Notes under the pieces: generated by a model
Told to the model about the DNA's origin: nothing
Seen by the model: the letters and a program-made list of their open reading frames with translations, nothing else
Databases searched by the model: none
Translations under genes and position numbers: made by a program
Shown: positions 1 to 64,000 of the stretch, piece after piece
How positions within the stretch are numbered: the stretch's first letter is position 1
Layout of the letters: every line of letters starts with the position of its first letter
NCBI RefSeq assembly: GCF_030813695.1
Contig: NZ_JAUSVA010000002.1
Span: 8,889,501 to 8,953,500 of the forward strand
Reading direction: 5' to 3'
DNA from: Kitasatospora herbaricolor
GTDB lineage: Bacteria > Actinomycetota > Actinomycetes > Streptomycetales > Streptomycetaceae
Length of the DNA: 64,000 nt

Positions 1-1681
1 GCTGGGCTGAGATGTCCTGGTAGGCGCCGCGGACGGCGGTCAGCCGGCCCTCCAGGTCCAGCACCGGCTCGGCGACCACCCGGATGTGCCGGGCGATGCC
101 GTCCGGCCGCCGCAGCCGGAAGGCGGTGGAGGCGGGCAGCAGGTGGTGCAGCAGGGTCCGCAGGAAGCGTCCGATGGCCTCGGCGTCGTCCGGGTGGGCG
201 TGCGCCCGCAACTGGTCGATCGGGATCGGCGCCGCCGAGGGGTTGAGGCCGTACAGGTCGAACAGCGGGCTGTTCCAGGTGATCCCGCCGGTGACGGTGT
301 TCTCCTCGAAGCCGCCGATCCGGCCCAGCCGCTGGGCGTGCTGGAGCAGCTCGGCCACCCTGGCCGCCTCGTCCTCGATCCGCCAGACCAGCAGGACGGC
401 CCCGCCGTGCCGGGTGAGGCTCAGGTCGGCGACCGCGTTCAGCGGCACCTGCCCGACCACCGCGGTCAGCGTCATCCGCTCGGCCCGGAACGGCTCCCCG
501 CCGGCGTGCACGTACGCCACCTGCTCGAACAGGCCGCCCGGCCCGGCCGCCAGCGGGTACGCCTCGAGCAGCAGCGAACCCGCGACCTCGCTGCGCGGGC
601 GCCCGGCGAAGTCCACGAACCGCGCGCCCGCGTGGTGCACCCGGAAGTCGGTGACCTGGCCGTTCTCGACGTGCGGCACCAGCACCAGCGCCGGGTCGTG
701 CAGGCCGTCCGCGAGGTCGACCAGCTCGCCCAGCCGCTGCGAGGGCTCCGCGCCGGGCGCGCCCGCCCGGCCGGGGAAGGCACCGGACTGGTGCTCAAGG
801 GTGTGGGCGCACAGCTCGGCCAGCGCCTCCGCCTGCCGCCGGATCTGCGGCGACGGCGGGGCCGACGCGTCCGGCCAGCAGATCTCCAGCACGCCGGTGA
901 TCCGCCCGCCGAGCCCGGCCGGCACGGCGGCGCGCCCGCCGGCATTGCGGTGATGGCCGATCGAGGGCAGGCCCGAGCGGCCGAGCGACTCGATCCAGAC
1001 CGCGGCGCGTCGGGTCAGCGCCTGCCGGGCCGGGGTGGCCACGCCCGGGGGGACGTAGTGCCAGCGGCCGGCCTCCTGGGCCGGGAACCCGGCGTGCCCC
1101 GCGAGCGCGAGCGAGCCGTCCGGGTGGGCGCTCCAGATGGCGACGGCGGTGGCGCCCAGCGGGGCGAGGGCGTGCTCCAGCAGCGACTCGGCGACCGCCT
1201 GGGTGTCGCCGGCGGCCAGCGCCCCGCTCTCGGCGCTGCGCAGCCGCACGGCGACGGGTGTGCCGGCGGCGTCGGCCCCGGGCGGGGCGAGCAGGTCCCG
1301 GGTGGTGTCGGTGAGGTGGTCGCGGGCCGCCTGGTTGACGATCTCCGCGGCCAGTTCCAGCGGCGACCGGCCGGCCTGCCCGGCCAGCTCGGTGAGCTGC
1401 CGGGCGGCCTGCGAGGGGCCGCAGCCCAGCCGCTCGACCAGGATGCCCTTGGCGAGCTCGACCAGCGCCCGTCCGTCCGCGGTGGCCTGGGCCTCCTGGA
1501 CCTGCCGGTGCAGCCGTTCCACGGTGGACGCCAGCCGTCCGACGGTCACCTCCGCGGCCTCCGCCGGGCCCGTCGGGGCGTCCGCCGGCGGTGACGACGC
1601 GTCCCGATCCGGGCCGGCGGGGCGCCGGGCCGGCGGCGGGTGGAGCAGCTGCACCGGTTCGGTTTGCGGGGGGACCTGCAC
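1..1681 (-). CDS. ANTAR-GAF-PAS sensory regulator (3' end cut by window edge)
   Basis: About 560 residues are visible, and the frame stays open to base 1. From the N terminus: a Pro/Ala-rich leader; an ANTAR-like helical region at about residues 45-115 (RALVELAKGILVERLGC, then QAARQLTELA); a GAF-like region at about 130-270; a first PAS-like region at about 290-410; and a clear PAS_3 fold at about 440-555 (RIGGFEENTVTGGITW, HPDD, RLRRPDG, GAYQDIS). ANTAR domains normally bind hairpins in nascent RNA and prevent termination; GAF and PAS domains sense small ligands or redox state. Many actinomycete relatives end in a PP2C/SpoIIE phosphatase, but that end lies outside the window. The GTG start at 1681 has AAGGAG about 8 bases upstream. 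It lies just downstream of the hybrid kinase on the same strand, so the two may be co-transcribed. Order of domains is seen; ligand and output are unknown. Confidence 0.8.
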   Translation of the reverse strand, partial: MQVPPQTEPVQLLHPPPARRPAGPDRDASSPPADAPTGPAEAAEVTVGRLASTVERLHRQVQEAQATADGRALVELAKGILVERLGCGPSQAARQLTELAGQAGRSPLELAAEIVNQAARDHLTDTTRDLLAPPGADAAGTPVAVRLRSAESGALAAGDTQAVAESLLEHALAPLGATAVAIWSAHPDGSLALAGHAGFPAQEAGRWHYVPPGVATPARQALTRRAAVWIESLGRSGLPSIGHHRNAGGRAAVPAGLGGRITGVLEICWPDASAPPSPQIRRQAEALAELCAHTLEHQSGAFPGRAGAPGAEPSQRLGELVDLADGLHDPALVLVPHVENGQVTDFRVHHAGARFVDFAGRPRSEVAGSLLLEAYPLAAGPGGLFEQVAYVHAGGEPFRAERMTLTAVVGQVPLNAVADLSLTRHGGAVLLVWRIEDEAARVAELLQHAQRLGRIGGFEENTVTGGITWNSPLFDLYGLNPSAAPIPIDQLRAHAHPDDAEAIGRFLRTLLHHLLPASTAFRLRRPDGIARHIRVVAEPVLDLEGRLTAVRGAYQDISAQ

Positions 1682-1778
1682 GGGCTGCTCCTTCGGTCGG
1701 GTCCGCCGGGGCCGGGCGGTGGCCGGGGCGGGGGTGCCGCGCCGGTCCGGGCCGGGGGCCGGTCCGGACCGGCCCGGC

Positions 1779-4700
1779 CTAACGGCCCAGCCAGTGCTGG
1801 ATGCAGGCGACCAGGTCCGCCGCGTCGACCGGCTTGGTGACGTAGTCGCTGGCCCCGGAGGCCAGGCTCTTCTCCCGGTCGCCGGGCATCGCCTTGGCGG
1901 TGACCGCGATGATCGGCAGCGAGGCGTGCTCGGGCATCGCGCGGATCGCCGCCGTCGCCGTGTAGCCGTCCATCTCCGGCATCATCACGTCCATCAGGAC
2001 CACCGACACGGCCGGGTTGGCGACCAGGGCCTCGATGCCGGCCCGGCCGTTCTCGGCGTGCAGCACCCGCATGCCGTGGAGTTCCAGGATGCCGGTGATG
2101 GCGTACAGGTTGCGGGCGTCGTCGTCGACCACCAGCACGGTGTGGCCGGCCAGGGTGTCGCCGATCTCGCGCGCGGCGGGCTTCGCCGACTCCTCCGGGC
2201 GGACCAGTGGAAGCACGTCGCCCGGCTGGTCCGCGCTCAGGTGCAGGGTGATCCGCTCGCGCAGCTCGTCCAGGCTCGAGAGCAGTTCGAGCGGCTGGCT
2301 GGTGCTGCGCGACTGGAGGGTGAGCTCCTGGTCGGCCCGCATCCGGCGGTTGTTGTGCGCCAGGATCGGCACGCCCCGCAGCGCCGGGTCGTTGTTGACC
2401 TCCTCCAGGAACCGCAGCGCGGCGCCGTCCGGCAGGTCGAGGTCGAGCACCGCGCAGTGGCAGGCCTCGGTGGCCAGCGCGGCCGCGGCCTCGCGCACCC
2501 CGAGGGCGGTGACGAGCTCCACCGAGCGGGCGGAGCTGCCGAGGTCCCCGGCGTCGCCGAGGTCCGCGACGGCGCTCTCCGCCACCAGCGAGAGCAGTCC
2601 GCCCGCGCGGGCCTCCACCACCAGCAGCCGGCGGCGCTGCCGGGGCAGCGGCGCGGCCACGGCCGGCGGGGCGGCCGGCCGGGCGAGGGCGCTGCCGCGG
2701 GGCTGCGGGCCGGCCAGGTCGGTGCGGGCGGCGGGCAGGTAGAGGGTGAAGGTGCTGCCCTGGCCGACCGCGCTCTCGGCGGTGATGGCGCCGCCGAGCA
2801 GGTAGGCGATCTCCCGGCTGATGGAGAGCCCGAGGCCGGTGCCGCCGTACTTGCGGCTGGTGGTGCCGTCGGCCTGCTGGAAGGCGCCGAAGACGCTCTG
2901 CAGGTGCTCCTCGGCGATCCCGATCCCGGTGTCGACGACCCGGAAGGCCAGCACCGGGCCGTTGTGCCGGGCCAGGTCGGGGATCTCGGCGAGGTCCGCG
3001 TTCTCGATGCTGAGCCGCACGCTGCCGGTCTCGGTGAACTTCACCGCGTTGGACAGCAGGTTGCGCAGGATCTGCCGGAGCCGGTAGTCGTCGGTGAGGA
3101 TGTCGGTCGGCACCCCGGGGGCGGTGGTGATCCGGAAGCTCAGGCTCTTCTGGGTGATCAGCGGCTGGAAGGTCGCCTCGACGTAGTCGAGCAGCTGGCG
3201 CAGCGGCACCCGCTCGGGGTTGATGTCCATCTTGCCCGCCTCGACCTTGGAGAGGTCGAGGATGTCGTTGATCAGCTGGAGCAGGTCGGAGCCGGCCGAG
3301 TGGATGATGCCGGCGTACTCGACCTGCTTGGCGGTCAGGTTGCGGGTCGGGTTCTGGGCCAGCAGCTGGGCCAGGATGAGCAGGCTGTTCAGCGGGGTGC
3401 GCAGCTCGTGGCTCATGTTGGCCAGGAACTCGGACTTGTAGGTGGAGGCGAGGGTCAGCTGGTGGGCGCGGTCCTCCAGCTCCTGGCGGGCCTGCTCGAT
3501 CTCCAGGTTCTTGGTCTCGATGTCGCGGTTCTGCGCGGCCAGCAGTGCGGCCTTCTCCTCCAGTTCGGCGTTGGAGGACTGCAGGTCCTCCTGACGGGAC
3601 TGGAGTTCCCGGGAGCGGACCTGCAACTCGGCGGTGAGCCGCTGGGACTCGCCGAGCAGCTCGTCCGTCCGGGCGTTGGCCACGATGGTGTTGACGTTGA
3701 CGCCGACGGTCTCCATCAGCTGGTCGAGGAAGTCGCGGTGGGTCTGGGTGAACCGGTGCACGGAGGCCAGCTCGATCACCCCGAGGACCTGCCCCTCGAC
3801 CACGATCGGCAGCAGGATCAGGGAGTTGGGGGCGGTGGCGCCGAGGCCGGAGGCGATGGTGACGTAGCCGGCCGGCACCTCGTCCATCGAGATGGTGCGC
3901 CGGCTGCGGGCCGCCTGCCCGACCAGCGACTGGCCGAACCGGAAGGAGAGCGGCCGCCCCGGGCTGCCGGGCAGGTCGCGCATGCCGTACGAGCTGATCA
4001 GCCGCAGTTCGGGGCCGTCGGCCGTCTCGTCGGCCAGGTAGAAGGCCCCGTACTGGGCGCCGACCAGCGGGGTGAGTTCGTCCATCACCAGGTCGGCGAC
4101 CACCGAGAGGTCGCGGCGGCCCTGCATCAGGGCGGAGATCCGGGCCAGGTTGGACTTCAGCCAGTCCTGGTCCTGGTTGGCGCGGATGGTCTCGCGCAGG
4201 GACTCCACCATGAAGTTGATGTTGTCCTTGAGGTCGCCGACCTCGCCCGGGGCCTCGACGGTGATGGATCGGGTCAGGTCGCCCTCGGCGACCGCGCTGG
4301 TCACCTCGGCGATGGCGCGGACCTGGCGGGTCAGGTTGCCGGCCAGCTCGTTGACGTTCTCGGTCAGCCGCTTCCAGGTGCCGGAGACGCCTTCCACCTC
4401 GGCCTGGCCGCCGAGCCGGCCCTCGCTGCCGACCTCGCGGGCCACCCGGGTCACCTCCGCGGCGAACGAGGAGAGCTGGTCGACCATGGTGTTGATGGTG
4501 GTCTTGAGTTCGAGGATCTCGCCGCGCGCGTCGACGTCGATCTTGCGGGTCAGGTCGCCGCGGGCCACCGCCGTGGTGACCTGGGCGATGTTGCGGACCT
4601 GGCCGGTGAGGTTGTTGGCCATCGAGTTGACGTTGTCGGTGAGGTCCTTCCAGGTGCCGGCCACGTTCGGCACCCGGGCCTGGCCGCCGAGCGTTCCCTC

Positions 4701-6149
4701 GGTGCCGACCTCGCGGGCCACCCGGGTCACCTCGTCGGCGAACGCCGACAGGGTGTCGACCATGGTGTTGATCACCCCGGCCAGTGCCGCCACCTCGCCC
4801 TTGGCCTCCACGGTGATCTTCTGCGAGAGGTCGCCGCGGGCCACCGCCGTCGCCACCTGGGCGATCGAGCGGACCTGACCGGTCAGGTTGGAGGCCATCA
4901 CGTTGACGTTGTCGGTGAGGTCCTTCCAGGTGCCGGAGACGCCCCGGACGGTGGCCTGGCCGCCGAGGTTGCCCTCGGTGCCGACCTCGCGGGCGACCCG
5001 GGTGACCTCGTCGGCGAAGGCGGAGAGCTGGTCGACCATCGTGTTGATGGTCTCCTTGAGTTCGAGGATCTCGCCGCGGGCGTCCACCCGGATCTTCTGC
5101 GAGAGGTCGCCGCGGGCCACCGCCGTGGTGACCTGGGCGATCGAGCGGACCTGCGCGGTCAGGTTGTCCGCCATCACGTTCACCGACTCGGTGAGGTCGC
5201 GCCAGGTACCCGACACGTCCTGGACGTTGGCCTGCCCGCCGAGCCGGCCCTCGGTGCCGACCTCGCGGGCGACCCGGGTCACCTCACCGGCGAAGGCGGA
5301 GAGCTGGTCGACCATCGTGTTGATGGTCTCCTTGAGTTCGAGGATCTCGCCGCGGGCGTCCACCCGGATCTTCTGCGAGAGGTCGCCGCCCGCCACCGCC
5401 GTCGCCACCTGGGCGATCGAGCGGACCTGCGCGGTGAGGTTGCCGGCCATCGAGTTCACCGAGTCGGTGAGGTCGCGCCAGGTGCCGGAGACGTCCTGGA
5501 CGTTGGCCTGCCCGCCCAGCCGGCCCTCGGTGCCGACCTCGCGGGCAACGCGGGTCACCTCCCCGGCGAACGAGGACAACTGGTCGACCATGGTGTTGAC
5601 GGTGTTCTTGAGTTCGAGGATCTCGCCGCGGGCGTCCACGGTGATCTTCTGCGTCAGGTCGCCCTTGGCGACCGCGGTGGCCACCTGGGCGATGTCCCGC
5701 ACCTGGGTGGTGAGGTTGCCGGCCATCGCGTTGACCGAGTCGGTCAGGTCCTCCCAGGTGCCGGAGACCCCGGGGACCTCGGCCTGGCCGCCGAGCCGGC
5801 CCTCGGTGCCGACCTCGCGCGCCACCCGGGTCACCTCGGAGGTGAACAGCGACAGCTGGTCGACCATGCCGTTGAAGACCGTGGCGATCTCGCCGATCAG
5901 GCCCTCGTCGTCCGGCAGCCGAGTCCCGAAGTCGCCGTCGCGGACGGCGGTCAGCCCGGCCAGCAGCTGGCGCAGTTCGGGCTCGCCGACACCCGCGGGC
6001 CCCGACGCGGCCGGCGTGGCCGGCGGCCGGGGGACGGCCGCGCCGGCCCGGGAGGCCTCCGGCGCCGTCTTCGGTCCCGGGGTGCCCGGGTCGGCCGGGC
6101 CACGGCCCTTCGTTGCGGCCGTCGCCTTGCCGGCGCTGGTGTCAGACAT
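1779..6149 (-). CDS. Soluble hybrid histidine kinase with tandem HAMP array, GAF and receiver domains
   Basis: The protein has 1456 residues. A disordered N terminus is followed by a HAMP array (about 60-650) with six near-identical 92-residue units, each carrying VTRVAREVG[T/S]EG and LGGQA. Next come a GAF domain (about 665-820), a coiled coil (about 830-900), HisKA with phospho-acceptor His in SHELRTPL (about 913), HATPase with N box [10 protein letters not shown] (about 1033) and the G boxes DTGIGI and GGTGLGL, a degenerate receiver (about 1170-1290) and a full receiver with DVMMPEMDG (Asp about 1385) and a TKP lysine. I see no membrane segment, so it should be cytoplasmic, like Nik1/class III fungal kinases and their bacterial relatives, where the HAMP stack relays osmotic or redox signals. 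The ATG at 6149 is chosen because GAGGGGAAG precedes it; an in-frame upstream extension to 6332 lacks family-like sequence. The neighbouring sigma-factor cassette suggests stress signalling, which is inferred. Confidence 0.9.
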
Positions 6150-6549
6150 GCCGTCCCGCACTTCCCCTCGTCCGCCGTAAGGGCCGCGGACATCGCCCGG
6201 AGCGTCTGCGCGCCACGCGCTCGGCTGCCGATCCTGGACCTCAGGAGGCTCGTCGGGGGCCGGAGGACCGTCCGGTCGAGCCGCTTGGAGGTTACCCCAG
6301 GGGAGAGCCGGGGTACTGCGCTGCGAGCCCACGTCAGGGGTCGTCCGGGGCGCGGCGGCGGACGGACGCGGGGCGCGGCTGCGCCCGGCGCGCGGGCCGT
6401 GGCCGAGGCCGGCCGGCGCCGGGCGTGCCGCCGGAGGAGCGGTGCCGGAAGTGTGACGGGAGGGTCGGCGGGTAGACGCGGCTTCAACCGGACCGTGCGG
6501 GCCCGGTGCGCGGCGGGCACGCCACGGACGTCAGGAGGTGTGTGCGGCC

Positions 6550-7512
6550 ATGACCCTCGAAGTGACCCCCGGGGAGCGAACCGCCGGGCCGTTCGCGCAT
6601 CCGGCGCTGTTCTACCGCGGCCGCACCGAGTACGCGGCGGCCGTCGGCGGCTTCGTCCGGGAGGCTCTGGCGGCCTCCTTACCCGTCCTGGTGGCGGTGC
6701 CCGGCGAGCGGCTGGAGCTGCTCCGGGACGCGCTCGGGCCGGCCTGCGGCGAGCTGGAGAGCGCCGACATGACCGCGCTCGGCCGCAACCCCGGGCGGAT
6801 CCTCGCAAGGCTGCGGGAGTTCGCGGCCGGACACCGCGGCCGGGCCGTGCGGATCGTCGGGGAGCCGATCTGGCCGGGCCGCTCCGCGGCCGAGATCACC
6901 GAGGCGACCCGCCACGAGGCACTGATCAACCTGGCCTTCCGGGGGACCACCGGGACCGTCCTGTGCCCCTACGACACCGCCGGCCTGTCGCCGGCGGTGC
7001 TCACCGACGCCCGGCGCACCCACCCGACGCTGGTCCGCGGCGGGACGAGCCGGCCCAGCCGGGCCTACACCGATCCGGCGCTGGTGGTCGCCGCCTGCGA
7101 CACCCCGCTGCCCGAGCCCGCCGGGGCCCGGGAGCTGGCGTACGGGCCGGGCCGGCTGGCGCAGGTCCGCGAGCAGGTGCACGGCTGGGCGGCGGCCGCC
7201 GGCCTCGGCCTGGCCCGGACGGCCGACCTGGTGCTGGCGGTCGGCGAGGCCACCGCCAATTCGATCGCCCACGGCGGGGGCCTCGGCCGGCTGAGGTTGT
7301 GGACGGCCGACGGGCACGCCGTGGCGGAGATCACCGACGGCGGCCGGCTGGCCGACCCGCTCGCCGGCCGGAGCCGGCCCGGCCCGGCCGGGGCGGACGG
7401 CGGCCGCGGGCTCTGGATGATCCACCAGCTCTGCGACCTGGTCGAGACCCGCGCCACCGGTGCCGGCCTCACGCTGCGCCTGCACGTCGGAATGGGCCCT
7501 GGCATTCCGTGA
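6550..7512 (+). CDS. MEDS-domain/HATPase anti-sigma-type regulatory protein
   Basis: This 320-residue protein has an N-terminal MEDS-like sensor (about 15-170: HPALFYRGRTEYAAAV, later VRIVGEPIWPGRS) and a C-terminal GHKL ATPase domain with N box VGEATANSIAHGG near residue 235 and a G-rich loop ending GRGLWMIHQLCDLV. The arrangement matches actinomycete RsbA-type anti-sigma regulators, in which the ATPase domain binds a SigB-family sigma or phosphorylates a STAS protein. AGGAGG at 6533-6538 sits 11 bases before the ATG at 6550; a GTG at 6538 overlaps that ribosome site and is not preferred. It is divergent from the hybrid kinase and lies 121 bases before the sigma gene, so it probably acts on that sigma factor. 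The partner is inferred. Confidence 0.82.
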   Translation: MTLEVTPGERTAGPFAHPALFYRGRTEYAAAVGGFVREALAASLPVLVAVPGERLELLRDALGPACGELESADMTALGRNPGRILARLREFAAGHRGRAVRIVGEPIWPGRSAAEITEATRHEALINLAFRGTTGTVLCPYDTAGLSPAVLTDARRTHPTLVRGGTSRPSRAYTDPALVVAACDTPLPEPAGARELAYGPGRLAQVREQVHGWAAAAGLGLARTADLVLAVGEATANSIAHGGGLGRLRLWTADGHAVAEITDGGRLADPLAGRSRPGPAGADGGRGLWMIHQLCDLVETRATGAGLTLRLHVGMGPGIP

Positions 7513-7570
7513 CATTCCCGGCACTCTGTGGCGGTACCGTGTGGAAGTCGTGAACGTCGGTCGTCGGCCG

Positions 7571-7595
7571 GCGTGCTCCGGAGGAACCCGGGTAC
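7571..7595 (+). promoter_or_regulatory. Candidate SigB-type promoter of the sigma gene
   Basis: GCGT at 7571-7574, a 15-base spacer and GGGTAC at 7590-7595 fit the Streptomyces SigB consensus GNNT-N14-16-GGGTA(C/T) exactly. The -10 element lies 38 bases upstream of the sigma start, as expected for autoregulation. The motif is short and GC-rich, so chance is possible. Confidence 0.45.
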
Positions 7596-7633
7596 CCGGG
7601 TGGGACACGAGGCCAACCGGTGGAAGGACTGCC

Positions 7634-8548
7634 ATGACGACGTCGCTGAAGGCTGCACTGACCGCTGACCCTGGCACGGAGCGCACACACCCCGCCCCCG
7701 AGTACGGGGCGACCGCCGTCGACGCGACCGCCCCGGCGGACGAGGACCCGGGCGTCCTGATGATCGAGAACCCCCGCGAGGTGGCCCCCGCCGACGCCAG
7801 GCAGCTGTCGAAGGCCCTCTTCGTCCGCCTCGCCGCGCTGGAGGAGGGCACCCGCGAGTACTCCTACACCCGAGCCACCCTGATCGAGCTCAACCAGTCG
7901 CTGGTCCGCTACGCGGCCGGCCGGTTCCGCAACAGCCGGGAGCCGATGGACGACATCCTGCAGGTCGGGACCGTCGGCCTGATCAAGGCCATCGACAGGT
8001 TCGAACCCGAGCGCGGGCTGGAGTTCACCACCTTCGCGCTGCCCACCATCATCGGCGAGATCAAGCGCTTCTTCCGGGACACCACCTGGTCGGTGCACGT
8101 CCCCCGCCGGCTCCAGGAGCTGCGGCTGACCATCGCCAAGGCCGGCGACGAACTGGAGCAGGGGCTCGACCGGGCCCCCACCGTCGCCGAACTCGCCGCC
8201 CACCTCGGACTGACCGAGGAGGAGGTCGTCGAGGGGATGGTCGCCAGCAACAGCCACACCGCCGGCTCCCTCGACGCGGGCACCGACGACGAGGCCGAGA
8301 ACGCCCTCAACGCCCGCCTCGGCTTCGAGGACCCGGGGTTCGAACGGCTGGAGAACCTCCACGCGGTCAAGCCGCTGATCGCCGCGCTGCCCGAGCGCGA
8401 GCGCAGCATCCTGTCGATGCGGTTCGTCGAGGAACTCACCCAGTCCGAGATCGGCAGCCGGCTCGGCGTCTCCCAGATGCACGTCTCCAGGCTGCTCTCG
8501 CGCACCCTGGCCACGCTGCGCAGCGGTCTGCTGGCGGAAGAGGACTGA
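7634..8548 (+). CDS. SigB/SigF-family RNA polymerase sigma factor
   Basis: This 304-residue protein directs RNA polymerase to stress or development promoters. Region 2 is clear (DDILQVGTVGLIKAIDRFEP, then EFTTFALPTIIGEIKRFFRD, about residues 105-150), as are region 3 (VPRRLQELRLTIAKA) and region 4 with its helix-turn-helix (LTQSEIGSRLGVSQMHVSRL, about 270-290). Length and the absence of region 1.1 fit the SigB/F/G group of Streptomyces. The ATG at 7634 has GGAAGGA 7 bases upstream; in-frame extension to 7460 would overlap the previous gene and is unlikely. An MEDS-HATPase gene lies upstream and STAS and RsbW-like genes downstream, a partner-switching set. A self-recognised promoter is predicted upstream, and a hairpin follows the gene. 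Confidence 0.93.
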   Translation: MTTSLKAALTADPGTERTHPAPEYGATAVDATAPADEDPGVLMIENPREVAPADARQLSKALFVRLAALEEGTREYSYTRATLIELNQSLVRYAAGRFRNSREPMDDILQVGTVGLIKAIDRFEPERGLEFTTFALPTIIGEIKRFFRDTTWSVHVPRRLQELRLTIAKAGDELEQGLDRAPTVAELAAHLGLTEEEVVEGMVASNSHTAGSLDAGTDDEAENALNARLGFEDPGFERLENLHAVKPLIAALPERERSILSMRFVEELTQSEIGSRLGVSQMHVSRLLSRTLATLRSGLLAEED

Positions 8549-8569
8549 CAAACCCGCAGCGCCCCGCGG

Positions 8570-8602
8570 ACCGCCGGCCGGGCTGGGCCCGGGGGCGGCG
8601 GT
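8570..8602 (+). terminator. Hairpin after the sigma-factor gene
   Basis: ACCGCCG (8570-8576) pairs with CGGCGGT (8596-8602), and a further imperfect GC stem lies inside. It begins 22 bases after the sigma stop codon. No T-run follows, as is usual in Streptomyces. Confidence 0.45.
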
Positions 8603-8787
8603 CGGGGTAGGGTTCCGGACGGCCGCGGCGTACGCACGCCCGACCGGCCCGCACCCGTCGACGGGGCGCGGGCGGACCGGTCCGCGGGCGGCACACGCCA
8701 CGCGGGTGGGGCTCCGGCACTCCGGGGCCGTGACGGAGCATGATGCCCCACGTGGGTACGGAAGACTGCCGTGGAAGGTGCGGGACG

Positions 8788-9177
8788 ATGGGAATCGGTG
8801 AGGCCGGTACGGGCTCGACGTGGCCGGCGGCCGCGGCCGGCCGCTTGACGGTGGACACCCGGCAGGTCGCCGGCGCCGTGGTCTGCTCGCTCGCGGGCGA
8901 ACTCGACCTCGACAGTCTCGGCCCGGCCCGCGAGGCGCTGGAGGCGGCCACGGCCGCCGGCCCGCCGATGCTGGTCGTCGACCTGGCCGACCTGCAGTTC
9001 TGCGACTCCTCAGGGCTCAACCTGCTGCTGCAGACCCGGCTCGCCGCCGAGTCCGCGGCGCTCCCGATGCGCCTGGTGGCCCTCGCGCCGCAGGTCGCCC
9101 GGGTGTTCGAGATCACCGGGGCGGGCACCGTGTTCTCGATCCACGACTCGGTGGGCGAGGCCGTCGCGTCAGGCTGA
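8788..9177 (+). CDS. STAS-domain anti-sigma factor antagonist
   Basis: This protein of 129 residues is one STAS domain (SpoIIAA/RsbV family). Visible landmarks are the first strand VAGAVVCSLAGELDL, the central LVVDLADLQFCDSSGLNLL with candidate phospho-serines at about residues 74-75, and a C-terminal helix. In partner switching the unphosphorylated antagonist captures the anti-sigma kinase and so frees the sigma factor. The ATG at 8788 has GGAAGGTG upstream; an earlier in-frame ATG at 8740 would add an atypical Cys-rich leader. It lies between the sigma gene and an RsbW-like kinase, which are the likely targets. Confidence 0.85.
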   Translation: MGIGEAGTGSTWPAAAAGRLTVDTRQVAGAVVCSLAGELDLDSLGPAREALEAATAAGPPMLVVDLADLQFCDSSGLNLLLQTRLAAESAALPMRLVALAPQVARVFEITGAGTVFSIHDSVGEAVASG

Positions 9178-9336
9178 CGCCCCAGGCCGGCCGTCCCGGC
9201 CGAGCGGGCCCCCGGCGGTGTGTCGTCCGCCAGGAGCAGGGCAGACGACACACCACAGGGACCGGACCGGGACGGGGAAACGGCCCGGGACGAGCCGAAG
9301 TCGACCAGTGCAGAGCATCATGGCGGGGTGAACCAG

Positions 9337-9804
9337 ATGAGTTTCCAGACTCCCGGGGACACGGGGCCGGCGCGCCCCGGCCTGCCCCTCACCGGGCAGC
9401 GCCGGCGCCTCGCGCTGTCCGGACTGAAGGGCCAGGTCGCCCGTGGCCGGGACTTCACCCGCCAGGCCCTCGCCGACTGGAACTGGCCGGCCGGCCAGGA
9501 CCCGCACGGCCAGAGCACCGCGGACGACGTCCTGCTGGTGGTCTCCGAACTGCTGGCCAACGCCTGCCTGCACGCCGGCGGCCCGCACGAACTCGTCCTG
9601 ACCGCCTCCGCGGACGGACTGCGCGTCGAGGTGCTGGACGGGGACTCCACCGTGCCGGTCCTGCGCTCGCCCTACGAGCCCGGCCGCCCGGGCGGCCACG
9701 GGCTGCACATCGTCCAGAAGCTCGCCGACCGCTGGGGCGTGACGCCCGTTCAGGGCGGGAAGTCGGTCTGGCTGGAGTTCGCCGCGGGGCGCCTGTCGGC
9801 GTAG
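9337..9804 (+). CDS. RsbW-like ATP-binding anti-sigma kinase
   Basis: This protein of about 155 residues is a single GHKL ATPase domain: N box VVSELLANACLHAGG (Asn near residue 73), a G1-like VEVLDGD segment and G2-like GGHGLHIVQKLADRWGV. Such small HATPase proteins bind sigma factors or phosphorylate STAS antagonists. The start is uncertain. ATG at 9337 is preferred because GGGGTGA precedes it by 5-6 bases; GTG at 9328 or 9220 are alternatives. It follows the STAS gene by about 160 bases on the same strand. Pairing with that STAS protein is inferred. Confidence 0.8.
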   Translation: MSFQTPGDTGPARPGLPLTGQRRRLALSGLKGQVARGRDFTRQALADWNWPAGQDPHGQSTADDVLLVVSELLANACLHAGGPHELVLTASADGLRVEVLDGDSTVPVLRSPYEPGRPGGHGLHIVQKLADRWGVTPVQGGKSVWLEFAAGRLSA

Positions 9805-9812
9805 GTTCCCCG

Positions 9813-10279
9813 GTGGACCTCGTGGAACCGGAGACCGTGCCGGATCGGGTCGGGCACCTCGGCAACCTGGTGGAGACCTTCCTTCCGTGGCGGGGGACGG
9901 CCGTGCCGGTGCTGCTGCTCTGCGCCCCGGCCGGACGCTCACCGCGTGCGACCGTGGCGCACCTGCCCTCGATCCGATTCGGTGTCCGAGGCTGAGCGCG
10001 GACCGCAGGGACGACAGCGCCCGCCGCCTCGGCGGCGGGCTCGACGCCGAACCCCTCCGGCGGGTGATCGCGCTGGGCGACCTCAACAGCACCCGACTGC
10101 GCCCGGTGACCTCGCGGCTCACCGCGGCGCGTACCGAATTCGGCTTCACCTGGCCGGCGGCCCGTCCGCTGGCCCGGGTCGACCAGGTTCTGTGCGGTGG
10201 CCGGCGGTCGCTGCCGGCCACCGCGCTGCCCGCCACCGGCAGCGACCGTCTCCCTCTGATCGCCCGCCCCGGGTGGTGA
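9813..10279 (+). pseudogene. Remnant of an endonuclease/exonuclease/phosphatase-family gene
   Basis: Two reading frames carry pieces of one family. About 9820-9995 encodes LVETFLPWRGTAVPVLLLCA, resembling the N-terminal membrane part of actinomycete EEP proteins. Another frame, ending at 10279, encodes VIALGDLNSTRL, FGFTWPAARPLARVDQVL and GSDRLPLIARPGW, matching the family's GDFNAT, TWPA, RIDHVL and GSDHRP blocks. Both catalytic histidines are replaced (DH to DQ, and SDH to SDR), most of the catalytic middle is missing and the pieces are out of frame. This is a decayed gene rather than a working nuclease. A 130-residue open frame starting at 9887 covers only the C-terminal part. Confidence 0.65.
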
Positions 10280-10297
10280 CCCGGGGCCGGGAGGGTG

Positions 10298-10326
10298 CGG
10301 GCACCGGCGGCGGCCTCCGGTGCCCG
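10298..10326. terminator. Hairpin between convergent genes
   Basis: CGGGCACCGG (10298-10307) pairs perfectly with CCGGTGCCCG (10317-10326) around a 9-base loop. It lies between the pseudogene (plus) and the NAD(P)-binding protein gene (minus), so it can serve both strands. Confidence 0.6.
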
Positions 10327-10344
10327 GCCGGCCCGCCGGGCCGG

Positions 10345-10950
10345 TCAGGCCGCCGCGACCCCGGTGTGCGTCCGGTGCAGCGTGGGCCGCTCGATCTCGT
10401 CCAGCAGCGCGCGGGCGAAGTCAGCCGGGGTGATCCGGCTGTCCGCGTCGGCCGGCGCGACCACGTACCCACCCGTGGGGGAGCCCTCGCGGTCGAAGTC
10501 CCCGGCCGGGCTCAGCACCACCCAGTCCAGCGCCTCGGGCGCGGCCGCGCGCAGGGCGTCGGTGCCGGCGCCGTGGGCGCCGTAGAACTCCCGCCACTCC
10601 TGCGGGTAGCCGGCCGTGTCCATCAGCAGGCCGCCGGACGCGGTCGGCAGGACGGACGCCAGCCCGACCGACACCAGCCGCCGGACCCCGGCCGCCGGGA
10701 GCCCCTCGGCCAGCGCCCGGGCGACGGCCGGGAAGAACTCGGCGGGGCCCGCCGCGGGGTCGTACACGGCGACCACCGCCGCGTCGTGGCCCGCCGCGAG
10801 CCGCGCCACGGCCGCCCGGTCCGTCACCTCGCCGTCCGCCCGGCGTACCGCCGTCACCCGGTGACCCCTGCGCCGTGCCTCCGCCACGGCCGCCCGGCCG
10901 ACCCTGCCGCTCGACCCGAACACGATGATGTGCTGCTGCCTGGTTTCCAT
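10345..10950 (-). CDS. NAD(P)-binding atypical SDR-type oxidoreductase
   Basis: This protein of 201 residues has a Rossmann fold with a glycine-rich cofactor loop near the start (VFGSSGRVGRAAV, residues 9-22), a DGEVTDRAAVARL segment and an RLVSVGLASV strand. It resembles the NAD(P)H-binding/NmrA-like family (YwnB or BVR-B type), whose members act as flavin or quinone reductases or as redox-sensing proteins; the substrate cannot be told. The ATG at 10950 is the only reasonable start. It is divergent from an HxlR regulator 59 bases away, which probably controls it, a common pairing for electrophile or redox stress. Confidence 0.78.
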   Translation of the reverse strand: METRQQHIIVFGSSGRVGRAAVAEARRRGHRVTAVRRADGEVTDRAAVARLAAGHDAAVVAVYDPAAGPAEFFPAVARALAEGLPAAGVRRLVSVGLASVLPTASGGLLMDTAGYPQEWREFYGAHGAGTDALRAAAPEALDWVVLSPAGDFDREGSPTGGYVVAPADADSRITPADFARALLDEIERPTLHRTHTGVAAA

Positions 10951-10994
10951 GGCCGGGAGCGTAGGCCGGGGGCTGGTTTCCGATCGGGTACCGA

Positions 10995-11007
10995 CCTACG
11001 GTGTAGG
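10995..11007. promoter_or_regulatory. Short palindrome, possible HxlR operator
   Basis: CCTAC and GTAGG flank GGT, immediately upstream of the HxlR start. HxlR-family dimers bind short palindromes in their divergent promoters. The arms are only 5 bases. Confidence 0.35.
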
Positions 11008-11009
11008 GC

Positions 11010-11408
11010 ATGACGAATCCGTCGGTCGGGCCGGCTCCGCTGGATCCCGGGATGTTCGACCCCGTCTGCCCGTCCGCGCTGGTGCCGTTCCGGCTGGGCG
11101 ACAAGTGGGCCACCCTGATCCTGCGCTGCCTGCAGGACGGCCCGCGCCGGTTCTCCGAACTGAAGGTGCCGCTGCGCGGGGTGACGGCCAAATCTCTGAC
11201 CCACTCGCTGCGCGCGCTGGAGCGGGACGGATTCGTCGTCCGGACGGAGCACGAGGGGGCGGTGCGGCGGGTCGACTACGCGCTGACCACGCTCGGCCGG
11301 GGGCTGCTCGGCCCGCTCGACACGGCCTGCGCCTGGACGCGCGAGCACTGGGACGAGCTGATCGACGCGCAGGAAGCGGGCCTCGCGAGGGCGGTCGGGC
11401 GGCACTGA
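11010..11408 (+). CDS. HxlR-family winged-helix regulator
   Basis: This protein of 132 residues shows the HxlR signature: FDPVCPSALVPFRLGDKWATLILRCL, then RRFSELKVPLRGVTAKSLTHSL as recognition helix, and the wing region DGFVVRTEHEGAVRRVDYALTTLG. It contains a cysteine (CP) in the usual N-terminal redox or aldehyde-sensing position. It is divergently transcribed from the NAD(P)-binding oxidoreductase gene, and a small palindrome lies just before the start. It therefore probably senses an electrophile or quinone and represses or activates the neighbour, which is inference from family and context. Confidence 0.88.
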   Translation: MTNPSVGPAPLDPGMFDPVCPSALVPFRLGDKWATLILRCLQDGPRRFSELKVPLRGVTAKSLTHSLRALERDGFVVRTEHEGAVRRVDYALTTLGRGLLGPLDTACAWTREHWDELIDAQEAGLARAVGRH

Positions 11409-11520
11409 ACGGCCGTGGTCGGGTGGCCCGGCCGGTGCCCCCTCCGCACCGGCGGCACCGGCGGCGTTACGCGCGGCCGCGCCCACATGCGATTGACGCC
11501 CCGCCGGGCCAGGCGGTCGG

Positions 11521-12429
11521 ATGATCCCCATGAGCATTCGGCAGAGGGACCCTGGTCCGCCACCCGTCACGGACGAGCAGGTGCGCCGGCTGATCGCCGG
11601 GCAGTTCCCGCAGTGGGCCGGGCTGCCCGTCGAGCGGTTCCCGTCCGGTGGCACGGTCAACGCGATGTTCCGGCTGGGTGACGCGATGGCGGTCCGGCTG
11701 CCGCTGGTGGCCGGCGGGGTCGGCGATGTGACGACGGAGCAGGAGTGGCTGCCCCGGCTCGCGGCCGCGCTGCCCACGGCCGTCCCCGAGGTGCTGGCGG
11801 CCGGGGAGCCCGGCGAGGGGTATCCCTGGCCGTGGTCGGTGTACCGGTGGTTGCCGGGGGAGAACCCCGAGGCGGGGGCGCTGAGCGACCCCGTCCGGCT
11901 GGCCGAGGACCTGGCCGGGTTCGTGACCGCGATGCGGGGGCTCGGCCTGCCCGGGGCGCCGCGGGCCTACCGGGGCGGCCCGGTGGCCACCCTCGACGCG
12001 GGGACCCGCGCGGCGATCGAGGCACTGCGCGGGATCCCGGAGGAGGGCGTCGACTGCGACGCCGCGGCCGCCGTCTGGGCGCGGACGCTGCGGGCCCCCG
12101 GCTGGACCGGGCCGCCGGTGTGGCTGCACGCCGACCTGATGCCGGGCAACCTGCTGGTGCGCGAGGGCCGGCTCAGCGCGGTGATCGACTTCGGCTGCAC
12201 GGGGGAGGGCGATCCCGCCTGCGACCTGTTCCCGGCGTGGAACCTGCTGCCCGCGCCGGCCAGGGGGGTCTTCCGTGAGGCGCTCGGCGTGGACGACGCC
12301 ACCTGGGTCCGCGGCCGGGGGCGCACGCTCTCCCAGGCGCTGATCGCGCTGCCCTACCACCGGCGGACCAACCCGGCCATGGCGGCGAACGCCCGGCACG
12401 TGATCCGGGCGGTGCTGGCCGAGGACTGA
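11521..12429 (+). CDS. Aminoglycoside-phosphotransferase-fold kinase
   Basis: This protein of 302 residues belongs to the APH (choline kinase-like) family. Seen motifs are the N-lobe SGGTVNAMFRLGDAMAVRLP, the hinge YRWLPGENP, the catalytic loop LHADLMPGNLLV (HxDxxxxN; about residues 203-214) and the metal-binding VIDFGCTGEGDPACDL. It probably phosphorylates a hydroxyl of an antibiotic or small metabolite with ATP; the substrate is unknown, and similar proteins are common in Streptomyces without proven resistance function. Start could be ATG 11521 or ATG 11530; neither has a strong ribosome site. It ends before a very strong hairpin shared with the convergent DUF4230 gene. Confidence 0.85.
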   Translation: MIPMSIRQRDPGPPPVTDEQVRRLIAGQFPQWAGLPVERFPSGGTVNAMFRLGDAMAVRLPLVAGGVGDVTTEQEWLPRLAAALPTAVPEVLAAGEPGEGYPWPWSVYRWLPGENPEAGALSDPVRLAEDLAGFVTAMRGLGLPGAPRAYRGGPVATLDAGTRAAIEALRGIPEEGVDCDAAAAVWARTLRAPGWTGPPVWLHADLMPGNLLVREGRLSAVIDFGCTGEGDPACDLFPAWNLLPAPARGVFREALGVDDATWVRGRGRTLSQALIALPYHRRTNPAMAANARHVIRAVLAED

Positions 12430-12475
12430 GCGCCGAACGGGGTACGGAGCCGCGGGTGCTCGGGCCTGGGCCGGA

Positions 12476-12516
12476 GGTGCCGGTCGCAGCCGGGGCCGAC
12501 GGCTGCGACCGGCACC
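12476..12516. terminator. Strong bidirectional hairpin terminator
   Basis: The 17-base arms (12476-12492 and 12500-12516, GGTGCCGGTCGCAGCCG and its complement) pair perfectly around a 7-base loop. It lies between the convergent kinase and DUF4230 genes. Confidence 0.8.
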
Positions 12517-12537
12517 GCCGGCCCCCGGGTGGATCGC

Positions 12538-13362
12538 TCAGACGACGGTGACGTCCACCGTGGTGAAGCCGAGCGAGCGCAGCAGGCCGACGAACATCGT
12601 CCGGGTGTTGGTCTCGGCCGTCGACGTCAGCACGGTGTCCTTGGCCGCGGTCTGGATCTTCTCGGTCGCCAGGACCTCCAGCTGCTGGAGGTTGCCGGGG
12701 TTGCCGGAGAAGAAGTCGCCGATCCGGTCGAACAGGCCGCGCTGCTGCGAGTAGACGTACGAGCGCTTCACATCCAGTGCGGTCTCGGCCAGTTGGGCGT
12801 GCGGCAGCCGGAGCTGGACCGAGGTGCGGTCCGCCGAAACGGTCACCGCGTCGGCGCCCAGTTTGCCGAGGTCGGTGTAGGCGCCGACGGTTCCGGCGGC
12901 CACGTAGAGCGTCCGGTTGCCGAGCAGTTGCGAGGGCAGGAACTTGGCGTCGTTGTCCAGGTCGATGATCACCTGGAAGTTGCCGGTGGCACCGGTGTAA
13001 CGACTCATGTCCTGGATGGACTTGAGCAGGACCGGCTGGCTGCGGTCGACCTGGCGCTCCGCGAAGGGGTTGGGCAGGCCGGGCAGCAGGTCGAAGCGGG
13101 CCGCGGCGAGGAAGACCGCCAGGATGGCCGCCAGGGTGATCGGGATGCTGAGGTACCAGGGCAGCCCGCGCCGGGACCGGGCCGGCGCCGGGGCGGGTTC
13201 GCGCTCCTGGACGCGCACGGAACCGCCCTTCGCGGCCCGGTCGCCGGCTGTCTCCGGGCTCCGCCGGGCTCCGTCCGCGGCTGCCTCGGGCTCGCCGGCC
13301 GTCGAGGGGCCAGGCTCGTCCTGGGCTCCGCGGAGCGGGCGTCTGTTGCGGGGGAGTGCCAT
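12538..13362 (-). CDS. DUF4230-family membrane-anchored protein
   Basis: This protein of 274 residues has a charged, Pro/Ala-rich cytoplasmic N terminus, one membrane helix at about 80-100 (WYLSIPITLAAILAVFLAAA) and an extracytoplasmic domain of about 170 residues with the DUF4230 pattern (LLKSIQDMSRYTGATGNFQV, LYVAAGTVGAYTDL, VQLRLPHAQLAET, SYVYSQQRGLFDRIGDFF). Function of the family is unknown. The ATG at 13362 has GGAGGA upstream; an extension to 13446 is possible but lacks a ribosome site. It ends at a shared hairpin, convergent with the APH-like kinase. Confidence 0.82.
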   Translation of the reverse strand: MALPRNRRPLRGAQDEPGPSTAGEPEAAADGARRSPETAGDRAAKGGSVRVQEREPAPAPARSRRGLPWYLSIPITLAAILAVFLAAARFDLLPGLPNPFAERQVDRSQPVLLKSIQDMSRYTGATGNFQVIIDLDNDAKFLPSQLLGNRTLYVAAGTVGAYTDLGKLGADAVTVSADRTSVQLRLPHAQLAETALDVKRSYVYSQQRGLFDRIGDFFSGNPGNLQQLEVLATEKIQTAAKDTVLTSTAETNTRTMFVGLLRSLGFTTVDVTVV

Positions 13363-13517
13363 CGCGTTGTCCTCCGTGGGCCGAGGACGGAGCCGGATGC
13401 GCCGTCCCCTCGACGACCTTCTGCCCCCGATTCGGCGTTCCATCAACTAGCCGGTGGCAAAAGGTTTTTGCCACCGGCTCGGGAGTGTACGACCGGCCCG
13501 TCCCGCGCTTGGGAAGG

Positions 13518-13967
13518 TCAGCGGGGGGTGGCCAGATCGGCCCAGGTGAGGCAGAACGGCGCCCGCGCCGCGGTGCCCCAGCTGTCGGCCAGCGCGTCGA
13601 CCAGCAGCAGCCCGCGGCCGCGTCCCCTGTCCATGGTCCCGGACAGCCGCCAGGAGTCGACCACGTCCGCGACGTCGAAACCCGGGCCGACGTCCGCGAC
13701 GATCAGCCGGACGGACTCCGGCCGGCCCGGATCGGTCAGCATGTGCAGATTCGCCCAGTACGGCGGGTGCCCGTACCGGACGGCGTTGCCGGCCAGTTCG
13801 CTGGCGATCAGCGCCAGGTCCGGGCCCAGCTCCGACAGGCACCAGTCGCACAGCTGGCCGGACACCCGGGAGCGCAGCAGCCGCGCCGCCGTGCCGTCCG
13901 GGGGCAGCCGCCACAGTTCGGACTCCGCCCGACAGGGACGGCGATCGGGGACGACGAGTGCGTTCAT
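13518..13967 (-). CDS. Small ATP-binding anti-sigma-type protein
   Basis: This protein of 149 residues is a GHKL ATPase domain of the kind abundant in Streptomyces (N box ALIASELAGNAVRYGHPP, G1 VADVGPGFDV, G2 RGRGLLLVDALADSWG). It has Cys residues in the N-terminal half (RVSGQLCDWCL) that are common in this group. Such proteins may act on SigB-family sigma factors or STAS proteins, but no sigma or STAS gene adjoins it, so the partner is unknown. The ATG at 13967 has GGAGG upstream; an in-frame extension to 14078 is unlikely. Confidence 0.78.
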   Translation of the reverse strand: MNALVVPDRRPCRAESELWRLPPDGTAARLLRSRVSGQLCDWCLSELGPDLALIASELAGNAVRYGHPPYWANLHMLTDPGRPESVRLIVADVGPGFDVADVVDSWRLSGTMDRGRGRGLLLVDALADSWGTAARAPFCLTWADLATPR

Positions 13968-14079
13968 GGCAGCCTCCGTCCGGTATTCGTCGCCGCCGCC
14001 CCGCCGGACCGGTCCGGACGGAACTCCCGACCGGTCACCGGCCGCCGCGGGCCGGGAGCGGTCGTGGGCGCGGCGCACG

Positions 14080-14304
14080 TCACGGCGCGTCGTAGCGCTG
14101 ACCGTCCTCGATCACGGTCGTGGCGTGCCCGCCCGAGAAGCGCCGGCGGCGCAGGACGCTCACGTAGCAGCACAGGCCCAGCAGGCCCGCCGCCATCAGC
14201 ACCAGCCCGACCACGTTCAGGTTCACCCCGGACAGGTGCCAGTCCACGCCGAAGGTCAGGATCGCGCCCGCCGCGAAGATGAGGACACAGCCGCCTATAC
14301 CCAT
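14080..14304 (-). CDS. DUF6458 small membrane protein
   Basis: This protein of 74 residues has two membrane helices (GGCVLIFAAGAILTFGV and VVGLVLMAAGLLGLCCYVSV) separated by DWHLSGVNLN, then an RRRR motif and a short polar tail. This matches the DUF6458 family of actinomycetes, with no known function. The ATG at 14304 follows AGAGGTGG. It is divergent from the 14594 gene, and SigB-like promoter elements can be drawn in both directions, so stress-induced expression is plausible. Confidence 0.8.
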   Translation of the reverse strand: MGIGGCVLIFAAGAILTFGVDWHLSGVNLNVVGLVLMAAGLLGLCCYVSVLRRRRFSGGHATTVIEDGQRYDAP

Positions 14305-14354
14305 GGGAACCACCTCTTGGATCGCATACCGTCGCCAACGTGTCGGTGCACCGC

Positions 14355-14544
14355 CTACCCGGCCCGCCGGGGGACACACGTCCGTTCCACCGGACGGCCG
14401 ACGGAGCCTGCGGACGGGGGAACCGTCCGTCCGCAGACCTTTCCCTCGCCGGGCGGGGCGACGCCCGGCGTCCGGCGGCCAGGCGCGGACGCCGCCCCGA
14501 CAGTCCGGGCACGGGCCGTGTTTGGGACGTTGCTGCGGGGTTAT
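14355..14544. promoter_or_regulatory. Divergent region with two SigB-like promoter candidates
   Basis: Toward the plus-strand gene: GTTT at 14520-14523, a 14-base spacer and GGGTTAT at 14538-14544. Toward DUF6458 (minus strand): GTGT at 14379-14376, a 15-base spacer and GGGTAG at 14360-14355. Both resemble GNNT-N14-16-GGGTA(C/T) with one deviation in the -10. Confidence 0.3.
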
Positions 14545-14593
14545 GCGCTCCCCAGCCGGAGCCGACTCCGGTGGGATCGGGAGAGGAGCTGGG

Positions 14594-15190
14594 ATGAGCG
14601 TGCTGGTCATCCTCATTGTCTGTCTGCTCGCGGTGGTGGCGGCCGGCGCCCTCGCCGCGCCACGGCTGAAGACCCGGCGGCTGCGTGAGCGCTTCGGACC
14701 TGAGTACAGCCGCACGGTGCTCGGCCACGGCGGCGACGTCCACGCGGCCGAACGGGAACTCGCCGACCGGCTCAAGCTGTTGCGCGGGCTGGAGCTCAAG
14801 CCGCTGGACGCCGCCGAGCGGGAGCGGACCGAGCGGGAACTCGCCCGGATCCAGGAGCTCTTCGTCGACGACCCCGGCACCGCCGCGGCCGACGCGGACC
14901 GGTTGCTGACCGCGGTGCTGGACAAGGTCGGCTACCCCGAGAAGGGCCGCCTGGGCGCCGTCTCCGTCCACCACGGGGAGCTGCTCCCCGAGTACCGCGC
15001 CGCACGGTCCACGCTGGAGCGCGCCCAGGCGGCCCAGGTCGGGACGGAGGAACTCCGGACGGCCCTGATCGCCCTCCGCGACCTCACCCTGGACGTGCTG
15101 CGCGCCGAGCACCCGGTGGGCCGCAGCCGGCCCGTGCGGGCCGGGAGGATCACCGCCGCCCCGGCCGGGCCGACGCCGTCCGCCGGCTGA
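14594..15190 (+). CDS. Membrane-anchored helical protein of unknown function
   Basis: I do not recognise a named family. The protein has 198 residues, with an N-terminal membrane helix (MSVLVILIVCLLAVVAAGAL) followed by a basic stretch (RLKTRRLRERFG) and a mainly helical soluble part. The C-terminal half contains RIQELFVDDPGTAAADAD and TEELRTALIALRDLTLDVL, which reappear in related form in the next gene. The ATG at 14594 has GAGAGGAG upstream. A SigB-like promoter is proposed upstream, and the divergent neighbour is DUF6458. It may be a stress-envelope protein, which is inference only. Confidence 0.7.
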   Translation: MSVLVILIVCLLAVVAAGALAAPRLKTRRLRERFGPEYSRTVLGHGGDVHAAERELADRLKLLRGLELKPLDAAERERTERELARIQELFVDDPGTAAADADRLLTAVLDKVGYPEKGRLGAVSVHHGELLPEYRAARSTLERAQAAQVGTEELRTALIALRDLTLDVLRAEHPVGRSRPVRAGRITAAPAGPTPSAG

Positions 15191-15221
15191 CCTGACGACC
15201 AGACCCGAGGAGGAGAGCATC

Positions 15222-15974
15222 ATGCCGGAGAAGAACAGCGCACGTTTCGACGACGACCCGGGCGTCAGGGCCATCCGGCCCGACGCCGAGGACACCCGCT
15301 CGGAGGAGCGTGGCACGGTCGCGCGCGGCTCGGAGGTCCGGGCGCCGCAGGCTCGCGGCGCCGAGGAGCGCAGGGCACCGGAGCGCCCGGCCCACGACCC
15401 CCGGGGGCCGGAGCAGCACACGGACGAGCAGCACACCGACGAGCGCCGTACGGACGAGCGCCGTGCAGAGGAGCGTCGTACGGACCGGCCGGGTGGGGAC
15501 GAGCACCGGGGCGACGGGAAGCGGAGCGACGACCGACCCGGCGCCGGGGTTGCCTCCGCGCTGGGCAAGCCGGCCGCCGATCCGGTGATCCCACGGCAGC
15601 CGACGGGATCCGACGCCCTCGACAGCAGGCCCGGGAACACCGCCGTGGTGGCCGCCGGGGCCGCAGCGGGTCCGGTGGGCCCGGACGGACCCCGGGCACC
15701 CGGCCTCTGGCTGGAGACGGAGCAGGTCCAGCGGCTCTCGGCGCAGTGGCGGGCCGTCCAGACAGGGTTCGTCGACGACCCCAGGGCGGCGGTGGAGCAG
15801 GCGGACGACCTGGTGGGCAAGGCCGCCGACCTGCTCGCCGAATCGGTGGGGGAGAACCGCCGCAGGCTGCGCGACGCAGGCGGCCGGACCGAGGACAGCG
15901 GCATCCCGACCGAGGAGCTCCGGCTCGCGATGCGGGAGTACCGCACCCTGCTGGACCGGCTGCTCGCCTCCTGA
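15222..15974 (+). CDS. Unknown protein with charged repeat and conserved helical C terminus
   Basis: This protein of 250 residues has three parts. Residues 1-100 are disordered and charged, with a short repeat around 65-90 (EQHTDEQHTDERRTDERR). A low-complexity linker runs to about 165. The C-terminal 80 residues are helical (WRAVQTGFVDDPRAAVEQAD ... TEELRLAMREYRTLLDRLL) and resemble the C-terminal half of the preceding gene. There is no signal peptide or membrane helix. The ATG at 15222 follows GAGGAGGAG, and the gene starts 31 bases after its neighbour, so they form an operon. Function unknown. Confidence 0.7.
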   Translation: MPEKNSARFDDDPGVRAIRPDAEDTRSEERGTVARGSEVRAPQARGAEERRAPERPAHDPRGPEQHTDEQHTDERRTDERRAEERRTDRPGGDEHRGDGKRSDDRPGAGVASALGKPAADPVIPRQPTGSDALDSRPGNTAVVAAGAAAGPVGPDGPRAPGLWLETEQVQRLSAQWRAVQTGFVDDPRAAVEQADDLVGKAADLLAESVGENRRRLRDAGGRTEDSGIPTEELRLAMREYRTLLDRLLAS

Positions 15975-16088
15975 GCACCCGCGCGCCGACCGGCCCCGCC
16001 GCCCGTGCGACCATCGCGGCGGAGCCGGTCGGCGCGCTGTCCGGCCGGGGAGCGGCCCGGATGTCGGCCGTCGGCCGGCGGGCCGTCC

Positions 16089-16844
16089 TCAGGGCTGCCG
16101 GGGCAGTCCGATCGCCGGGCCGCGGTCCCGTCGCGCGGCGGCCCCCACCAGGCCCTCCACCAGGGCCGCGACGCAGGCCTCCAAGTCCCCGCCGGGCGGC
16201 AGCCGCGGCGGCCGCCCGGCCACCGCCCGGTCGGCGAAGCCGGTGTCGAGATGGGGAAACCGGGCATCGAGGACGGTGACCCGGTTTCTGCGCTGCTCAA
16301 GGCGGACGGCGTCCAGCCAGGCGCCGAGGGCCGCCTTGGAGGCGCTGTAGGCGGCCATGCCGGCCGCGGGCCGCGATGCGACCGCACCCGTCACCGCCGC
16401 GAGCGCGCCCCCGGGGCCGATCTGACCCAGAGCTCCGCGCAGCACCGCGATCGGGGCCAGGGCGTTCACCGTGAAGAGGTGTTCGTCCAGGGCGTCCGAG
16501 GACTCCTCGGCCCGGCCGAAGGCCACCGCCCCGAAGGCCGTGACCACCGCGTCGAGCCCGCCGAGGGCCGTCGCGGCCCGGGAACCGAGCAGGCCGCAGG
16601 CCGTCAGGTCGTAGGCGTCGAAGGCGAAGGCCGGGCAGCCGTCGAGCCGGGCGGAGACCGCCGCCAGACGTGCCGGGTCGCGCCCGGCGACCGCCACCTC
16701 GGCCCCGGCGGCCCGTACCGCGGTGGCCACGGCGCCACCGATCACCCCGGTCGCCCCGACCACCAGGATCCGCCAGTCCCAGGGCACCGGGGCTCGCGCC
16801 GGCTCCGCCGGCTGCGCGCCTCGCAGGCCCTCCGTCTCGTTCAT
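16089..16844 (-). CDS. Short-chain dehydrogenase/reductase
   Basis: This protein of 251 residues is a classical SDR: cofactor loop VVGATGVIGGAVATAVRAAG near residue 25-45, NALAPIAVLRG, a substrate-side Ser region AVTGAVASRPAAGM and the catalytic MAAYSASKAALGAWLDAVR (YxxxK at about 170). An AVAGRDPAR motif after the second strand suggests NADP(H). The substrate is unknown. ATG at 16844 gives the right N-terminal length, though its ribosome site is weak; longer in-frame starts exist upstream. It is separated from both neighbours and probably monocistronic. Confidence 0.83.
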   Translation of the reverse strand: MNETEGLRGAQPAEPARAPVPWDWRILVVGATGVIGGAVATAVRAAGAEVAVAGRDPARLAAVSARLDGCPAFAFDAYDLTACGLLGSRAATALGGLDAVVTAFGAVAFGRAEESSDALDEHLFTVNALAPIAVLRGALGQIGPGGALAAVTGAVASRPAAGMAAYSASKAALGAWLDAVRLEQRRNRVTVLDARFPHLDTGFADRAVAGRPPRLPPGGDLEACVAALVEGLVGAAARRDRGPAIGLPRQP

Positions 16845-17483
16845 GCCGGACTCATCGTCCTTCCCGTCGCTGGGGCGGTCTGTTCTGGGGAGCGCTTGCT
16901 CCGGTGATGTCCGACCGGCCGTCGGGGCCGCCGGTCCGGCGTGCGGACATGTGCGGTCCCGGGCTTGGGCCGACGGCTCCGGGGCGCTGTCTCCCGGAGT
17001 CGCCGGCCGCCGGCTCCCGACCGGAGTTCCAGCCTGCCCCCGGCCGCACAGGGGGCCAAGTCGCAACGATTCCGCAGCGTTTGCGCCGAGCGGGAGTCTC
17101 CGCAGGTGGGTGCCCCTTCCGTGGACCGGTGCCGGAGGCTACGGGCCCGACGTCCGGGTGGCGCGGGGCGGACGGTCGCCCCCGGCGGCTCCGGCGTGTG
17201 CGCTGGTGTGCGCCCCCCGGCCTGTTATCGGCTGTCAGGGGCACGTTCGGTTGTGGACGAACACGATGGGCAACTAGTCCGGAGTGACGCGTTCCGGTGC
17301 CGGGCCGGAACCCTCGGGATCCCCCGGCCGCCTCTTGCGGACGGCGTCGTCCGCAAACCACTCCCCTCCCGGTCCGGCTCGGCCTCGCACGCACCGGATC
17401 AGGCAGGGCTTCCCGAACGTCGGTCCGGACGGGCCGGTTCACGCGCCACAGCACATGCACAACTGCTCTCGGAAGGAGCGGAC
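16845..17483. other. Intergenic region, no gene seen
   Basis: About 640 bases between the divergent SDR and GH16-like genes. The open frames here have poor codon bias and no family-like sequence. I see no repeat or clear promoter match; it should hold the two divergent promoters. Confidence 0.5.
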
Positions 17484-18362
17484 ATGGGAATATGGTCCGA
17501 CATCCGTTCGTGGTTCGGGTGGGGCGACGGTTCCACGGCGGCCGGCGCCCCGGCGCAGGCCGCGCAGACCGGGCCGTCCCCGCAGACCGCGCCGGCTCCG
17601 GCGCAACCGCCCGCGATGCCCCCGCAGGTCACGCCCCCGCAGGCCACGCCCCCGCAGCCCGGGCAGCCGGAGGCCGGAGCCGCCGGCGCGGCCCCCTTGG
17701 CGGCCGTCACCGGGACGGTGTTCACCGCCGACTTCTCCTCGGCCCGGCAGTGGGTCGCCGGGCGCAGCAGCGCCTATCCGAACATGGGGCCGACCAACCG
17801 GGGTGACCACAAGCTCGACTACCTCGTCCGCCAGTACTGCCCGGGCGGGGTGTTCTCCGCGGTGGCCCGGGCCGGCGACGGGCTGTGGAACTGCAACCTG
17901 CTCACCACCGAGGGCAGCCCGGACGGCTTCCAGGTCCGGGCCGGGGACGTCCTGCGGGCCCGGGTGACCCTGCCCACCGGTGCCGGGGCCTGGCCGGCGA
18001 TCTGGACCTGGCGGGACGGTCGCAACGAGGTCGACGTCTTCGAGTACCACCCGGACAATCCCAACCTGCTGGAGCTCTCCAACCACATGAGCAGCGGCAG
18101 CTATCTGTACTGGCGCGACCAGTCCGGCGCGGTCGCCCCCGGCGGGACGATCGACCTCCGGGTCACCCTGGGCGCCCGGTCCGTGGACTGGTACGTCAAC
18201 GGGCGGCGGGTGTACGCCGACGGGCGCGGGGTGGGGGTCGGGTGGCATGCCTACCTCATCGTCAACATGTCGGTGAGTGACGGCACTTACCACCCGCGCC
18301 CGTCCGGCCCCGCGGGGACCAGACTCTCCTGGGTGTGCCACTCGCTGACCGTCGAGCGCTGA
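17484..18362 (+). CDS. GH16-like concanavalin-fold protein without a signal peptide
   Basis: This protein of 292 residues has an N-terminal WSDIRSWFGWGDG segment, a Pro/Gln/Ala-rich linker (about 18-72) and a beta-sandwich domain. The GH16 catalytic signature ExDxxE is present as NEVDVFEYH (about residue 185), with AWPAIWTWRDGRN before it and a C-terminal VDWYVNGRRVY strand. GH16 enzymes cleave beta-1,3 or beta-1,4 glucans and galactans. No Sec or Tat signal peptide is visible, unusual for a glycosidase, so it may act inside the cell or leave by another route, or the fold may be used as a lectin. ATG at 17484 follows GGAAGGAG. A hairpin follows. Confidence 0.75.
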   Translation: MGIWSDIRSWFGWGDGSTAAGAPAQAAQTGPSPQTAPAPAQPPAMPPQVTPPQATPPQPGQPEAGAAGAAPLAAVTGTVFTADFSSARQWVAGRSSAYPNMGPTNRGDHKLDYLVRQYCPGGVFSAVARAGDGLWNCNLLTTEGSPDGFQVRAGDVLRARVTLPTGAGAWPAIWTWRDGRNEVDVFEYHPDNPNLLELSNHMSSGSYLYWRDQSGAVAPGGTIDLRVTLGARSVDWYVNGRRVYADGRGVGVGWHAYLIVNMSVSDGTYHPRPSGPAGTRLSWVCHSLTVER

Positions 18363-18382
18363 CCGCGCGGCGGCTCCGACCC

Positions 18383-18406
18383 CGGACCGGCCCGCCCGCC
18401 GGTCCG
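18383..18406 (+). terminator. Hairpin after the GH16-like gene
   Basis: CGGACCGGC (18383-18391) pairs with GCCGGTCCG (18398-18406) around a 6-base loop, 20 bases after the stop codon. Confidence 0.5.
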
Positions 18407-18461
18407 CGGTCGTGGCGCTCCGGGCGGCTCCTCGGGCGAACCCCGCTGCGGCTCGGGCCTC

Positions 18462-18492
18462 TTGACGCCAGAGTTGGTCTAGTCCACATTGT
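18462..18492 (+). promoter_or_regulatory. DasR-responsive-like element overlapping a promoter
   Basis: TTGGTCTAGTCCAC around 18474-18487 matches 12 of 16 positions of the DasR operator consensus ACTGGTCTAGACCACT and keeps the core TGGTCTAG-CCA. TTGACG at 18462-18467 is a good -35, with the operator filling the spacer up to the -10, as in Streptomyces chitinase promoters. It lies 59 bases before the secreted beta-helix gene. Confidence 0.6.
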
Positions 18493-18546
18493 GTGGTCAT
18501 CCGTTCCGCGTCCCGTCGCGAACACGTCCACCTGTGGAGTCCCGCC

Positions 18547-20106
18547 ATGACGCACGCCCCGATGCACGCCGGCCGGCGCCGCACCGCCGCCGCTGCTGCC
18601 GCCACCGCGCTCGGTCTCGCGGGTGCCGCGTTCGCCCTGCCCGCCACCTTCGCCGGCGCGGCCTCGCCGGAGCTGCTCGTCAACGGCGGCTTCGAATCGG
18701 GAAGCCTCAACGGCTGGACCTGCGCGGGGAATTCGCAGCCGACGAGCACCACCCCGCACTCGGGCGGCTACGCGCTGGCCTCCACGCCGGGCGCCCAGGA
18801 CCTCGCGCCCTGCACCCAGACCGTCGCCGTCCAGCCGGGCGCCGGCTACCTGCTCGGCGCCTGGGTGAAGGGCGCCTACGTCCAGCTGGCCGTCACCGGC
18901 ACCGGGGTGAGTGCCTCCAACTGGACGGCCGGAACCACGTGGACGCCGCTCGGCACCACGTTCACGGCGGGCCCGCAGACCACGCAGGTCACGGTCTCGG
19001 TGAGCGGCTGGTACGGCGCCGGCGCGATCACGGTGGACGACATCTCCCTCACCGGGGGCGCGGGCACGCCCTCGGCCACCCCCAGCGCGTCCCCCTCGAC
19101 CACCCCCACCGCCACACCCACGGTCACGCCGAGCGCCACCCCCACCGCCACACCCACGGTCACGGCAACGCCGACGGCCACCGCCACGCCGACCGCGTCG
19201 GCAACCCCGACCTCAGGCGCCGGAGTTGTGCGGGTGACCACGGCCAAGGAGCTGAAGGCGGCCCTGGCCGCCGCCGTGCCCGGCCAGACCATCGAGCTGG
19301 CCGACGGCACCTACCTCGGCAATTTCTCGACCACCCGGCCCGGTACGGCCGATCAGCGCATCACCCTGACCGGCTCCGCGAACGCCGTGCTCACCACCAC
19401 GACCGGCGGCGGCTACGGACTGCACCTGGACGGCGCCGGGTACTGGACCGTCCGGGGCATCACGGTGACGGGGGCCCAGAAGGGCATCGTGGTCGACGCC
19501 GCCGACCATGTGGTGATCGACTCGGTCACGGTGCGCAACCTGACCATGGAGGGCGTGCACTTCCGCAACTCCAGCCGCTACGGCGTGCTGAAGAACTCCA
19601 CCGTCCGCGACACCGGCACGCTCGGGGACGGCAAGGGCGAGGGCGTCTACGTCGGTACCGCGAACACCCTGGCCGACCGCAGCGACTACGTGCAGATCCT
19701 GGGCAACGTCATCGGCCCGCGGGTCGGCGGCGAGAACATCGACCTGAAGGAGGGGACCACCGGCGGGCTGGTCTCGGGCAACACCTTCTACGGCGACGGC
19801 CTCACCGACAAGAACTTCGACGACTCCTGGGTGGACGTGAAGGGCAACAACTACGTCATCGAGAACAACAAGGGTGTCGGCACGCTGAAGGACGGCTACC
19901 AGACGCACACCCAGCAGCCCGGCTGGGGCTGTGGGACCGTCTTCCGGCACAACACCTCCGACCTGGGCCCCGCCAACGGCACCGCCGGGCGGTACGCCTT
20001 CGGCATCACCAACTACGACCCGGCCGGCTGCCCGGTGACGGTCGCCGCGGACAACACCGTCACGGGTGGCGACGGCCTGGTGAACCCGGGCGTCCCCGTC
20101 GGCTGA
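18547..20106 (+). CDS. Secreted carbohydrate-binding/parallel beta-helix protein
   Basis: This protein of 519 residues is secreted. An N-terminal signal peptide (basic GRRRT, hydrophobic core, probable cleavage after TFAGA) leads to a CBM4_9-like beta-sandwich (LLVNGGFESGSLNGWTC ... ITVDDISLTGG, about 35-175). A Thr/Pro repeat linker (ATPT units, about 178-220) leads to a right-handed beta-helix (about 225-515; repeated strands such as YWTVRGITVTGA and VVIDSVTVRNL, then GENIDLKEGT). This architecture fits polysaccharide lyases and NosD-like proteins acting on cell-wall or plant polymers; the catalytic residues cannot be assigned by eye. ATG at 18547 has GGAG upstream. A DasR-like operator upstream suggests induction by chitin or N-acetylglucosamine signals. 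Confidence 0.82.
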   Translation: MTHAPMHAGRRRTAAAAAATALGLAGAAFALPATFAGAASPELLVNGGFESGSLNGWTCAGNSQPTSTTPHSGGYALASTPGAQDLAPCTQTVAVQPGAGYLLGAWVKGAYVQLAVTGTGVSASNWTAGTTWTPLGTTFTAGPQTTQVTVSVSGWYGAGAITVDDISLTGGAGTPSATPSASPSTTPTATPTVTPSATPTATPTVTATPTATATPTASATPTSGAGVVRVTTAKELKAALAAAVPGQTIELADGTYLGNFSTTRPGTADQRITLTGSANAVLTTTTGGGYGLHLDGAGYWTVRGITVTGAQKGIVVDAADHVVIDSVTVRNLTMEGVHFRNSSRYGVLKNSTVRDTGTLGDGKGEGVYVGTANTLADRSDYVQILGNVIGPRVGGENIDLKEGTTGGLVSGNTFYGDGLTDKNFDDSWVDVKGNNYVIENNKGVGTLKDGYQTHTQQPGWGCGTVFRHNTSDLGPANGTAGRYAFGITNYDPAGCPVTVAADNTVTGGDGLVNPGVPVG

Positions 20107-20290
20107 GCGGGGGCCCGACGGCCCGGCGGCCGGTCCCCGCCCGGCCGCCAACTCACCGCATGCGTACCGTTACCTCCTCGTGACATGACACGCGCCCGTG
20201 GGACGTGGCGGAGCGGCGTGACGGGGGAACACTCATAAGTCCACTCGCACGACCGGGCGAAGAGCTGCGCCCAGAGACGGACGGTTACCC

Positions 20291-20461
20291 ATGTTCGGCC
20301 GCAAGCCCCGAGAGACCGAGGACGCCGAGGCGCTGGCGGCGCTCATCGCGGACGCGCGCCGCTGGGAGTACGGGGGCAGGCACGCCCGCCGGGTCGAGCA
20401 GATCGGTCCGGTCCGGCGCGCGCGGACGGCCCTGGGCCGGCAGCGCCCGGCCGACCGCTGA
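20291..20461 (+). CDS. Small charged protein, 56 residues
   Basis: The sequence MFGRKPRETEDAEALAALI opens a helical, Arg-rich protein ending RQRPADR. It contains no membrane helix or metal motif. Codon bias (third-position GC) is strong across its length and ATG is followed by a coding-like frame, so I think it is real, but no family is recognised and the ribosome site is weak. It lies between the beta-helix gene and a GNAT gene on the same strand, with no obvious functional link. Confidence 0.5.
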   Translation: MFGRKPRETEDAEALAALIADARRWEYGGRHARRVEQIGPVRRARTALGRQRPADR

Positions 20462-20611
20462 CACCGTCCCGCGCCCGTCCCGCGACGTCCGGCCGCAGCG
20501 TCCGGCCCGCGGCATCCGACCCGCGGCGTCCGGCCGCGGGCGGCAGAGGCTCCGGCACACCGAACCCCGCGGCGCGGAAAACTGCTTGGCACCGTCACTA
20601 GGGTGATCCTC

Positions 20612-21325
20612 ATGGTCACCATCGACGGGGAGTCCCCGACCGCAGACGCCCCGACCACCGCTGCCCCGGCCACCACCACGGCCGGCCCGACCGCCGGCTG
20701 TCCGGCGGTCGATCCCGAGGGCAGGCTGCGCCCGGTCGTCCTCACCGGCCGGCACGTGCGACTCGAACCGCTCGGTCACGGGCACCACGACGGCCTGTGC
20801 GAGGCCGTCCGCGACGGCGACCTGTGGAACCTCCAGGTCACCCTGGTCCCGCACCCGGACGACGTCGGCGCGTTCATCGACCAGGCGCTCGCCGCGCACC
20901 GTGCCGGCGACCAACTGGCCTTCGCCACCATCGACTCCGCGACGGGGAAGGTCGCCGGCTCGACCCGCCTGATGGCCGTCAACCTGCCCTTCCGGCGGCT
21001 GGAGATCGGCTTCACCTTCCTCGGCAGGTCCTGGCAGCGGACGGCGGTGAACACCGAGGCCAAGCTGCTGATGCTGACCCACGCCTTCGAGGAACTCGGC
21101 CTGAACCGCGTCGAGTTCCTCACCGACTTCCGCAACAGCGCGTCGCGGGCCGCCATCGCGCGGCTCGGCGCGACCCAGGAGGGCGTGCTGCGCAGCCACA
21201 TGGTGATGCGGGACGGCTGGGTCCGGGACTCGGTGCTCTTCAGCATCACCGCCGCCGAGTGGCCGGACTCCAAGCGCCGCCTCACCGCCGCACTGGCCGC
21301 CCGGGCCGGGGGCCCCGCTCGCTGA
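20612..21325 (+). CDS. GNAT N-acetyltransferase (RimJ/RimL type)
   Basis: This protein of 237 residues has a Thr/Ala-rich N terminus and a GNAT fold: VVLTGRHVRLEPLGHGHHDGL, LAFATIDSATGKVAGSTRL, RRLEIGFTFLGRSWQRTAVN (acetyl-CoA loop) and FRNSASRAAIARLGATQEGVL. It resembles RimJ/RimL-like proteins that acetylate protein N termini or small amines; substrate unknown. ATG at 20612 is preferred over GTG at 20603. It is followed after 127 bases by an alpha/beta hydrolase gene on the same strand. Confidence 0.85.
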   Translation: MVTIDGESPTADAPTTAAPATTTAGPTAGCPAVDPEGRLRPVVLTGRHVRLEPLGHGHHDGLCEAVRDGDLWNLQVTLVPHPDDVGAFIDQALAAHRAGDQLAFATIDSATGKVAGSTRLMAVNLPFRRLEIGFTFLGRSWQRTAVNTEAKLLMLTHAFEELGLNRVEFLTDFRNSASRAAIARLGATQEGVLRSHMVMRDGWVRDSVLFSITAAEWPDSKRRLTAALAARAGGPAR

Positions 21326-21452
21326 GGCGGGCCCGGCGCCGGTCGCCGGGGACGGGCCGCCCGCCCGCGGCAACGGCCGGCCCTCGCATAGAGTCCTCGC
21401 AGGCTCCTGGGACCAGAACCAGGGACCAGGGACGGGCGAGCGGAGGCGGACG

Positions 21453-22259
21453 ATGTCCGGGAACAACAGTGGATCGGATTCCTCGGCGGGCCCCGACGCC
21501 ACGCTGGCGTACGGGCACGAGCACCCGGACCAGGTCGCCGACATCACCCTGCCGCTCGGACCGGTGGCCGGCCCGGTTCCGCTGGTGCTCTTCCTGCACG
21601 GCGGGTTCTGGCGGGCCCGGCACGACCGGCTGCACGCGGGGGCCCTGGCCGAGGCGCTCGCCGGCCAGGGGTACCTGGTGGCCAACGTCGAGTACCGGCG
21701 GGTCGGGGCGGGCGGCGGCTGGCCGGCCACCTTCACCGATGTGGCACTGGCCGCCGACACCCTGCCGGGCCTGATCGAAGCGGCCTACCCCGGCCGGGTC
21801 GACCACGACCGGGTCGTCCACTGCGGGCACTCGGCGGGCGGTCATCTCGTGCTCTGGGCGGCCGCCCGGACCCGCCTGCCCGAGGCCGCCCCCGGCCGCA
21901 CCGACGCGACTCCCCGGGTGGCCGGCGTGGTCGGCCTGGGCGCCGTCACCGACCTGGCCGAGGCCTGGGAGCAGGGCAACGGCGAGGGGGCGGTGGCAGA
22001 GTTCCTCGAAGGCGGACCGGACGAGCTGCCGGACCGCTACGCCGCCGCCGACCCGAGCCGCCTCGGCGCCCTGCCGGTGCCCACCGTGCTGGTCCACGGC
22101 GAGCAGGACCAGCGTGTGCCCGTGCGGATGGCGCGCCGCTACCGGGACGACTTCGGCGCGAAGCTGGTCGAACTGCCGGACGCCGGCCACTTCGAGCTGA
22201 TCGACCCGGCCTCCTCGGCCTGGCCGCACGTCCTGGCGGCGATCCGGCTGGTCCTCTGA
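21453..22259 (+). CDS. Alpha/beta hydrolase (esterase/formamidase-like)
   Basis: This protein of 268 residues has the full hydrolase apparatus: oxyanion HGGFWRARHDR (about 50), nucleophile GHSAGGH (Ser about 130), acid in VHGEQDQRVPV and catalytic His in DAGHFELID near the C terminus. The HGGFW motif and cap-free length resemble kynurenine formamidase-like or BD-FAE esterases. ATG at 21453 has CGGAGG upstream. The substrate is not evident and it is convergent with the SBF transporter gene. Confidence 0.82.
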   Translation: MSGNNSGSDSSAGPDATLAYGHEHPDQVADITLPLGPVAGPVPLVLFLHGGFWRARHDRLHAGALAEALAGQGYLVANVEYRRVGAGGGWPATFTDVALAADTLPGLIEAAYPGRVDHDRVVHCGHSAGGHLVLWAAARTRLPEAAPGRTDATPRVAGVVGLGAVTDLAEAWEQGNGEGAVAEFLEGGPDELPDRYAAADPSRLGALPVPTVLVHGEQDQRVPVRMARRYRDDFGAKLVELPDAGHFELIDPASSAWPHVLAAIRLVL

Positions 22260-22343
22260 GCCCGGCCCTCCGGCCTCGACCGTGCTCTCAGGCGGGCGTT
22301 CCGTCCGGGGCGTGGCCCCCGATGCCTCCGGCGGCCGCCGCCG

Positions 22344-23402
22344 CTACCCGACCCGGTGCGGCAGCCGCCCGGTCGAGGGCGCCGGTGCGGCGGCCCGACC
22401 GGGCGGGGCGGCCGGCGCCGCCGCGGCGGCCCAGCGGCGGGCCAGGACGGTGCAGGTCATCAGCTGGATCTGGTGGAAGAGCATCAGCGGCAGCACCATC
22501 AGGGCCACGTCCTTCGCGGCGAACAGCACCGCCGCCATCGGCAGGCCGGCCGCCAGGCTCTTCTTGGAGCCGCAGAAGACGATGGCGACCCGGTCCGCGC
22601 GGACGAACCCCAACCGCCGCCCGGCCTGGTCGGTGAAGGCCAGGGCCGCCGCCAGGATCAGGACGCAGAACCCGGCCAGGATCAGCAGCTGGCGGGCGGA
22701 GACCGTGTGCCAGACGCCCGCGACCACGCCCTCGCCGAAGGCGGTGTAGACGACCAGCAGGATCGATCCGCGGTCGACCAGGGTCAGGACGGGCTTGTGG
22801 GCGGCGATCCAGCCGGCCGTCCAGCGCCGGGAGAACTGGCCGAGCAGGAACGGCACCAGCAGTTGCAGGACGAGGGTGAGTACCGATCCGGCGTCGACCC
22901 GGACGGCACCGCCCCCGAGCAGCAGCGAGGCGAGCAGCGGGGTCAGCAGGATGCCGAACAGGCTGGAGAAGGAGGCGGCGCACACGGCGCCCGCCACGCT
23001 GCCGCCCGCGATCGAGGTGAAGGCGATCGAGGACTGCACGGTGGAGGGCAGCAGGCAGAGGAACAGCAGTCCCCTGGCCAGTTCGGGGGAGAGTACGGGG
23101 CCGGCCAGCGCCTCCGCGGCCAGGCCGAGCAGCGGGAACACCGCGAAGGTGGCCAGCAGGATGGTCAGGTGCAGCCGCCAGTGCCGGGCGCCGTCCAGGG
23201 CCGCGCGGGTCGAGAGCCGGGCGCCGTAGAGGAAGAAGAGGACGGCGATGGCGGCCGTCATCACGTGCCCGAGGCCGCCGGCCACCGCACCGCGGGCGGG
23301 CAGCAGCAGGGCCACTCCGACGGTGGCCAGCAGGGCCAGGATGTACGGGTCGACCCCGAACCGGGCGGCTGCCCTGCTCAGGGGTGCGGAGAGGCTCTTC
23401 AC
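22344..23402 (-). CDS. Bile acid:sodium symporter-like (SBF/YfeH-type) transporter
   Basis: This protein of 352 residues has about ten membrane helices. Family markers include AVLFFLYGARLSTRAAL, LPSTVQSSIAFTSIAGG (the crossover region that binds cations in SBF proteins) and FCGSKKSLAAGLPMAA. The SBF/YfeH branch carries organic anions; no substrate is evident. The C-terminal 30 residues are an Ala/Pro-rich tail. The GTG start at 23402 has only a weak ribosome site. A GntR regulator is divergently transcribed 137 bases away, with a palindrome between them, and probably controls the transporter. Confidence 0.85.
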   Translation of the reverse strand: MKSLSAPLSRAAARFGVDPYILALLATVGVALLLPARGAVAGGLGHVMTAAIAVLFFLYGARLSTRAALDGARHWRLHLTILLATFAVFPLLGLAAEALAGPVLSPELARGLLFLCLLPSTVQSSIAFTSIAGGSVAGAVCAASFSSLFGILLTPLLASLLLGGGAVRVDAGSVLTLVLQLLVPFLLGQFSRRWTAGWIAAHKPVLTLVDRGSILLVVYTAFGEGVVAGVWHTVSARQLLILAGFCVLILAAALAFTDQAGRRLGFVRADRVAIVFCGSKKSLAAGLPMAAVLFAAKDVALMVLPLMLFHQIQLMTCTVLARRWAAAAAPAAPPGRAAAPAPSTGRLPHRVG

Positions 23403-23514
23403 CCGGCGCCGCCCTTTCCGTCCGTTCTCGCCGGCGCCGCCGTGGAGGGGTGCGGGCCCCCGTCGGGGCGCCTGTAGTACCTTCGCGGCGTCGGTCTCTT
23501 CGTCGTCCTGACGA

Positions 23515-23530
23515 CGATTGTATTCAATCG
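23515..23530. promoter_or_regulatory. Palindromic GntR-type operator
   Basis: CGATTG and CAATCG flank TATT. The core TTGTATTCAA differs by one base from the palindromic TTGTATACAA form bound by many FadR/FCD GntR proteins. It lies 9 bases before the GntR start, in the divergent promoter region. Confidence 0.55.
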
Positions 23531-23539
23531 AGGTGGGCG

Positions 23540-24223
23540 ATGGAACAGGCGGGTGCCGAGCAGGCCGGCCCGCGGGGCAGGCTCTCGCTCCGGGCGCTGT
23601 GCCGGGCGATCCGCGAGGACGTGATCCAGGGCGTCCACCGCCCGGGATCGCGGCTGACCGAGGAGGCGATGGCGGCCCGCTACGGAGTCTCGCGGGTGCC
23701 GGTCCGGGAGGCGCTGCGCACCCTGGAGGCCGAGGGCTTCGTCCGGTCCCGCCCGTACGCCGGGATCGTCGTGGTCGAGCTGGACGAGGCCGAGGCCGAG
23801 GACCTGCTGGAGGTCCGGGCGCTGCTGGAGCCGCTCGGCGCCGGCCGGGCCGCCCTGCGCCGCACGCCCGAGCAGCTGGGACGGCTGAAGGAGCTGCTCT
23901 CGCTGGGCCGGGCGGCGATCGAGGACGGGCGGGCGGACGAGGTGGCGAGGCTGAACAGCCGCTTCCACGAGACGATCGCCGCCGCCTCGGGCAGTCGTAC
24001 GCTGAGCCGGCTGGTCACCCAGCTGAGCCGGAAGATCGCCTGGGTGTACTCGGTCGACCTGCCCCGCCGGGCCGAGGACTCCTGGCGCGAGCACGAGGAG
24101 ATCGTGGCGGCGGTCGAGCGGGGTGACCCGGAGGCCGCCCGCGAGGTGGTGGCCCGGCACATCGCCGCCGCTCGGAGCTCCTACCGGCGGCGGGCACCCG
24201 GGCCGGCGGGCGAAAGCGCCTGA
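23540..24223 (+). CDS. GntR-family (FadR/FCD) transcriptional regulator
   Basis: This protein of 227 residues has an N-terminal winged helix (about 15-80: LSLRALCRAIREDVIQG, SRLTEEAMAARYGVSRVPV, REALRTLEAEGFV) and a C-terminal all-helical FCD ligand-binding domain (about 90-215) with the metal-binding pattern of Asp/His residues (NSRFHETIAAASGS, WREHEEIVAAVERGD, ARHIAAA). Such regulators usually repress catabolic or transport genes until a carboxylate ligand binds. ATG at 23540 follows GAGGTGGG. The divergent SBF transporter and the palindrome between them point to transporter control plus autorepression. Confidence 0.9.
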   Translation: MEQAGAEQAGPRGRLSLRALCRAIREDVIQGVHRPGSRLTEEAMAARYGVSRVPVREALRTLEAEGFVRSRPYAGIVVVELDEAEAEDLLEVRALLEPLGAGRAALRRTPEQLGRLKELLSLGRAAIEDGRADEVARLNSRFHETIAAASGSRTLSRLVTQLSRKIAWVYSVDLPRRAEDSWREHEEIVAAVERGDPEAAREVVARHIAAARSSYRRRAPGPAGESA

Positions 24224-24227
24224 CGGG

Positions 24228-24245
24228 CGGGCCGACGCCGGCCCG
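24228..24245 (+). terminator. Hairpin after the GntR gene
   Basis: CGGGCCG (24228-24234) and CGGCCCG (24239-24245) pair around the loop ACGC, directly after the stop codon. Confidence 0.45.
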
Positions 24246-24278
24246 GCGCACCGGTTTCGCCCAGGATTTCGCCCGACG

Positions 24279-24290
24279 GTCGTATACGAC
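24279..24290. promoter_or_regulatory. Perfect 12-base palindrome with GTATAC core
   Basis: GTCGTATACGAC equals its own reverse complement. The TCGTATACGA core resembles GntR-family operators and the site lies 56 bases beyond the GntR gene and about 300 before the amidase start. Confidence 0.35.
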
Positions 24291-24587
24291 ACGGAGGGTC
24301 CGCCGTGCCGCCGCCCGCCCCTGCCGGTCGACCGTGGAGCCGTTCCGGTGACCGGGGCCGCTCCGTTGGCCGTTCGTTGGTGCAGCGTTGGCGGCCTTCG
24401 GCATGATCACTGCCGTTGGACACCGCTTCGCCCGGGCTGGTTCGCGCGCGGAGGACGGCCGCCGTCGGTCCGGGCGGCCGCCCGCGCGTACCGGCGGCCG
24501 CCGTCGCGCCGACGACTGTCCGTGCAGCTCCGGCCGGGAGCCGACCGGCGCTCCCCTGTACGCGTTCCACGTTGAGATGGGATCTCG

Positions 24588-25742
24588 ATGCCGCACCACA
24601 CTCCTGCCGTCAGCCGCCGCGCCGTGATCGGCACCATCGGCGCGGCGACCGCGGCCGTCGCCGTGGCCCCGCTGAGCGCCGCCGCGGCCGAGGCCCCCGC
24701 GGGCCAGGCGTCGCAGAGCGGCCGCCCGTCGGCCGGTCAGCGGGTCGCCGACATCCCCCGGACCCGCGCCAGCTCCGCGGCCGGTGAGGCGGCCACGGCG
24801 GTCCGCACCGGCTTCCCGATCGAGTACGTCGGCGTCAGCTGGACCGGGCCCAAGCGCGGTGCCTCGATCCGGCTCCACCGGCCCGAGGGCGCGGCGCCGG
24901 CCGACTGGCAACCGCTGGCCGCCGGCTGCGCGGGCGGCCCGGACGGGCACGAGGCCGACCCGGCCACCGCCGCCACGGCGCTGATCGCGGCCGGCGGCGC
25001 GCTCGGCTTCGACCTGCGCCTGCCCGACGGCGCCACCGACGTGCGCTCGGCCGCGATCGACACCGTCGGCGGCCCGAGCCGCCAGGTGACGCTCCCCGCC
25101 ACCACCCCGATGATGTTCGGCCGGATCGAGTACCTGTCGCGTGCCGCGTGGGGGGCCGACGAGACCAAGCGGTTCAAGAACGGCGTGGAGAACACGCCCA
25201 CCGCGTACTACCCGCTGCAGACGCTGACCGTGCACCACACCGACGGGGTGAACGCCGACCCCGACCCGGCGGCCACCGTCCGGGCGATCTACGAGTACCA
25301 CGCGATCACCCTGGACTGGGGCGACATCGGCTACCACTTCCTGATCGACGAGGCCGGCCGGATCTACGAGGGCCGCTACTCGGGCACCGACGGCATCCCG
25401 GCCCACGACAGCAACGGCAAGGTGGTGACCGCCTTCCACACCGCCGGCTTCAACTCCGGCAACCTGGGCATCGCCCTGCTCGGCACCCTGGTCGACCAGC
25501 AGCCCACCGACGCGGCCCGCGCCTCGCTGACCGCCCTGCTCGCCGGGCTGACCCTCTGGCACGGCCTGGACCCGGAGGCGCACGTCACCTTCGTCAACCC
25601 GGTCAACGGCGTGACCAAGCCGGTCGACATGATCAGCGGCCACCGTGACTGGCTGGCCACCGACTGCCCCGGCGCCACCATGTACGCCGCGCTGCCCGCG
25701 CTGCGTGCGGACGTCGCCGCGCTGGACAACCTGCTGCACTGA
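24588..25742 (+). CDS. Exported PGRP/amidase_2 N-acetylmuramoyl-L-alanine amidase
   Basis: This protein of 384 residues would cut the amide bond between N-acetylmuramic acid and the stem peptide. The N terminus has a Tat-like signal (SRRAVIGTIGAATAAVAVAP) with probable cleavage after SAAAA. A beta-rich domain (about 75-165) precedes the PGRP domain (about 175-375). Zinc and catalytic positions are visible: VHHTDG (first His), GYHFLID (Tyr), FHTAGFNSGNLGI, and the second His and Cys in HRDWLATDCPG. The N-terminal extension is typical of Streptomyces PGRP proteins. ATG at 24588 is chosen. A strong hairpin follows the gene. Confidence 0.88.
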   Translation: MPHHTPAVSRRAVIGTIGAATAAVAVAPLSAAAAEAPAGQASQSGRPSAGQRVADIPRTRASSAAGEAATAVRTGFPIEYVGVSWTGPKRGASIRLHRPEGAAPADWQPLAAGCAGGPDGHEADPATAATALIAAGGALGFDLRLPDGATDVRSAAIDTVGGPSRQVTLPATTPMMFGRIEYLSRAAWGADETKRFKNGVENTPTAYYPLQTLTVHHTDGVNADPDPAATVRAIYEYHAITLDWGDIGYHFLIDEAGRIYEGRYSGTDGIPAHDSNGKVVTAFHTAGFNSGNLGIALLGTLVDQQPTDAARASLTALLAGLTLWHGLDPEAHVTFVNPVNGVTKPVDMISGHRDWLATDCPGATMYAALPALRADVAALDNLLH

Positions 25743-25750
25743 GCGCCGAG

Positions 25751-25790
25751 CGGGCCGCCGTCCCGGGGTGAACCCCAGGGCGGCGGCCCG
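25751..25790. terminator. Strong bidirectional hairpin terminator
   Basis: CGGGCCGCCG (25751-25760) and CGGCGGCCCG (25781-25790) pair perfectly, with an inner GGGG-TGAA-CCCC stem. It lies between the convergent amidase and YceI genes. Confidence 0.75.
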
Positions 25791-25824
25791 CGTCGTGATC
25801 CCGGGCGCGCGGCCCGTCGTCCGG

Positions 25825-26379
25825 TCAGTCCTGCTTGATCGCCGAGATCTCGAACTCCAGCAGCACCTTGTCCCCGACCAGCACGCCCCCGCCCTCCAGC
25901 GCGGCGTTCCAGTTGACCCCGTAGTCCTTGCGGCTGATCGGCACCGAGCCCTCGAAGCCCACCCGGAGGTTCCCGTACGGGTCGCGCGCGCTGCCCTGGT
26001 ACGCGAACTCGATGCCGATCGCGCGGGTGGTCTCCTTGATGGTCAGGTCACCGGCGAGCCGGAAGTGGGTGGCGTCCAGCGTCTCGACCCGGGTCGAGAC
26101 GAAGGTGATCTCGGGGAAGGTCGGGGCGTCCAGGAAGTCGTTGGTGCGCAGGTGCCCGTCGCGCTGCTCGTTGCGGGTGTCGATGCTCGCGGTCTTGATC
26201 GTGACGGTGGCGGTCGACTTCGTCGGGTCCTCCCCGTCGAGGTAGGCGGTGCCCTCGAACTCCTTGAACGCGCCCCGGACCTTGGTCACCATCGCGTGGC
26301 GTGCGACGAAACCGATCTCGGTGTGCACCGGGTCGATGGTGTAGGTCCCGGTCAGCTCGGCGGGCGGGATCTCGGTCAC
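25825..26379 (-). CDS. YceI-family lipid-binding-like protein
   Basis: This protein of 184 residues is a single YceI beta-barrel (lipocalin-like): GTYTIDPVHTEIGFVARHAM near the N terminus, FKEFEGTAYLDGEDP, SIDTRNEQRDGHLRTNDFLD and FEGSVPISRKDYGVNWN. YceI proteins bind isoprenoid quinones or amphiphiles and are often stress induced. There is no signal peptide, as in most actinomycete YceI proteins. GTG at 26379 has GGAG upstream. It is convergent with the amidase gene and divergent from the GNAT-AAA gene. Confidence 0.88.
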   Translation of the reverse strand: MTEIPPAELTGTYTIDPVHTEIGFVARHAMVTKVRGAFKEFEGTAYLDGEDPTKSTATVTIKTASIDTRNEQRDGHLRTNDFLDAPTFPEITFVSTRVETLDATHFRLAGDLTIKETTRAIGIEFAYQGSARDPYGNLRVGFEGSVPISRKDYGVNWNAALEGGGVLVGDKVLLEFEISAIKQD

Positions 26380-26662
26380 GGCAGGCTCCACATCGGTCGG
26401 ATCGGGGCGGCCGGGAAGACGCCCCCGGCCCACGCTAGGCGCGGACCCGGCCTGCCCGGCCCCGCCTCGCAGAGCGGATCGCCTGCCCGGCCCAGCGATC
26501 CGTGGACGATCGGCCCGCCCGCCCCGGGCGTCCCCGCCCGCACGTGCGGCCCCTCGCCCCGCCGGGACGCCCCGGACCGCTCGGCCTACCGTGGAACCGA
26601 AGGGCGGGTGCGCGGCGGCGGCCGCCGCGGCCGGACGCCCGGCCGAGAGCGAGGTGGTGGCG

Positions 26663-27943
26663 GTGCCGGCCTGGCGACTGCGTGACTTCCACGAGGACGA
26701 TCTGGACCAGGCCGTCCTGGTCTGGGACCGGAGCCGCCCGGCCGACGAGCAGCTCCCGGTGTTCCCCGTCTCGGAGGTGATGGCCGCGGCCCACTCCGGG
26801 CAGCCCGCGGTGGTTGCCGTGGTGGGGGAGGAGCTGGTGGGGATGGCCGTGGCGCAGGCCCACGGCGAGCGGGCCTGGCTGCTGCTGATGGCGCTCTCCG
26901 CGCGGTGGCGCCGGCGCGGGATCGGCAGCGCCCTGCTGGCCGAGCTGGAGCGCAGGCTGCGTGAGCGTGGCGTGCGGCGGATCTGCGCCCTGCTCCCGGA
27001 GGGCGGCACCGGCACCGAGGCGCTGCGCAACAGCGGGTTCCAGGGCCGCGCCGGCCTGGTGTACTTCGAGAAGTTCTCGCACGCCGGCGCGGCCGAGGCC
27101 GGCCTGCTCGCCGAACTGGGCGGCCGCCGGCTGCCGGCGGGCCTCTGGGAGGCGCTGGCCGGGATGGAGCGGGAGAAGCAGGTGGTGGAGCGGCGGATCG
27201 TGCTGCCGCTGGCCGAGCGGGAGCTGGCCGACCGCTTCGGCGTGGAGCCGCCCAAGGCGGTCATCCTGTTCGGCCCGCCGGGCACCGGCAAGACCAGCTT
27301 CGCCAAGGCGGTGGCCTCCCGGCTCGGCTGGCCCTTCGTGGAGCTCTTCCCGTCCCGGCTGGCCGCGGACGCGGAGACCGGCCTGGCCGCCTCGCTGCGG
27401 GACGTCTTCGCCGACCTGGCGGAGCTGGCGAACGTCGTGCTCTTCATCGACGAGGTGGAGGAGATCGCCGGGATCCGCTCGGGCCTCGCGGTCGACCCCG
27501 GGCACGGGGTGACCAACGAACTGCTGAAGCTGATCCCCCGCTTCCGCGAGCACGACGACCGGCTGCTGGTCTGCGCCACCAACTCGGTCCGCTCGCTGGA
27601 CCCGGCGTTCCTGCGCCCCGGCCGCTTCGACCACGTCATCCCGATCGGGCCGCCCGACCCGGTGGCCAGGGCGGCGATCTGGTCCCGCTACCTGGGAGGC
27701 GCCGCCGACGGCGTGGACGTGGACCGGCTGGTGGCGGCCAGCGGGATGTTCACCCCCGCCGACATCGAGTTCGCCGCCCGCAAGGGTGCCCAGGCCGCCT
27801 TCGAGCGGGAGGTCCGGCACCGGCAGGGCCGCCCGGCCGGCACCGAGGACTTCCTGGCCGCGATCACCGACACCAGGCCCACCCTCACCGAGCAGGCGAT
27901 CACCGAGTTCGAGGAGGACATCGCCCGCTTCACCAGGATCTGA
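26663..27943 (+). CDS. GNAT acetyltransferase-AAA ATPase fusion
   Basis: This protein of 426 residues joins two domains. Residues 1-145 are a GNAT fold (WRLRDFHEDDLDQAVLVWDR, MALSARWRRRGIGSALLAEL as acetyl-CoA loop, ALRNSGFQGRAGLVYFEK). Residues 155-400 are a classical AAA ATPase: FGPPGTGKTSFAKAVASRLG (Walker A), VVLFIDEVEEIAGIR (Walker B), LLVCATNSVRSLDP (sensor 1) and FLRPGRFDHVIPI (arginine finger). An internal helix (REKQVVERRIVLPLAE) links them. AAA proteins remodel or unfold targets; GNAT domains acetylate amines. The GTG at 26663 follows GAGGTG; GTG at 26591 is an alternative. It lies 160 bases upstream of hypX, so it may serve the hydrogenase locus, which is only inferred. Confidence 0.8.
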   Translation: MPAWRLRDFHEDDLDQAVLVWDRSRPADEQLPVFPVSEVMAAAHSGQPAVVAVVGEELVGMAVAQAHGERAWLLLMALSARWRRRGIGSALLAELERRLRERGVRRICALLPEGGTGTEALRNSGFQGRAGLVYFEKFSHAGAAEAGLLAELGGRRLPAGLWEALAGMEREKQVVERRIVLPLAERELADRFGVEPPKAVILFGPPGTGKTSFAKAVASRLGWPFVELFPSRLAADAETGLAASLRDVFADLAELANVVLFIDEVEEIAGIRSGLAVDPGHGVTNELLKLIPRFREHDDRLLVCATNSVRSLDPAFLRPGRFDHVIPIGPPDPVARAAIWSRYLGGAADGVDVDRLVAASGMFTPADIEFAARKGAQAAFEREVRHRQGRPAGTEDFLAAITDTRPTLTEQAITEFEEDIARFTRI

Positions 27944-28103
27944 CGCCCCGCCCGAAGACCGGGGCCCGGCCCTGGGACCGACCGGGTGACCTCGCGGACC
28001 CCCGTGCGCCGCGTCGGCCGGCCGGCGCACCACGCCGGAGGGACGATCGCTGCCGGCGGGGCCGGCTGCTCGGGCCCCGGCCCGGACGGCTCCGGAGGTC
28101 TTG

Positions 28104-29945
28104 ATGCGGGTCCTGCTCCTGGCGAGCGCGTTCAACAGCCTGACCCAGCGCGTCTTCGCCGAACTGCGCGACCACGGGCACCGCCTGACGGTGCACCTGG
28201 CCTGCGGCGACGAGCTGCTGCGCGAGGCCCTCCGGCGGGACGAGCCCGACCTGGTGCTCGCCCCGATGCTGAAGGCGGTGATCCCGCCGGACGTCTGGAG
28301 CCGGTACCCCTGCCTGGTGGTCCACCCCGGGCCGCCCGGCGACCGCGGCCCGTCCTCGCTGGACTGGGCGATCCACGAGGGCGCCGGGCGCTGGGGCGTG
28401 ACGGTGCTGCAGGCGGACGGCCGGATGGACGGTGGCGACGTCTGGGCCACCGCCGAATTCCCGGTGCCGCCGGTGGGCAAGAGCGACCTCTACCGCAACG
28501 AGGCCTCCGACGCCGCCGTCCGGGCCGTGCTGCTGGCCGTCCGGCGGTTCGCCTCCGGGACGTACCGCCCCCGCCCGCAGCACGGGCCGGAGTGGGACGC
28601 CCCCGAGCACGTCCGCCCCTACTTCGACCAGGGGCTGCGCGCGATCGACTGGGCGGCCGACCCGACCGAGCTGGTGCTGCGCAAGCTGCGGGCGGCCGAC
28701 TCGCAGCCCGGCGTCCTCGACGAACTCCTCGGCGCCGAGTGGTACCTGCACGGCGGCCACCTCGAGGACGAGCTGCGCGGACGCCCGGGCGAGCTGCTGG
28801 CCACCCGGACCGGCGCGGTCTGCCGGGCGACGGCGGACGGCGCGGTGTGGATCCCGGAGCTGCGCCCGCGCCGGCGACCGGGCGGCCCGGAGACCTTCAA
28901 GCTGCCGGCCGTCCTGGCGCTGGGCGCCCGGCTGCCCGAGCTGCCGGAGCTGCCCGCGCCGCTGGAGCTGCCCGAGCACCGCCGCACCTGGGCGGAGATC
29001 GGCTACCGCGAGCAGGGCCCGGTCGGCCTGCTCCGGTTCTCCTTCCCCGGCGGCGCGATGAGCACCGGTCAGTGCCGCCGGCTGCTCACGGCGTACCGCT
29101 TCGCCTGCTCCCGCCCGACCTCGGTGCTGGTGCTGGGCGGCGGCCGGGACTTCTTCTCCAACGGCATCCACCTGAACGTCATCGAGGCCGCGGCGGACCC
29201 GGCGGAGGAGTCCTGGGCGAACATCAACGCGATGGACGACCTGGTCGAGGCGGTGCTCACCACCACCGACCGGCTGGTGCTGGCGGCGCTGGGCGGCAAC
29301 GCCTCGGCCGGCGGGGTGGCGCTGGCCCTGGCGGCCGACCAGGTGTGGTGCCGGGACGGCGTGGTGCTCAACCCGCACTACCGGCTGATGGGCCTGTACG
29401 GCTCGGAGTACTGGACGTACACGCTGCCCCGGCGGGTGGGTGCGACCACCGCCGAGCGGCTCACCCGGTCGGCCCTGCCGCTGACCGCGGCCGGCGCGCA
29501 GCGGCTGGGCCTGGTGGACCGGGTGATCGAGGCCCCGCCCGGGGAGTTCGGCGGGGCGGCGGCCCGGCTGGCCGGCCTGCTCGCGGCCGGTCCGGCGGTG
29601 GACGGCCTGATCGCCGCCAAGAAGGCGGCCCGCGAGCGGGACGAGGCGCGCCGTCCGCTGGCCGGGTACCGGGAACGGGAGCTGGCCCTGATGCACCGGA
29701 ACTTCTTCGCGCCGGCGGAGCCGTACCACGCGCTGAGGTCCGCCTTCGTGCGCAAGCGCCCCCGGCCGGGTACGCCCGCCCACCTGGACCCGGGGCTGCT
29801 GGACCCGCGCGCGCCGGACCTGCCGCCTACGGACCTGGCGGGGACGGACCTGGCGCGGACGGATCCGCCGGGGAGGGACCGGGCGTGGACGGACCGGGCG
29901 GAGCCCGGCCCGCAGGCTCCGCCCGGCCCGTCCCCGCAGGTCTGA
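28104..29945 (+). CDS. hypX: HypX-like hydrogenase maturation protein
   Basis: This protein of 613 residues belongs to HypX, which makes carbon monoxide for the [NiFe] site from a one-carbon formyl donor in aerobes. The N-terminal half is a formyltransferase-like domain (HPGPPGDRGPSSLDWAI, residues about 74-90; LQADGRMDGGDVWATAEF). The second half is an enoyl-CoA hydratase/isomerase-like domain (LRFSFPGGAMSTGQCRRL, LGGGRDFFSNGIHLN, ALGGNASAGGVALALAAD). The last 50 residues are a DL/DP/Pro-rich tail. ATG at 28104 follows GGAGGT; the TTG at 28101 is not preferred. It is placed just before the structural genes, on the same strand. Confidence 0.9.
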   Translation: MRVLLLASAFNSLTQRVFAELRDHGHRLTVHLACGDELLREALRRDEPDLVLAPMLKAVIPPDVWSRYPCLVVHPGPPGDRGPSSLDWAIHEGAGRWGVTVLQADGRMDGGDVWATAEFPVPPVGKSDLYRNEASDAAVRAVLLAVRRFASGTYRPRPQHGPEWDAPEHVRPYFDQGLRAIDWAADPTELVLRKLRAADSQPGVLDELLGAEWYLHGGHLEDELRGRPGELLATRTGAVCRATADGAVWIPELRPRRRPGGPETFKLPAVLALGARLPELPELPAPLELPEHRRTWAEIGYREQGPVGLLRFSFPGGAMSTGQCRRLLTAYRFACSRPTSVLVLGGGRDFFSNGIHLNVIEAAADPAEESWANINAMDDLVEAVLTTTDRLVLAALGGNASAGGVALALAADQVWCRDGVVLNPHYRLMGLYGSEYWTYTLPRRVGATTAERLTRSALPLTAAGAQRLGLVDRVIEAPPGEFGGAAARLAGLLAAGPAVDGLIAAKKAARERDEARRPLAGYRERELALMHRNFFAPAEPYHALRSAFVRKRPRPGTPAHLDPGLLDPRAPDLPPTDLAGTDLARTDPPGRDRAWTDRAEPGPQAPPGPSPQV

Positions 29946-30036
29946 CCGGCCCGGCCGGCCCGGCTTGCGATCTTCGCCGCCACCGCTTCGGCTCCCTTCA
30001 TCTGGGCCTTGCGCGGTTGGCGCTGCTATGAAGAAT

Positions 30037-30058
30037 CGAGTCCGTTTTGTCGGACTCG
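30037..30058. promoter_or_regulatory. Inverted repeat in the hydrogenase promoter/leader
   Basis: CGAGTCCG and CGGACTCG (8-base arms) flank TTTTGT, 25 bases upstream of the small-subunit start. TATGAA at 30027-30032 just before it could be a -10 element. It could be an operator or a leader hairpin. Confidence 0.5.
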
Positions 30059-30083
30059 TCCCAGTGTTCGAGGAGGCATCCTC

Positions 30084-31166
30084 ATGGGTGCGACAGAAAC
30101 CACCACCGTAGAAGGATCCGCCCCGCAGGGCGGCCAGGAACTGCCGCTGGTGCACATCCTCTGGATCAACGCCGGCCTGAGCTGCGACGGTGACTCCGTG
30201 TCACTGACCGCCGCGATGCAGCCCAGCATCGAGGAGATCGTCACCGGTGCGCTGCCCGGCATCCCCCCGATCGCCGTCCACTGGCCGCTGATCGACTTCG
30301 AGTGCGGGCCCGTCCAGGGCGCCGACAACTTCGTCGAGTGGTTCTTCAAGGCGGCGCGCGGCGAGCTGGAGCCCTTCGTCCTCGTGGTCGAGGGTTCCAT
30401 CCCCAACGAAAAGATCAAGGAGGAGGGCTACTGGTGCGGGTTCGGCGACGACCCCGCCACCGGCCAGCCCATCACCACCAGCGAGTGGCTCGACCGGCTG
30501 GCGCCCAAGGCCACCGCGGTCGTCGCGATCGGCACCTGCGCCACCTACGGCGGCATCCACGCGATGGCCGGCAACCCCACCGGCGCGATGGGCGTGCCCG
30601 ACTACCTCGGGTGGGACTGGAAGTCCAAGGCCGGCCTGCCGATCGTCTGCGTCCCCGGCTGCCCGATCCAGCCGGACAACTTCTCCGAGACCCTGCTGTA
30701 CCTGCTCTACCAGCTGGCCGGCTCGGCGCCGATGATCCCGCTGGACGACAAGCTGCGCCCGACCTGGCTGTTCGGCGCGACCGTGCACGAGGGCTGCGAC
30801 CGCGGCGGCTACTACGAGCAGGGGCAGTTCGCCACCGAGTACGGCTCGCCGCAGTGCCTGGTGAAGCTGGGCTGCTGGGGGCCGGTGGTGAAGTGCAACG
30901 TCCCCAAGCGGGGCTGGATCAACGGCGTCGGCGGCTGTCCGAACGTGGGCGGCATCTGCATCGCCTGCACCATGCCGGGCTTCCCCGACAAGTTCATGCC
31001 GTTCATGGACGAGCCGCCCGGCGGCAAGGTGTCCAGCACCGCCAGCACCGCGTACGGCCTGGTGATCCGCAAGCTGCGGTCGATCACCGCCGACACCGTG
31101 GACAAGGAACCCAAGTGGCGCCGCACCGGGAAGAAGCTGGCGACCGGCTACCGGCCGCCCTGGTGA
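30084..31166 (+). CDS. hhyS: [NiFe]-hydrogenase small subunit, high-affinity group 1h
   Basis: This protein of 360 residues carries the iron-sulfur relay that takes electrons from the [NiFe] site of H2 oxidation. The proximal cluster motif is LSCDGDS (Cys34-x-x-Asp37) instead of the usual Cys-x-x-Cys, the Cys3Asp ligand set known from group 1h (formerly group 5) enzymes. Other cluster ligands are in GTCATYGG, VCVPGCPIQP, EGCDRGGYYEQG, QCLVKLGCWGPVVKC and GGCPNVGGICIACTMPGFPD. There is no Tat signal peptide, as expected for this group. ATG at 30084 follows GAGGAGG. It is followed after 75 bases by the large-subunit gene. Members let Streptomyces spores scavenge atmospheric H2. Confidence 0.95.
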   Translation: MGATETTTVEGSAPQGGQELPLVHILWINAGLSCDGDSVSLTAAMQPSIEEIVTGALPGIPPIAVHWPLIDFECGPVQGADNFVEWFFKAARGELEPFVLVVEGSIPNEKIKEEGYWCGFGDDPATGQPITTSEWLDRLAPKATAVVAIGTCATYGGIHAMAGNPTGAMGVPDYLGWDWKSKAGLPIVCVPGCPIQPDNFSETLLYLLYQLAGSAPMIPLDDKLRPTWLFGATVHEGCDRGGYYEQGQFATEYGSPQCLVKLGCWGPVVKCNVPKRGWINGVGGCPNVGGICIACTMPGFPDKFMPFMDEPPGGKVSSTASTAYGLVIRKLRSITADTVDKEPKWRRTGKKLATGYRPPW

Positions 31167-31241
31167 TTCCCTGACGCCGAACCAGCCGGCCGGCTTCTCC
31201 GCCCGGTGACCACCCCGACCAGGAAAGGCACGAGAGAGACG

Positions 31242-33026
31242 ATGGCACCGACGACGAAGGCGGCCGGCGACGGCAGCGGCCTGACCGAGATGTCCTGGGA
31301 TCCGATCACCCGGATCGTGGGCAGCCTCGGCATCCACACGAAGATCGACTTCAAGCAGAAGAAGGTCGCGGAGTGCTACAGCACCTCCTCGGTCTTCCGC
31401 GGCTACAGCGTCTTCATGCGCGGCAAGGACCCCCGCGACGCGCACTTCATCACCAGCCGGATCTGCGGCATCTGCGGCGACAACCACGCGACCTGTTCGG
31501 TGTACGCGCAGAACATGGCGTACGGCGTGAAGCCGCCGCACCTGGCCGAATGGATCATCAACCTCGGCGAGGCCGCCGAGTACATGTTCGACCACAACAT
31601 CTTCCAGGAGAACCTGGTCGGGGTGGACTACTGCGAGAAGATGGTCCGCGAGACCAACCCCGGGGTGCTGGACCTGGCGGAGCGCACCGAGGCGCCGCAC
31701 GCGGGTGACCACGGCTACAAGACCATCGCCGACATCATGCGCTCGCTCAACCCGATCGAGGGCGAGTTCTACCGCGAGGCGCTCCAGGTCAGCCGCTACA
31801 CCCGGGAGATGTTCTGCCTGATGGAGGGGCGCCACGTGCACCCCTCCACGCTCTACCCCGGCGGCGTCGGCACGGTCGCGACCGTCCAGCTCTTCACCGA
31901 CTACCTCAGCCGGCTGATGCGCTACGTCGAGTTCATGAAGCGCGTCGTGCCGCTGCACGACGACCTGTTCGACTTCTTCTACCAGGCGCTGCCCGGGTAC
32001 GAGGAGGTCGGCCGGCGCCGCATCATGCTGGGCTGCTGGGGCAGCCTCAACGACCCGGACCACTGCGACTTCACCTACCGGAACATGACGGACTGGGGCC
32101 GGCGGATGTTCGTCACCCCGGGCATCGTGGTCGACGGCAAGCTGGTCACCAACGACCTCACCGAGATCAACCTCGGCATCCGGATCCTGCTCGGCAGCTC
32201 CTACTACCAGGACTGGGAGGGCCAGGAGCAGTTCGTCACCCACGACCCGCTCGGCAACCCGGTCGACCCGCGCCACCCGTGGAACCAGCACACCATCCCG
32301 GCCCCGCAGAAGCGCAACTTCGAGGACAAGTACAGCTGGGTGATGTCCCCGCGCTGGTTCGACGGCAAGGACTACCTGGCGCTGGACACCGGCGGCGGAC
32401 CGCTCGCCCGGCTCTGGTCCACCGCGCTGTCCGGCCTGGTGGACTTCGGGTACGTCAAGGCCACCGGCCACAGCGTGCAGATCAACCTGCCGCGCACCAT
32501 GACGAAGCCGGAGACCAGCTTCGAGTGGAAGATCCCGCAGTGGAGCAACGCCATCGAGCGCAACCGCGCCCGGACGTACTTCCAGGCCTACGCGGCCGGC
32601 GCCGCCCTGCACTTCGCGGAGAAGGCGCTCGCCGAGGTGCGCGCCGGCCGCACCCAGACCTGGGAGAAGTTCGAAGTCCCCGACGAGGGCCTCGGCTGCG
32701 GCTTCACCGAGGCGGTGCGCGGCGTGCTGTCGCACCACATGGTGATCCGCGACGGCAAGATCGCCAACTACCACCCGTACCCGCCCACCCCGTGGAACGC
32801 CAGCGTCCGCGACACCTACGGCACGCCAGGCCCCTACGAGGACGCGGTGCAGAACACCCCGATCTTCGAGGAGAACTCCCCGGAGAACTTCAAGGGCATC
32901 GACATCATGCGGGCAGTCCGCAGCTTCGACCCCTGCCTGCCCTGCGGCGTCCACATGTACGTCGGCGACGGGCGCACCGTGCAGAAGATGCACGTCCCCA
33001 CCGGGCTCAGCGGGATGGGCGGATGA
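31242..33026 (+). CDS. hhyL: [NiFe]-hydrogenase large subunit, group 1h
   Basis: This protein of 594 residues binds the active-site nickel and Fe(CN)2CO. L1 motif is SRICGICGDNHATCS (Cys pair near residues 80-83) and L2 is SFDPCLPCGVHMYV near the C terminus. Twenty-odd residues (MYVGDGRTVQKMHV...) follow the His of L2 and should be removed by the maturation protease encoded at 36382 after nickel insertion. Other family landmarks include GDHGYKTIADIM, ALQVSRYTREMFCLMEGRH and GGGPLARLWSTALSG. ATG at 31242 is selected; an in-frame upstream start at 31206 is less likely. Its stop overlaps the next start (ATGA). Confidence 0.95.
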   Translation: MAPTTKAAGDGSGLTEMSWDPITRIVGSLGIHTKIDFKQKKVAECYSTSSVFRGYSVFMRGKDPRDAHFITSRICGICGDNHATCSVYAQNMAYGVKPPHLAEWIINLGEAAEYMFDHNIFQENLVGVDYCEKMVRETNPGVLDLAERTEAPHAGDHGYKTIADIMRSLNPIEGEFYREALQVSRYTREMFCLMEGRHVHPSTLYPGGVGTVATVQLFTDYLSRLMRYVEFMKRVVPLHDDLFDFFYQALPGYEEVGRRRIMLGCWGSLNDPDHCDFTYRNMTDWGRRMFVTPGIVVDGKLVTNDLTEINLGIRILLGSSYYQDWEGQEQFVTHDPLGNPVDPRHPWNQHTIPAPQKRNFEDKYSWVMSPRWFDGKDYLALDTGGGPLARLWSTALSGLVDFGYVKATGHSVQINLPRTMTKPETSFEWKIPQWSNAIERNRARTYFQAYAAGAALHFAEKALAEVRAGRTQTWEKFEVPDEGLGCGFTEAVRGVLSHHMVIRDGKIANYHPYPPTPWNASVRDTYGTPGPYEDAVQNTPIFEENSPENFKGIDIMRAVRSFDPCLPCGVHMYVGDGRTVQKMHVPTGLSGMGG

Positions 33027-33601
33027 ACACCGTGACCCAGGGCGGCGCCCCGAGCGCCGAGCAGACCGGCCGACGGGTCGAGGAGGTCCTCGACCGCCTG
33101 GCCGCCAGCGGCGACCGGGCGGCCGGCGCCGCCGCCGAGGAACTGGTCCGGGCGCTGATGGACTTCTACGGCGCCGGGCTGGCCCGCGCCGTCGCCCTGC
33201 TCGGCGACGGCCCCGGTGGCGACCCCGGCGCAGGCGCACCCTCGCCCGCGCTGGCCCGCCTGCTGGACGACGAACTGGTGGCCGGCCTGCTGGTGCTGCA
33301 CGACCTGCACCCGTACGACGTCTCCACCCGGATCCGGCAGGCCCTGGCCGCCGTGCCCGACCACCCCGCCGAGGTGCTCGGCTTCGACCCCGACACGGGG
33401 ACCCTGCGGCTGCGGCTCACCGCGAGCGGCGGTGGCGGCTGCGGGTGCGCGAGCACCGCGCAGAGCCCGCAGCAGAGCATCGAGGGCGCACTCGCCTGCC
33501 TCGCGCCGGAGGTGACCGCGGTCGAGCTGGAGACCCCCGAGCCGCGCGCACCCGAACCGGTCCTGCTGCAGATCGGCGCCCGGCCGGCGGGCGCCCGGTG
33601 A
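33023..33601 (+). CDS. NifU-C-domain protein of the hydrogenase operon
   Basis: This protein of 192 residues has a helical N-terminal half (RRVEEVLDRLAASGDR, EELVRALMDFYGAGLARAV) and a NifU C-terminal-like domain (VLGFDPDTGTLRLRLTASGG, then GGCGCASTAQSPQQSIEGAL, ACLAPEVTAVELE). The normal CxxC of NifU is present as a CGC pattern here, so cluster-binding geometry may differ. NifU-like proteins scaffold or carry Fe-S clusters; here it probably serves the small subunit. The ATG overlaps the large-subunit stop by 4 bases (ATGA), and its own stop overlaps the next start (GTGA), so translation is likely coupled. Confidence 0.75.
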   Translation: MNTVTQGGAPSAEQTGRRVEEVLDRLAASGDRAAGAAAEELVRALMDFYGAGLARAVALLGDGPGGDPGAGAPSPALARLLDDELVAGLLVLHDLHPYDVSTRIRQALAAVPDHPAEVLGFDPDTGTLRLRLTASGGGGCGCASTAQSPQQSIEGALACLAPEVTAVELETPEPRAPEPVLLQIGARPAGAR

Positions 33602-34251
33602 ACGCGCCGCCGACCGCCCCGGGCGGCCCGGGCACCGCCCTGCTCCGCCGGTTGCGGGAGCCCGCGCCCCCGCAACCGGAACGCTGCGAACTCTGCGGGC
33701 AGGCGCTGCCGGCGGACCACCGCCACCTGGTGGAGACCGAACTGCGCGCGCTCGCCTGCGCCTGCCAGGCCTGCACGATGCTCTTCGCCCAGGCCGGCGC
33801 CGGCGGAGGCCGCTACCGCGCGGTGCCCGACCGCTGGTTCGTCGACCCGGACCACCGGCTGGACGACAGCGCCTGGGAGCAGTTGCAGATCCCGGTCAGC
33901 ACCGCGTTCTTCTTCCGCAACGCGGCCCTGGAGCGGCTGGTCGCGCTGTACCCCAGCCCGGCCGGCGCCACCGAGAGCGAACTCGACCCGCAGACCTGGG
34001 AGTCGGTGCTAGGCCGCAGCGACCTGTCCGCGCACCTGTCGGACGACGTCGAGGCCCTGCTGCTGCACCGCGCACCCGGCCGCACCGAGTGCTACCTGGT
34101 GCCGATCGACATCTGCTACGAGCTGGTCGGCCGGATGCGCCTGCACTGGCAGGGCTTCGACGGCGGCGCCGAGGCCAGGGCCGACCTCGCCGCCTTCTTC
34201 GAACGCGTCCGGGCCCGGGCCCGCACCCTACCGAAGGGCGAACTCCCGTGA
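33598..34251 (+). CDS. DUF5947-family protein
   Basis: This protein of 217 residues is the DUF5947 family found beside group 1h hydrogenases. It has a zinc-ribbon-like Cys set in the first third (RCELCGQALPADHRHLVE, ... LACACQACTMLF), which could bind zinc or an iron centre, followed by YRAVPDRWFVDP and the C-terminal CYLVPIDICYELVGRMRLHW. No activity is known to me. The GTG start overlaps the previous stop and its stop overlaps the next start, so it is an integral operon member. A role in maturation or electron transfer is inferred. Confidence 0.72.
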   Translation: MNAPPTAPGGPGTALLRRLREPAPPQPERCELCGQALPADHRHLVETELRALACACQACTMLFAQAGAGGGRYRAVPDRWFVDPDHRLDDSAWEQLQIPVSTAFFFRNAALERLVALYPSPAGATESELDPQTWESVLGRSDLSAHLSDDVEALLLHRAPGRTECYLVPIDICYELVGRMRLHWQGFDGGAEARADLAAFFERVRARARTLPKGELP

Positions 34252-34958
34252 CCCCACTCAGCTTCACCTGCACCGGGGTTCGGGCCGACCCGTACGCGGC
34301 CGGCCCCACCCTGGTCTTCCGACTCCGGATCACCGCCGGCGACCAGGCCCGGGTGCACGCCCTCGCGCTGCGCTGCCAGCTGCGCCTGGAGCCCGCCCGG
34401 CGCGGCTACGACACCGAGGAGGGCGAACGGCTGACCGACCTGTTCGGCGAACGCTCCCGCTGGGGCAGCACGCTGAACCCGGTGCAGTTCGCCCAGGTCT
34501 CGCTCACCGTGCCCGGCTTCACCGGGGAGACCGAGGCCGACCTGGTGGTGCCCTGCACCTACGACATGGACATCGCGGCCTCCCGCTACCTCGGCGCCCT
34601 CGGCGAAGGCGAGGCCCCGCTGCTGCTGCTCTTCTCCGGTACCGCCTTCACCGGCGCCGGCGGGTTCCAGGTCGAGCCGGTGCCATGGGACCGCGAGGCG
34701 CGCTGCGCCATGCCGGTCGCCGTCTGGCACGAGATGATCGAGCAGCACTTCCCCGGCTGCGGCTGGATCCGGCTGCCGCACGAGACCATGGACGCCCTGC
34801 TCGGGTACCGCTCCCGGCACGCCCTGCCGTCCTGGGAGGCGACCGTCGGCGCTCTGCTGGCCGCCTCCGGCGGCGGCCCGTCCGCGCCGCGACCCGCCCG
34901 GCTGCTCGGAGCGGGCGCGGCACCAGCACACCTCTCGACCGAAGGGACCGTCCGGTGA
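34248..34958 (+). CDS. DUF6084-family protein of the hydrogenase operon
   Basis: This protein of 236 residues matches the DUF6084 family. N-terminal LSFTCTGVRADPYAAGPTL and VHALALRCQLRLEP, then RSRWGSTLNPVQFAQVSL, VPCTYDMDIAASRYL and LLLFSGTAF suggest a beta-rich fold. It contains no signal peptide, membrane helix or clear metal motif. Function is unknown; the 4-base overlaps with both neighbours (GTGA) and the fixed position among DUF5947 and the next protein suggest these three act together, perhaps as a scaffold or assembly factor. Confidence 0.7.
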   Translation: MTPLSFTCTGVRADPYAAGPTLVFRLRITAGDQARVHALALRCQLRLEPARRGYDTEEGERLTDLFGERSRWGSTLNPVQFAQVSLTVPGFTGETEADLVVPCTYDMDIAASRYLGALGEGEAPLLLLFSGTAFTGAGGFQVEPVPWDREARCAMPVAVWHEMIEQHFPGCGWIRLPHETMDALLGYRSRHALPSWEATVGALLAASGGGPSAPRPARLLGAGAAPAHLSTEGTVR

Positions 34959-36385
34959 CCACCAGCGCGTCCGTGCCCGAGGTGGAGTCCCGCTTCTCCG
35001 CCGCCCGTCAGATCGCCGACGCCGTGCTCTTCGAGGGCTACGTGCTCTACCCGTACCGGGCGTCGGCCGCCAAGAACCGGCTGCGCTGGCAGTTCGGCGT
35101 CCTGGTCCCGCCCGCCTGGGCCACGGACAGCGCCGAGCACTGCGCGCAGCGCACCGAATGCCTGATGGAACCACGCCGGGGCGCCACCCTGACGATCGAG
35201 GTGCGCTTCCTGCGGGCCCAGCGCCGTACCGTCGAACGGGCCTTGCCGGGCTGGGCGTTCGAGGTCACCGACGCGCTGGAGCTGCCCGACCGGATCCTCG
35301 TCCCCTGGGACGAGGGCGTCGAGGAGCGGATCGAACTCTCCATCCCCGTGGACGAGTTGACCGGCAGTGGGGTCAGCGTCCCGTTCAGCCGGCCGGCCGG
35401 CGAGGAGAGCGAGCTGGTCCACACCGAGGAGGGCCAGGTGACCGGGCGGCTGCTCCGCCGCCGCGAGCAGGTCGACGGCCTGCTGCGCCTGCGCACCACA
35501 GAAGTCCCCGGCCCGTACGCGGCGTTGAAGCTCACCGCCGAGCTGGAGAACGCCGGCGGCTGGGCCCCCCAGGAGGGCGACGCCCGCGACGCCGCGCTGC
35601 CGCACTCGCTGATCTCCGCCCACCTGCTGCTCGGCCTCGACGACGGGTCCTTCGTCTCGATGACGGACCCGCCGGAGTGGGCCAAGGGCGCCGTCGCGGA
35701 CTGCCGCAACGAGCACACCTGGCCCGTGCTCGCCGGCCAGCAGGGCCGCGCGGACGTGCTGCTCTCCTCGCCGATCATCCTGGAGGACCACCCGATGGTC
35801 GCTCCCGAGAGCGCCGGCACCCTCTACGACGCCACCGAGATCGACGAGATCCTGGCCCTGCGCACCACCGCGCTCACCGACCGGGAGAAGCGCGAGGCCC
35901 GGGGCACCGACATCCGGGCGGGCGAGGTGATCGACCTCGCCGACTCGCTGCCGCCGGAGGTGTGGGAGCGGCTGCACGGAGCCGTCCGCGCGCTGCGCGA
36001 GATCACCGAGCCCGTCGACCCGCGGCCGCCCGCCGGGGTGACCGGACCGGACGACCCGTTCACCGCGACGCGGCCGGACACCCCCTGGTGGGACCCGGCG
36101 GGCGACCGCAGCGTCGACCCGACCCGCGACCGGGTGCTCATCGGCGACAGCTCGGTCGGGGCCGGCAGCCGGGTGCTGCTCAAGCCCGGGCTGCGGCGCA
36201 CCGACGCGCAGGACCTCTTCCTGGACGGCCGCGCCGCCCTGGTCGAGGCCGTGCTGCACGACGTCGACGGCGCGGTGCACCTGGCCGTGACGGTCGAGGG
36301 CGACCCGGGCGCGGACCTCTGGCGCGAGCAGGGCCGGTTCCTGTACTTCCAGCCGGACGAGGTCGTCCCGCTGGAGGAGGCGTGA
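34955..36385 (+). CDS. Uncharacterised hydrogenase-operon protein
   Basis: This protein of 476 residues has no named domain that I recognise. The sequence contains FEGYVLYPYRASAAKNRLRW near the start, VRFLRAQRRTVERALPGWAF, ELTGSGVSVPFSRPAGEE, a central ALKLTAELENAGG, SLISAHLLLGLDDGSFVSMT, and a C-terminal GSRVLLKPGLRRTDAQDLFL and ERLHGAVRALREITEP. It appears soluble. The GTG start overlaps the stop of DUF6084 and its own stop overlaps the protease gene, so it is translationally coupled to the hydrogenase genes. Role unknown; maturation or assembly is plausible. Confidence 0.7.
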   Translation: MTTSASVPEVESRFSAARQIADAVLFEGYVLYPYRASAAKNRLRWQFGVLVPPAWATDSAEHCAQRTECLMEPRRGATLTIEVRFLRAQRRTVERALPGWAFEVTDALELPDRILVPWDEGVEERIELSIPVDELTGSGVSVPFSRPAGEESELVHTEEGQVTGRLLRRREQVDGLLRLRTTEVPGPYAALKLTAELENAGGWAPQEGDARDAALPHSLISAHLLLGLDDGSFVSMTDPPEWAKGAVADCRNEHTWPVLAGQQGRADVLLSSPIILEDHPMVAPESAGTLYDATEIDEILALRTTALTDREKREARGTDIRAGEVIDLADSLPPEVWERLHGAVRALREITEPVDPRPPAGVTGPDDPFTATRPDTPWWDPAGDRSVDPTRDRVLIGDSSVGAGSRVLLKPGLRRTDAQDLFLDGRAALVEAVLHDVDGAVHLAVTVEGDPGADLWREQGRFLYFQPDEVVPLEEA

Positions 36386-37011
36386 ACGCGCCGCCTGCCG
36401 GGGCGGGCGCCGCGGGCCGGGTGCTGGTCGCCGGGGTCGGCAACATCTTCCTCGGCGACGACGGGTTCGGTGTGGAGACCGTCCGACGGCTGGCCTCCCG
36501 GCCGCTGCCCGAGCACGTGGAGGCCGTCGACTTCGGCGTCCGCGGCGTCCACCTGGCCTATCAACTCCTGGACGGATACCGGACGCTTGTCCTGGTGGAC
36601 GCCACCGCGCGGGGCGGCGAGCCCGGCACGGTCTACCTCATCGAGGCGGCCACCCCCGGCTCGGTGGAGCCGGAGTCCCCGGTGCTCGACGGGCACCGGA
36701 TGGGCCCCGACGCCGTCCTCGCGCTGCTGGACACGCTCAGCGCGGGCACGGGCGGCGCCCCTCCCCGGCGCGTCCTGGTGGTCGGCTGCGAGCCGCAGTC
36801 GCTGGAGGAGGGCATCGGGCTCAGCGGGCCGGTGTCCGCCGCGGTCGACCAGGCGGTCGAGGTGGTGCTCCAGGTGCTGAGGGACGAGGCCCAGGGCCTC
36901 GCGGCCGGGGAGGGGACCCGGAACGACGACCCGGCCGCCGCGGACCGAGCGGCGGCCGTGCTGGCGGGGGACCGAGAAGAGAGAAGGACACCAGCATGCG
37001 GAAAATCCTGA
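36382..37011 (+). CDS. Hydrogenase maturation endopeptidase
   Basis: This protein of 209 residues is a HyaD/HybD/HupD-type protease that trims the large subunit C terminus after nickel is inserted. Family motifs are VAGVGNIFLGDDGFGVETV (nickel-binding Asp/Glu), DATARGGEPGTVYLIE and DGHRMGPDAVLALLD (His). Its likely target is the tail after DPCLPCGVH of the large subunit in this window. The GTG start overlaps the previous stop. The C-terminal 45 residues are a charged, low-complexity tail longer than in most family members, and its last codons overlap the next small gene by 16 bases. Confidence 0.88.
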   Translation: MNAPPAGAGAAGRVLVAGVGNIFLGDDGFGVETVRRLASRPLPEHVEAVDFGVRGVHLAYQLLDGYRTLVLVDATARGGEPGTVYLIEAATPGSVEPESPVLDGHRMGPDAVLALLDTLSAGTGGAPPRRVLVVGCEPQSLEEGIGLSGPVSAAVDQAVEVVLQVLRDEAQGLAAGEGTRNDDPAAADRAAAVLAGDREERRTPACGKS

Positions 37012-37106
37012 TCGCCGGCCTCGCTGGCCTCGCCGGGGCCGTCACCCTGCTCGTCGTGGTGAGCCTGCCCGACATCAAGCGCTATCTGCGGATCCGTTGC
37101 ATGTGA
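36996..37106 (+). CDS. 36-residue one-helix protein of the hydrogenase operon
   Basis: The protein MRKILIAGLAGLAGAVTLLV continues to VVSLPDIKRYLRIRCM. One hydrophobic helix spans about residues 4-23, followed by a basic amphipathic end (DIKRYLRIR). It matches the DUF6893 small-protein family seen in actinomycete hydrogenase loci. The ATG at 36996 follows GAGAGAAGG and overlaps the end of the protease gene by 16 bases, so coupling is likely. As neither hydrogenase subunit has a membrane anchor, this peptide may tether the enzyme or its electron path to the membrane; this is inference. Confidence 0.75.
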   Translation: MRKILIAGLAGLAGAVTLLVVVSLPDIKRYLRIRCM

Positions 37107-37162
37107 GCCGCGGCCTTTGCTGTCGGCCCCTTCGGCGGGCTGCGGCGAATGGCGTAGGCGAC

Positions 37163-37206
37163 GGCGTGGTGACGGCGCGGCTGCTGGGTCGCGCGGTCAC
37201 CACGCC
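37163..37206 (+). terminator. Hairpin between the small protein and hypA
   Basis: GGCGTGGTGAC (37163-37173) pairs perfectly with GTCACCACGCC (37196-37206), with a further inner GC stem. It is 57 bases after the small gene and 77 before hypA, so it may attenuate or process the transcript between structural and hyp genes. Confidence 0.55.
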
Positions 37207-37282
37207 TTGTAATGGGCCCGGACGAAGGCGCCGGCCCCACGGCAGGCGCCCACTGCGGCGACCACGCGCGGGAAGAAGGCCG

Positions 37283-37663
37283 ATGCACGAGATGTCGATC
37301 GCGATGGCCGTGGTGGAACAGGTCGAGGAGGCCGTCGGCCAGGCCGGGGCCGGCGCCGTCGAGGCGGTCCACCTGGAGGTCGGCGAACTGGCCGGGGTCG
37401 TTCCGGAGGCCCTCGCCTTCTGCTTCGAACTCGTCTGCGCCGGAACGGTCCTGGAGGGCGCCGAGCTGGTCACCGAGACGGTGCCCGGCCGGGCCCGCTG
37501 CGGGCCGTGCTCCGCCGAGTGGGCGGTGGGCATGCCGCCGGACCTGCTCTGCCCGCAGTGCGGCGGGGCCCGGGCGGAACTGCTGGCCGGGCGCGAACTC
37601 CGGATCACCGCCGTGCGCCGGGCCGACGGCCCGGCCTACGCCCCGGCCCACCAGGAAGGCTGA
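37283..37663 (+). CDS. hypA: Hydrogenase nickel chaperone HypA
   Basis: This protein of 126 residues delivers nickel to the large subunit. The N terminus MHEMSIAMAVVEQ contains the nickel-binding His2, and the zinc-binding pairs are CGPC and CPQC (about residues 74-77 and 94-97). The helical face EAVHLEVGELAGVVPEALAF is conserved. ATG at 37283 has GGAAGAAGG upstream. HypA works with HypB, which follows directly. It is separated from the structural operon by a hairpin. Confidence 0.93.
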   Translation: MHEMSIAMAVVEQVEEAVGQAGAGAVEAVHLEVGELAGVVPEALAFCFELVCAGTVLEGAELVTETVPGRARCGPCSAEWAVGMPPDLLCPQCGGARAELLAGRELRITAVRRADGPAYAPAHQEG

Positions 37664-37667
37664 AGCC

Positions 37668-38516
37668 ATGTGCCGAGTCGTCGATCTGCAGCAGGCCGTG
37701 CTCGCCAAGAACGACCGCAGCGCGCAGGACCTCCGGGCCGAACTCGCGGCGCGCGGGGCGATCGCGGTCAACCTGCTGTCCAGTCCGGGGAGCGGGAAGA
37801 CCGCCCTGCTGGAGAGCGAACTCACGATCGCGCGTGAGCGCGGCGTCCCGGTGGCGGCGCTCACCGCCGACCTCGCGACCGAGAACGACGCCACCCGGCT
37901 CGCCCGTTCAGGGGTGCCGGTCAAGCAGGTGCTCACCGACGGGCTGTGCCACCTGGAGGCGTCGATGCTCGGCCGGCAGCTGGCCGGCTGGCTGCCGGAG
38001 GCCACCGCGCTGCTCTTCGTCGAGAACGTCGGCAACCTGGTCTGCCCGGCCTCCTACGACCTCGGGGAGTCGCTCCGGGTCGCACTGGCCGCCGTCACCG
38101 AGGGCGAGGACAAGCCGCTCAAGTACCCGACCGCCTTCGGGCTGGCGAACCTGGTCGTGGTGACGAAGACCGACATCGCCGCCGCGGTGGAGTTCGACGA
38201 GGCGGCCTTCCGGGCCAACGTCCAGCGGGTCAATCCGGGAGTGGAGATCCTCCTCACCTCGGCCCGCACCGGCGCCGGCCGGGGCGAGCTGCTCGACCGG
38301 GCGCTGGCCGTCCGCGCGGGCGGGCCGGTGCACCTTCCGGTGATGGCCCGTCAGGCGGCGACCGCCGGGCACACCCACGGGACCGGTGACGGCCACGCGC
38401 ACGGGCACGACCACTCGCACGGGCATGAGCTCGGGCACGACCACCCGCACGACCACCCGCACGGGCACAGCCGCGGGCACAGCCACGCGCACCTGCCCGC
38501 CGGAGAGCGGTCTTGA
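37668..38516 (+). CDS. hypB: Hydrogenase nickel GTPase HypB with C-terminal His-rich tail
   Basis: This protein of 282 residues is the GTPase that drives nickel insertion with HypA. Walker A is LLSSPGSGKTALLESEL (about 37-53), with ALTADLATENDA, CHLEASM, LFVENVGNLVCPASYDLGE (metal-binding Cys) and VVTKTDIAAAV (specificity loop). The last 45 residues hold about 17 His in HG/HD/HS pairs (AHGHDHSHGHELGHDHPHDH). In most HypB proteins a His-rich stretch is N-terminal; here the N terminus is short and the tail carries it. It could store nickel. ATG at 37668 is followed by a 4-base TTGA overlap with hypF. Confidence 0.93.
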   Translation: MCRVVDLQQAVLAKNDRSAQDLRAELAARGAIAVNLLSSPGSGKTALLESELTIARERGVPVAALTADLATENDATRLARSGVPVKQVLTDGLCHLEASMLGRQLAGWLPEATALLFVENVGNLVCPASYDLGESLRVALAAVTEGEDKPLKYPTAFGLANLVVVTKTDIAAAVEFDEAAFRANVQRVNPGVEILLTSARTGAGRGELLDRALAVRAGGPVHLPVMARQAATAGHTHGTGDGHAHGHDHSHGHELGHDHPHDHPHGHSRGHSHAHLPAGERS

Positions 38517-40882
38517 CCCTCGACCAGGGCCTGGCCGCCCCTGAGCGGCGCCGGGTCGCCGTCCGCGGGGTGGTCCAGGGCGTGGGCTTCCGGCCCTTCG
38601 TCCACAAGCTCGCCACCGAGCTGGGGCTGCACGGCCAGGTGACCAACACCGGCGAAGGCGTCACGGCCGAGGTCGAGGGCCGCCCCGACCTCGTCGCCGA
38701 CTTCTGCCGCCGGCTGGCCAGCGACGCGCCCGTCCTGGCCGCGGTGGAGTCCGTCAGCCACCAGGAGCTGCCCGTCACCGGCGACCGCGGCTTCAGCATC
38801 CTCGCGTCCGGCCCCGGCGGACCGCGCCGGACCCTGATCCCGCCGGACGTCGCGACCTGCGCGGACTGCCTCGCCGAACTCGCCGACCCGGCCGACCGCC
38901 GGTACCGCCACCCCTTCATCACCTGCACCAACTGCGGCCCGCGCTTCACCATCGTCACCGCGTTGCCCTACGACCGGGCCAACACCACCATGGCCGGCTT
39001 CCCGATGTGCCCCGAGTGCGCCCGCGAGTACGGCGACCCGGCCGACCGCCGCTTCCACGCGCAGCCCGTCGCCTGCCACGCCTGCGGGCCCGTCCTCACC
39101 CTCACCGTCCCCGGCGAGCCCCGGGCGACCGGGGCGGACGTGATCGCCCGCGCCCGCCGGCTGCTCGCCGCCGGAGCGATCCTGGCCGTCAAGGGGATCG
39201 GCGGCTACCACCTCGCCTGCGACGCCGGCGACCCGCGGGCCGTCGCCCTGCTGCGCCGGCGCAAGGCCAGGGGCGACAAGCCGTTCGCGCTGATGGCCCG
39301 CGCGCTCGCCGAGATCGAACCGTACGTCCGGCTCGGCCCGGCGGAGCGGGACCTGCTCACCGGGACGGCCCGCCCGATCGTCCTGCTGCGCCGCCGTCCG
39401 GGCGGGCCGAGGCTCGCCGAGGAGATCGCCCCGGGCAGCCCGGACCTGGGCGTGATGCTGCCCTACACACCGCTGCACCACCTGCTGCTCGGCCTGCCCG
39501 GCGACCCGCCCGGCCCCGGGCTGCTGGTGCTGACCAGCGGCAACCTCGCGGGCGAGCCGATCGTCACCGACGACGCCGAGGCGCTGGTCCGGCTCGCCCC
39601 GCTCGCCGACGCCTGGCTGGCCCACGACCGCCCGATCCACGTCCCGTGCGACGACTCGGTGGTGCGGATCTGCGACGGCGAGCAGCTCCCGGTCCGCCGC
39701 TCGCGCGGGTACGCTCCGCTGCCGGTCACCCTCCCGCTGCCGGTCCGTGCCGCGCTCGCCGTCGGCGGCGACCTGAAGAACACCTTCTGCCTGGGCGAGG
39801 GCCGCCGGGCCTGGCTCTCCGCGCACGTCGGCGACATGGACGATCTCGCCACCCAGCAAGCCTTCGGCCGTGCGGTCGACCAGTTGGGCGGCATCACCGG
39901 GGTCACGCCCGGCCTCCTCGCCGCCGACCGGCACCCCGGCTACCGCTCGGCCGGGTGGGCGCGCCGCAACGCCGCCGGCCGTCCGCTCGTCCAGGTGCAG
40001 CACCACCACGCGCACATCGCGGCCGCGATGGCCGAGCACGGGCTCGACGGCACCCGGCCGGTGATCGGGGTGGCCTTCGACGGCACCGGCTACGGCGACG
40101 ACGGGGCCGTCTGGGGCGGCGAGATCCTGCTCGCCGACTACGACGGGTTCCGGCGGTTCGCGCACCTGCGGTACGCCCCGCTGCCCGGCGGTGACGCCAC
40201 GGTGGCCCGCCCGTACCGGATGGCGCTCGCCCAGCTGTACGCCGCCGGGATCCCCTGGACACCGGACCTGCCCTGCGTGGCGGCCTGCCCGCCGGAGGAA
40301 CGCCGGGTGCTGGCACGCCAGTTGGAGCGGAACCTGAACTGCGTGCCGACCTCCAGCATGGGCCGTCTCTTCGACGCGGCGGCCGCCCTGGCCGGTGTCT
40401 GCCAGCTGGCCGGCTACGAGGCGCAGGCCGCGATCGAACTGGAGGCGGCGGCCGTCGCCCACCAGGAGGACGACGGGCCGGACTACGCGTTCGCCCTGGG
40501 CCCGGCCGGGGGAGTGACCGGCCCGGACGACCTGCGGCTGGTCGCGGACCCCGGGCCCGTGCTCGCCGCGATGGCCGCCGACCTGCGCGCGGGCGCGGCC
40601 CCCGGCCTGCTCGCGGCGCGCTTCCACCGGGCGGTGGCCGCCCTGGTCCGCCGGGTCTGCGCGCAGGCGCGCGAGCAGCACGGGCTGGAGACGGTGGCGC
40701 TGACCGGCGGCGTGTTCGCCAATCTGCTGCTCTCCACGGTCTGCGCCCGGGAGTTGCGGGAGGACGGCTTCACCGTGCTGCGTCACCGGCTGGTCCCGCC
40801 GAACGACGGGGGGCTGGCGCTCGGACAGCTGATGGTCGCCGCGCGCCTGGCGGCGGGGGAGGCGGAGCAGGTCCAGTCCTGA
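38513..40882 (+). CDS. hypF: Carbamoyltransferase HypF
   Basis: This protein of 789 residues starts cyanide-ligand synthesis by carbamoylating HypE. Domains are acylphosphatase (RGVVQGVGFRPFVHKLA, about 19-35), two zinc fingers (CADCLAEL to CTNCGPRFT, then CPECAREYG to CHACGPVL, about 120-200), YrdC-like (AILAVKGIGGYHLACDA, about 220-390) and Kae1-like (VQVQHHHAHIAAAMAEHG, FDGTGYGDDGAVWGGE, TGGVFANLLLS, about 400-780). TTG at 38513 overlaps the hypB stop. Length is as expected. It acts with HypE, encoded at the end of the operon. Confidence 0.94.
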   Translation: MTLDQGLAAPERRRVAVRGVVQGVGFRPFVHKLATELGLHGQVTNTGEGVTAEVEGRPDLVADFCRRLASDAPVLAAVESVSHQELPVTGDRGFSILASGPGGPRRTLIPPDVATCADCLAELADPADRRYRHPFITCTNCGPRFTIVTALPYDRANTTMAGFPMCPECAREYGDPADRRFHAQPVACHACGPVLTLTVPGEPRATGADVIARARRLLAAGAILAVKGIGGYHLACDAGDPRAVALLRRRKARGDKPFALMARALAEIEPYVRLGPAERDLLTGTARPIVLLRRRPGGPRLAEEIAPGSPDLGVMLPYTPLHHLLLGLPGDPPGPGLLVLTSGNLAGEPIVTDDAEALVRLAPLADAWLAHDRPIHVPCDDSVVRICDGEQLPVRRSRGYAPLPVTLPLPVRAALAVGGDLKNTFCLGEGRRAWLSAHVGDMDDLATQQAFGRAVDQLGGITGVTPGLLAADRHPGYRSAGWARRNAAGRPLVQVQHHHAHIAAAMAEHGLDGTRPVIGVAFDGTGYGDDGAVWGGEILLADYDGFRRFAHLRYAPLPGGDATVARPYRMALAQLYAAGIPWTPDLPCVAACPPEERRVLARQLERNLNCVPTSSMGRLFDAAAALAGVCQLAGYEAQAAIELEAAAVAHQEDDGPDYAFALGPAGGVTGPDDLRLVADPGPVLAAMAADLRAGAAPGLLAARFHRAVAALVRRVCAQAREQHGLETVALTGGVFANLLLSTVCARELREDGFTVLRHRLVPPNDGGLALGQLMVAARLAAGEAEQVQS

Positions 40883-40932
40883 ACGGCGGGTGAGCAGTTC
40901 GACCGGCCGCGGAGCAAGTGAAGGAGAGCCGG

Positions 40933-41229
40933 ATGTGCCTGGCAGTACCCGGAAGGGTTGTGGAGATCGAGGAGCGGGACGGTACCCGGATGGCCGTCGT
41001 CGACTTCGGCGGCGTGGTCAAGGACGTGTGCCTGGAGTACCTGCCGGACCTGGCGGTGGGTGAGTACGCCATCGTCCACGTCGGTTTCGCCCTGCAGCGG
41101 CTGGACGAGGAATCGGCCCGCAAGACGCTGGAGCTGTTCAACGAACTCGGCCTGCTGCAGGAGGAGTTCGGTGACCCGTGGGAGGCGGCCGCGGGCGCGG
41201 GTGCCGCCGCGAAGGAGGTGCAGCAGTGA
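40933..41229 (+). CDS. hypC: Hydrogenase assembly chaperone HypC
   Basis: This protein of 98 residues shuttles Fe(CN)2CO between HypD and the large-subunit precursor. [17 protein letters not shown] includes the essential Cys2, and [34 protein letters not shown] are typical. The C-terminal 20 residues are an Ala-rich extension. ATG at 40933 follows AAGGAGAG. Its stop overlaps the hypD start. Confidence 0.94.
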
Positions 41230-42380
41230 AGTACCTGGAGGAGTTCCGGGATCCGGAGCTGGCCCGCCGGCTGCTGGACGACATCCGCGCCACGGTGACC
41301 AGGCCGTGGGCGCTGATGGAGGTCTGCGGCGGGCAGACGCACACCATCATCCGGCACGGAATCGACCAACTCCTGCCGGAAGGCGTCGAGTTGATCCACG
41401 GACCGGGCTGCCCGGTGTGCGTGACGCCGCTGGAGGTGATCGACAAGGCGCTGGAGATCGCCTCCCGGCCCGGCGTGATCTTCTGCTCCTTCGGCGACAT
41501 GCTGCGGGTGCCCGGCACCGACCGCGACCTCTTCCGGGTGCGCGGCGAGGGCGGGGACGTCCGGGTGGTGTACTCGCCGCTGGACGCGCTGCGGATCGCC
41601 CAGCAGAACCCGGACCGCGAGGTGGTCTTCTTCGGCATCGGCTTCGAGACCACCGCGCCGCCCAACGCGATGACCGTGTACCAGGCGCGCAAGCTGGGGA
41701 TCCGCAACTTCAGCCTGCTGGTCTCGCACGTACGGGTGCCACCCGCCATCGAGGCCATCATGACCTCGCCGGACTGCCGGGTCCAGGGCTTCCTGGCGGC
41801 CGGCCACGTCTGCAGCGTGATGGGCGTGGACGAGTACCCGGAACTGGCCGAGCGGCACCGGGTGCCGATCGTGGTGACCGGCTTCGAACCGCTCGACATC
41901 CTGGAGGGGATCCGCCGCACCGTAAGGCAGTTGGAGCGCGGCGAGCACACCGTCGAGAACGCCTACCAGCGGGCGGTGCGGCCCGAGGGCAACCCCGCCG
42001 CCAAGGCCATGCTGGCGGACGTCTTCGAGGTCACCGACCGTGCCTGGCGCGGCATCGGGGTCATCCCGCAGAGCGGGTGGCGGCTGTCGCCGCGCTACCG
42101 CGACCAGGACGCCGAGCACCGCTTCCAGGTCTCCGGCATCACCACCGTCGAGCCGGCCGAGTGCCGCAGCGGCGAAGTCCTCCAAGGCCTGCTGAAGCCG
42201 AACCAGTGCGAGGCATTCGGCACCACCTGCACCCCGCGCAACCCGCTCGGCGCCACCATGGTCTCCAGCGAGGGCGCCTGCGCGGCCTACTACCTCTACC
42301 GGCGGCTCGGCCTGCCGGCCGCACCCCCGCCGGCCAGGTCGCTGCCGGTCGTCCCGCTGGAGGCGAGCCCCGTTGCCTGA
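41226..42380 (+). CDS. hypD: Hydrogenase formation protein HypD
   Basis: This protein of 384 residues binds a [4Fe-4S] cluster and, with HypC, assembles the Fe(CN)2CO unit. Signatures are [15 protein letters not shown] (about 32-47), [50 protein letters not shown] and C-terminal [20 protein letters not shown] with cluster cysteines. GTG at 41226 overlaps the hypC stop (GTGA). A TTG start of hypE overlaps its end. Length and motifs are normal. Confidence 0.94.
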
Positions 42381-43458
42381 CACCACGACCACCGTTCCCG
42401 CCCCGGCGGCGCCCGACTTCGCCAACTGGAGCTGTCCGCTGCCGCTGCGGGACCACCCGCGGGTGGTGATGGGCCACGGCGGCGGCGGGGCGATGTCCGC
42501 CGAACTCGTCGAGCACGTCTTCGCCCCCGCCTTCGGCGGACCGCTGCTGGCCTCGCTCGGCGACTCGGCGGCGCTCACCCTCGGCGGCGCCCGACTGGCT
42601 TTCTCGACCGACTCGTTCGTCGTCCGGCCGCTGTTCTTCCCCGGCGGCAGCATCGGCGACCTCGCGGTCAACGGCACTGTCAACGACCTGGCCATGAGCG
42701 GAGCCCGGCCGGCCTACCTGTCCTGCGCCTTCATCCTGGAGGAGGGCGTGGAGATGTCGTTGGTCGCCCGGGTCGCCCAGGCGCTCGGCGAGGCCGCCCG
42801 GCGGGCCGGCGTCGAGGTGGTGACCGGCGACACCAAGGTGGTCGAGGCCGGCCACGGGGACGGGATCTACCTCAACACCGCCGGGATCGGGCTGATCCCC
42901 GCCGGCGTGGACATCCGCGCGCAGCGGGCCGCGCCGGGCGACGTGGTGATCGTCAGCGGCGACATCGGCGTGCACGGCGTCGCGGTGATGAGCGTGCGCG
43001 AGGGGCTGGAGTTCGGCGTCCGGATCGAGAGCGACTGCGCGGCCCTGGGCGGGCTGGTGGAGGCGATGCTCGCGGTCACCCCCGACCTGCACGTGCTGCG
43101 CGACCCGACCCGGGGCGGGCTCGGCGCGGCGCTCAACGAGATCGCCGTCGCGGCCGGCGTCGGCGTGCTGGTCCAGGAGCGCGCCGTCCCGGTGCCGGAC
43201 GAGGTGGCCAACGCCTGCGCCGTCCTCGGCCTGGACCCGATGTACGTCGCCAACGAGGGCAAGCTGGTGGCCTTCGTCCCGCGTGAACACGCCGAGGCCG
43301 TCCTGGCGGCGATGCGGGCCCACCCGCTCGGCGCCCGGGCGGCCGTGATCGGGGAGTGTGTCGCCGACCACCCCGGGATGGTGGTCGCGCGGACCGGGCT
43401 CGGCGGCACCCGGGTGGTGGACCTGCCGATCGGGGAGCAGCTGCCCAGGATCTGCTGA
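42373..43458 (+). CDS. hypE: Carbamoyl dehydratase HypE
   Basis: This protein of 361 residues dehydrates the HypF-delivered carbamoyl on its C-terminal Cys to thiocyanate, which becomes cyanide on iron. It has the AIR-synthase-like [54 protein letters not shown] and [15 protein letters not shown] blocks and ends in LPRIC, the essential terminus. TTG at 42373 overlaps hypD by 8 bases. It ends the hydrogenase gene run; a strong hairpin follows. Confidence 0.94.
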
Positions 43459-43497
43459 GCCCGGCCGGCCCGGCCCGGCCGGCGCGAACTCCCCGTA

Positions 43498-43530
43498 CGG
43501 CCCGGTACCGGTCATCCCGGTGCCGGGCCG
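43498..43530. terminator. Strong hairpin after hypE
   Basis: CGGCCCGGTACCGG (43498-43511) pairs with CCGGTGCCGGGCCG (43517-43530) around TCATC, with one G-T wobble. It is 40 bases after hypE and between convergent genes. Confidence 0.7.
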
Positions 43531-43532
43531 AC

Positions 43533-43591
43533 ACCGTACGGGCCGTCAGTGCACGGGCCGTCACCGTTCGGGTCGTCGGCACACGGGTCGT
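43533..43591. repeat. Short direct repeats ACGGGC/TCGTCA
   Basis: Four near-copies of ACGGG[C/T]CGTC[A/G] at roughly 15-base spacing lie between the hypE hairpin and the stop codon of the YczR-like gene. They may be remnants or a second transcription-stop region. Confidence 0.5.
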
Positions 43592-44967
43592 CAGCGGGAG
43601 GGCGGCGGAGCGCAGGCCTCGTCGAGGATGTCCGCGATCCGGTCCAGGGTCGCCGCCGGCGGCGTCCAGGGCACCCGCAGGTAGCGGGCGAGCGTTCCGT
43701 CCACGGCGAAGCTGCTGCCGGGCGCGAGATGCAGCCCCGCGGCGGCCGCCCGGGTGGTCACGGTGTCGGCGCGCAGGCCGTTCAGCCGCAGCCACAGCAC
43801 CAGGCCGCCCTGCGGCACCGTGAACGTCCAGCGGGCGTCGGCCGCCAGCCGTCCGGCCAGGTGGTCGCGCTGGGAGCGCAGTTCGGCGCGTCGCCGTTCC
43901 AGCAGCGGTTCGAGCACGTCGAGCAGTTCGACGGCGACGAGCTGTTCCATCGGCGGCGCCGAGAGCGGTTCGCAGAGCGGGTGACGCAGCAACTCGCCGA
44001 TCAGGTCCGTGCCGGGTGCCCGGATCCAGCCCACCCGCACACCGGCCCAGACGGCCTTGCTGGCCGAGCCGACCAGGACGGCCCGCGGGATCCGTGCGGG
44101 CAGCGGCGCCGGCCCGGACAGGTGCAGGTCGCGCAGGGTCTCGTCGGCGACCACCGTCACCCGGTGTTCGGCCGCCGCCGCGGCGACCGCCTGCCGGGTG
44201 GGGGCGTCCATCAGCGCGCCCGTCGGGTTCTGGAAGTCCGGTACCAGGTAGGCCAGTCCGCCCCGAGCGGCGGCGAACGCGGCCCGCATCCGGTCCTCGT
44301 CCCAGCCCTCGGTGGTCACCCGCAGACCGGACAGGCGGGCCCCGGCCCCGCGCAGGACGGCGGCCGCGCGGGGGTAGGTCGGGTTCTCGACGGCGACCAC
44401 CCGGGGGCGCAGCCGAGCGGCGAGCAGGGCGAGTGCGGCGCGGGCGCCGGAGGTCACCAGGATCTGCTCGGCCCGGGTGGGGAGGCCCTCGCGGGTGTAG
44501 CGCCCGGCGATCGCCTCCCGGAGTTCGGGCAGCCCGGCGCCGGACCGGCCACCCTGCGCCAGTGCGGGACCGGCCCGCCGGGCGGCGCGCGCGGTGGCGG
44601 CCAGGTACTCGGCGCGCGGCGCGGCCGGGACGGCCCTGCGCAGGTCGATCGTGCCGGCACTGCCGTCCGCCGACGGTGGCGCGAACCGCTCGGCCGAGCT
44701 GGGCGGCAGCTGCACGGTACTGGCACTGCCGTGCCTGGTCCGCACCCAGCCGCCGTCCCGCAGCCGGGTCAGCACGGCCACCACCGTGCCGCGGCTGACC
44801 CCGAGGCCCTCGGCCAGCCGGCGCTCGGCCGGCAGCGCGCTGCCGACCGCCAGCCGCCCGTCCAGCACCGCCTCCCGAAGGGCGCCGTCCAGCGCGTCCA
44901 CCAATGGGACGGCGGTGGCCTGCCACTCGCCGAGCGCCCTGACCAGTTGCTCCACTCCGATGCGCAC
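43591..44967 (-). CDS. yczR: MocR/YczR-type GntR regulator with aminotransferase domain
   Basis: This protein of 458 residues has an N-terminal GntR winged helix (about 20-85: LVDALDGALREAVLDGRL, ALPAERRLAEGLGVSRGTV) and a fold-type I PLP aminotransferase domain (about 110-450) with PDFQNPTGALM and the PLP-lysine in GSASKAVWAGVRVGW. MocR proteins sense PLP or amino compounds. A YczE-type membrane protein is encoded divergently, the pair known as YczR/YczE in other bacteria, and an inverted repeat overlaps this start. The GTG at 44967 lacks a ribosome site; a GTG 12 bases in is possible. Confidence 0.85.
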   Translation of the reverse strand: MRIGVEQLVRALGEWQATAVPLVDALDGALREAVLDGRLAVGSALPAERRLAEGLGVSRGTVVAVLTRLRDGGWVRTRHGSASTVQLPPSSAERFAPPSADGSAGTIDLRRAVPAAPRAEYLAATARAARRAGPALAQGGRSGAGLPELREAIAGRYTREGLPTRAEQILVTSGARAALALLAARLRPRVVAVENPTYPRAAAVLRGAGARLSGLRVTTEGWDEDRMRAAFAAARGGLAYLVPDFQNPTGALMDAPTRQAVAAAAAEHRVTVVADETLRDLHLSGPAPLPARIPRAVLVGSASKAVWAGVRVGWIRAPGTDLIGELLRHPLCEPLSAPPMEQLVAVELLDVLEPLLERRRAELRSQRDHLAGRLAADARWTFTVPQGGLVLWLRLNGLRADTVTTRAAAAGLHLAPGSSFAVDGTLARYLRVPWTPPAATLDRIADILDEACAPPPSR

Positions 44968-44994
44968 TGGTCCAGTTTGCCCCAGGTGGACCAG
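44967..44994. promoter_or_regulatory. Inverted repeat, likely YczR operator
   Basis: CTGGTCCA (44967-44974) and TGGACCAG (44987-44994) are perfect complements 12 bases apart and overlap the yczR start. MocR proteins bind pairs of such sites in divergent promoters. Confidence 0.6.
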
Positions 44995-45128
44995 GACGCG
45001 GTGCGGTGCGCCGCCCTAGGTTCGAGCCGTACCGGGCCGTCACCGTGCCGGCCCGCACCCGCAGCCGCAGTCCGCACCTGCACCCGCCCTGTACCCGCCC
45101 TGCACCCGCACCCGCTCCGGAGAATCCG

Positions 45129-45851
45129 TTGGCCAGTCCCCGCACCACCCTGCCCCCACTCGGCTACCTCCCGATCGGCGAGCACCCGCTCCGCCGCCTG
45201 CCGCAACTCCTGCTCGGCCTCGCGCTCTACGGTTTCAGTCTCGCGCTGCTGGTCCGCGCCGCGCTGGGCGTCAACCCGTGGAGCGTCCTGTACGACGGGC
45301 TGACCCGGCACACCCCGCTCAGCTTCGGCACCGTGAGCGCCCTGGTCGGGGTCCTCGCCCTGCTGGGCTGGATCCCGCTCCGGCAGCGGCCGACCTTCGG
45401 CACCTTCGCCAACATCGCGGTCCTGGCCCTCTCCTCCGACCTGGGGCTGCTGCTCGTCCCGCCCTGCCAGGGCTTCGCCGCCCGAGGTGCCCTGCTGGCG
45501 GCCGGCATCGCCGTCAACGCCCTCGCCATCGCCGTCTACGTCGGGGCACGTCTCGGCCCAGGCCCGCGCGACGGGCTGATGACCGGTGCCGCCGCGGTCA
45601 CCGGGCGCTCCCTGCGCTTCGTCCGGACCGTGATCGAACTGACCGTCCTCGCCGCGGGCTGGCTGCTCGGCGGCCATGTCGGCGTCGGCACCGTGCTGTA
45701 CGCCCTCGCGGTCGGCCCGGTCGCCCAACTGCTGCTGCCCCGCTTCGCCTACCGGGGCGCGGCCGAATCGGCCGCTCCGGCCCAGGCCCAGGCCCAGGCC
45801 CCGGCCGGCGGGGACCGGCGGCGGGACGTCATGGGGGCGGGCGGACGGTGA
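45129..45851 (+). CDS. yczE: YczE/YyaS/YitT-type integral membrane protein
   Basis: This protein of 240 residues has about five membrane helices with family motifs LGLALYGFSLALLVRAALGV, NPWSVLYDGLTRHTPLSFGT, AIAVYVGARLGPGPRDGLMTG and VGTVLYALAVGPVAQLLLP. The C-terminal 25 residues are an Ala/Gln/Pro-rich tail. Function is not established; the family is regularly linked to a YczR-like MocR regulator, as here. TTG at 45129 has GGAG 7-8 bases upstream; an in-frame extension to 45006 passes through a Pro/His-rich repeat and looks non-coding. Confidence 0.82.
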   Translation: MASPRTTLPPLGYLPIGEHPLRRLPQLLLGLALYGFSLALLVRAALGVNPWSVLYDGLTRHTPLSFGTVSALVGVLALLGWIPLRQRPTFGTFANIAVLALSSDLGLLLVPPCQGFAARGALLAAGIAVNALAIAVYVGARLGPGPRDGLMTGAAAVTGRSLRFVRTVIELTVLAAGWLLGGHVGVGTVLYALAVGPVAQLLLPRFAYRGAAESAAPAQAQAQAPAGGDRRRDVMGAGGR

Positions 45852-45908
45852 AGCAGGCCGGGAGATGCCGTCGGATGCCGTCCTCGAACGCCATCTCCCC
45901 GTCGTCCT

Positions 45909-45953
45909 TCACCAGCTCCTCGTTCACCAGCTCCTCCGGCACCAGCTCCTCCC
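45909..45953. repeat. Three 15-base repeats
   Basis: CACCAGCTCCTC occurs three times at a 15-base period. On the minus strand it reads as EELV repeats (REELVPEELVNEELVKDD) in a frame that stops at 45829. That frame has no clear start or ribosome site. Confidence 0.5.
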
Positions 45954-46067
45954 GGACCAGCCGACGCGCCGACGACCTCCCCTCCACCGCCTGCGTGGTG
46001 GCAGGGCGGCGCCGCCGGGTCCGTCGAGTACCGAAGTCGACCGGTACGGAGCGCGGAACCGGCCTGC

Positions 46068-46478
46068 CTATCCCTCATCGACCTCCTGGTCGACGGCATC
46101 GTTGGCGCGGTCGATCTCGGCCATGTGCTCCTCGGCCCAGGTCCGCAGCCCTGCAAGGGCGGCCTCCAGGGACAGCCCGAGTCCGGTGAGTCGGTAGAAG
46201 ACCCGCGGCGGCACGGTCGGTTCGACCCGACGCGACACCAGCCCGTCGCGGGCCAGGCTTCGCAGCGTCACGGACAGCATCTTCTGCGAGACGCCGGGCA
46301 TCCGACGTCCCAGCTCCGCGAAGCGCACCTCGTCCGGTGCGGCATCGGCGAGCGTCTTGACCACCATGGACGTCCACTTCGTGCCGATGCGGTCCAGCAA
46401 CTGCCGCGTCGGGCACTGGGGATCGAACAGATCGCCGCGTACCGCACGTCCGGCGGCCCGTGCTCCTCGGGTGGTCAC
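46068..46478 (-). CDS. HxlR-family winged-helix regulator
   Basis: This protein of 136 residues shows HxlR signature CPTRQLLDRIGTKWTSMVV, RFAELGRRMPGVSQKMLSVT and RDGLVSRRVEPTVPPRVFYRLT. Cys in FDPQCP is in the usual sensing position. GTG at 46478 is used. It is divergent from an alpha/beta hydrolase 100 bases away; a tandem TGGTAACCA site in between is its likely operator. It probably controls the hydrolase and itself. Confidence 0.85.
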   Translation of the reverse strand: MTTRGARAAGRAVRGDLFDPQCPTRQLLDRIGTKWTSMVVKTLADAAPDEVRFAELGRRMPGVSQKMLSVTLRSLARDGLVSRRVEPTVPPRVFYRLTGLGLSLEAALAGLRTWAEEHMAEIDRANDAVDQEVDEG

Positions 46479-46544
46479 CTGTGGCTCACCACCTTCCCTG
46501 AAAGTGCCGTCTAGGAAGCAGCCGGACAGTTACCTATCGTTTCG

Positions 46545-46563
46545 TGGTAACCAATGGTAACCA
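46545..46563. promoter_or_regulatory. Tandem TGGTAACCA operator
   Basis: Two copies of TGGTAACCA (46545-46553 and 46555-46563) are separated by one base, in a locally AT-rich stretch 16 bases before the hydrolase start and between divergent genes. Confidence 0.6.
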
Positions 46564-46578
46564 CTCACAGGAGCCGTC

Positions 46579-47436
46579 ATGCCCGTCACCACCGCACACC
46601 AACTGCGCCGCATCGCGACGAACGGCATACATCTCAACGTCGCCGTCGCCGGGGACGGGCCCGCGGTTCTGCTGCTGCACGGCTTCCCGCACACCTGGCG
46701 ACTCTGGAGCGGCATCATGGGCCGACTGGCCGGACGGTACCGGGTCATCGCCCCGGACCTGCGAGGCCTCGGTGCCAGTGCACGCGCCGTCGAGGGTTAT
46801 GACGCAGGTACCCTGGCAGCCGATGCCGAAGGGCTGCTCGACGCACTCGGCGAGCCCTCGGCGGCGGTGGTCGGCATCGACGCGGGCACCGCCCCCGCCG
46901 TCCTGCTCGCGCTGCGCCGGCCCGACCTCGTCCGGCGCCTGGTCGTGATGGAGGCACTGCTCGGCCGCCTGCCCGGAGTCGAACCCGTCGTCGCGGGCGA
47001 CGCCCCGTGGTGGTTCGGTTTCCACGCCGTCCCCGGCCTCGCTGAGACCGTCCTGGTGGGCAACGAGGCCCGGTACATCGACTGGTTCCTCGACTCGGGG
47101 ACGCTCGGGCGAGGAGTGCCCGACGACATCCGGGCGGCCTTCGTTCACGCCTACACCGGGAGCGAGGCCCTGCGCTGCGCGTTCTCCTACTACCGGGCCC
47201 TGCCCACCAGCGCGCAGCAGATCCAGGACGCCGTCGCGACGGCCCGGCTGACCATGCCCACCATGGCCGTCGGCTCCCACCCCGTCGGCACCGGGCTGGA
47301 ACGCCAACTCCGGCCCATCGCCGACGACCTGGTCGGACATCATCTCCAGGACTGCGGCCACATCATCCCCCTCGACCGCCCCGACGCGTTGTTCACGCTC
47401 CTTGCTCCCTTCCTGTCCGCCGATCTGCCGACGTGA
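46579..47436 (+). CDS. Alpha/beta hydrolase (epoxide hydrolase/dehalogenase type)
   Basis: This protein of 285 residues has HGFPHTWRLWSGIM (oxyanion, about 33), DLRGLGAS and a nucleophile elbow VGIDAGTAPAV with Asp rather than Ser (about 95), as in epoxide hydrolases and haloalkane dehalogenases. A C-terminal His is in LQDCGHIIPLDRPD. Substrate unknown. ATG at 46579 follows AGGAG. It is divergent from an HxlR regulator and probably controlled by it through the tandem TGGTAACCA site. Confidence 0.85.
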   Translation: MPVTTAHQLRRIATNGIHLNVAVAGDGPAVLLLHGFPHTWRLWSGIMGRLAGRYRVIAPDLRGLGASARAVEGYDAGTLAADAEGLLDALGEPSAAVVGIDAGTAPAVLLALRRPDLVRRLVVMEALLGRLPGVEPVVAGDAPWWFGFHAVPGLAETVLVGNEARYIDWFLDSGTLGRGVPDDIRAAFVHAYTGSEALRCAFSYYRALPTSAQQIQDAVATARLTMPTMAVGSHPVGTGLERQLRPIADDLVGHHLQDCGHIIPLDRPDALFTLLAPFLSADLPT

Positions 47437-47835
47437 CCGGAGCGGGGGCCGGGGAGCGCGGTCGGCGGTTTCGGCGTTCGTCCCGGCGGTGAGGTGTCGA
47501 GGACGGCCGGATCAGACTGCGCACGGACAGGTGCCGCCGCATCCTCCGCCACTGCATCCTCCGCCGCCGCATCCTTCGCCACCGTGGCATCGCCCATGTC
47601 GTCCGACATTCCGCCACGAACACGAGATTCTCGGAAAAGGCAAGGCGGAGAAGTCGCCGTACGCAATTGTGGTGAACGTCCGAGCGGTGCGCCCGTGCCG
47701 GTGGAAAAACGGTGGGCACACTGTGCGGGGCAGCCTTCGGCGGATTCCCCTCAAGCGTCTGTTCGCTCTCGAACGACCCTGCGGATCGCCGCCTCCGACA
47801 ATCCCTGGGCGCGATCCGCGACGAGAGGGACTCCT
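47437..47835. other. Intergenic region, no supported gene
   Basis: About 400 bases. It contains three 15-base repeats of GCATCCTCCGCC type at 47539-47583. A minus-strand open frame starting MSDDMGDATVAKDAAAED runs back into the hydrolase gene; its weak start and Ala/Asp repeats do not convince me. Confidence 0.45.
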
Positions 47836-48369
47836 GTGCACCGAACCGCGAAGCGGCTGCGGAGCCTGGCGGCCTTGACGGTCGTCCTGCTCACGCCGGC
47901 GCTCGCGCCGGCGATGGCGCACGCCGCCGGCCCTGCACTTCACCGTCCACTACCAGGACGGCAAGTGGCGGGACACCGCCACCAACCCCACCGACAACGT
48001 GAACTGGCCGCAGTCCTGCTCCACCGGTGACGGCGACACCGGCAGCGACGAGGACGAGCCCCGGGTGAAGGTGTGCTGGGAGGTCAGCCCGCTCTCCACC
48101 AGCGGCGACGCGGACGGCGACGGCCTGCTCGACGGCTGGGAGCGCATCACCCTGCACGTCGACACCGGGGGCGTGTACGACCCCACCGCCTTCGGACGAC
48201 TGGACGACGGTGTCGTTGCCCTTCCGCCAGTCGGCGACTCCGCCGACGCGGGCATCAACGTGGAGTCCGACGACTACCCGACCACGGCCGAGCTGCCTGC
48301 ACGGACCGGGCCGCCGCGCAGACCTACCGCTTCTTCGGGTGCAAGGCGGTGAGGGTCCTGCCGTTCTGA
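47836..48369 (+). pseudogene. Frameshifted secreted protein gene with Asp-rich calcium-type motif
   Basis: GTG at 47836 (after GAGAGGG) opens a good signal peptide (RTAKRLRSLAALTVVLLTPA to AMAHA). About 30 codons in, coding quality moves to another frame (LHFTVHYQDGKWRDTATNP from 47933), which holds CWEVSPLSTSGDADGDGLLD and GWERITLHVD, a type-3-repeat-like calcium motif. Near 48300 it moves back to the first frame for AAAQTYRFFGCKAVRVLPF, ending at 48369. Two opposite indels therefore break one gene of about 177 codons. It may be a pseudogene or two sequencing errors. The terminator after it is intact. Function of the original protein unknown. Confidence 0.6.
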
Positions 48370-48386
48370 CCGACCGCGCCTCCCGG

Positions 48387-48405
48387 CCGGGCATCAGGTG
48401 CCCGG
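48387..48405 (+). terminator. Small hairpin after the pseudogene
   Basis: CCGGGCA (48387-48393) and TGCCCGG (48399-48405) pair around TCAGG, 18 bases after the last stop. Confidence 0.5.
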
Positions 48406-48420
48406 CAGCGAAGCGAACCG

Positions 48421-48468
48421 CCGCGGTGCGGCGCCCCGGACCGAGCGTCCCGGGGCGCCGCACCGCGG
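48421..48468. terminator. Very strong hairpin terminator
   Basis: The arms CCGCGGTGCGGCGCCCCGG (48421-48439) and its exact complement (48450-48468) are 19 bases long around a 10-base loop. It isolates the NRPS region to the right from genes on the left. Confidence 0.8.
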
Positions 48469-48743
48469 TCGTTCCCGGAGGCGGACGGCCCGGCCGGGCG
48501 CGTGCGGGACGGCGGGCGCCGGGCACGGTGATCGGCCGTTGATCCCGCGTAGAACCCGGGCGTGGAGCATCGCGGTCGTAAGGGGAACCGGTCCAGTGGC
48601 TACAGCCGAAACCGGGATCCGGGCCGGCCGAACCGAGGCGGGCCCAGTCCCCGGCGCCCTGGGCGCAGGACTGAGGTCGTCAGTCTCGGGCCGAACCGGA
48701 GCTTCCGAGAGTGTTGTCCGAACGCGAGGAAAGGGGGGCTGGC
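48469..48743. other. Intergenic region before the cluster regulator
   Basis: About 275 bases after the strong hairpin, no gene seen. It should contain the promoter of the XRE/NB-ARC regulator; no element is convincing by eye. Confidence 0.4.
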
Positions 48744-50069
48744 ATGGACGGCGGTCAGCCGGTGTCGAGTTTTGGCGAGTTGCTCAAGGTACGGCGGGAG
48801 CGTGTCGGGCTGACCCAGCAGGGTCTGGCGGACCACGCGACGCTGAGCGTGCGGGCGATCCGCGACATGGAGACGGGACGCGTCCACCGTCCCCGGCACG
48901 AGACCGTCCGGCTGCTCGCCGACGCGCTGCGGCTGGAGGGGCGGAGCAGGGCCGCCTTCGAGGCGGCCGCCCGGCAGCAGGCGCCGGTGGAGGAACCCGT
49001 CGCACCGCCGGCCGCCCGCAACGCGATCGTCGGCCGGAGCACCGAGGCCGAGGTGCTGGCCGACGTCCTCACCGTGCACGGCGACCGGCTGGTGTCGGTG
49101 GTCGGTCTGGGCGGAGTGGGCAAGACCCGGCTGGCCCTGGAGGTGGCCCGGCGGCTGCACGAGTCGGTGCGCTGGGCGGTGCGCTGGGTGGCCTGCGGCG
49201 AGCGGGAGCCCGGCGGCCCGGGCGCGGCCTTCGCCGACCTGGTGGGCCGGCCCGGCCGGGCCGAGGGGCTCGCCGAGCAGATCGGCGACCGGCCCACCCT
49301 GCTGGTGCTCGACGGCGCCGACGGCGGCGTCAACGCCCCCACCCTCGACGACCTCTTCCACCGCTGCGCCGGACTGCGGGTGCTGATCACCTCCCGGGTG
49401 CCCCAGGGACTTGACGGCGAGCAGGTGATCCCGCTCGCGCCGCTGGAGACCCCGGCCCCCGAACTGGACGACGACCCGCAGCGGCTGGCCGAGGTCGGGG
49501 CGGTGCGCCTGCTGCTGTCGCACGTGCGCCGGGTGCGGCCCGGGTTCCGGCTCGGCCGGGAGGAGGGCGCGGCGGTCGGCGCGCTCTGCCGCTACCTGGA
49601 CGGCCTGCCCGGCGCCCTGGAACTCGCGGCCGGCTGGACCCTGGTCCAGTCGCCCGGCCAGCTGATGGCCCGGTTGTGCGGCAACCCCTTCACCCTCAGC
49701 TCGCCGTCCCCGCTCTGCCACGAGCGGGAGGACGTCCGCGACGCGCTCACCGGCGCCCTGCACCTGCTGAGCCCCCGTCAGCGCGCCCTGCTGGGCCTGC
49801 TGGCCGACGGTGAGCAGGGGTGGACGGTGGAGGAGGCGGTGGCGCTGAGCGGCCGGCCCGTCCAGGAATGCCTGGCCGTGGTGCACGAGCTGCTCTCCCG
49901 CGGGCTGGTACGGACGGTGGGCGGCGGCCAGGGCGGGGTCCGGTTCGCGGTGCTGAACCTCTTCCGGGTGCTGTGCCGGGAGGAGCGGGAGAACTGGCTG
50001 TCGGCGGCGGCCGCCCGCAGCGAGGAGCGTTCGGGGCCGTACCCCCTGCTGGAGGCCCTCGCCGGGTGA
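48744..50069 (+). CDS. XRE-type regulator with NB-ARC/STAND ATPase domain
   Basis: This protein of 441 residues has an N-terminal Cro/C1 helix-turn-helix (FGELLKVRRERVGLTQQGLA, RAIRDMETGRVHRPRHETV, about 8-75) and a STAND/NB-ARC ATPase (about 95-380) with Walker A VVGLGGVGKTRLALEVARRL, Walker B TLLVLDGADGG, VLITSRVPQGL and LDGLPGALELAAGWTLV. The TPR sensor normally at the end of AfsR/SARP-type STAND proteins is absent; only a short C-terminal winged-helix-like part is present. ATG at 48744 follows GGAAAGGGGGG. Its position at the start of the NRPS locus suggests a pathway regulator. Confidence 0.82.
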   Translation: MDGGQPVSSFGELLKVRRERVGLTQQGLADHATLSVRAIRDMETGRVHRPRHETVRLLADALRLEGRSRAAFEAAARQQAPVEEPVAPPAARNAIVGRSTEAEVLADVLTVHGDRLVSVVGLGGVGKTRLALEVARRLHESVRWAVRWVACGEREPGGPGAAFADLVGRPGRAEGLAEQIGDRPTLLVLDGADGGVNAPTLDDLFHRCAGLRVLITSRVPQGLDGEQVIPLAPLETPAPELDDDPQRLAEVGAVRLLLSHVRRVRPGFRLGREEGAAVGALCRYLDGLPGALELAAGWTLVQSPGQLMARLCGNPFTLSSPSPLCHEREDVRDALTGALHLLSPRQRALLGLLADGEQGWTVEEAVALSGRPVQECLAVVHELLSRGLVRTVGGGQGGVRFAVLNLFRVLCREERENWLSAAAARSEERSGPYPLLEALAG

Positions 50070-50332
50070 GGCCGGGCCGGCGCCGGCGACGGTGGCCGCG
50101 GGGACGGGGAGCGGGGGCGCGGGCGGACGCCGCGCGCCGGCGGCCCCCGACCGCGGCCCCGCCGGCCGCCCGGCCCCTCCCCAGGTGATCTGCCGATGTG
50201 CTGCCGGGTGATCTGCCGGTCGGCACGGAACACGGTCAATAAGCTTTTCGTCAGGGCAGGCGGAGGAATTCGCCCGGGAATCGACGCGGATCGTCGGTCG
50301 ACGTTGGCCCACTATGTGACGAGGGGCAGTCC

Positions 50333-50776
50333 GTGGAGCGTGGAAAGGCCGGAAAAGCCGGACTGAATGTCGTGGTGACCACCATGGTCTCCGATTCGCA
50401 CACCTGGAATCTGGTGTTTCTCCAGCTGCTGCTGGAAGAACTCGGCCACCGGGTGACGAATCTGGGCCCGTGCGTCCCGGACGACGTCATCACCGCCGAA
50501 TGCCGGCGGCGCCGACCCGACCTGGTCGTCCTCAGCAGCGTCAACGGGCACGGATACAACGACGGCCTGCGGGTCATCGCCGGGCTGCGCGCCTGCCCGG
50601 AGCTGCGCGGCACGCCGATCGTCATCGGCGGGAAGCTGGGCATCGCGGGGGCGGAGGACGGCGCCCGCGCCCGGACCCTGCTCGCGGCCGGCTTCGACGC
50701 GGTCTTCGAGGAGGCCGCCTCGGTGGACGCCTTCCGCTCCTACGTCCGCTCGCTGCCGGCCGGAGTGCTGTTGTGA
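50333..50776 (+). CDS. B12-binding glutamate mutase S-subunit-like protein
   Basis: This protein of 147 residues is a cobalamin-binding domain: VVTTMVSDSHTWNLVFLQLL contains the axial His of the D-x-H motif (D-S-H-T-W-N; the usual final Gly is Asn), then VVLSSVNGHG and IVIGGKLGI. It corresponds to the small subunit of methylaspartate (glutamate) mutase, which with coenzyme B12 converts L-glutamate to (2S,3S)-3-methylaspartate. GTG at 50333 follows GAGGGG. Its stop overlaps the large-subunit start (GTGA). Paired mutase genes like this supply 3-methylaspartate in streptolydigin biosynthesis (SlgE1/SlgE2). Confidence 0.82.
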   Translation: MERGKAGKAGLNVVVTTMVSDSHTWNLVFLQLLLEELGHRVTNLGPCVPDDVITAECRRRRPDLVVLSSVNGHGYNDGLRVIAGLRACPELRGTPIVIGGKLGIAGAEDGARARTLLAAGFDAVFEEAASVDAFRSYVRSLPAGVLL

Positions 50777-52053
50777 CGGCGTTCGGGCCGTTCGTGGCCG
50801 GCGCCCGGGCGGCGGGCGCGCTGGTGGTGCAACCACGGATGGGGATGAGCGAGCCCGACCGGATGCGGGCCGGCCTGCTCGCCACCAGGAACGCGGCCGC
50901 CACCACCGTCGGCACCGTCACCCTGGACAGCTACACCCGCACCGGCGAGCTGGCCGCGGCCCGCCGGGCCGTCGCCGAGGGCGTCCCGCTCAACGGCTAC
51001 CCGATCACCAGCTACCCGCCCGGGGTCACCCGGTCCGTGCTGCACGGCGTCGCCGACGACAGCTTCCCGGTCCAGGTCCGGCACGGCTCGGCCCGCCCCG
51101 AGAAGATCTTCGCGGCGCTGCTCGCCGCCGGCCTGCACGCCACCGAGGGCGGCCCCGTCTCGTACTGCCTGCCGTACAGCCGCACCCCGCTGCCCGAGGC
51201 CGTCGACAGCTGGAGACGCTGCTGCGAGCTGCTGGCCGCCTCCCGGACGGCCGGCGCCGAACCGCACCTGGAGACCTTCGGCGGCTGCATGATGGGCCAG
51301 CTCTGCCCGCCCGGCCTGCTGATCGCGCTCAGCGTGCTGGAGGGCCTCTTCTTCCGGCAGCACGGGCTGCGCAGCATCTCGCTCAGCTACGCCCAGCAGG
51401 CCAGCACCCGCCAGGACGAGGAGGCGGTGACGGCCCTGCAGGCGATCGCCGCCGAGCTGCTCCCGGACGTGGACCGGCACGTGGTGATCTACACGTACAT
51501 GGGCGTCTACCCGCTGTCGCCGGGCGGCGCGCAGCTGCTGCTGGACGAGGCGGCCCGGCTCGCCGTCCGGACCGGCGCGGCCCGGCTGATCGTGAAGACC
51601 ACCGCCGAGGCGTACCGCATCCCCACCGTCGGGGAGAACGTCCGGGCGCTGGAGAGCGCGGCCGCCGTCGCCGCGGGTGAGCGGCGCAGCCCGCCGGGTG
51701 CAGCCCCCGACACCGGGATCCGCGCCGAGGCCCGGCACCTGATCGACGCCGTCCTCGACCTGCACCCGGACATCGGCCGCGCGCTGGTGCTGGCCTTCGC
51801 CAAGGGCTACCTGGACGTCCCGTACTGCCTGCATCCCGACAACGCCGGCCGCGCCCGCAGCAGGCTCGACCCCGACGGTCGGCTGCACTGGTCGGACCCC
51901 GGGTCGATGCCGATCGGCCGGGCCGGCCGCGCCCGTTCCGCCCCCGCGCTCAGCTCCACCGAACTGCTCGGTGCGCTGTCGTACGTACAACGCACCTACG
52001 ACCGGCGGGCGTTCCGTACCCCGGTCGCGGGCGGGATCCACGTCGCCCGCTGA
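50773..52053 (+). CDS. Glutamate mutase E-subunit-like protein
   Basis: This protein of 426 residues matches the catalytic TIM-barrel subunit of methylaspartate mutase: MRAGLLATRNAAATTVGTVT, DSYTRTGELAAARRAVAEG, LNGYPITSYPPGVTRSVLHG, QVRHGSARPEKIFAALLAAG (substrate arginine and acidic residues), EGGPVSYCLPYSRTPL and IVKTTAEAYRIPTVGENV. It is shorter than the usual 480 residues, mainly in the C-terminal part. GTG at 50773 overlaps the S-subunit stop, so a stoichiometric complex is likely. It should rearrange L-glutamate to 3-methylaspartate with the S subunit and B12. Confidence 0.82.
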   Translation: MTAFGPFVAGARAAGALVVQPRMGMSEPDRMRAGLLATRNAAATTVGTVTLDSYTRTGELAAARRAVAEGVPLNGYPITSYPPGVTRSVLHGVADDSFPVQVRHGSARPEKIFAALLAAGLHATEGGPVSYCLPYSRTPLPEAVDSWRRCCELLAASRTAGAEPHLETFGGCMMGQLCPPGLLIALSVLEGLFFRQHGLRSISLSYAQQASTRQDEEAVTALQAIAAELLPDVDRHVVIYTYMGVYPLSPGGAQLLLDEAARLAVRTGAARLIVKTTAEAYRIPTVGENVRALESAAAVAAGERRSPPGAAPDTGIRAEARHLIDAVLDLHPDIGRALVLAFAKGYLDVPYCLHPDNAGRARSRLDPDGRLHWSDPGSMPIGRAGRARSAPALSSTELLGALSYVQRTYDRRAFRTPVAGGIHVAR

Positions 52054-52222
52054 GCCCGCCGGTCGCCCGCCGCGCTTTCCCGGGTACTCCACCGCGCTCC
52101 TCCGGAGCGTTCCACCGCGCTGCACCCGCGCATTCCACCCGTGCACGCCTTCGCGCACTTCTTCGCGCACCTCTTCGTGCGATCCACCGGCACCGCGCCA
52201 CGACAAGGATGGGAACGGCACC

Positions 52223-53224
52223 ATGACCGTGCAGACCGCGCAAGGGCCCACGCCGCCGGCCGACCCCGGCAGGCACCTGGCGTCCCCGACCACGCGCAGC
52301 GCGCTGCGCATCCAGCACCACCTGCTCGGCGCCGCGCGGGAGTTCCTGCGCGGGGAGGGCTTCACCGAACTGCTGCCGCCGGTCATCGGGCCGGTCACCG
52401 ACCCGGGCGCCCGGGGCTCCAAGCAGGTGGACATCGACTTCTACGGCCACCGCTACAAGCTGATGACCAGCGCCATCCTCTACAAGCAGGCCTCCCTGCT
52501 GGCCTTCGACAAGATCTTCTGCGTGGCCCCGAACGTCCGGCTGGAACCCCTGGAGACGGCCGGCACCAACCGCCACCTGGTCGAGTTCCACCAGCTGGAC
52601 GTCGAGGTCGCCGGCGCCTCCCGGGAGCAGATCACCGCACTGGTCGAGCAGTTGGTCGTGCACATGGTGCGCAGCACCGTCGCCGCGCTGCCCGCCGAGT
52701 TCGAGGAGCTCGGCCGGGACACCGACGCCTTCCACGGCCTGCTCCAGGGCGCCTTCGAGCGGGTCCGGCACAGCGACGCCGTGCTCGACCTCCGGGCGGC
52801 CGGGCACGACCAGAACCCCGACGCCGAACTCGACTGGGAGGGCGAGGCGCTGCTCTCCGCCAAGGCCGGCCGCCCGTTCTTCGTCACCGACTACCCCAAG
52901 GGCTCGCGCGGCTTCTACGACCGTGAGTGCCCCGGCGAGCCCGGCCTGCTGCGGAACTTCGACCTCATCGCGCCCGAGGGCTACGGCGAACTGTGCAGCG
53001 GCAGCGAACGGACCAACGAGTACGCCGACATCATCACCCGGATGCGGGAGACCGGCGAGAACCCGCAGAAGTACCGCTGGTACCTCGACCTGGTCCGCGA
53101 GGGCATCCCCGCCAGCGCCGGCTTCGGCATCGGCGTGGAGCGCCTGACCCGGTACGTCGCCGGCCTGGACGCCGTCTGGCAGGCCAGCGCCTACCCCAAG
53201 CTCGCCGGGGTGGTCTCGCCGTGA
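52223..53224 (+). CDS. Asparaginyl-tRNA-synthetase-like amide ligase
   Basis: This protein of 333 residues is a class II synthetase catalytic core without an N-terminal anticodon-binding domain. Motif 2 is NVRLEPLETAGTNRHLVEFH (about 105-126), with ELDWEGEALLS, FFVTDYPKGSRGFYDRE, and motif 3 AGFGIGVERLTRYVAGL (about 295-311). It resembles the archaeal AsnRS-paralogue asparagine synthetase (AS-AR), which makes asparagine from aspartate, ammonia and ATP, rather than a translation enzyme. In this cluster the likely substrate is 3-methylaspartate, giving 3-methylasparagine, which is inference. ATG at 52223 is chosen. The stop overlaps the next start (GTGA). Confidence 0.75.
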   Translation: MTVQTAQGPTPPADPGRHLASPTTRSALRIQHHLLGAAREFLRGEGFTELLPPVIGPVTDPGARGSKQVDIDFYGHRYKLMTSAILYKQASLLAFDKIFCVAPNVRLEPLETAGTNRHLVEFHQLDVEVAGASREQITALVEQLVVHMVRSTVAALPAEFEELGRDTDAFHGLLQGAFERVRHSDAVLDLRAAGHDQNPDAELDWEGEALLSAKAGRPFFVTDYPKGSRGFYDRECPGEPGLLRNFDLIAPEGYGELCSGSERTNEYADIITRMRETGENPQKYRWYLDLVREGIPASAGFGIGVERLTRYVAGLDAVWQASAYPKLAGVVSP

Positions 53225-54489
53225 GCGACCTCGCCGCACCCGGGTTCCCCGAGGAGGCCGTCCGCCTGCGGGCCAGGACCGGCGCCGCCGCCGCCTTCCC
53301 GCCCGCCGGGGACTACGGGCAGGTGCTGTTCGGCGCCGGGCCGGACGGGCCGGACGGCCTCGGCGGCCCGCCCGACCGGCTGGACGCACTGCGCCTGACC
53401 CCGCCGGTGTTCATGGAGCAGCGGCTGGCCAAGCTCATCGACCTCGGCCGCGAACCCACCTACCAGGACGTCGACCTGTCGACCACGATCGGCGGCCTGC
53501 GCTCCACCGCGCCGGTCTACGTCTCGGCGCTCGGCTCGACCCGCGCCGCCGGCGGTGACCTCGGGCTGGCGCTCAGCCGGCAGGCCGGGGCGCTCGGCAT
53601 CCCGATGGTGATCGGGGAGAACGTCGTCCCGGTGAACGGCTACGGCCGCCTCGGCGAGGCGGCGGGGCGCTCGCTGCTCGGCCGCCTCACCGCCTACACC
53701 GAGCGACTCGCCGACGGCGTCGGCGGGGTCGCGGTGCAGCAGAGCACCGAGGACGCCGACGCCGAGGTCTGGAACCTCGTGCACAGCGACCCGGCCGCCC
53801 GGCCGCTGCTCGACTCCGGCCGCCTCGCCTTCGAGCTGAAGGTCGGCCAGGGCGCGAAGCCAGGCCTCGGCGGGATGACCGTGCTGGACGCGGCCGCGGC
53901 CGCCCGGGTGGCGGACCGCTACGGTCTGGACCCGCTCTTCGAGGGGCAGCGGGTGCTGCGCTCCAGCAGCCCCGGCACGTTCACCGAGGAGATCCTGCGC
54001 CAGCAGGTCCGGCTGATGCGCAACAACTTCCCCCGGGTGCGGATCTGGGTGAAGCTCCATCCGGGCCGGGACGTCGCGGCGGCCGTGCGGACGGCCGTCG
54101 AGGCCGGCGCGGACGCGGTGACCGTGGACGGCGCCGAGGGCGGCACCGGCTGGGCGCCCGCGGCCTTCCCCCGGCACGTCGGGCTGCCGCTCGCCGAGTG
54201 CCTGCGCCGGCTCGGCGCCCTCCCGTCCGGCCCGCCGCCCGGCCGGCTGCTGGTCTCGGGCCGGATGTGGGAGGGCAGCCGGGCGGTGAAGAGCCTGGCG
54301 CTGGGCGCCACGGCGGTCGGCCTCGGCCGCGCGGCCCTGCTCGCGGTCGCCGAGGACCCGCAGGACGGCCTGGTCCGCCTGGTGGAATGCCTCGGCACCG
54401 AGATGCGGCTGCTGATCAGCTCGCTCGGCAAGTACGCGCCGGGCACGCTCGGGCCGGAGGACGTGTGGTCCCCCGCCGAGGAGAACTGA
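53221..54489 (+). CDS. Stand-alone glutamate synthase FMN-domain protein
   Basis: This protein of 422 residues is the TIM-barrel FMN domain of the glutamate synthase family: APVYVSALGSTRAAG, FELKVGQGAKPGLGGM (about 200-215), and ADAVTVDGAEGGTGWAP (about 298-314). The glutaminase domain and the Cys motif of the [3Fe-4S] cluster (CHxxTCPVG in normal enzymes) are absent. Ferredoxin-dependent glutamate synthase-like SlgE3 supports glutamate supply in the streptolydigin pathway beside its mutase, and this gene may play the same role, or transfer an amino group to another 2-oxo acid. GTG at 53221 overlaps the AsnRS-like stop. Confidence 0.75.
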   Translation: MSDLAAPGFPEEAVRLRARTGAAAAFPPAGDYGQVLFGAGPDGPDGLGGPPDRLDALRLTPPVFMEQRLAKLIDLGREPTYQDVDLSTTIGGLRSTAPVYVSALGSTRAAGGDLGLALSRQAGALGIPMVIGENVVPVNGYGRLGEAAGRSLLGRLTAYTERLADGVGGVAVQQSTEDADAEVWNLVHSDPAARPLLDSGRLAFELKVGQGAKPGLGGMTVLDAAAAARVADRYGLDPLFEGQRVLRSSSPGTFTEEILRQQVRLMRNNFPRVRIWVKLHPGRDVAAAVRTAVEAGADAVTVDGAEGGTGWAPAAFPRHVGLPLAECLRRLGALPSGPPPGRLLVSGRMWEGSRAVKSLALGATAVGLGRAALLAVAEDPQDGLVRLVECLGTEMRLLISSLGKYAPGTLGPEDVWSPAEEN

Positions 54490-54793
54490 CTCCCGCACCG
54501 GAGCGCGCTACAAGGCACCGACGGAACGCGGTACCCGAACACCCGCAACGCGGTACCCGGAGCACCTGCGAGGCGGGACCCGAACGCCCGCAACGCGGTA
54601 CCCGGAGCACCTGCGAGGCGGTACCCGAACACCCGCAACGCGGTACCCGGAGCACCTGCGAGCGGTACCTGAAAGTCCCGCAGCGGCAGCGCCGAGTCCT
54701 GCCGTGATCCCTTCTCCTGTCCCGCCGGTCCGGCGGACAGTCGCGCCCGGCCCACGGCGGCCCGGCATCGCCGTCACCAAGCATCGGGGTTGA
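54490..54793. other. Intergenic region with repeat, NRPS leader
   Basis: About 300 bases between the glutamate synthase-like gene and the first NRPS. Half of it is the 45-base repeat; the rest shows no gene. It may hold a promoter for the NRPS genes. Confidence 0.5.
54526..54682. repeat. 45-base tandem repeat before the NRPS gene
   Basis: Three full 45-base units (54526-54570, 54571-54615, 54616-54660) and a partial fourth. Each unit is a 22-base half (ACGCGGTACCCGAACACCCG) and a 23-base half (ACGCGGTACCCGGAGCACCT) that resemble one another, so the repeat is nested. Each half contains GCGGTACC. The only gene-like frame is antisense and low complexity. Confidence 0.85.
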
Positions 54794-57700
54794 ATGATGT
54801 CCTCCAGCGAATTCCCGTTCCTCCCGGCGGCCCGCCGCCACCCGTCCCGTCCGGCGGTCCGCCGGGCCGGCCGAACGGTCACCTACCGCGAGCTGGACGA
54901 GCTGAGCGGCGCGCTCGCCGGGGAGATCGCCCGGGAGACCGCCCCGGGCCAGGTCGTCGCCGTCACCGCCGACGACCGGTTCGACCACCTGGTCGGGATG
55001 CTGGCCGTGCTCCGGGCCGGCCGGGTCCACCTCCCGCTCGACCCGCAGGCACCCGAGGAGCGGAACCGGGCGATCCTGGACGGGGCCGGCGCGGCCGCCG
55101 TCCTGACGGGCGGCCGGCTCACCGTCCGCCCGGGCGCCGCGGCCGGCACCGCCGGCCCGGCCGGGTACGTGATCCACACCTCCGGCACCACCGGCACCCC
55201 CAAGGGCGTCCTCGTTTCGCTGGACGCCCTGACCGGGCACCTCCACGCCATCGTGGCCCGGTTCGGGCTGACCGAGGACGACGTGGTGCTGCAGTTCGCC
55301 CGGCCCACCGTGGACGTGGCGATCGAACAGATCCTCGGCGCACTGGCGGCCGGGGCCTGCCTGGTCCTGCCGGAGCGCCAACTGCTCACCCCGGCCGAGC
55401 TGCTCGACCTGCTGGACGCCGAAGGCGTGACCGTCGCCAACCTGTCCGCCGGCTACTTCCAGGAGCTGGTCGCCGCACTGCCCGGGCGCGCCGCGCCGGG
55501 CACCCTGCGGCTGATGATCTCCGGCAGCGACCGGCTGCACCCGGCCACCGCGGCCGGCTGGCACCGGCTCACCGGGGTACCCCTGCTGAACGCCTACGGT
55601 CCCACCGAGACGGTGATCACCGCGACCGTCCACACCGCGACCGTCCACACCGCCGCCGGCGACAACACCGCCGCCGTCGTGCCGATCGGCGAGGCCCTCG
55701 GCGGGCGCACCCTGCACATCCTCGACGAACGGCTGCGCCCCTGCCCGCCCGGCACCGCCGGCGAGCTGTACATCGGCGGCCCGCTGCTCGCCTGGGGCTA
55801 CTGCGGCCGGCCCGGGCCGAGCGCCGAACGCTTCGTCGCCGACCCCTGGTCCGCCGCCCCCGGCGCCCGGATGTACCGCACCGGGGACCTCGTCCGGCGG
55901 CCGCACGAGGGAGCTCCGCCCGAGTACCTGGGCCGGGCCGACCAGCAGGTGAAGATCCGCGGCTTCCGGGTCGAGCCCGGCGAGATCGAGGTCGCCCTGG
56001 CCGGCTGCCCGGGCGTCGCCGGCTGCGCCGTGGCCGCCCACGAGGGCCGGCTCGCCGCCTACGTCACCGCCTCGGACACCGCGCCCGTCCCCGACTACGC
56101 CCGGGCCCGGGCCTTCCTGGCCGGCCGGCTGCCCGAGCACATGATCCCCGCGACGCTCACCGTGCTGGCCGGGTTCCCGCTGACGGCCGGCGGCAAGGTC
56201 GACCGCGCCGCGCTGCCGGCGCCGGAGGCCGCCGAGTCCCGCCGCCCCGGCCACCGCCCGCCGCGCACCGCGGCCGAGCAGCTGATCGCCGCCGTCTGGT
56301 CCGACGTGCTCGGCGTCGCCGAGGTCGGCGCCGACGACAACTTCTTCCACCTCGGCGGGGACTCGCTGACCGCCGTCCGGGTGGTCGGCCGGGTCTACGA
56401 GGTGTTCGGCATGGTGTCGCCGTACACCATCTTCGACGCGCCGACCCTCGCCGAGTTCGCCGCCGCCGTCACCGCCTCCGCCGGCCCCGAGCAGCCGCCG
56501 CTGACCGCCCGCGGCCTCACCCGGGCACCGCTGTCCAAGTACCAGCGCGGGCTCTGGTTCCTGGAGCAGTGGAACCCCGGCGCGGCCACCTACAACGTGC
56601 CCTGGGTTTTCCGCTTCCACGGCCCGGTCGAGACCGAACTGCTGCGCGCCGCCCTGGAGACGGTGGTCGCCCGGCACCAGAGCCTGCGGACCACCTTCGT
56701 CCTCGGCGAGGACGGCCCCGAGCAACTCGTCCATGAGCGGATCGAGTTGCCCTTCACCGTCCTGGACAGCCCGGCGGAGCAGCCCGACGCGCTGGTCGCC
56801 GAACTGGCCCGGGAACCCTTCGACCTGGAGCACGGGCCGCTGGTGCGCGCCCACGCCGTCCGCACCCCCGACGGCGCGACCACCCTGCTGCTGATGTTCC
56901 ACCACATCGTCTGGGACGAGGGCTCGCTGCCCGTCCTGGAGCAGGAACTCCAGGAGCTGTACGCGGCGCTGCGCGAGGGACGCGACCACGTCCTGCCCGA
57001 ACTCCCCGTCCAGTACACCGACTACAGCGCCTGGCAGTACGAGGACGAGAACGCCGAGGAGCGGCTCGCCCACTGGCGCACCGCGCTCGCCGACGCCCCG
57101 CAGACCCCGGTGCTGCCCACCGACCACCCCCGCCCCGAGATCCAGGCCTTCCGCGGCGCCTTCCACCGCTTCGCGCTGCCGACCCCGGTCGCCCGCGCGG
57201 TGCGCGAGTTCGCCCGCAGCGAGGACGCCACCCCGTTCATGGTGCTGCTGGCCGGCCTGGCGCTGACCCTGCACCGCCGCTCCGGCCAGCGGGACATGGT
57301 CCTCGGCACCCCGGTGAGCCTGCGCGGACGCACCGAACTGAACGGCCTGATCGGCTACTTCATCAACCTGCTGCCGCTGCGCCTGCGGCTCGCCGAGGAC
57401 GCGGACTTCCGTGAACTCGTCCAGCACGTCCGCGAGGTGGCGATCGGTGCCTACCGGCACCAGGACACCCCCTTCGACGAGATCACCGCACTCGTCCTGG
57501 ACGACCGGCCGGAGGACCGCAACCCGCTCTGCCAGGTGCTGCTCGAACTGCACCCGCTGGACACCCGGCCGCTCACCGTCGGGGAGAGCGAGGTCACCCG
57601 TGCCCTGCACTCCAACGAGGTGTCCCGGTTCGACCTGTCGATCTCCGTCGACGACCTCGGTACCGGCTTCACCGGGCGCTTCGAGTACGACAGCGACCTG

Positions 57701-59509
57701 TTCGACCCCGAGACCGTCGCCGGCCTCTGCGACAGCTGGGCAAACACCCTGGCCGCCGCCGTCGACCCCGCCGCGCACACCCTCTTCGAGGCCCGGGCCG
57801 AACTCGCCCCGCAGGCCACCGCCGTGGTCGAGGGCGACACCGGGCTGGCGCTGACCTACGGGGAGCTGAACACCCGGGCCAACCGGCTCGGGCACTTCCT
57901 GGCCGGCCGCGGGGTCGGCCGGGGTGACGTCGTCGCGATCCTGACCGAACGCGGCCACGATCTGGTGGTGGCGCTGCTCGCGGTGCTGAAGACCGGCGCC
58001 GGCTACACCCTGCTCGACCCGGACTTCCCCGCCGAGCGGCTGGCCGGTGCCGTCGCGGACAGCGGCGCCGCGCTGGTCCTCACCCACCGCCACGCCCCCG
58101 CGCCGTTCGAGGGCACCGCCCACCTCGACCTCGACGAGGTGGCCGGGGAGGTGGCCCGCTGCCCGGGGCAGGACCTCGCGCTCCCGGTCACCGGCGACGA
58201 CCTGGCCTGCGTGATGTTCACCTCCGGCTCCACCGGCCGCCCCAAGGGCGTCGCGGCCCCGCACCGGGCGCTCACCACCACCTACCTCGGCCAGGACTAC
58301 GCCCGCTTCGGCCCCGAGGAGGTCTGGTTGCAGTGCTCGCCGGTCTCCTGGGACGCCTTCGCGCTGGAACTGTACGGCGCCCTGCTGTTCGGCGGCACCT
58401 GCGTGCTGCAGCCCGGCCGGCGGCCCGACCCGGAGACCATCGCCACCCTCACCCGGCGCCACCGGGTCACCCAGCTCCAGCTCTCCGCCAGCCTGTTCAA
58501 CTTCCTGCTGGAGGAGTTCCCGCAGACCTTCGACCACCTCAAGGTGGCCTTCACCGCCGGCGAGCGGGCCTCGGTGACCCATGTCGCCAAGGCCCTGGAG
58601 AACCACCCGCGGCTGGTGGTCGCGAACGGCTACGGGCCGGTGGAGAGCCTCGGCCTGACCACCTGCCACCAGGTCGGCCCGCAGGACCTCGGCGGTACCT
58701 CGATCCCCATCGGCCACCCGCTGAACGGCAAGGAGATCCACGTCCTGGACGCCGCACTGCGCCCGGTCGGCCCCGGTGAGAGCGGCGAACTCTATGCCGC
58801 CGGGGGCGGGTTGGCGTACGGCTACCTGGGCCGGCCGGCCCTCACCGCGGGCCGCTTCGTCGCCCACCCGTACGGCCGGCCGGGGGAGCGGCTCTACCGC
58901 ACCGGGGACCTCGGGCACCGCACCGAGGACGGCACGCTGGAGATCACCGGACGGATCGACGACCAGATCAAGATCCGCGGGTTCCGGGTCGAACCGGGTG
59001 AGATCGAGGACGCCCTGACCAGCCACCCGCTGGTCCGGGAGGCCGCCGTCACCGTCCACGAACCGGCCCCCGGGGACAAGCGGCTGGCCGCCTACATCAC
59101 CGCCGGACCCACCCCGCCCGACATCGACGCCCTGCTCGCCGAACTGGGCGGCCGGCTCCCCGAGTACATGATCCCCGCCACCGTCGACATCCTCGACGCC
59201 CTGCCGCTCAACCCCAACGGCAAGACCGACCGCCGGGCGCTGCCCGCCCCGGCGCCCCGGCCGGCACCGGGCCCGGCGGCCGCCGCGCTGGACGGGATGG
59301 AACTGCTGGTGGCCGACGCCGTCCGAGCCGTCCTTGACCTGCCGCAGGTCGGCCGGGACGACAACTTCTTCCGGATCGGGGGCAACTCGCTGGCCGCCGT
59401 CCGGGTCGCGATGCGGCTCTCCCGGGAGACCGGTACCAAGGTGGCGCCGCACGTGGTGTTCCGGGCGAAGACCGTCGGCGCGATCGCCGAACGGCTCACG
59501 GCCCGGTGA
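54794..59509 (+). CDS. NRPS, A-T-C-A-T (initiation plus one extension module)
   Basis: This protein of 1571 residues holds adenylation A1 (about 5-480: [39 protein letters not shown]), thiolation T1 with [12 protein letters not shown] (Ser about 525), condensation C (about 560-985) with [14 protein letters not shown], where the last residue of HHxxxDG is Glu, adenylation A2 (about 990-1470: [37 protein letters not shown]) and T2 with [12 protein letters not shown]. With no N-terminal C domain it should start a peptide. No epimerase, methyltransferase or thioesterase is present. By-eye binding-pocket residues are D-V-E-N-M-S-A-I-T for A1 and D-A-L-Q-F-A-G-G-L for A2; neither is a code I can name. 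ATG at 54794 or 54797. Confidence 0.9.
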
Positions 59510-59633
59510 CCGCCCGCCCCCGCTCCGCCGGCGGCCGCCACCTCGGTGCGCGACCCGGATCCGGCCCCAGCCCTACCACCCGCCCGCGCCCCCGCCGGGT
59601 CCGCCGGGTCCGCCCAAGGAAGGAAACAGGACA

Positions 59634-62600
59634 GTGACCTCCACCGAAGAGCCGGCCCGGGTCGCCCCCGTGTCGGGGCTGCAGAGGGGCCTGTGGTTCC
59701 TCGACCGCTGGAACCCCGGAGCGGCCACCTACAACATCCCCTGGGTGTTCGAGTTCACCGGCGCCCTCGACCTGGTGCGACTGGAGAGCGCCCTGGGCGC
59801 CCTGGTGGCCCGGCACGAAGCCCTGCGCACCATCTTCGCCCTGCACGAGGACGGCCCGCGCCAGCACGTCCGGCACAGCCCGGCCGTCCCCTTCACGGTG
59901 ACCGACCTGCGGGCCCTCGACGAGCGGGAGAGCGCCCGGCGCGCCGAGGAGCTGATCGCCGCCGAGGCGGCCGCACCCTTCGACCTCGAACAGGGCCCCC
60001 TGCTGCGGGCGTCGGTGCTCCGCACCGGGGAGCAGCGGGCCACCATGGCCGTGGTCGTCCACCACATCGTCTGGGACGGCTGGTCGGCCGACGTCTTCGA
60101 GCGAGAGCTGGCCGAGCTCTACAGTGCCGCCGTGGCCGGCCGCGCGGCCGAACTCCCGGTGCTCACCACCCAGTACGCCGACTACGCGGCCGAGGAGCAG
60201 GCGCAGTCCTTCGAGGAGCACCTGGCCCACTGGAAGCTCCAGCTCGACGGGGCACCGGGCCTGCTGGAGATCCCCGGCGACCGCCCGCGCCCCGCCCACC
60301 GGAGCCACCACGGCGCCACCGAGCCGTTCGCCCTGGAGCCGGGCACCGCCGCCCGGGTCAAGCACCTGGCGGAGGAGGAGGGCGTCACCCCGTTCATGGT
60401 CATGCTGGCCGCCTTCGCGCTGCTGCTGCACCGCTGGACCGGCGCCGAGGACATGGTGATCGGCACCCCCGTCACCACCCGCAACCGCCCCGAACTGGAG
60501 AACCTGGTCGGCTACTTCGTCAACCTGCTGCCGCTGCGGGTCCGGCTCGCCCGGACGATGACCTTCCGCGAGCTGCTGGAGCACGTCCAGGAGGTCGCCT
60601 TCGAGGGCTACGCCTACCTGGACGTCCCCTTCGACCAGCTGGTCGACCGGCTGGCACCGGACCGCTCGGCCCAGCACGCCCCGCTGGTCCAGGTGGTGTT
60701 CGGCGCGCACGCCGAGGACGCCGCCGCGCTGCGCTTCGGCGAGGCCCTCGCCGAGCGGGCCGTCCGCTCCAACGGCACCAGCAAGTTCGACCTGACCTGG
60801 TCCGTCTTCGACAGCGGCGAGCTGCGCGGCGAGGCCGAGTACCGCACCGACCTGTTCGACCCGGCGACGGTCCGCCGGATGGCCGCCGACTGGCAGACCT
60901 TGCTGACCGCCGCCCTCGACCACCTGGACCGCCCGCTGCGCGAGCTCGGCACCCCCGCGAGCGCCGGCCGGCCCGCCCGGATCCCGCAGGGCCGCTGCCT
61001 GCACCAGCTCTTCGAGGACGCAGCCGACCGCCACGGCGAGCGGACCGCCCTCACCGACGGGGCCCGCGCGCTCACCTACACCGATCTGGACGAGCGCGCC
61101 AACCGCCTCGCCCACGCGCTGACCGCCGCCGGCGTCCGCCGCGGCGACCGGGTCGGCCTGCTGCTCGACCGGACCGCCGACATCGTGGTGAGCGTCCTCG
61201 CCGTCCTCAAGGCCGGCGCCGCCTACGTCCCCGTCGACCCGGCCGCACCGGCCGGCCGCGCGGCCACCGTGTTCGGCGACACCGGCGTCACCCTCGTCCT
61301 CACCGACCTGCCCGACCGGGTGCCGGAAGGCCCCTGGCTGCGCCACGACCTCGCCGCCCGGGCCGCGGAGACCGCCACGATGCCCGCCACCCGCCCGCGG
61401 GCCGGCGCCCGCCCCGGCGACACCGCCTACGTGATCTTCACCTCCGGCTCCACCGGCCGTCCCAAGGGCGTCGCGATCGCCCACGAGCACGTCAGCCGCC
61501 TGATGGCGGCCGGCGCCGAACACTTCGGCTTCGGCCCGCAGGACGCCTGGACGCTCTTCCACAGCTACGCCTTCGACTGGACGGTCTGGGAGATCTGGGG
61601 CGCCCTGCACCACGGCGCCCGGCTGGTCGTGGTGCCCTACCTGACCAGCCGCTCGCCCGAGGAGTTCGCCCAACTGCTGGACGAGGAGGGCGTGTCCCAC
61701 CTCTGCCTCACCCCGTCCGCGCTGCGCCAGCTGGAACCGGCCCTGCGCCGGCGCCCGAGGCCGCTGCCCGCGCTGAAGCAGATCATGCTGGGCGGCGAGG
61801 CCCTCGACCCCGCCGTCGTCCAGCGCTGGCTCGACCTCGATCCGCTGCCGCCGGCCCGGATCTGCAACCTCTACGGGATCACCGAGACCACCGTCCACGT
61901 CACCACTTTCGACATCGCCGGGCCCGGCGCCACCGGCGGGTTCGAGCGCAGCCTGATCGGCGAGGCGATGCCGCACCTCGACGCGCTGGTGCTCGACGAC
62001 TGGCTGCGGCCCTGCCCCGAGGGCGTCCCCGGCGAGCTGTACATCGGCGGCGGCAGCCTCGCCCACGGCTACTGGCAGCGCCCCGGCCTCAGCGCCGCCC
62101 GGTTCGTCGCCGACCCCTACGCCGGCGTCCCCGGCGCCCGGATGTACCGCACCGGGGACGTCGCCAAGCGGCTGCCGGGCGGCGGCCTGGAGTACGTCGG
62201 CCGTGCCGACTTTCAGGTGAAACTGCGCGGCTTCCGGATCGAACTCGGCGAGATCGAAAACGCGTTGAGCGCCCACCCGGACGTCGACGCCTGCGTGGTC
62301 ACCGTCCACGACCAGCGCCTCGCCGCCTACCTGACCGGCCGGGCGCCCGAACGGGTCCGCGAGTTCCTGGCCCGCACCCTGCCGGACTACATGATCCCGG
62401 CGAGCGTCACCGTCCTGGACGCCCTGCCGCTGACCGTCAACGGCAAGGTCGACCGGGCCGCCCTGCCGGCCCCCGGCGCCCCCGCGGCGGCCGGTGGGCG
62501 CCACGTACCGCCACGCACCGCCGCCGAGCGGGCCTTCGCCGACGCCTGGTCACGTGTCCTCGGCATCGACGAGGTCGGAGTCCACGACGACTTCTTCCAC

Positions 62601-64000
62601 CTCGGCGGCGACTCCATCCGCGCCGTCCAACTGGCCGGCCACCTGCACGAGGCGGGCTGGACGGTCTCCCTGCGGGACGTCTTCGGCGCCCCCACCGTCT
62701 CCGAACTGCTGCCCCTGGCCCGGCCGGTGACCGCCGCGGCCGCGGCCGACCAGCCCTTCGCCCTGCTCGACCCCGAGGACCGCGCCGCCCTCCCGCCGGG
62801 CCTCTCCGACGCCTACCCGATGGTCTCCATGCAGCTCAGCATGGTCTTCCACATGGAGATCGCCGGCGGCACCGACAGCTACCACAACGTCAACAGCTAC
62901 CGGATCTCGGCCGCCCTGGACGAGACCGCCTTCCGCCGGGCGGTGGCCGAAGTCCTGGACCGGCACCCGGTGTTGCGCACGGGCCTCGACCTGTCCGGCT
63001 ACCGCGAGCCGCTCCAGCTGGTGCACGGCGAACTGCCCGCACCCGTCGAGTTCGCCGACCTGCGCGGCACCGACACCCAGGACGAGGCCGTCCGCGCCGT
63101 CTTCGAGCACCACCGCTCCACCCCCTTCGACCTGATGGAACCGCCGCTGCTGCGGATCACCGTGCAGCGCCTGGCCGACCAGGTCTTCCAGCTCACCCTG
63201 TCCGAGCACCACGCCATCCTGGACGGCTGGAGCTTCACCTCGCTGCTCACCGAACTCCTGGAGCGGCACGCCGAACTGGCCGCCGACCCGGCGAGTCCGC
63301 CCGCACCCGCCCCCCGCTCCGCCTTCCGCGACTTCGTCACGGTCGAACGGGAGGCCGCCGCCGACGCCGACTCGCTCGCCTACTGGCGCGCCAAGCTGGC
63401 CGGTGTCAGCGGTGAACTGTGGCCCGGCAGCAGCGAGGTGCACGAGGTGCCCCGGACCCTGGAGCGGGTGCTCCCGGCGGCGCCCGGCCAGCTGCGGCTG
63501 GTCGCCGACGCGGCCGGCGTCCCGGTCAAGTCGGTCGCGCTCGCCGCCCATCTGCGGGCGCTCCGGGCGATCACCGGGCGGGACCGCGTCACCACCGGCC
63601 TGGCGATGAACGGACGGCTGGAGCGGCGCGGCGGCACCGAGGTGCTGGGGCTCTTCCTCAACACCGTGCCGCTGGTCGGCGAGCCGGTCGACGACGACCC
63701 GCTGGCCCTGGTGCGCGCCGTGCACCGGGAGGAGCTGGAGATGATGCCGCACCGGCGGGTGCCGTTCGCCCGGCTGGCCCGGCTGATGGCCGACACCCGG
63801 CTCGACAGCCAGTTCGGCTACCTGCGCTTCCACGCCCTGGGCACGCTCAGCTCCGCCCGGATCGTGGACGCCCGGATCGGCTGCGAGCCGACCATGCGGC
63901 ACGAACCCAACAGCTTCGCCTTCGGCGCCTCGCTCATCCAGGACCCGGTGTCCGACCGCGTCCTGCTGGCCGTCGACCACCAGCGGTCGGTGGTGCCCGA
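59634..64000 (+). CDS. NRPS, C-A-T-C... (runs off the right edge)
   Basis: At least 1455 residues. C1 begins directly ([19 protein letters not shown]) with [11 protein letters not shown] at about residue 141. Adenylation A1 follows (about 470-930: [52 protein letters not shown]), then T1 with [12 protein letters not shown], and a second C domain with [12 protein letters not shown] near residue 1200, open at 64000. The pocket by eye is D-W-W-C-M-G-L-V-H, not a code I can name. GTG at 59634 has AAGGAAGG upstream and 124 bases separate it from the first NRPS, so they share an operon. Its first C domain is closely similar to that of the preceding protein, so one may derive from the other by duplication. 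Confidence 0.9.

Follow-up and report, generated by a model that had tools for sequence, protein, structure and literature searches.

A streptolydigin-type cassette with a predicted role in 3-methylasparagine supply in a conserved NRPS cluster of Kitasatospora herbaricolor

In the genome of Kitasatospora herbaricolor, a pair of glutamate-mutase-like genes stands next to genes for an AsnRS-like ligase, a glutamate-synthase-like FMN protein and non-ribosomal peptide synthetases (NRPS). Which building block does such a cassette deliver to the peptide, and what does each of its enzymes contribute? The initial annotation proposed that glutamate, then 3-methylaspartate and finally an amide are made for a peptide begun by an A-T-C-A-T protein, and it knew of no precedent for such a combination. 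The observation holds and the proposed chemistry is largely right, but the claimed novelty is not.

We consider it likely that the locus forms the left portion of an NRPS cluster, conserved among actinobacteria, that makes a peptide of about eight residues; in this cluster, an Slg-type cassette would make and deliver its product in four steps. We infer these reactions and the A-domain substrates from gene content, conserved residues, conservation among genomes and co-occurrence.

Gene content, borders and conservation of the cluster

The window, i.e. the whole analysed stretch of 64,000 nucleotides, spans positions 8889501-8953500 of a contig of 9.19 Mb, within a genome of 9.58 Mb. It was extended by 39.5 kb to the right, as had been suggested initially, and genes were called with a codon model. 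The cluster overruns the window by 22 kb and continues to about 85.9 kb, with all genes on the + strand, and comprises four NRPS genes with eight A domains (Table 1). The two NRPS genes noted initially are both present, but their number was an effect of the window edge, because two further NRPS genes as well as tailoring genes follow beyond it. The first seven genes are long ORFs with high coding scores and strong family matches, and they lie on one strand as claimed. Their homologues occur in the same order in other genomes, which excludes chance as the source of this gene set. Regarding the proposed STAND regulator, the HTH_31 domain was confirmed, whereas the match to a STAND/AAA_16 P-loop is weak. 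GTGA overlaps, supposed to be present at most junctions, exist at only two of the six (50773-50776 and 53221-53224), the others being gaps of about 263, 169, 304 and 124 bp. The gene caller chose position 50372 as start of mutS; orthologues of 147 aa match the GTG at 50333. Neither a riboswitch nor another Rfam family was detected between 47.4 and 55 kb, where the single weak match stayed far under the gathering score. Pfam named no epimerisation domain in any NRPS gene, which is a weak negative result, since Pfam files these domains under Condensation.

Table 1. Features of the cluster. Positions above 64000 continue the numbering of the window.
Feature	Position	Strand	Basis
Regulator: HTH_31 DNA-binding domain, weak STAND/AAA_16 P-loop NTPase	48744..50069	+	Pfam
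mutS, B12-binding (sigma) subunit of glutamate mutase, 147 aa with start at GTG 50333	50333..50776	+	PF02310
mutE, glutamate mutase epsilon (catalytic) subunit	50773..52053	+	PF06368, E 6.9e-80
Ligase: AsnRS-like asparagine synthetase (AS-AR/SlgZ type), catalytic domain alone, 333 aa	52223..53224	+	NF005052
FMN barrel protein, GltS/IDI-2/FMN_dh superfamily, SlgE3 type, 422 aa	53221..54489	+	Glu_synthase/FMN_dh match
NRPS N1, A-T-C-A-T, modules 1 and 2	54794..59509	+	Pfam, domain motifs
N1 second A domain, code DALQFAGGLK, predicted substrate 3-methylasparagine	57785..59224	+	
NRPS N2, C-A-T-C, A code DWWCMGLVHK	59634..64088 (88 bases beyond window edge)	+	Pfam
NRPS N3, A-T	64199-66037	+	
Type II thioesterase	66034-66942	+	
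P450	66918-68099	+	
MbtH	68225-68437	+	
TauD-family hydroxylase	68445-69437	+	
NRPS N4, four C-A-T modules and thioesterase	69823-83172	+	
MFS exporter	83177-84454	+	
GNAT gene	84451-85041	+	
Dimethylargininase-like gene	85038-85868	+	
SARP/BTAD regulator, convergent, 3' of the cluster	86557-89823		

The closest named relative is Kitasatospora indigofera JCM 4646, in which the ligase is identical and the neighbouring proteins are 94-97% identical. The order regulator-mutS-mutE-ligase-FMN-N1-N2-N3 was found in seven of the genomes whose surroundings were fetched (G231, G201, G146, G126, G144, G082 and G040). It recurs in approximately 15 named genomes, including S. virginiae NRRL ISP-5094, S. 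celluloflavus, S. omiyaensis, S. termitum, K. purpeofusca, K. xanthocidica and Actinacidiphila rubida. Overall, the cluster is conserved in about 20 genomes of Streptomyces and Kitasatospora. In every orthologous cluster, a homologue of the regulator (54-69% identity) marks the left end, and the left border was placed at this gene because the genes upstream of it differ between genomes. On the other side, the P450, MbtH, TauD, N4 and MFS genes occur in seven of seven genomes and the thioesterase and dimethylargininase-like genes in most; no GNAT gene was detected at this place in the seven. Literature searches returned no characterised product for the same gene order.

The mutase pair and the streptolydigin precedent

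The proposal of a built-in 3-methylaspartate supply is supported by the mutase sequences. In a pairwise alignment with the C. cochlearium structure 1cb7 (chain B), which covers 371 residues, mutE keeps R66, R100, R149, E171, Y177, Y181, K326 and E330 (C. cochlearium numbering), i.e. all eight residues that we take to be catalytic according to the glutamate mutase structures. The cobalamin motif DxHxxG of mutS reads DSHTWN, hence Asp and His are kept and the final Gly is replaced by Asn; DxHxWN is also present in relatives. Both subunits score under the NCBIfam equivalog cut-offs (145.7 vs 390.1 bits for mutE with TIGR01503 and 32.2 vs 135.8 bits for mutS with TIGR01501), and therefore a different dicarboxylic substrate is possible. 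Judged from these scores, the pair is a divergent branch belonging to secondary metabolism, and we limit our claim to a protein pair that probably works like glutamate mutase, not to equivalog membership. As the first step of the scheme, mutS and mutE would convert L-glutamate into 3-methylaspartate in a B12-dependent reaction.

The initial annotation knew of no described cluster that combines such an AsnRS-like enzyme with a mutase. One exists, namely the streptolydigin cluster; SlgE1-E3 supply 3-methylaspartate, SlgE3 being described as a ferredoxin-dependent glutamate synthase, and the AsnRS-like SlgZ acts in tetramic acid formation (PMC5357945). The same composition, a mutase pair, an AsnRS-like enzyme, an FMN protein and a cognate A domain in one cluster, is found in K. 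herbaricolor. Moreover, S. lydicus NRRL ISP-5461 (L159) harbours homologues of all four cassette proteins (mutS 63%, mutE 65%, ligase 67%, FMN protein 65%) and a matching A domain, which likewise counters the claimed novelty. This locus adjoins deoxysugar-type genes and an MbtH-A protein, which carries the matching A domain, and is presumably the streptolydigin cluster. The ligase and FMN genes are adjacent in the K. herbaricolor cluster as in the sub-cluster slgE1-slgE2-slgE3-slgZ-slgN1, but the mutase genes of S. lydicus are encoded on the other strand, outside the ligase operon, whereas in K. herbaricolor all genes share one strand. The products should differ as well: the genes for streptolydigin, a tetramic acid glycoside of PKS-NRPS origin, include those for an N-methyltransferase (SlgM) and for deoxysugars, and the cluster described here would make a multi-module peptide. 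The primary streptolydigin papers are reportedly those of Horna et al. and Gomez et al. in J. Bacteriol. 2011.

The cassette is widespread. Of 392 Streptomycetales genomes, 57 hold a homologue of the ligase with at least 59% identity, and in the inspected loci such homologues are nearly always accompanied by the FMN gene and usually by mutS-mutE. The four genes mostly adjoin NRPS genes, whose arrangements comprise at least five distinct layouts, and occur also in many named Actinomycetota.

The ligase, the FMN protein and the amidation step

That the AsnRS-like enzyme forms an amide, as proposed initially, is supported by its family. It scores 458.3 bits against NF005052 'asparagine synthetase A' (cut-off 368) and consists of the catalytic domain only, its match starting at residue 123-125 of full-length AsnRS, so that the anticodon-binding domain which contacts the tRNA is absent. 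Class II motifs 2 and 3 are intact in an alignment of 22 relatives. The ligase matches AsnRS as well as the archaeal AS-AR structures 3p8t and 1nnh; with the latter it shares the AsnRS-derived catalytic domain lacking the anticodon-binding part and the class II motifs, but the sequences are distant and the archaeal substrate is plain aspartate. To our knowledge, no FMN partner of archaeal AS-AR has been described. AS-A/AS-AR enzymes activate free aspartate with ATP and then pass it to ammonia (PMC9437257). In the second step of our scheme, the ligase would correspondingly use 3-methylaspartate, adenylate its side-chain carboxylate and transfer it to ammonia, resulting in 3-methylasparagine.

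Two other roles of the ligase were considered. Resistant second copies of aminoacyl-tRNA synthetases do occur in antibiotic producers, as for albomycin, indolmycin and mupirocin (PMC9437257), and the protein could accordingly be a self-resistance AsnRS in a cluster producing an AsnRS inhibitor, not a biosynthetic enzyme. We rejected this highly improbable explanation, because the protein comprises the catalytic domain only, belongs to the asparagine synthetase A family and is found in clusters of diverse chemistry, among them the S. lydicus one. It is also conceivable, albeit unlikely, that the cassette delivers 3-methylaspartate as such and that the ligase and the FMN protein act later as a tailoring pair amidating the carrier-bound residue or the finished peptide. 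Such timing would agree with the joint description of SlgZ and the methyltransferase SlgM as enzymes of tetramic acid formation, for which no timing is given (PMC5357945), and with the other A-domain codes in some cassette clusters, among them DLTK codes typical of Asp/Asn. It is disfavoured by the amidation of free aspartate in the closest characterised family, AS-A/AS-AR (PMC9437257), and by the pocket of the second A domain of N1, which has Gln at 278 and lacks the Lys of Asp-type codes. We hence keep amidation before loading as the probable order.

The FMN protein is the point at which our scheme departs from the initial annotation, which had it make glutamate. A distant PF01645 (Glu_synthase) match and the conserved KxxQGAK motif are in line with a glutamate synthase feeding the mutase, the function described for SlgE3, and the protein has the FMN barrel fold in common with the GltS FMN domain and type 2 IPP isomerase (IDI-2), its KxxQGAKPG motif being that of GltS. 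Nevertheless, we regard this function as improbable. The protein has only 422 aa, for which Pfam finds the Glu_synthase/FMN_dh barrel alone and no N-terminal Ntn glutaminase domain, and its alignment with GltS ends at residue 1100 of the GltS chain, just ahead of the Fe-S cysteines. About 115 relatives, among them the S. lydicus protein, were inspected for a GltS-type Fe-S cysteine cluster, and none shows it. Furthermore, the GltS loop QGAKPGEGG is changed to QGAKPG[LIV]GG in the relatives, with Leu in place of Glu in the FMN protein (QGAKPGLGG). The structure model (pLDDT 84) displays an FMN barrel, and its alignment to 2zrw with VIA-align (Z 26.9, rmsd 3.3, 310 residues) was tied with hydroxyacid dehydrogenases; the fold search, which places the protein equally near IDI-2 and hydroxyacid oxidases, gives no function.

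The distribution of the genes also speaks against glutamate supply. Among 198 genomes, FMN protein and ligase are present in an identical set of 24, while mutE occurs in 56, of which 33 are devoid of both ligase and FMN protein. Although linkage in a shared operon inflates the co-occurrence of FMN protein and ligase, their contrast with mutE holds. Genome G066 even keeps ligase and FMN protein within one NRPS locus but yields no mutE match at E <= 10. An apparent exception without FMN protein, Amycolatopsis antarctica (L137), was rejected, as the homologue lies directly after the ligase and had been missed by gene calling. Because the FMN protein co-occurs with the ligase and is absent from the 33 mutE genomes, it would serve the amidation branch and not glutamate supply; in our view it is unlikely to make glutamate and is not a bona fide glutamate synthase.

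What could it do instead? The conservation of KxxQGAK suggests that an acidic amino or keto acid is bound at the FMN. In the third step of the scheme, the protein would join the amidation either by acting on the amino acid, through a redox reaction or C-alpha epimerisation, or by setting ammonia free. Reactions without an electron relay may be considered for it, such as C-alpha epimerisation via an imine or an oxidase reaction freeing ammonia for the ligase. It is possible, though we would put it somewhat below even chances, that ligase and FMN protein form an obligate two-enzyme unit in which an FMN-dependent, electron-donor-free step of undescribed chemistry is coupled to side-chain amidation. 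C-alpha inversion through an imine or in-place ammonia release for the acyl-adenylate can be named as examples for such a unit.

Loading of the second residue and the remaining peptide

The use of the cassette product by the A-T-C-A-T protein N1, as proposed initially, is supported through its second A domain. This domain (DALQFAGGLK) is 62% identical to the SlgN1-type A domain of S. lydicus (DALQIGGGFK), and both fall into one clade of 42 rows (98) from many cassette clusters. The first A domain of N1 was rejected as the S. lydicus counterpart, because the 58% match falls on the second. The tree sampled cassette loci only and is thus no test of specificity alone; hence, a genome-wide search was added. 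Similar A domains (E <= 1e-150) were present in 17 of the 24 cassette genomes compared to 2 of 174 others (Fisher p 4e-17, kinship ignored). In all 15 genomes with a match on the ligase contig, and in G066 with a weaker one, the domain lies 3-20 kb from the ligase. At the thresholds used, it was not found in six cassette genomes, G066 being a seventh with a weaker domain; therefore, other A domains must accept the cassette product in these six. The pocket contains Leu 239 and Gln 278, compared to Thr and Lys in the DLTK codes of Asp and Asn; Gln 278 is shared with the S. lydicus domain and no Lys is present in the pocket, which suits a different, amide-bearing side chain. Taken together, the likeness, the cassette association and the pocket make 3-methylasparagine the most likely residue 2, which N1 would load in the fourth step.

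This residue is known from another bacterial system, as beta-methylasparagine is part of omnipeptin, which was reported as the first such bacterial NRPS product (PMC6710260). Omnipeptin, encoded in an NRPS cluster from a soil metagenome, is likened here by product structure alone and differs as an 11-residue depsipeptide with 6-chloro-Trp and beta-hydroxy-Tyr. Thus, the cassette is already known from streptolydigin and the residue from omnipeptin; literature searches found no paper joining 3-methylasparagine with glutamate mutase.

For the rest of the peptide, comparison permits tentative readings. The A-domain codes one to four are DVENIGAITK, DALQFAGGLK, DWWCMGLVHK and DAQDFGLVDK (N3), followed by DAYFSGVTFK, DT(E)DMGIVDK, DA(D)EAGLVDK and DAYFGGLTAK, in which position 239 of the sixth and seventh domains is uncertain due to a one-residue gap. 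We take DWWCMGLVHK to be Thr-like at best and DAQDFGLVDK to be Gln-like. The sixth and seventh domains share a clade (99) with the Gln-like domain in the tree of cassette loci, and with a dimethylargininase-like gene nearby, these positions could plausibly hold citrulline or arginine. The last C domain of N2 stands alone, and N3 is a free-standing A-T protein; both therefore probably constitute one split module, in which either the TauD enzyme or the P450 probably hydroxylates the residue at its beta position. A trio of TauD, A-T and thioesterase genes with the same Gln-like code accompanies the cassette in Lentzea, S. griseocarneus and K. mediocidica, which suggests that the A-T-bound residue is hydroxylated. 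N4 would add four residues and release the chain. Its length varies among the clusters, with some members appearing to have two modules instead of four, therefore the peptide length may differ.

What remains of interest is the cluster family, conserved in about 20 species and without a product found in literature searches, and an FMN enzyme apparently mis-assigned in the literature. The cassette may serve as a portable marker for the rare 3-methylasparagine, helping to prioritise peptide clusters, and it is present in roughly one of seven Streptomycetales genomes. The co-occurrence data point to a misnomer: the 'glutamate synthase' of streptolydigin-type cassettes, a widespread family, is unlikely to make glutamate. 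If the ligase and the FMN protein indeed form a two-enzyme unit, SlgE3 and more than 100 proteins of its kind annotated as 'glutamate synthases' would be mis-assigned.

Other features of the window

Besides the proposed 3-methylasparagine cassette (glutamate mutase genes mutS and mutE, AsnRS-like ligase gene, SlgE3-type FMN protein gene), the window harbors a [NiFe]-hydrogenase operon resembling those of hydrogen-scavenging soil actinomycetes. Furthermore, a 45-bp tandem repeat (3.3 copies, 94% matches) is situated inside the 304-bp gap separating the FMN gene from N1, the first NRPS gene.

Positions of the described features
Feature	Sequence	Position	Content
[NiFe]-hydrogenase operon	window	28104-43458	large and small subunits, HypX-like and HypF maturation proteins, others
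Tandem repeat	window	54528-54673	
NRPS locus	L073 (genome G066)	3251-12877	ligase and FMN gene

The cassette and its parts in other genomes

In Kribbella and one Streptomyces-labelled genome (loci L103, L104, L111, L122, L152), the order mutS-mutE-ligase-(permease)-FMN gene is accompanied by a dimethylargininase-like gene, no NRPS was seen within 10 kb, and the product is perhaps a free amino acid. At L071, L074, L075 and L078, the cassette is followed by a 2,3-diaminopropionate-synthase-like pair (PALP and OCD/mu-crystallin) and by NRPS domains showing DLTK codes.

Adenylation domains and possible substrates

The whole genome G066 contains no glutamate mutase, the A code at its locus L073 is DAFHLGAMVK and a homocitrate-synthase-like gene is located close by; hence, the substrate may be a different dicarboxylate. 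Moreover, genomes G006, G193 and G043 encode, with the cassette absent, A domains similar to the second one of N1 (53-54% identity), which may load a related beta-branched residue.

Follow-up and report, generated by a model that had tools for sequence, protein, structure and literature searches.

A SlgZ-type asparagine-synthetase-like protein in a nonribosomal peptide cluster of Kitasatospora herbaricolor, its probable role in methylasparagine formation and its constant FMN-protein partner

What is the task of a protein built like the catalytic core of an asparaginyl-tRNA synthetase (AsnRS), when its gene stands among those of a nonribosomal peptide synthetase (NRPS) cluster? The question is raised by an open reading frame at 52223..53224 (+ strand), encoding 333 amino acids from an ATG start, in a stretch of 64,000 nucleotides of Kitasatospora herbaricolor, positions 8889501-8953500 of its contig, that we analysed as a whole and call the window. 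An original prediction saw in it an amide-bond ligase that would turn methylaspartate into methylasparagine, a role new to this fold in bacteria, and proposed comparing its predicted structure with that of the archaeal AsnRS paralogue, AS-AR.

The gene belongs to a row read in one direction (+ strand). A probable cluster regulator with an HTH and an NTPase (STAND-like) domain lies at 48711..50069 (Pfam HTH_31 and AAA_16), its position suggesting that it is part of the cluster. It is followed by a MutS-like B12-binding subunit of glutamate mutase at 50333..50776 (PF02310, 48.5 bits; NF002612/TIGR01501 under cut-off), whose start codon is uncertain (GTG 50333 or 50414), and by MutE, the catalytic subunit of the mutase, at 50773..52053 (PF06368, 269 bits; TIGR01503, 146 bits, under cut-off). 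The stop of the synthetase gene overlaps by four bases, GTGA, with the start of a gene at 53221..54489 for a glutamate-synthase-like (GltS-like) FMN barrel protein of the SlgE3 type (422 amino acids; PF01645, 74 bits, and PF01070, 56 bits). Two NRPS genes complete the row, both assigned by Pfam: N1, at 54794..59509, with the order A-T-C-A-T, its first adenylation (A) domain read partly from the sequence and from its code; and N2, C-A-T-C, at 59634..64000, with an uncertain start codon, which leaves the window and stops at 64088 in the extended sequence. Past the window edge lie a stand-alone A-T protein, a thioesterase, a P450, MbtH, TauD, a four-module NRPS with thioesterase and an MFS exporter. 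The extended cluster has eight A domains in total, and most of their codes could be assigned to no known amino acid. To the left of the NRPS cluster, a NiFe hydrogenase set occupies 30150-43458 of the window (small and large subunits, maturation protease, cobW/HypB-like, HypF, HypD and an AIR-synthase-like HypE), and a MocR/PdxR-type regulator, in which a GntR domain is joined to one of the aminotransferase kind, is encoded at 43591-44967 on the - strand.

The synthetase has a sole Pfam match at E up to 0.1, to PF00152 (tRNA synthetases D, K and N), over residues 19-327 and with 180 bits. Against the NCBIfam model NF005052, 'asparagine synthetase A', it scores 458 bits and exceeds the curated cut-off of 368; it stays under the cut-offs of the AsnRS models NF003037 (192 bits against 414) and TIGR00457 (164 against 342.6), and far under those of the AspRS and LysRS models. 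We rejected an asparagine synthetase A of the E. coli type (AsnA), because Pfam finds PF00152 alone at E up to 0.1 and no AsnA domain, and also AsnB, because the protein has no glutaminase (GATase) or Asn_synthase domain. A protein 100% identical to the window synthetase occurs in Kitasatospora indigofera JCM 4646.

Neither Pfam nor the superposition of an AlphaFold model reveals an N-terminal anticodon-binding (OB) domain. The model, computed from an alignment of 38 relatives (pLDDT 83.9, pTM 0.86), matches, with its residues 13-332, the entire archaeal enzyme 3rl6, an asparagine synthetase (its residues 1-292), at Z 28.2 and 2.6 A over 271 residues. Its residues 6-332 superpose on AsnRS 1x54 as well, at Z 33.3 and 3.2 A over 307 residues, but on no part of that chain before residue 112; in the VIA-align lists from which these matches come, the absence of a PDB entry excludes nothing. 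The match to 3rl6 in its full length, and to 1x54 no earlier than residue 112, shows a complete core that lacks the anticodon-binding domain. The original prediction was right in this respect, and the comparison with AS-AR that it proposed yields an alignment to the complete archaeal enzyme.

Which substrate would such a core accept? Residues were tabulated for 110 family loci (103 distinct cores) and for 26 other PF00152 proteins of the same bacterial class, aspartate--tRNA(Asn) ligases included. Motif 2 (R106, E108, R117, H118, E121, F122) and motif 3 (GFGIGVERL, R307), described as intact in the original prediction, are retained in 108 to 110 of the 110 family loci. Both K88 and D126 are found in 110/110, and the same residues, K and D, in 23 of the 26 controls each. 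Elsewhere family and controls part: T82 (109/110) stands against Q in 24/26, I85 (108/110) against Q in 25/26, N104 (110/110) occurs in none of the 26 and Q124 (109/110) in two, and S298, present in all 108 loci that have a residue there, is replaced by H in 25 of the 25 controls that have one. E262, common to AS-AR, is no fixed mark of the family, with E in 85 and Q in 20 of the 110 loci.

In the printed PDB alignments, the archaeal AS-AR chains 1nnh and 3p8t share I85, K88, N104, Q124, D126, E262 and S298 with the window synthetase, and the SxILxKQ / QLDxE / SAGxG signature of AS-AR is present in it, judging from these alignments and from the family counts. The same printed alignments give K and D at the K88 and D126 columns of AspRS 1wyd, and L or A at the first column and E at the second in two AsnRS chains. 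This glutamate, E228 of P. horikoshii AsnRS, which we take to recognise the asparagine side chain, is absent from the D126 column in 110/110 family loci. From what governs recognition in AspRS and AsnRS, D and K at these two positions indicate an aspartate-type substrate. The active site reads as fitting an aspartate analogue, in the manner of AS-AR and not of AsnRS; K88 and D126, being of the AspRS type, are compatible with activation of the alpha-carboxylate, too.

Overall similarity of the family is much the same to both groups, about 29-32% identity each. The AS-AR proteins (Pyrococcus; 3p8t, 3reu, 3rl6 and 1nnh), archaeal enzymes of primary metabolism, are likewise catalytic cores alone and carry the same signatures, whereas the window family is longer by about 40 residues and is located in secondary-metabolite clusters. 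With the catalytic domain of AsnRS (1x54, 5zg8) the window synthetase shares the fold, motifs 2 and 3 and about 30% identity; it differs in lacking the anticodon-binding domain and in having K88, D126, I85 and S298 in place of the AsnRS residues. The closest PDB sequence by bits is AsnRS 1x54, which might speak for a tRNA-charging enzyme, either a fragment or a spare copy. We reject this role as scarcely credible, given the missing anticodon domain and recognition residues of the wrong type, without the AsnRS glutamate in any family locus; moreover, an aspartate--tRNA(Asn) ligase is encoded separately in the genome (L003, 379 bits against a cut-off of 353).

Streptolydigin is a tetramic acid made by PKS and NRPS together, with a plain N-methyl amide as side chain, and its cluster in Streptomyces lydicus is like that of the window in several genes. 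The family-level search returned a locus (L197, genome G666) in which the ORF at 5061-6764 on the - strand equals PDB 4gr5 in 567/567 residues; 4gr5 is SlgN1 of streptolydigin, according to the entry on SlgN1 in PMC11253843. It stands among deoxysugar genes, and its surroundings include a nucleotidyltransferase, sugar epimerases, a hexose 2,3-dehydratase, a P450, a glycosyltransferase and an allene-oxide-cyclase-like gene. SlgN1 is adjoined by the genes of the FMN protein and of the synthetase, and the glutamate mutase genes MutS and MutE, unlike those of the window, are on the strand opposite to SlgN1 and the synthetase, the end of MutE being some 2 kb away from SlgN1 and 5 kb away from the synthetase. 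The L197 synthetase is 67% identical to that of the window over 321 residues, without a gap, and SlgE3 is 65% identical to the window FMN protein.

From the gene position and from the passage of PMC5357945 on these genes, we infer that the L197 synthetase is SlgZ, an 'asparaginyl-tRNA synthetase-like' protein published in 2011 with SlgE1/E2/E3; that passage assigns SlgZ and SlgE1-E2-E3 to tetramic acid formation. The window synthetase is an orthologue of SlgZ and not a new kind of gene, and the expected novelty of the fold's use in bacteria does not survive this precedent, nor the fit to the NCBIfam asparagine synthetase A model. The kinship does not extend to whole clusters: with its eight A domains, its P450, TauD and MbtH genes, no KS motif match in L005 and a kinship to SlgN1 of only 58%, the window cluster was rejected as a streptolydigin cluster. 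The precedent also bears on the idea that the synthetase is a ligase joining methylaspartyl-AMP to some other amine or to a carrier protein. Stand-alone class II cores do such jobs, and EpmA is among the weak NCBIfam matches of the synthetase, but the signatures that it has in common with AS-AR, and the published assignment of SlgZ to streptolydigin's amide-bearing tetramic acid (the same passage of PMC5357945), make this very improbable.

The kinship reaches the NRPS as well. The second A domain of N1 (N1-A2, 57785..59227) has 4gr5, or SlgN1, as its best PDB match with 558 bits, against 245 to 280 bits between 4gr5 and three other A domains of the window; it is 58% identical to SlgN1, and the pocket codes, at positions that we assume to be those of GrsA, are DALQFAGGL and DALQIGGGF. 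This SlgN1-like domain is the likely acceptor of the cassette amino acid. N4-A1 and N4-A4 of the window cluster, 48% identical to SlgN1 each, may be further candidate acceptors. Among the 73 distinct cassette loci in which an A domain was called, 32 have an SlgN1-type code; among the seven such mutase-only loci, none has it. A standard Asn/Asp-type A domain (DxTK code) is weak as a rule for cassette clusters, holding in only 6 of the 73 distinct loci. A recurring A domain with the code DAYYWGSFA lies some kilobases from the cassette in L196, L200-L203, L206, L208, L214, L104, L107 and L122, with the variant DAFYWGSFA in L191 and L205; the contig of L122 stops after MutE.

Because the pocket of N1-A2 has no basic residue for a carboxylate, we take it to favour methyl-Asn. 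The review PMC11253843, in its entry for SlgN1, lists (2S,3S)-beta-methyl-Asp and not methyl-Asn as the substrate, so that amidation could come after loading: the synthetase would then act on a methylaspartyl residue already loaded, or already in the peptide, and not on the free amino acid. We consider this order of events unlikely. The SlgN1-type pocket (DALQIGGGF), as we interpret its code, has a glutamine and no basic residue for a side-chain carboxylate, and the same cassette is found in a type of cluster, described below, that has ATP-grasp proteins and mostly no A domains in reach. Furthermore, the substrate of AS-AR is free aspartate, which we also count against amidation after loading. 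Beta-methyl-Asn itself, the residue predicted for the cassette, is contained in omnipeptin, a metagenomic bacterial NRPS product, according to the description of that peptide in PMC6710260; the window cluster is probably not the omnipeptin cluster, since omnipeptin has 11 residues.

Where would the methylaspartate come from? In the actinobacterial pathways to vicenistatin (VinH/VinI) and friulimicin (GlmA/GlmB), glutamate mutases supply (2S,3S)-3-methylaspartate, as the mutase of the window would, and the passages on them in PMC9113097 and PMC11284099 describe no amidation partner. In a set of 65 loci of close relatives, obtained with exact peptide patterns, the fetched flanks contain a GltS-like gene in 65, MutE in 63 and MutS in 61, which bears out the predicted coupling of the synthetase gene to a mutase and a glutamate-synthase-like gene: the linkage of synthetase, MutE and GltS-like protein is far beyond chance. 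The two exceptions, L007 and L043, have no MutE in reach; none was found in the genome of L007, and one in that of L043.

A sample of 394 genomes, drawn evenly from the class, permits a comparison of the genes one by one, in counts that take no account of genome relatedness. The synthetase exceeds its cut-off in 6 of the 394, the scores dropping from 404 to 150 bits, and the full-length FMN protein occurs in the identical six only, adjoining the synthetase in each, with a drop from 621 to 80 bits. MutE exceeds its cut-off in only 19 of the 394 genomes, in 20 copies, of which six, one in each of the six synthetase genomes, adjoin the synthetase; this 6/6 speaks for methylaspartate as the substrate. 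Near the remaining 14 copies, neither synthetase nor FMN gene was found within the fetched stretches, three of which are short (L122, L123 and L125), L122 ending just past MutE; a search of the whole genomes found no full-length FMN gene in them, although draft genomes may miss one. By our own arithmetic, which ignores the kinship of the genomes, 6/6 versus 0/14 gives p = 1/38760.

Taken together, what is observed of the gene content, of the predicted fold and the residues in its active site, of the relation to the streptolydigin genes and to their A domain, and of co-occurrence suggests a substrate, a carboxylate, a nucleophile, a product and an order of steps. The MutS/MutE mutase of the same row would convert glutamate to (2S,3S)-3-methylaspartate; the synthetase would activate its beta-carboxylate with ATP to an acyl-adenylate, as AS-AR does with aspartate, and transfer the adenylated methylaspartate to ammonia, giving 3-methylasparagine; the resulting amino acid would be loaded by the SlgN1-like second A domain of N1, with the GltS-like FMN protein as a constant partner of the synthetase and not of the mutase. 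The window gene is thus an SlgZ orthologue that probably amidates methylaspartate to methylasparagine, fed by MutS/MutE and feeding N1-A2. The activity put forward originally stands as the best reading because of the aspartate-type site, the AS-AR-like signatures, the linked mutase and the matching SlgN1-like A domain, and inference supports it well; its novelty in bacteria is what SlgZ takes away.

The partnership with the FMN protein can be followed in a second collection, of 394 Streptomycetaceae genomes. The synthetase is present in 64 of them (in 63 above cut-off) and the FMN protein in 64, and both sets are identical; at 62 of the 68 synthetase loci the FMN gene is next, on the same strand and within 400 bases. 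Of these 68 loci, 40 were fetched, with most Kitasatospora loci left out: the FMN gene is in 39 and the mutase in 37. At L195 the fetched stretch has neither, and both are on another contig of the genome. In two genomes, G534 (L179) and G501 (L215), synthetase and FMN gene share a cluster with NRPS genes, at a distance of 6-8 kb from each other; the cluster of G534 also carries an L-amino acid ligase, and no MutE was found genome-wide in either. These genomes, with synthetase and FMN gene and without MutE, indicate that methylaspartate is not the substrate everywhere. In G501 the cluster is present twice, near both contig ends.

Other arrangements are looser. Synthetase and FMN gene are on different contigs in G646 and G452. 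In G459, whose cassette is diverged or broken, the better-scoring FMN gene is far away, and only a diverged match (45%) stands beside the synthetase; in G433 and G489 the FMN gene is in two pieces. The loci L069 and L212 (Streptacidiphilus sp. 4-A2) combine a short synthetase match with an FMN gene of low identity, and their cassette looks broken or diverged. On the whole, the counts suggest that synthetase and FMN protein belong together as a single functional unit. We did not find the pairing in the literature searched, which did not take in the two 2011 SlgZ papers; the window gene being one more SlgZ, its constant pairing with an SlgE3-type FMN protein may be what is new.

What does the FMN protein do? 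In print, in the part of the SlgZ literature reached through PMC5357945, SlgE3 has the role of a glutamate synthase of the ferredoxin-dependent type. The window protein has the FMN barrel motifs QGAKPGxGG and GGTG (alignment to 7mfm). No glutaminase (GATase) domain was found in it by Pfam, PF01645 aligning from profile position 137 onward. Glutamate synthases have a three-cysteine motif for a 3Fe-4S cluster; no conserved cysteine triad was found here, only the C328 column being invariant among 62 sequences. Among the structure matches listed for its model (pLDDT 76.8), FMN hydroxyacid oxidases are the best, with Z about 27. Since the FMN protein tracks the synthetase and not the mutase, supply of glutamate to the mutase is disfavoured as its role, and its reaction is to be sought in or after amide formation. 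The evidence speaks against glutamate supply, and the accepted role looks doubtful: it is co-occurrence that puts the published glutamate-synthase assignment in doubt. It may deliver nitrogen, oxidise or reduce the aspartyl group once this is activated or amidated, or play a supportive part.

A bolder reading makes one two-protein enzyme of the synthetase and the GltS-like FMN protein, the latter, for example, providing nitrogen as the nucleophile, or working on the adenylate or on the amide. The product may then be more than plain methylasparagine, and the reading is compatible with the main one. The identical 64 Streptomycetaceae and identical six class-level genomes, the FMN gene so regularly next to the synthetase on the same strand, the GTGA overlap in the window and the survival of the pair without a mutase in G501 and G534 all point this way. 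However, inheritance as a compact operon can yield an equal pattern without physical or chemical coupling, the genes are on separate contigs in G646 and G452, far apart in G459 and 6-8 kb apart in G501 and G534, no chemistry is known for such an enzyme, and the streptolydigin side chain is merely an N-methyl amide. We hold it to be a real but tentative possibility. In its general form, which we rate alike, SlgZ-type and SlgE3-type proteins may be an obligate two-protein enzyme across several unrelated secondary-metabolite pathways, mutase present or not, in which the FMN protein is no glutamate synthase feeding the mutase and joins in nitrogen delivery or redox modification of the activated (methyl)aspartyl group. 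If true, the pair would represent a novel type of amide synthetase, one coupled to a flavin.

Whether or not the two proteins are so coupled, amidation of methylaspartate by the synthetase remains our preferred reading for the window, and the pair is a handle for genome mining: present in 64 of 394 Streptomycetaceae genomes, in several kinds of NRPS cluster and in the ATP-grasp type, it leads one to expect products that contain methylasparagine or some other amidated aspartate. In the ATP-grasp type (L047-L063, L065 and L067, from Nocardia, S. griseofuscus and others), the cassette pair and the mutase occur with two ATP-grasp proteins, mostly with no A domains in reach, so the product probably serves ligases, too, as a free amino acid, besides NRPS. 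These clusters also hold a protein of about 500 amino acids without Pfam match, a luciferase-like monooxygenase, a flavin reductase and an MFS exporter, the domains having been read in L055. The type, for example L055:1031-9419, is found in Nocardia, Streptomyces, Streptacidiphilus and Cellulomonas, and resembles an unknown small-peptide pathway. A KS motif search of the cassette loci found almost no PKS near the cassette. At L046:12433-14106, directly behind the cassette, an AsnB-type asparagine synthase with GATase and Asn_synthase domains puts two kinds of amide synthetase in one place. Finally, near the cassette at L044:2580-8043, homocitrate-synthase-like, aconitase (two parts), isopropylmalate-dehydrogenase-like and aminotransferase genes suggest a pathway for 2-oxo-acid chain extension.
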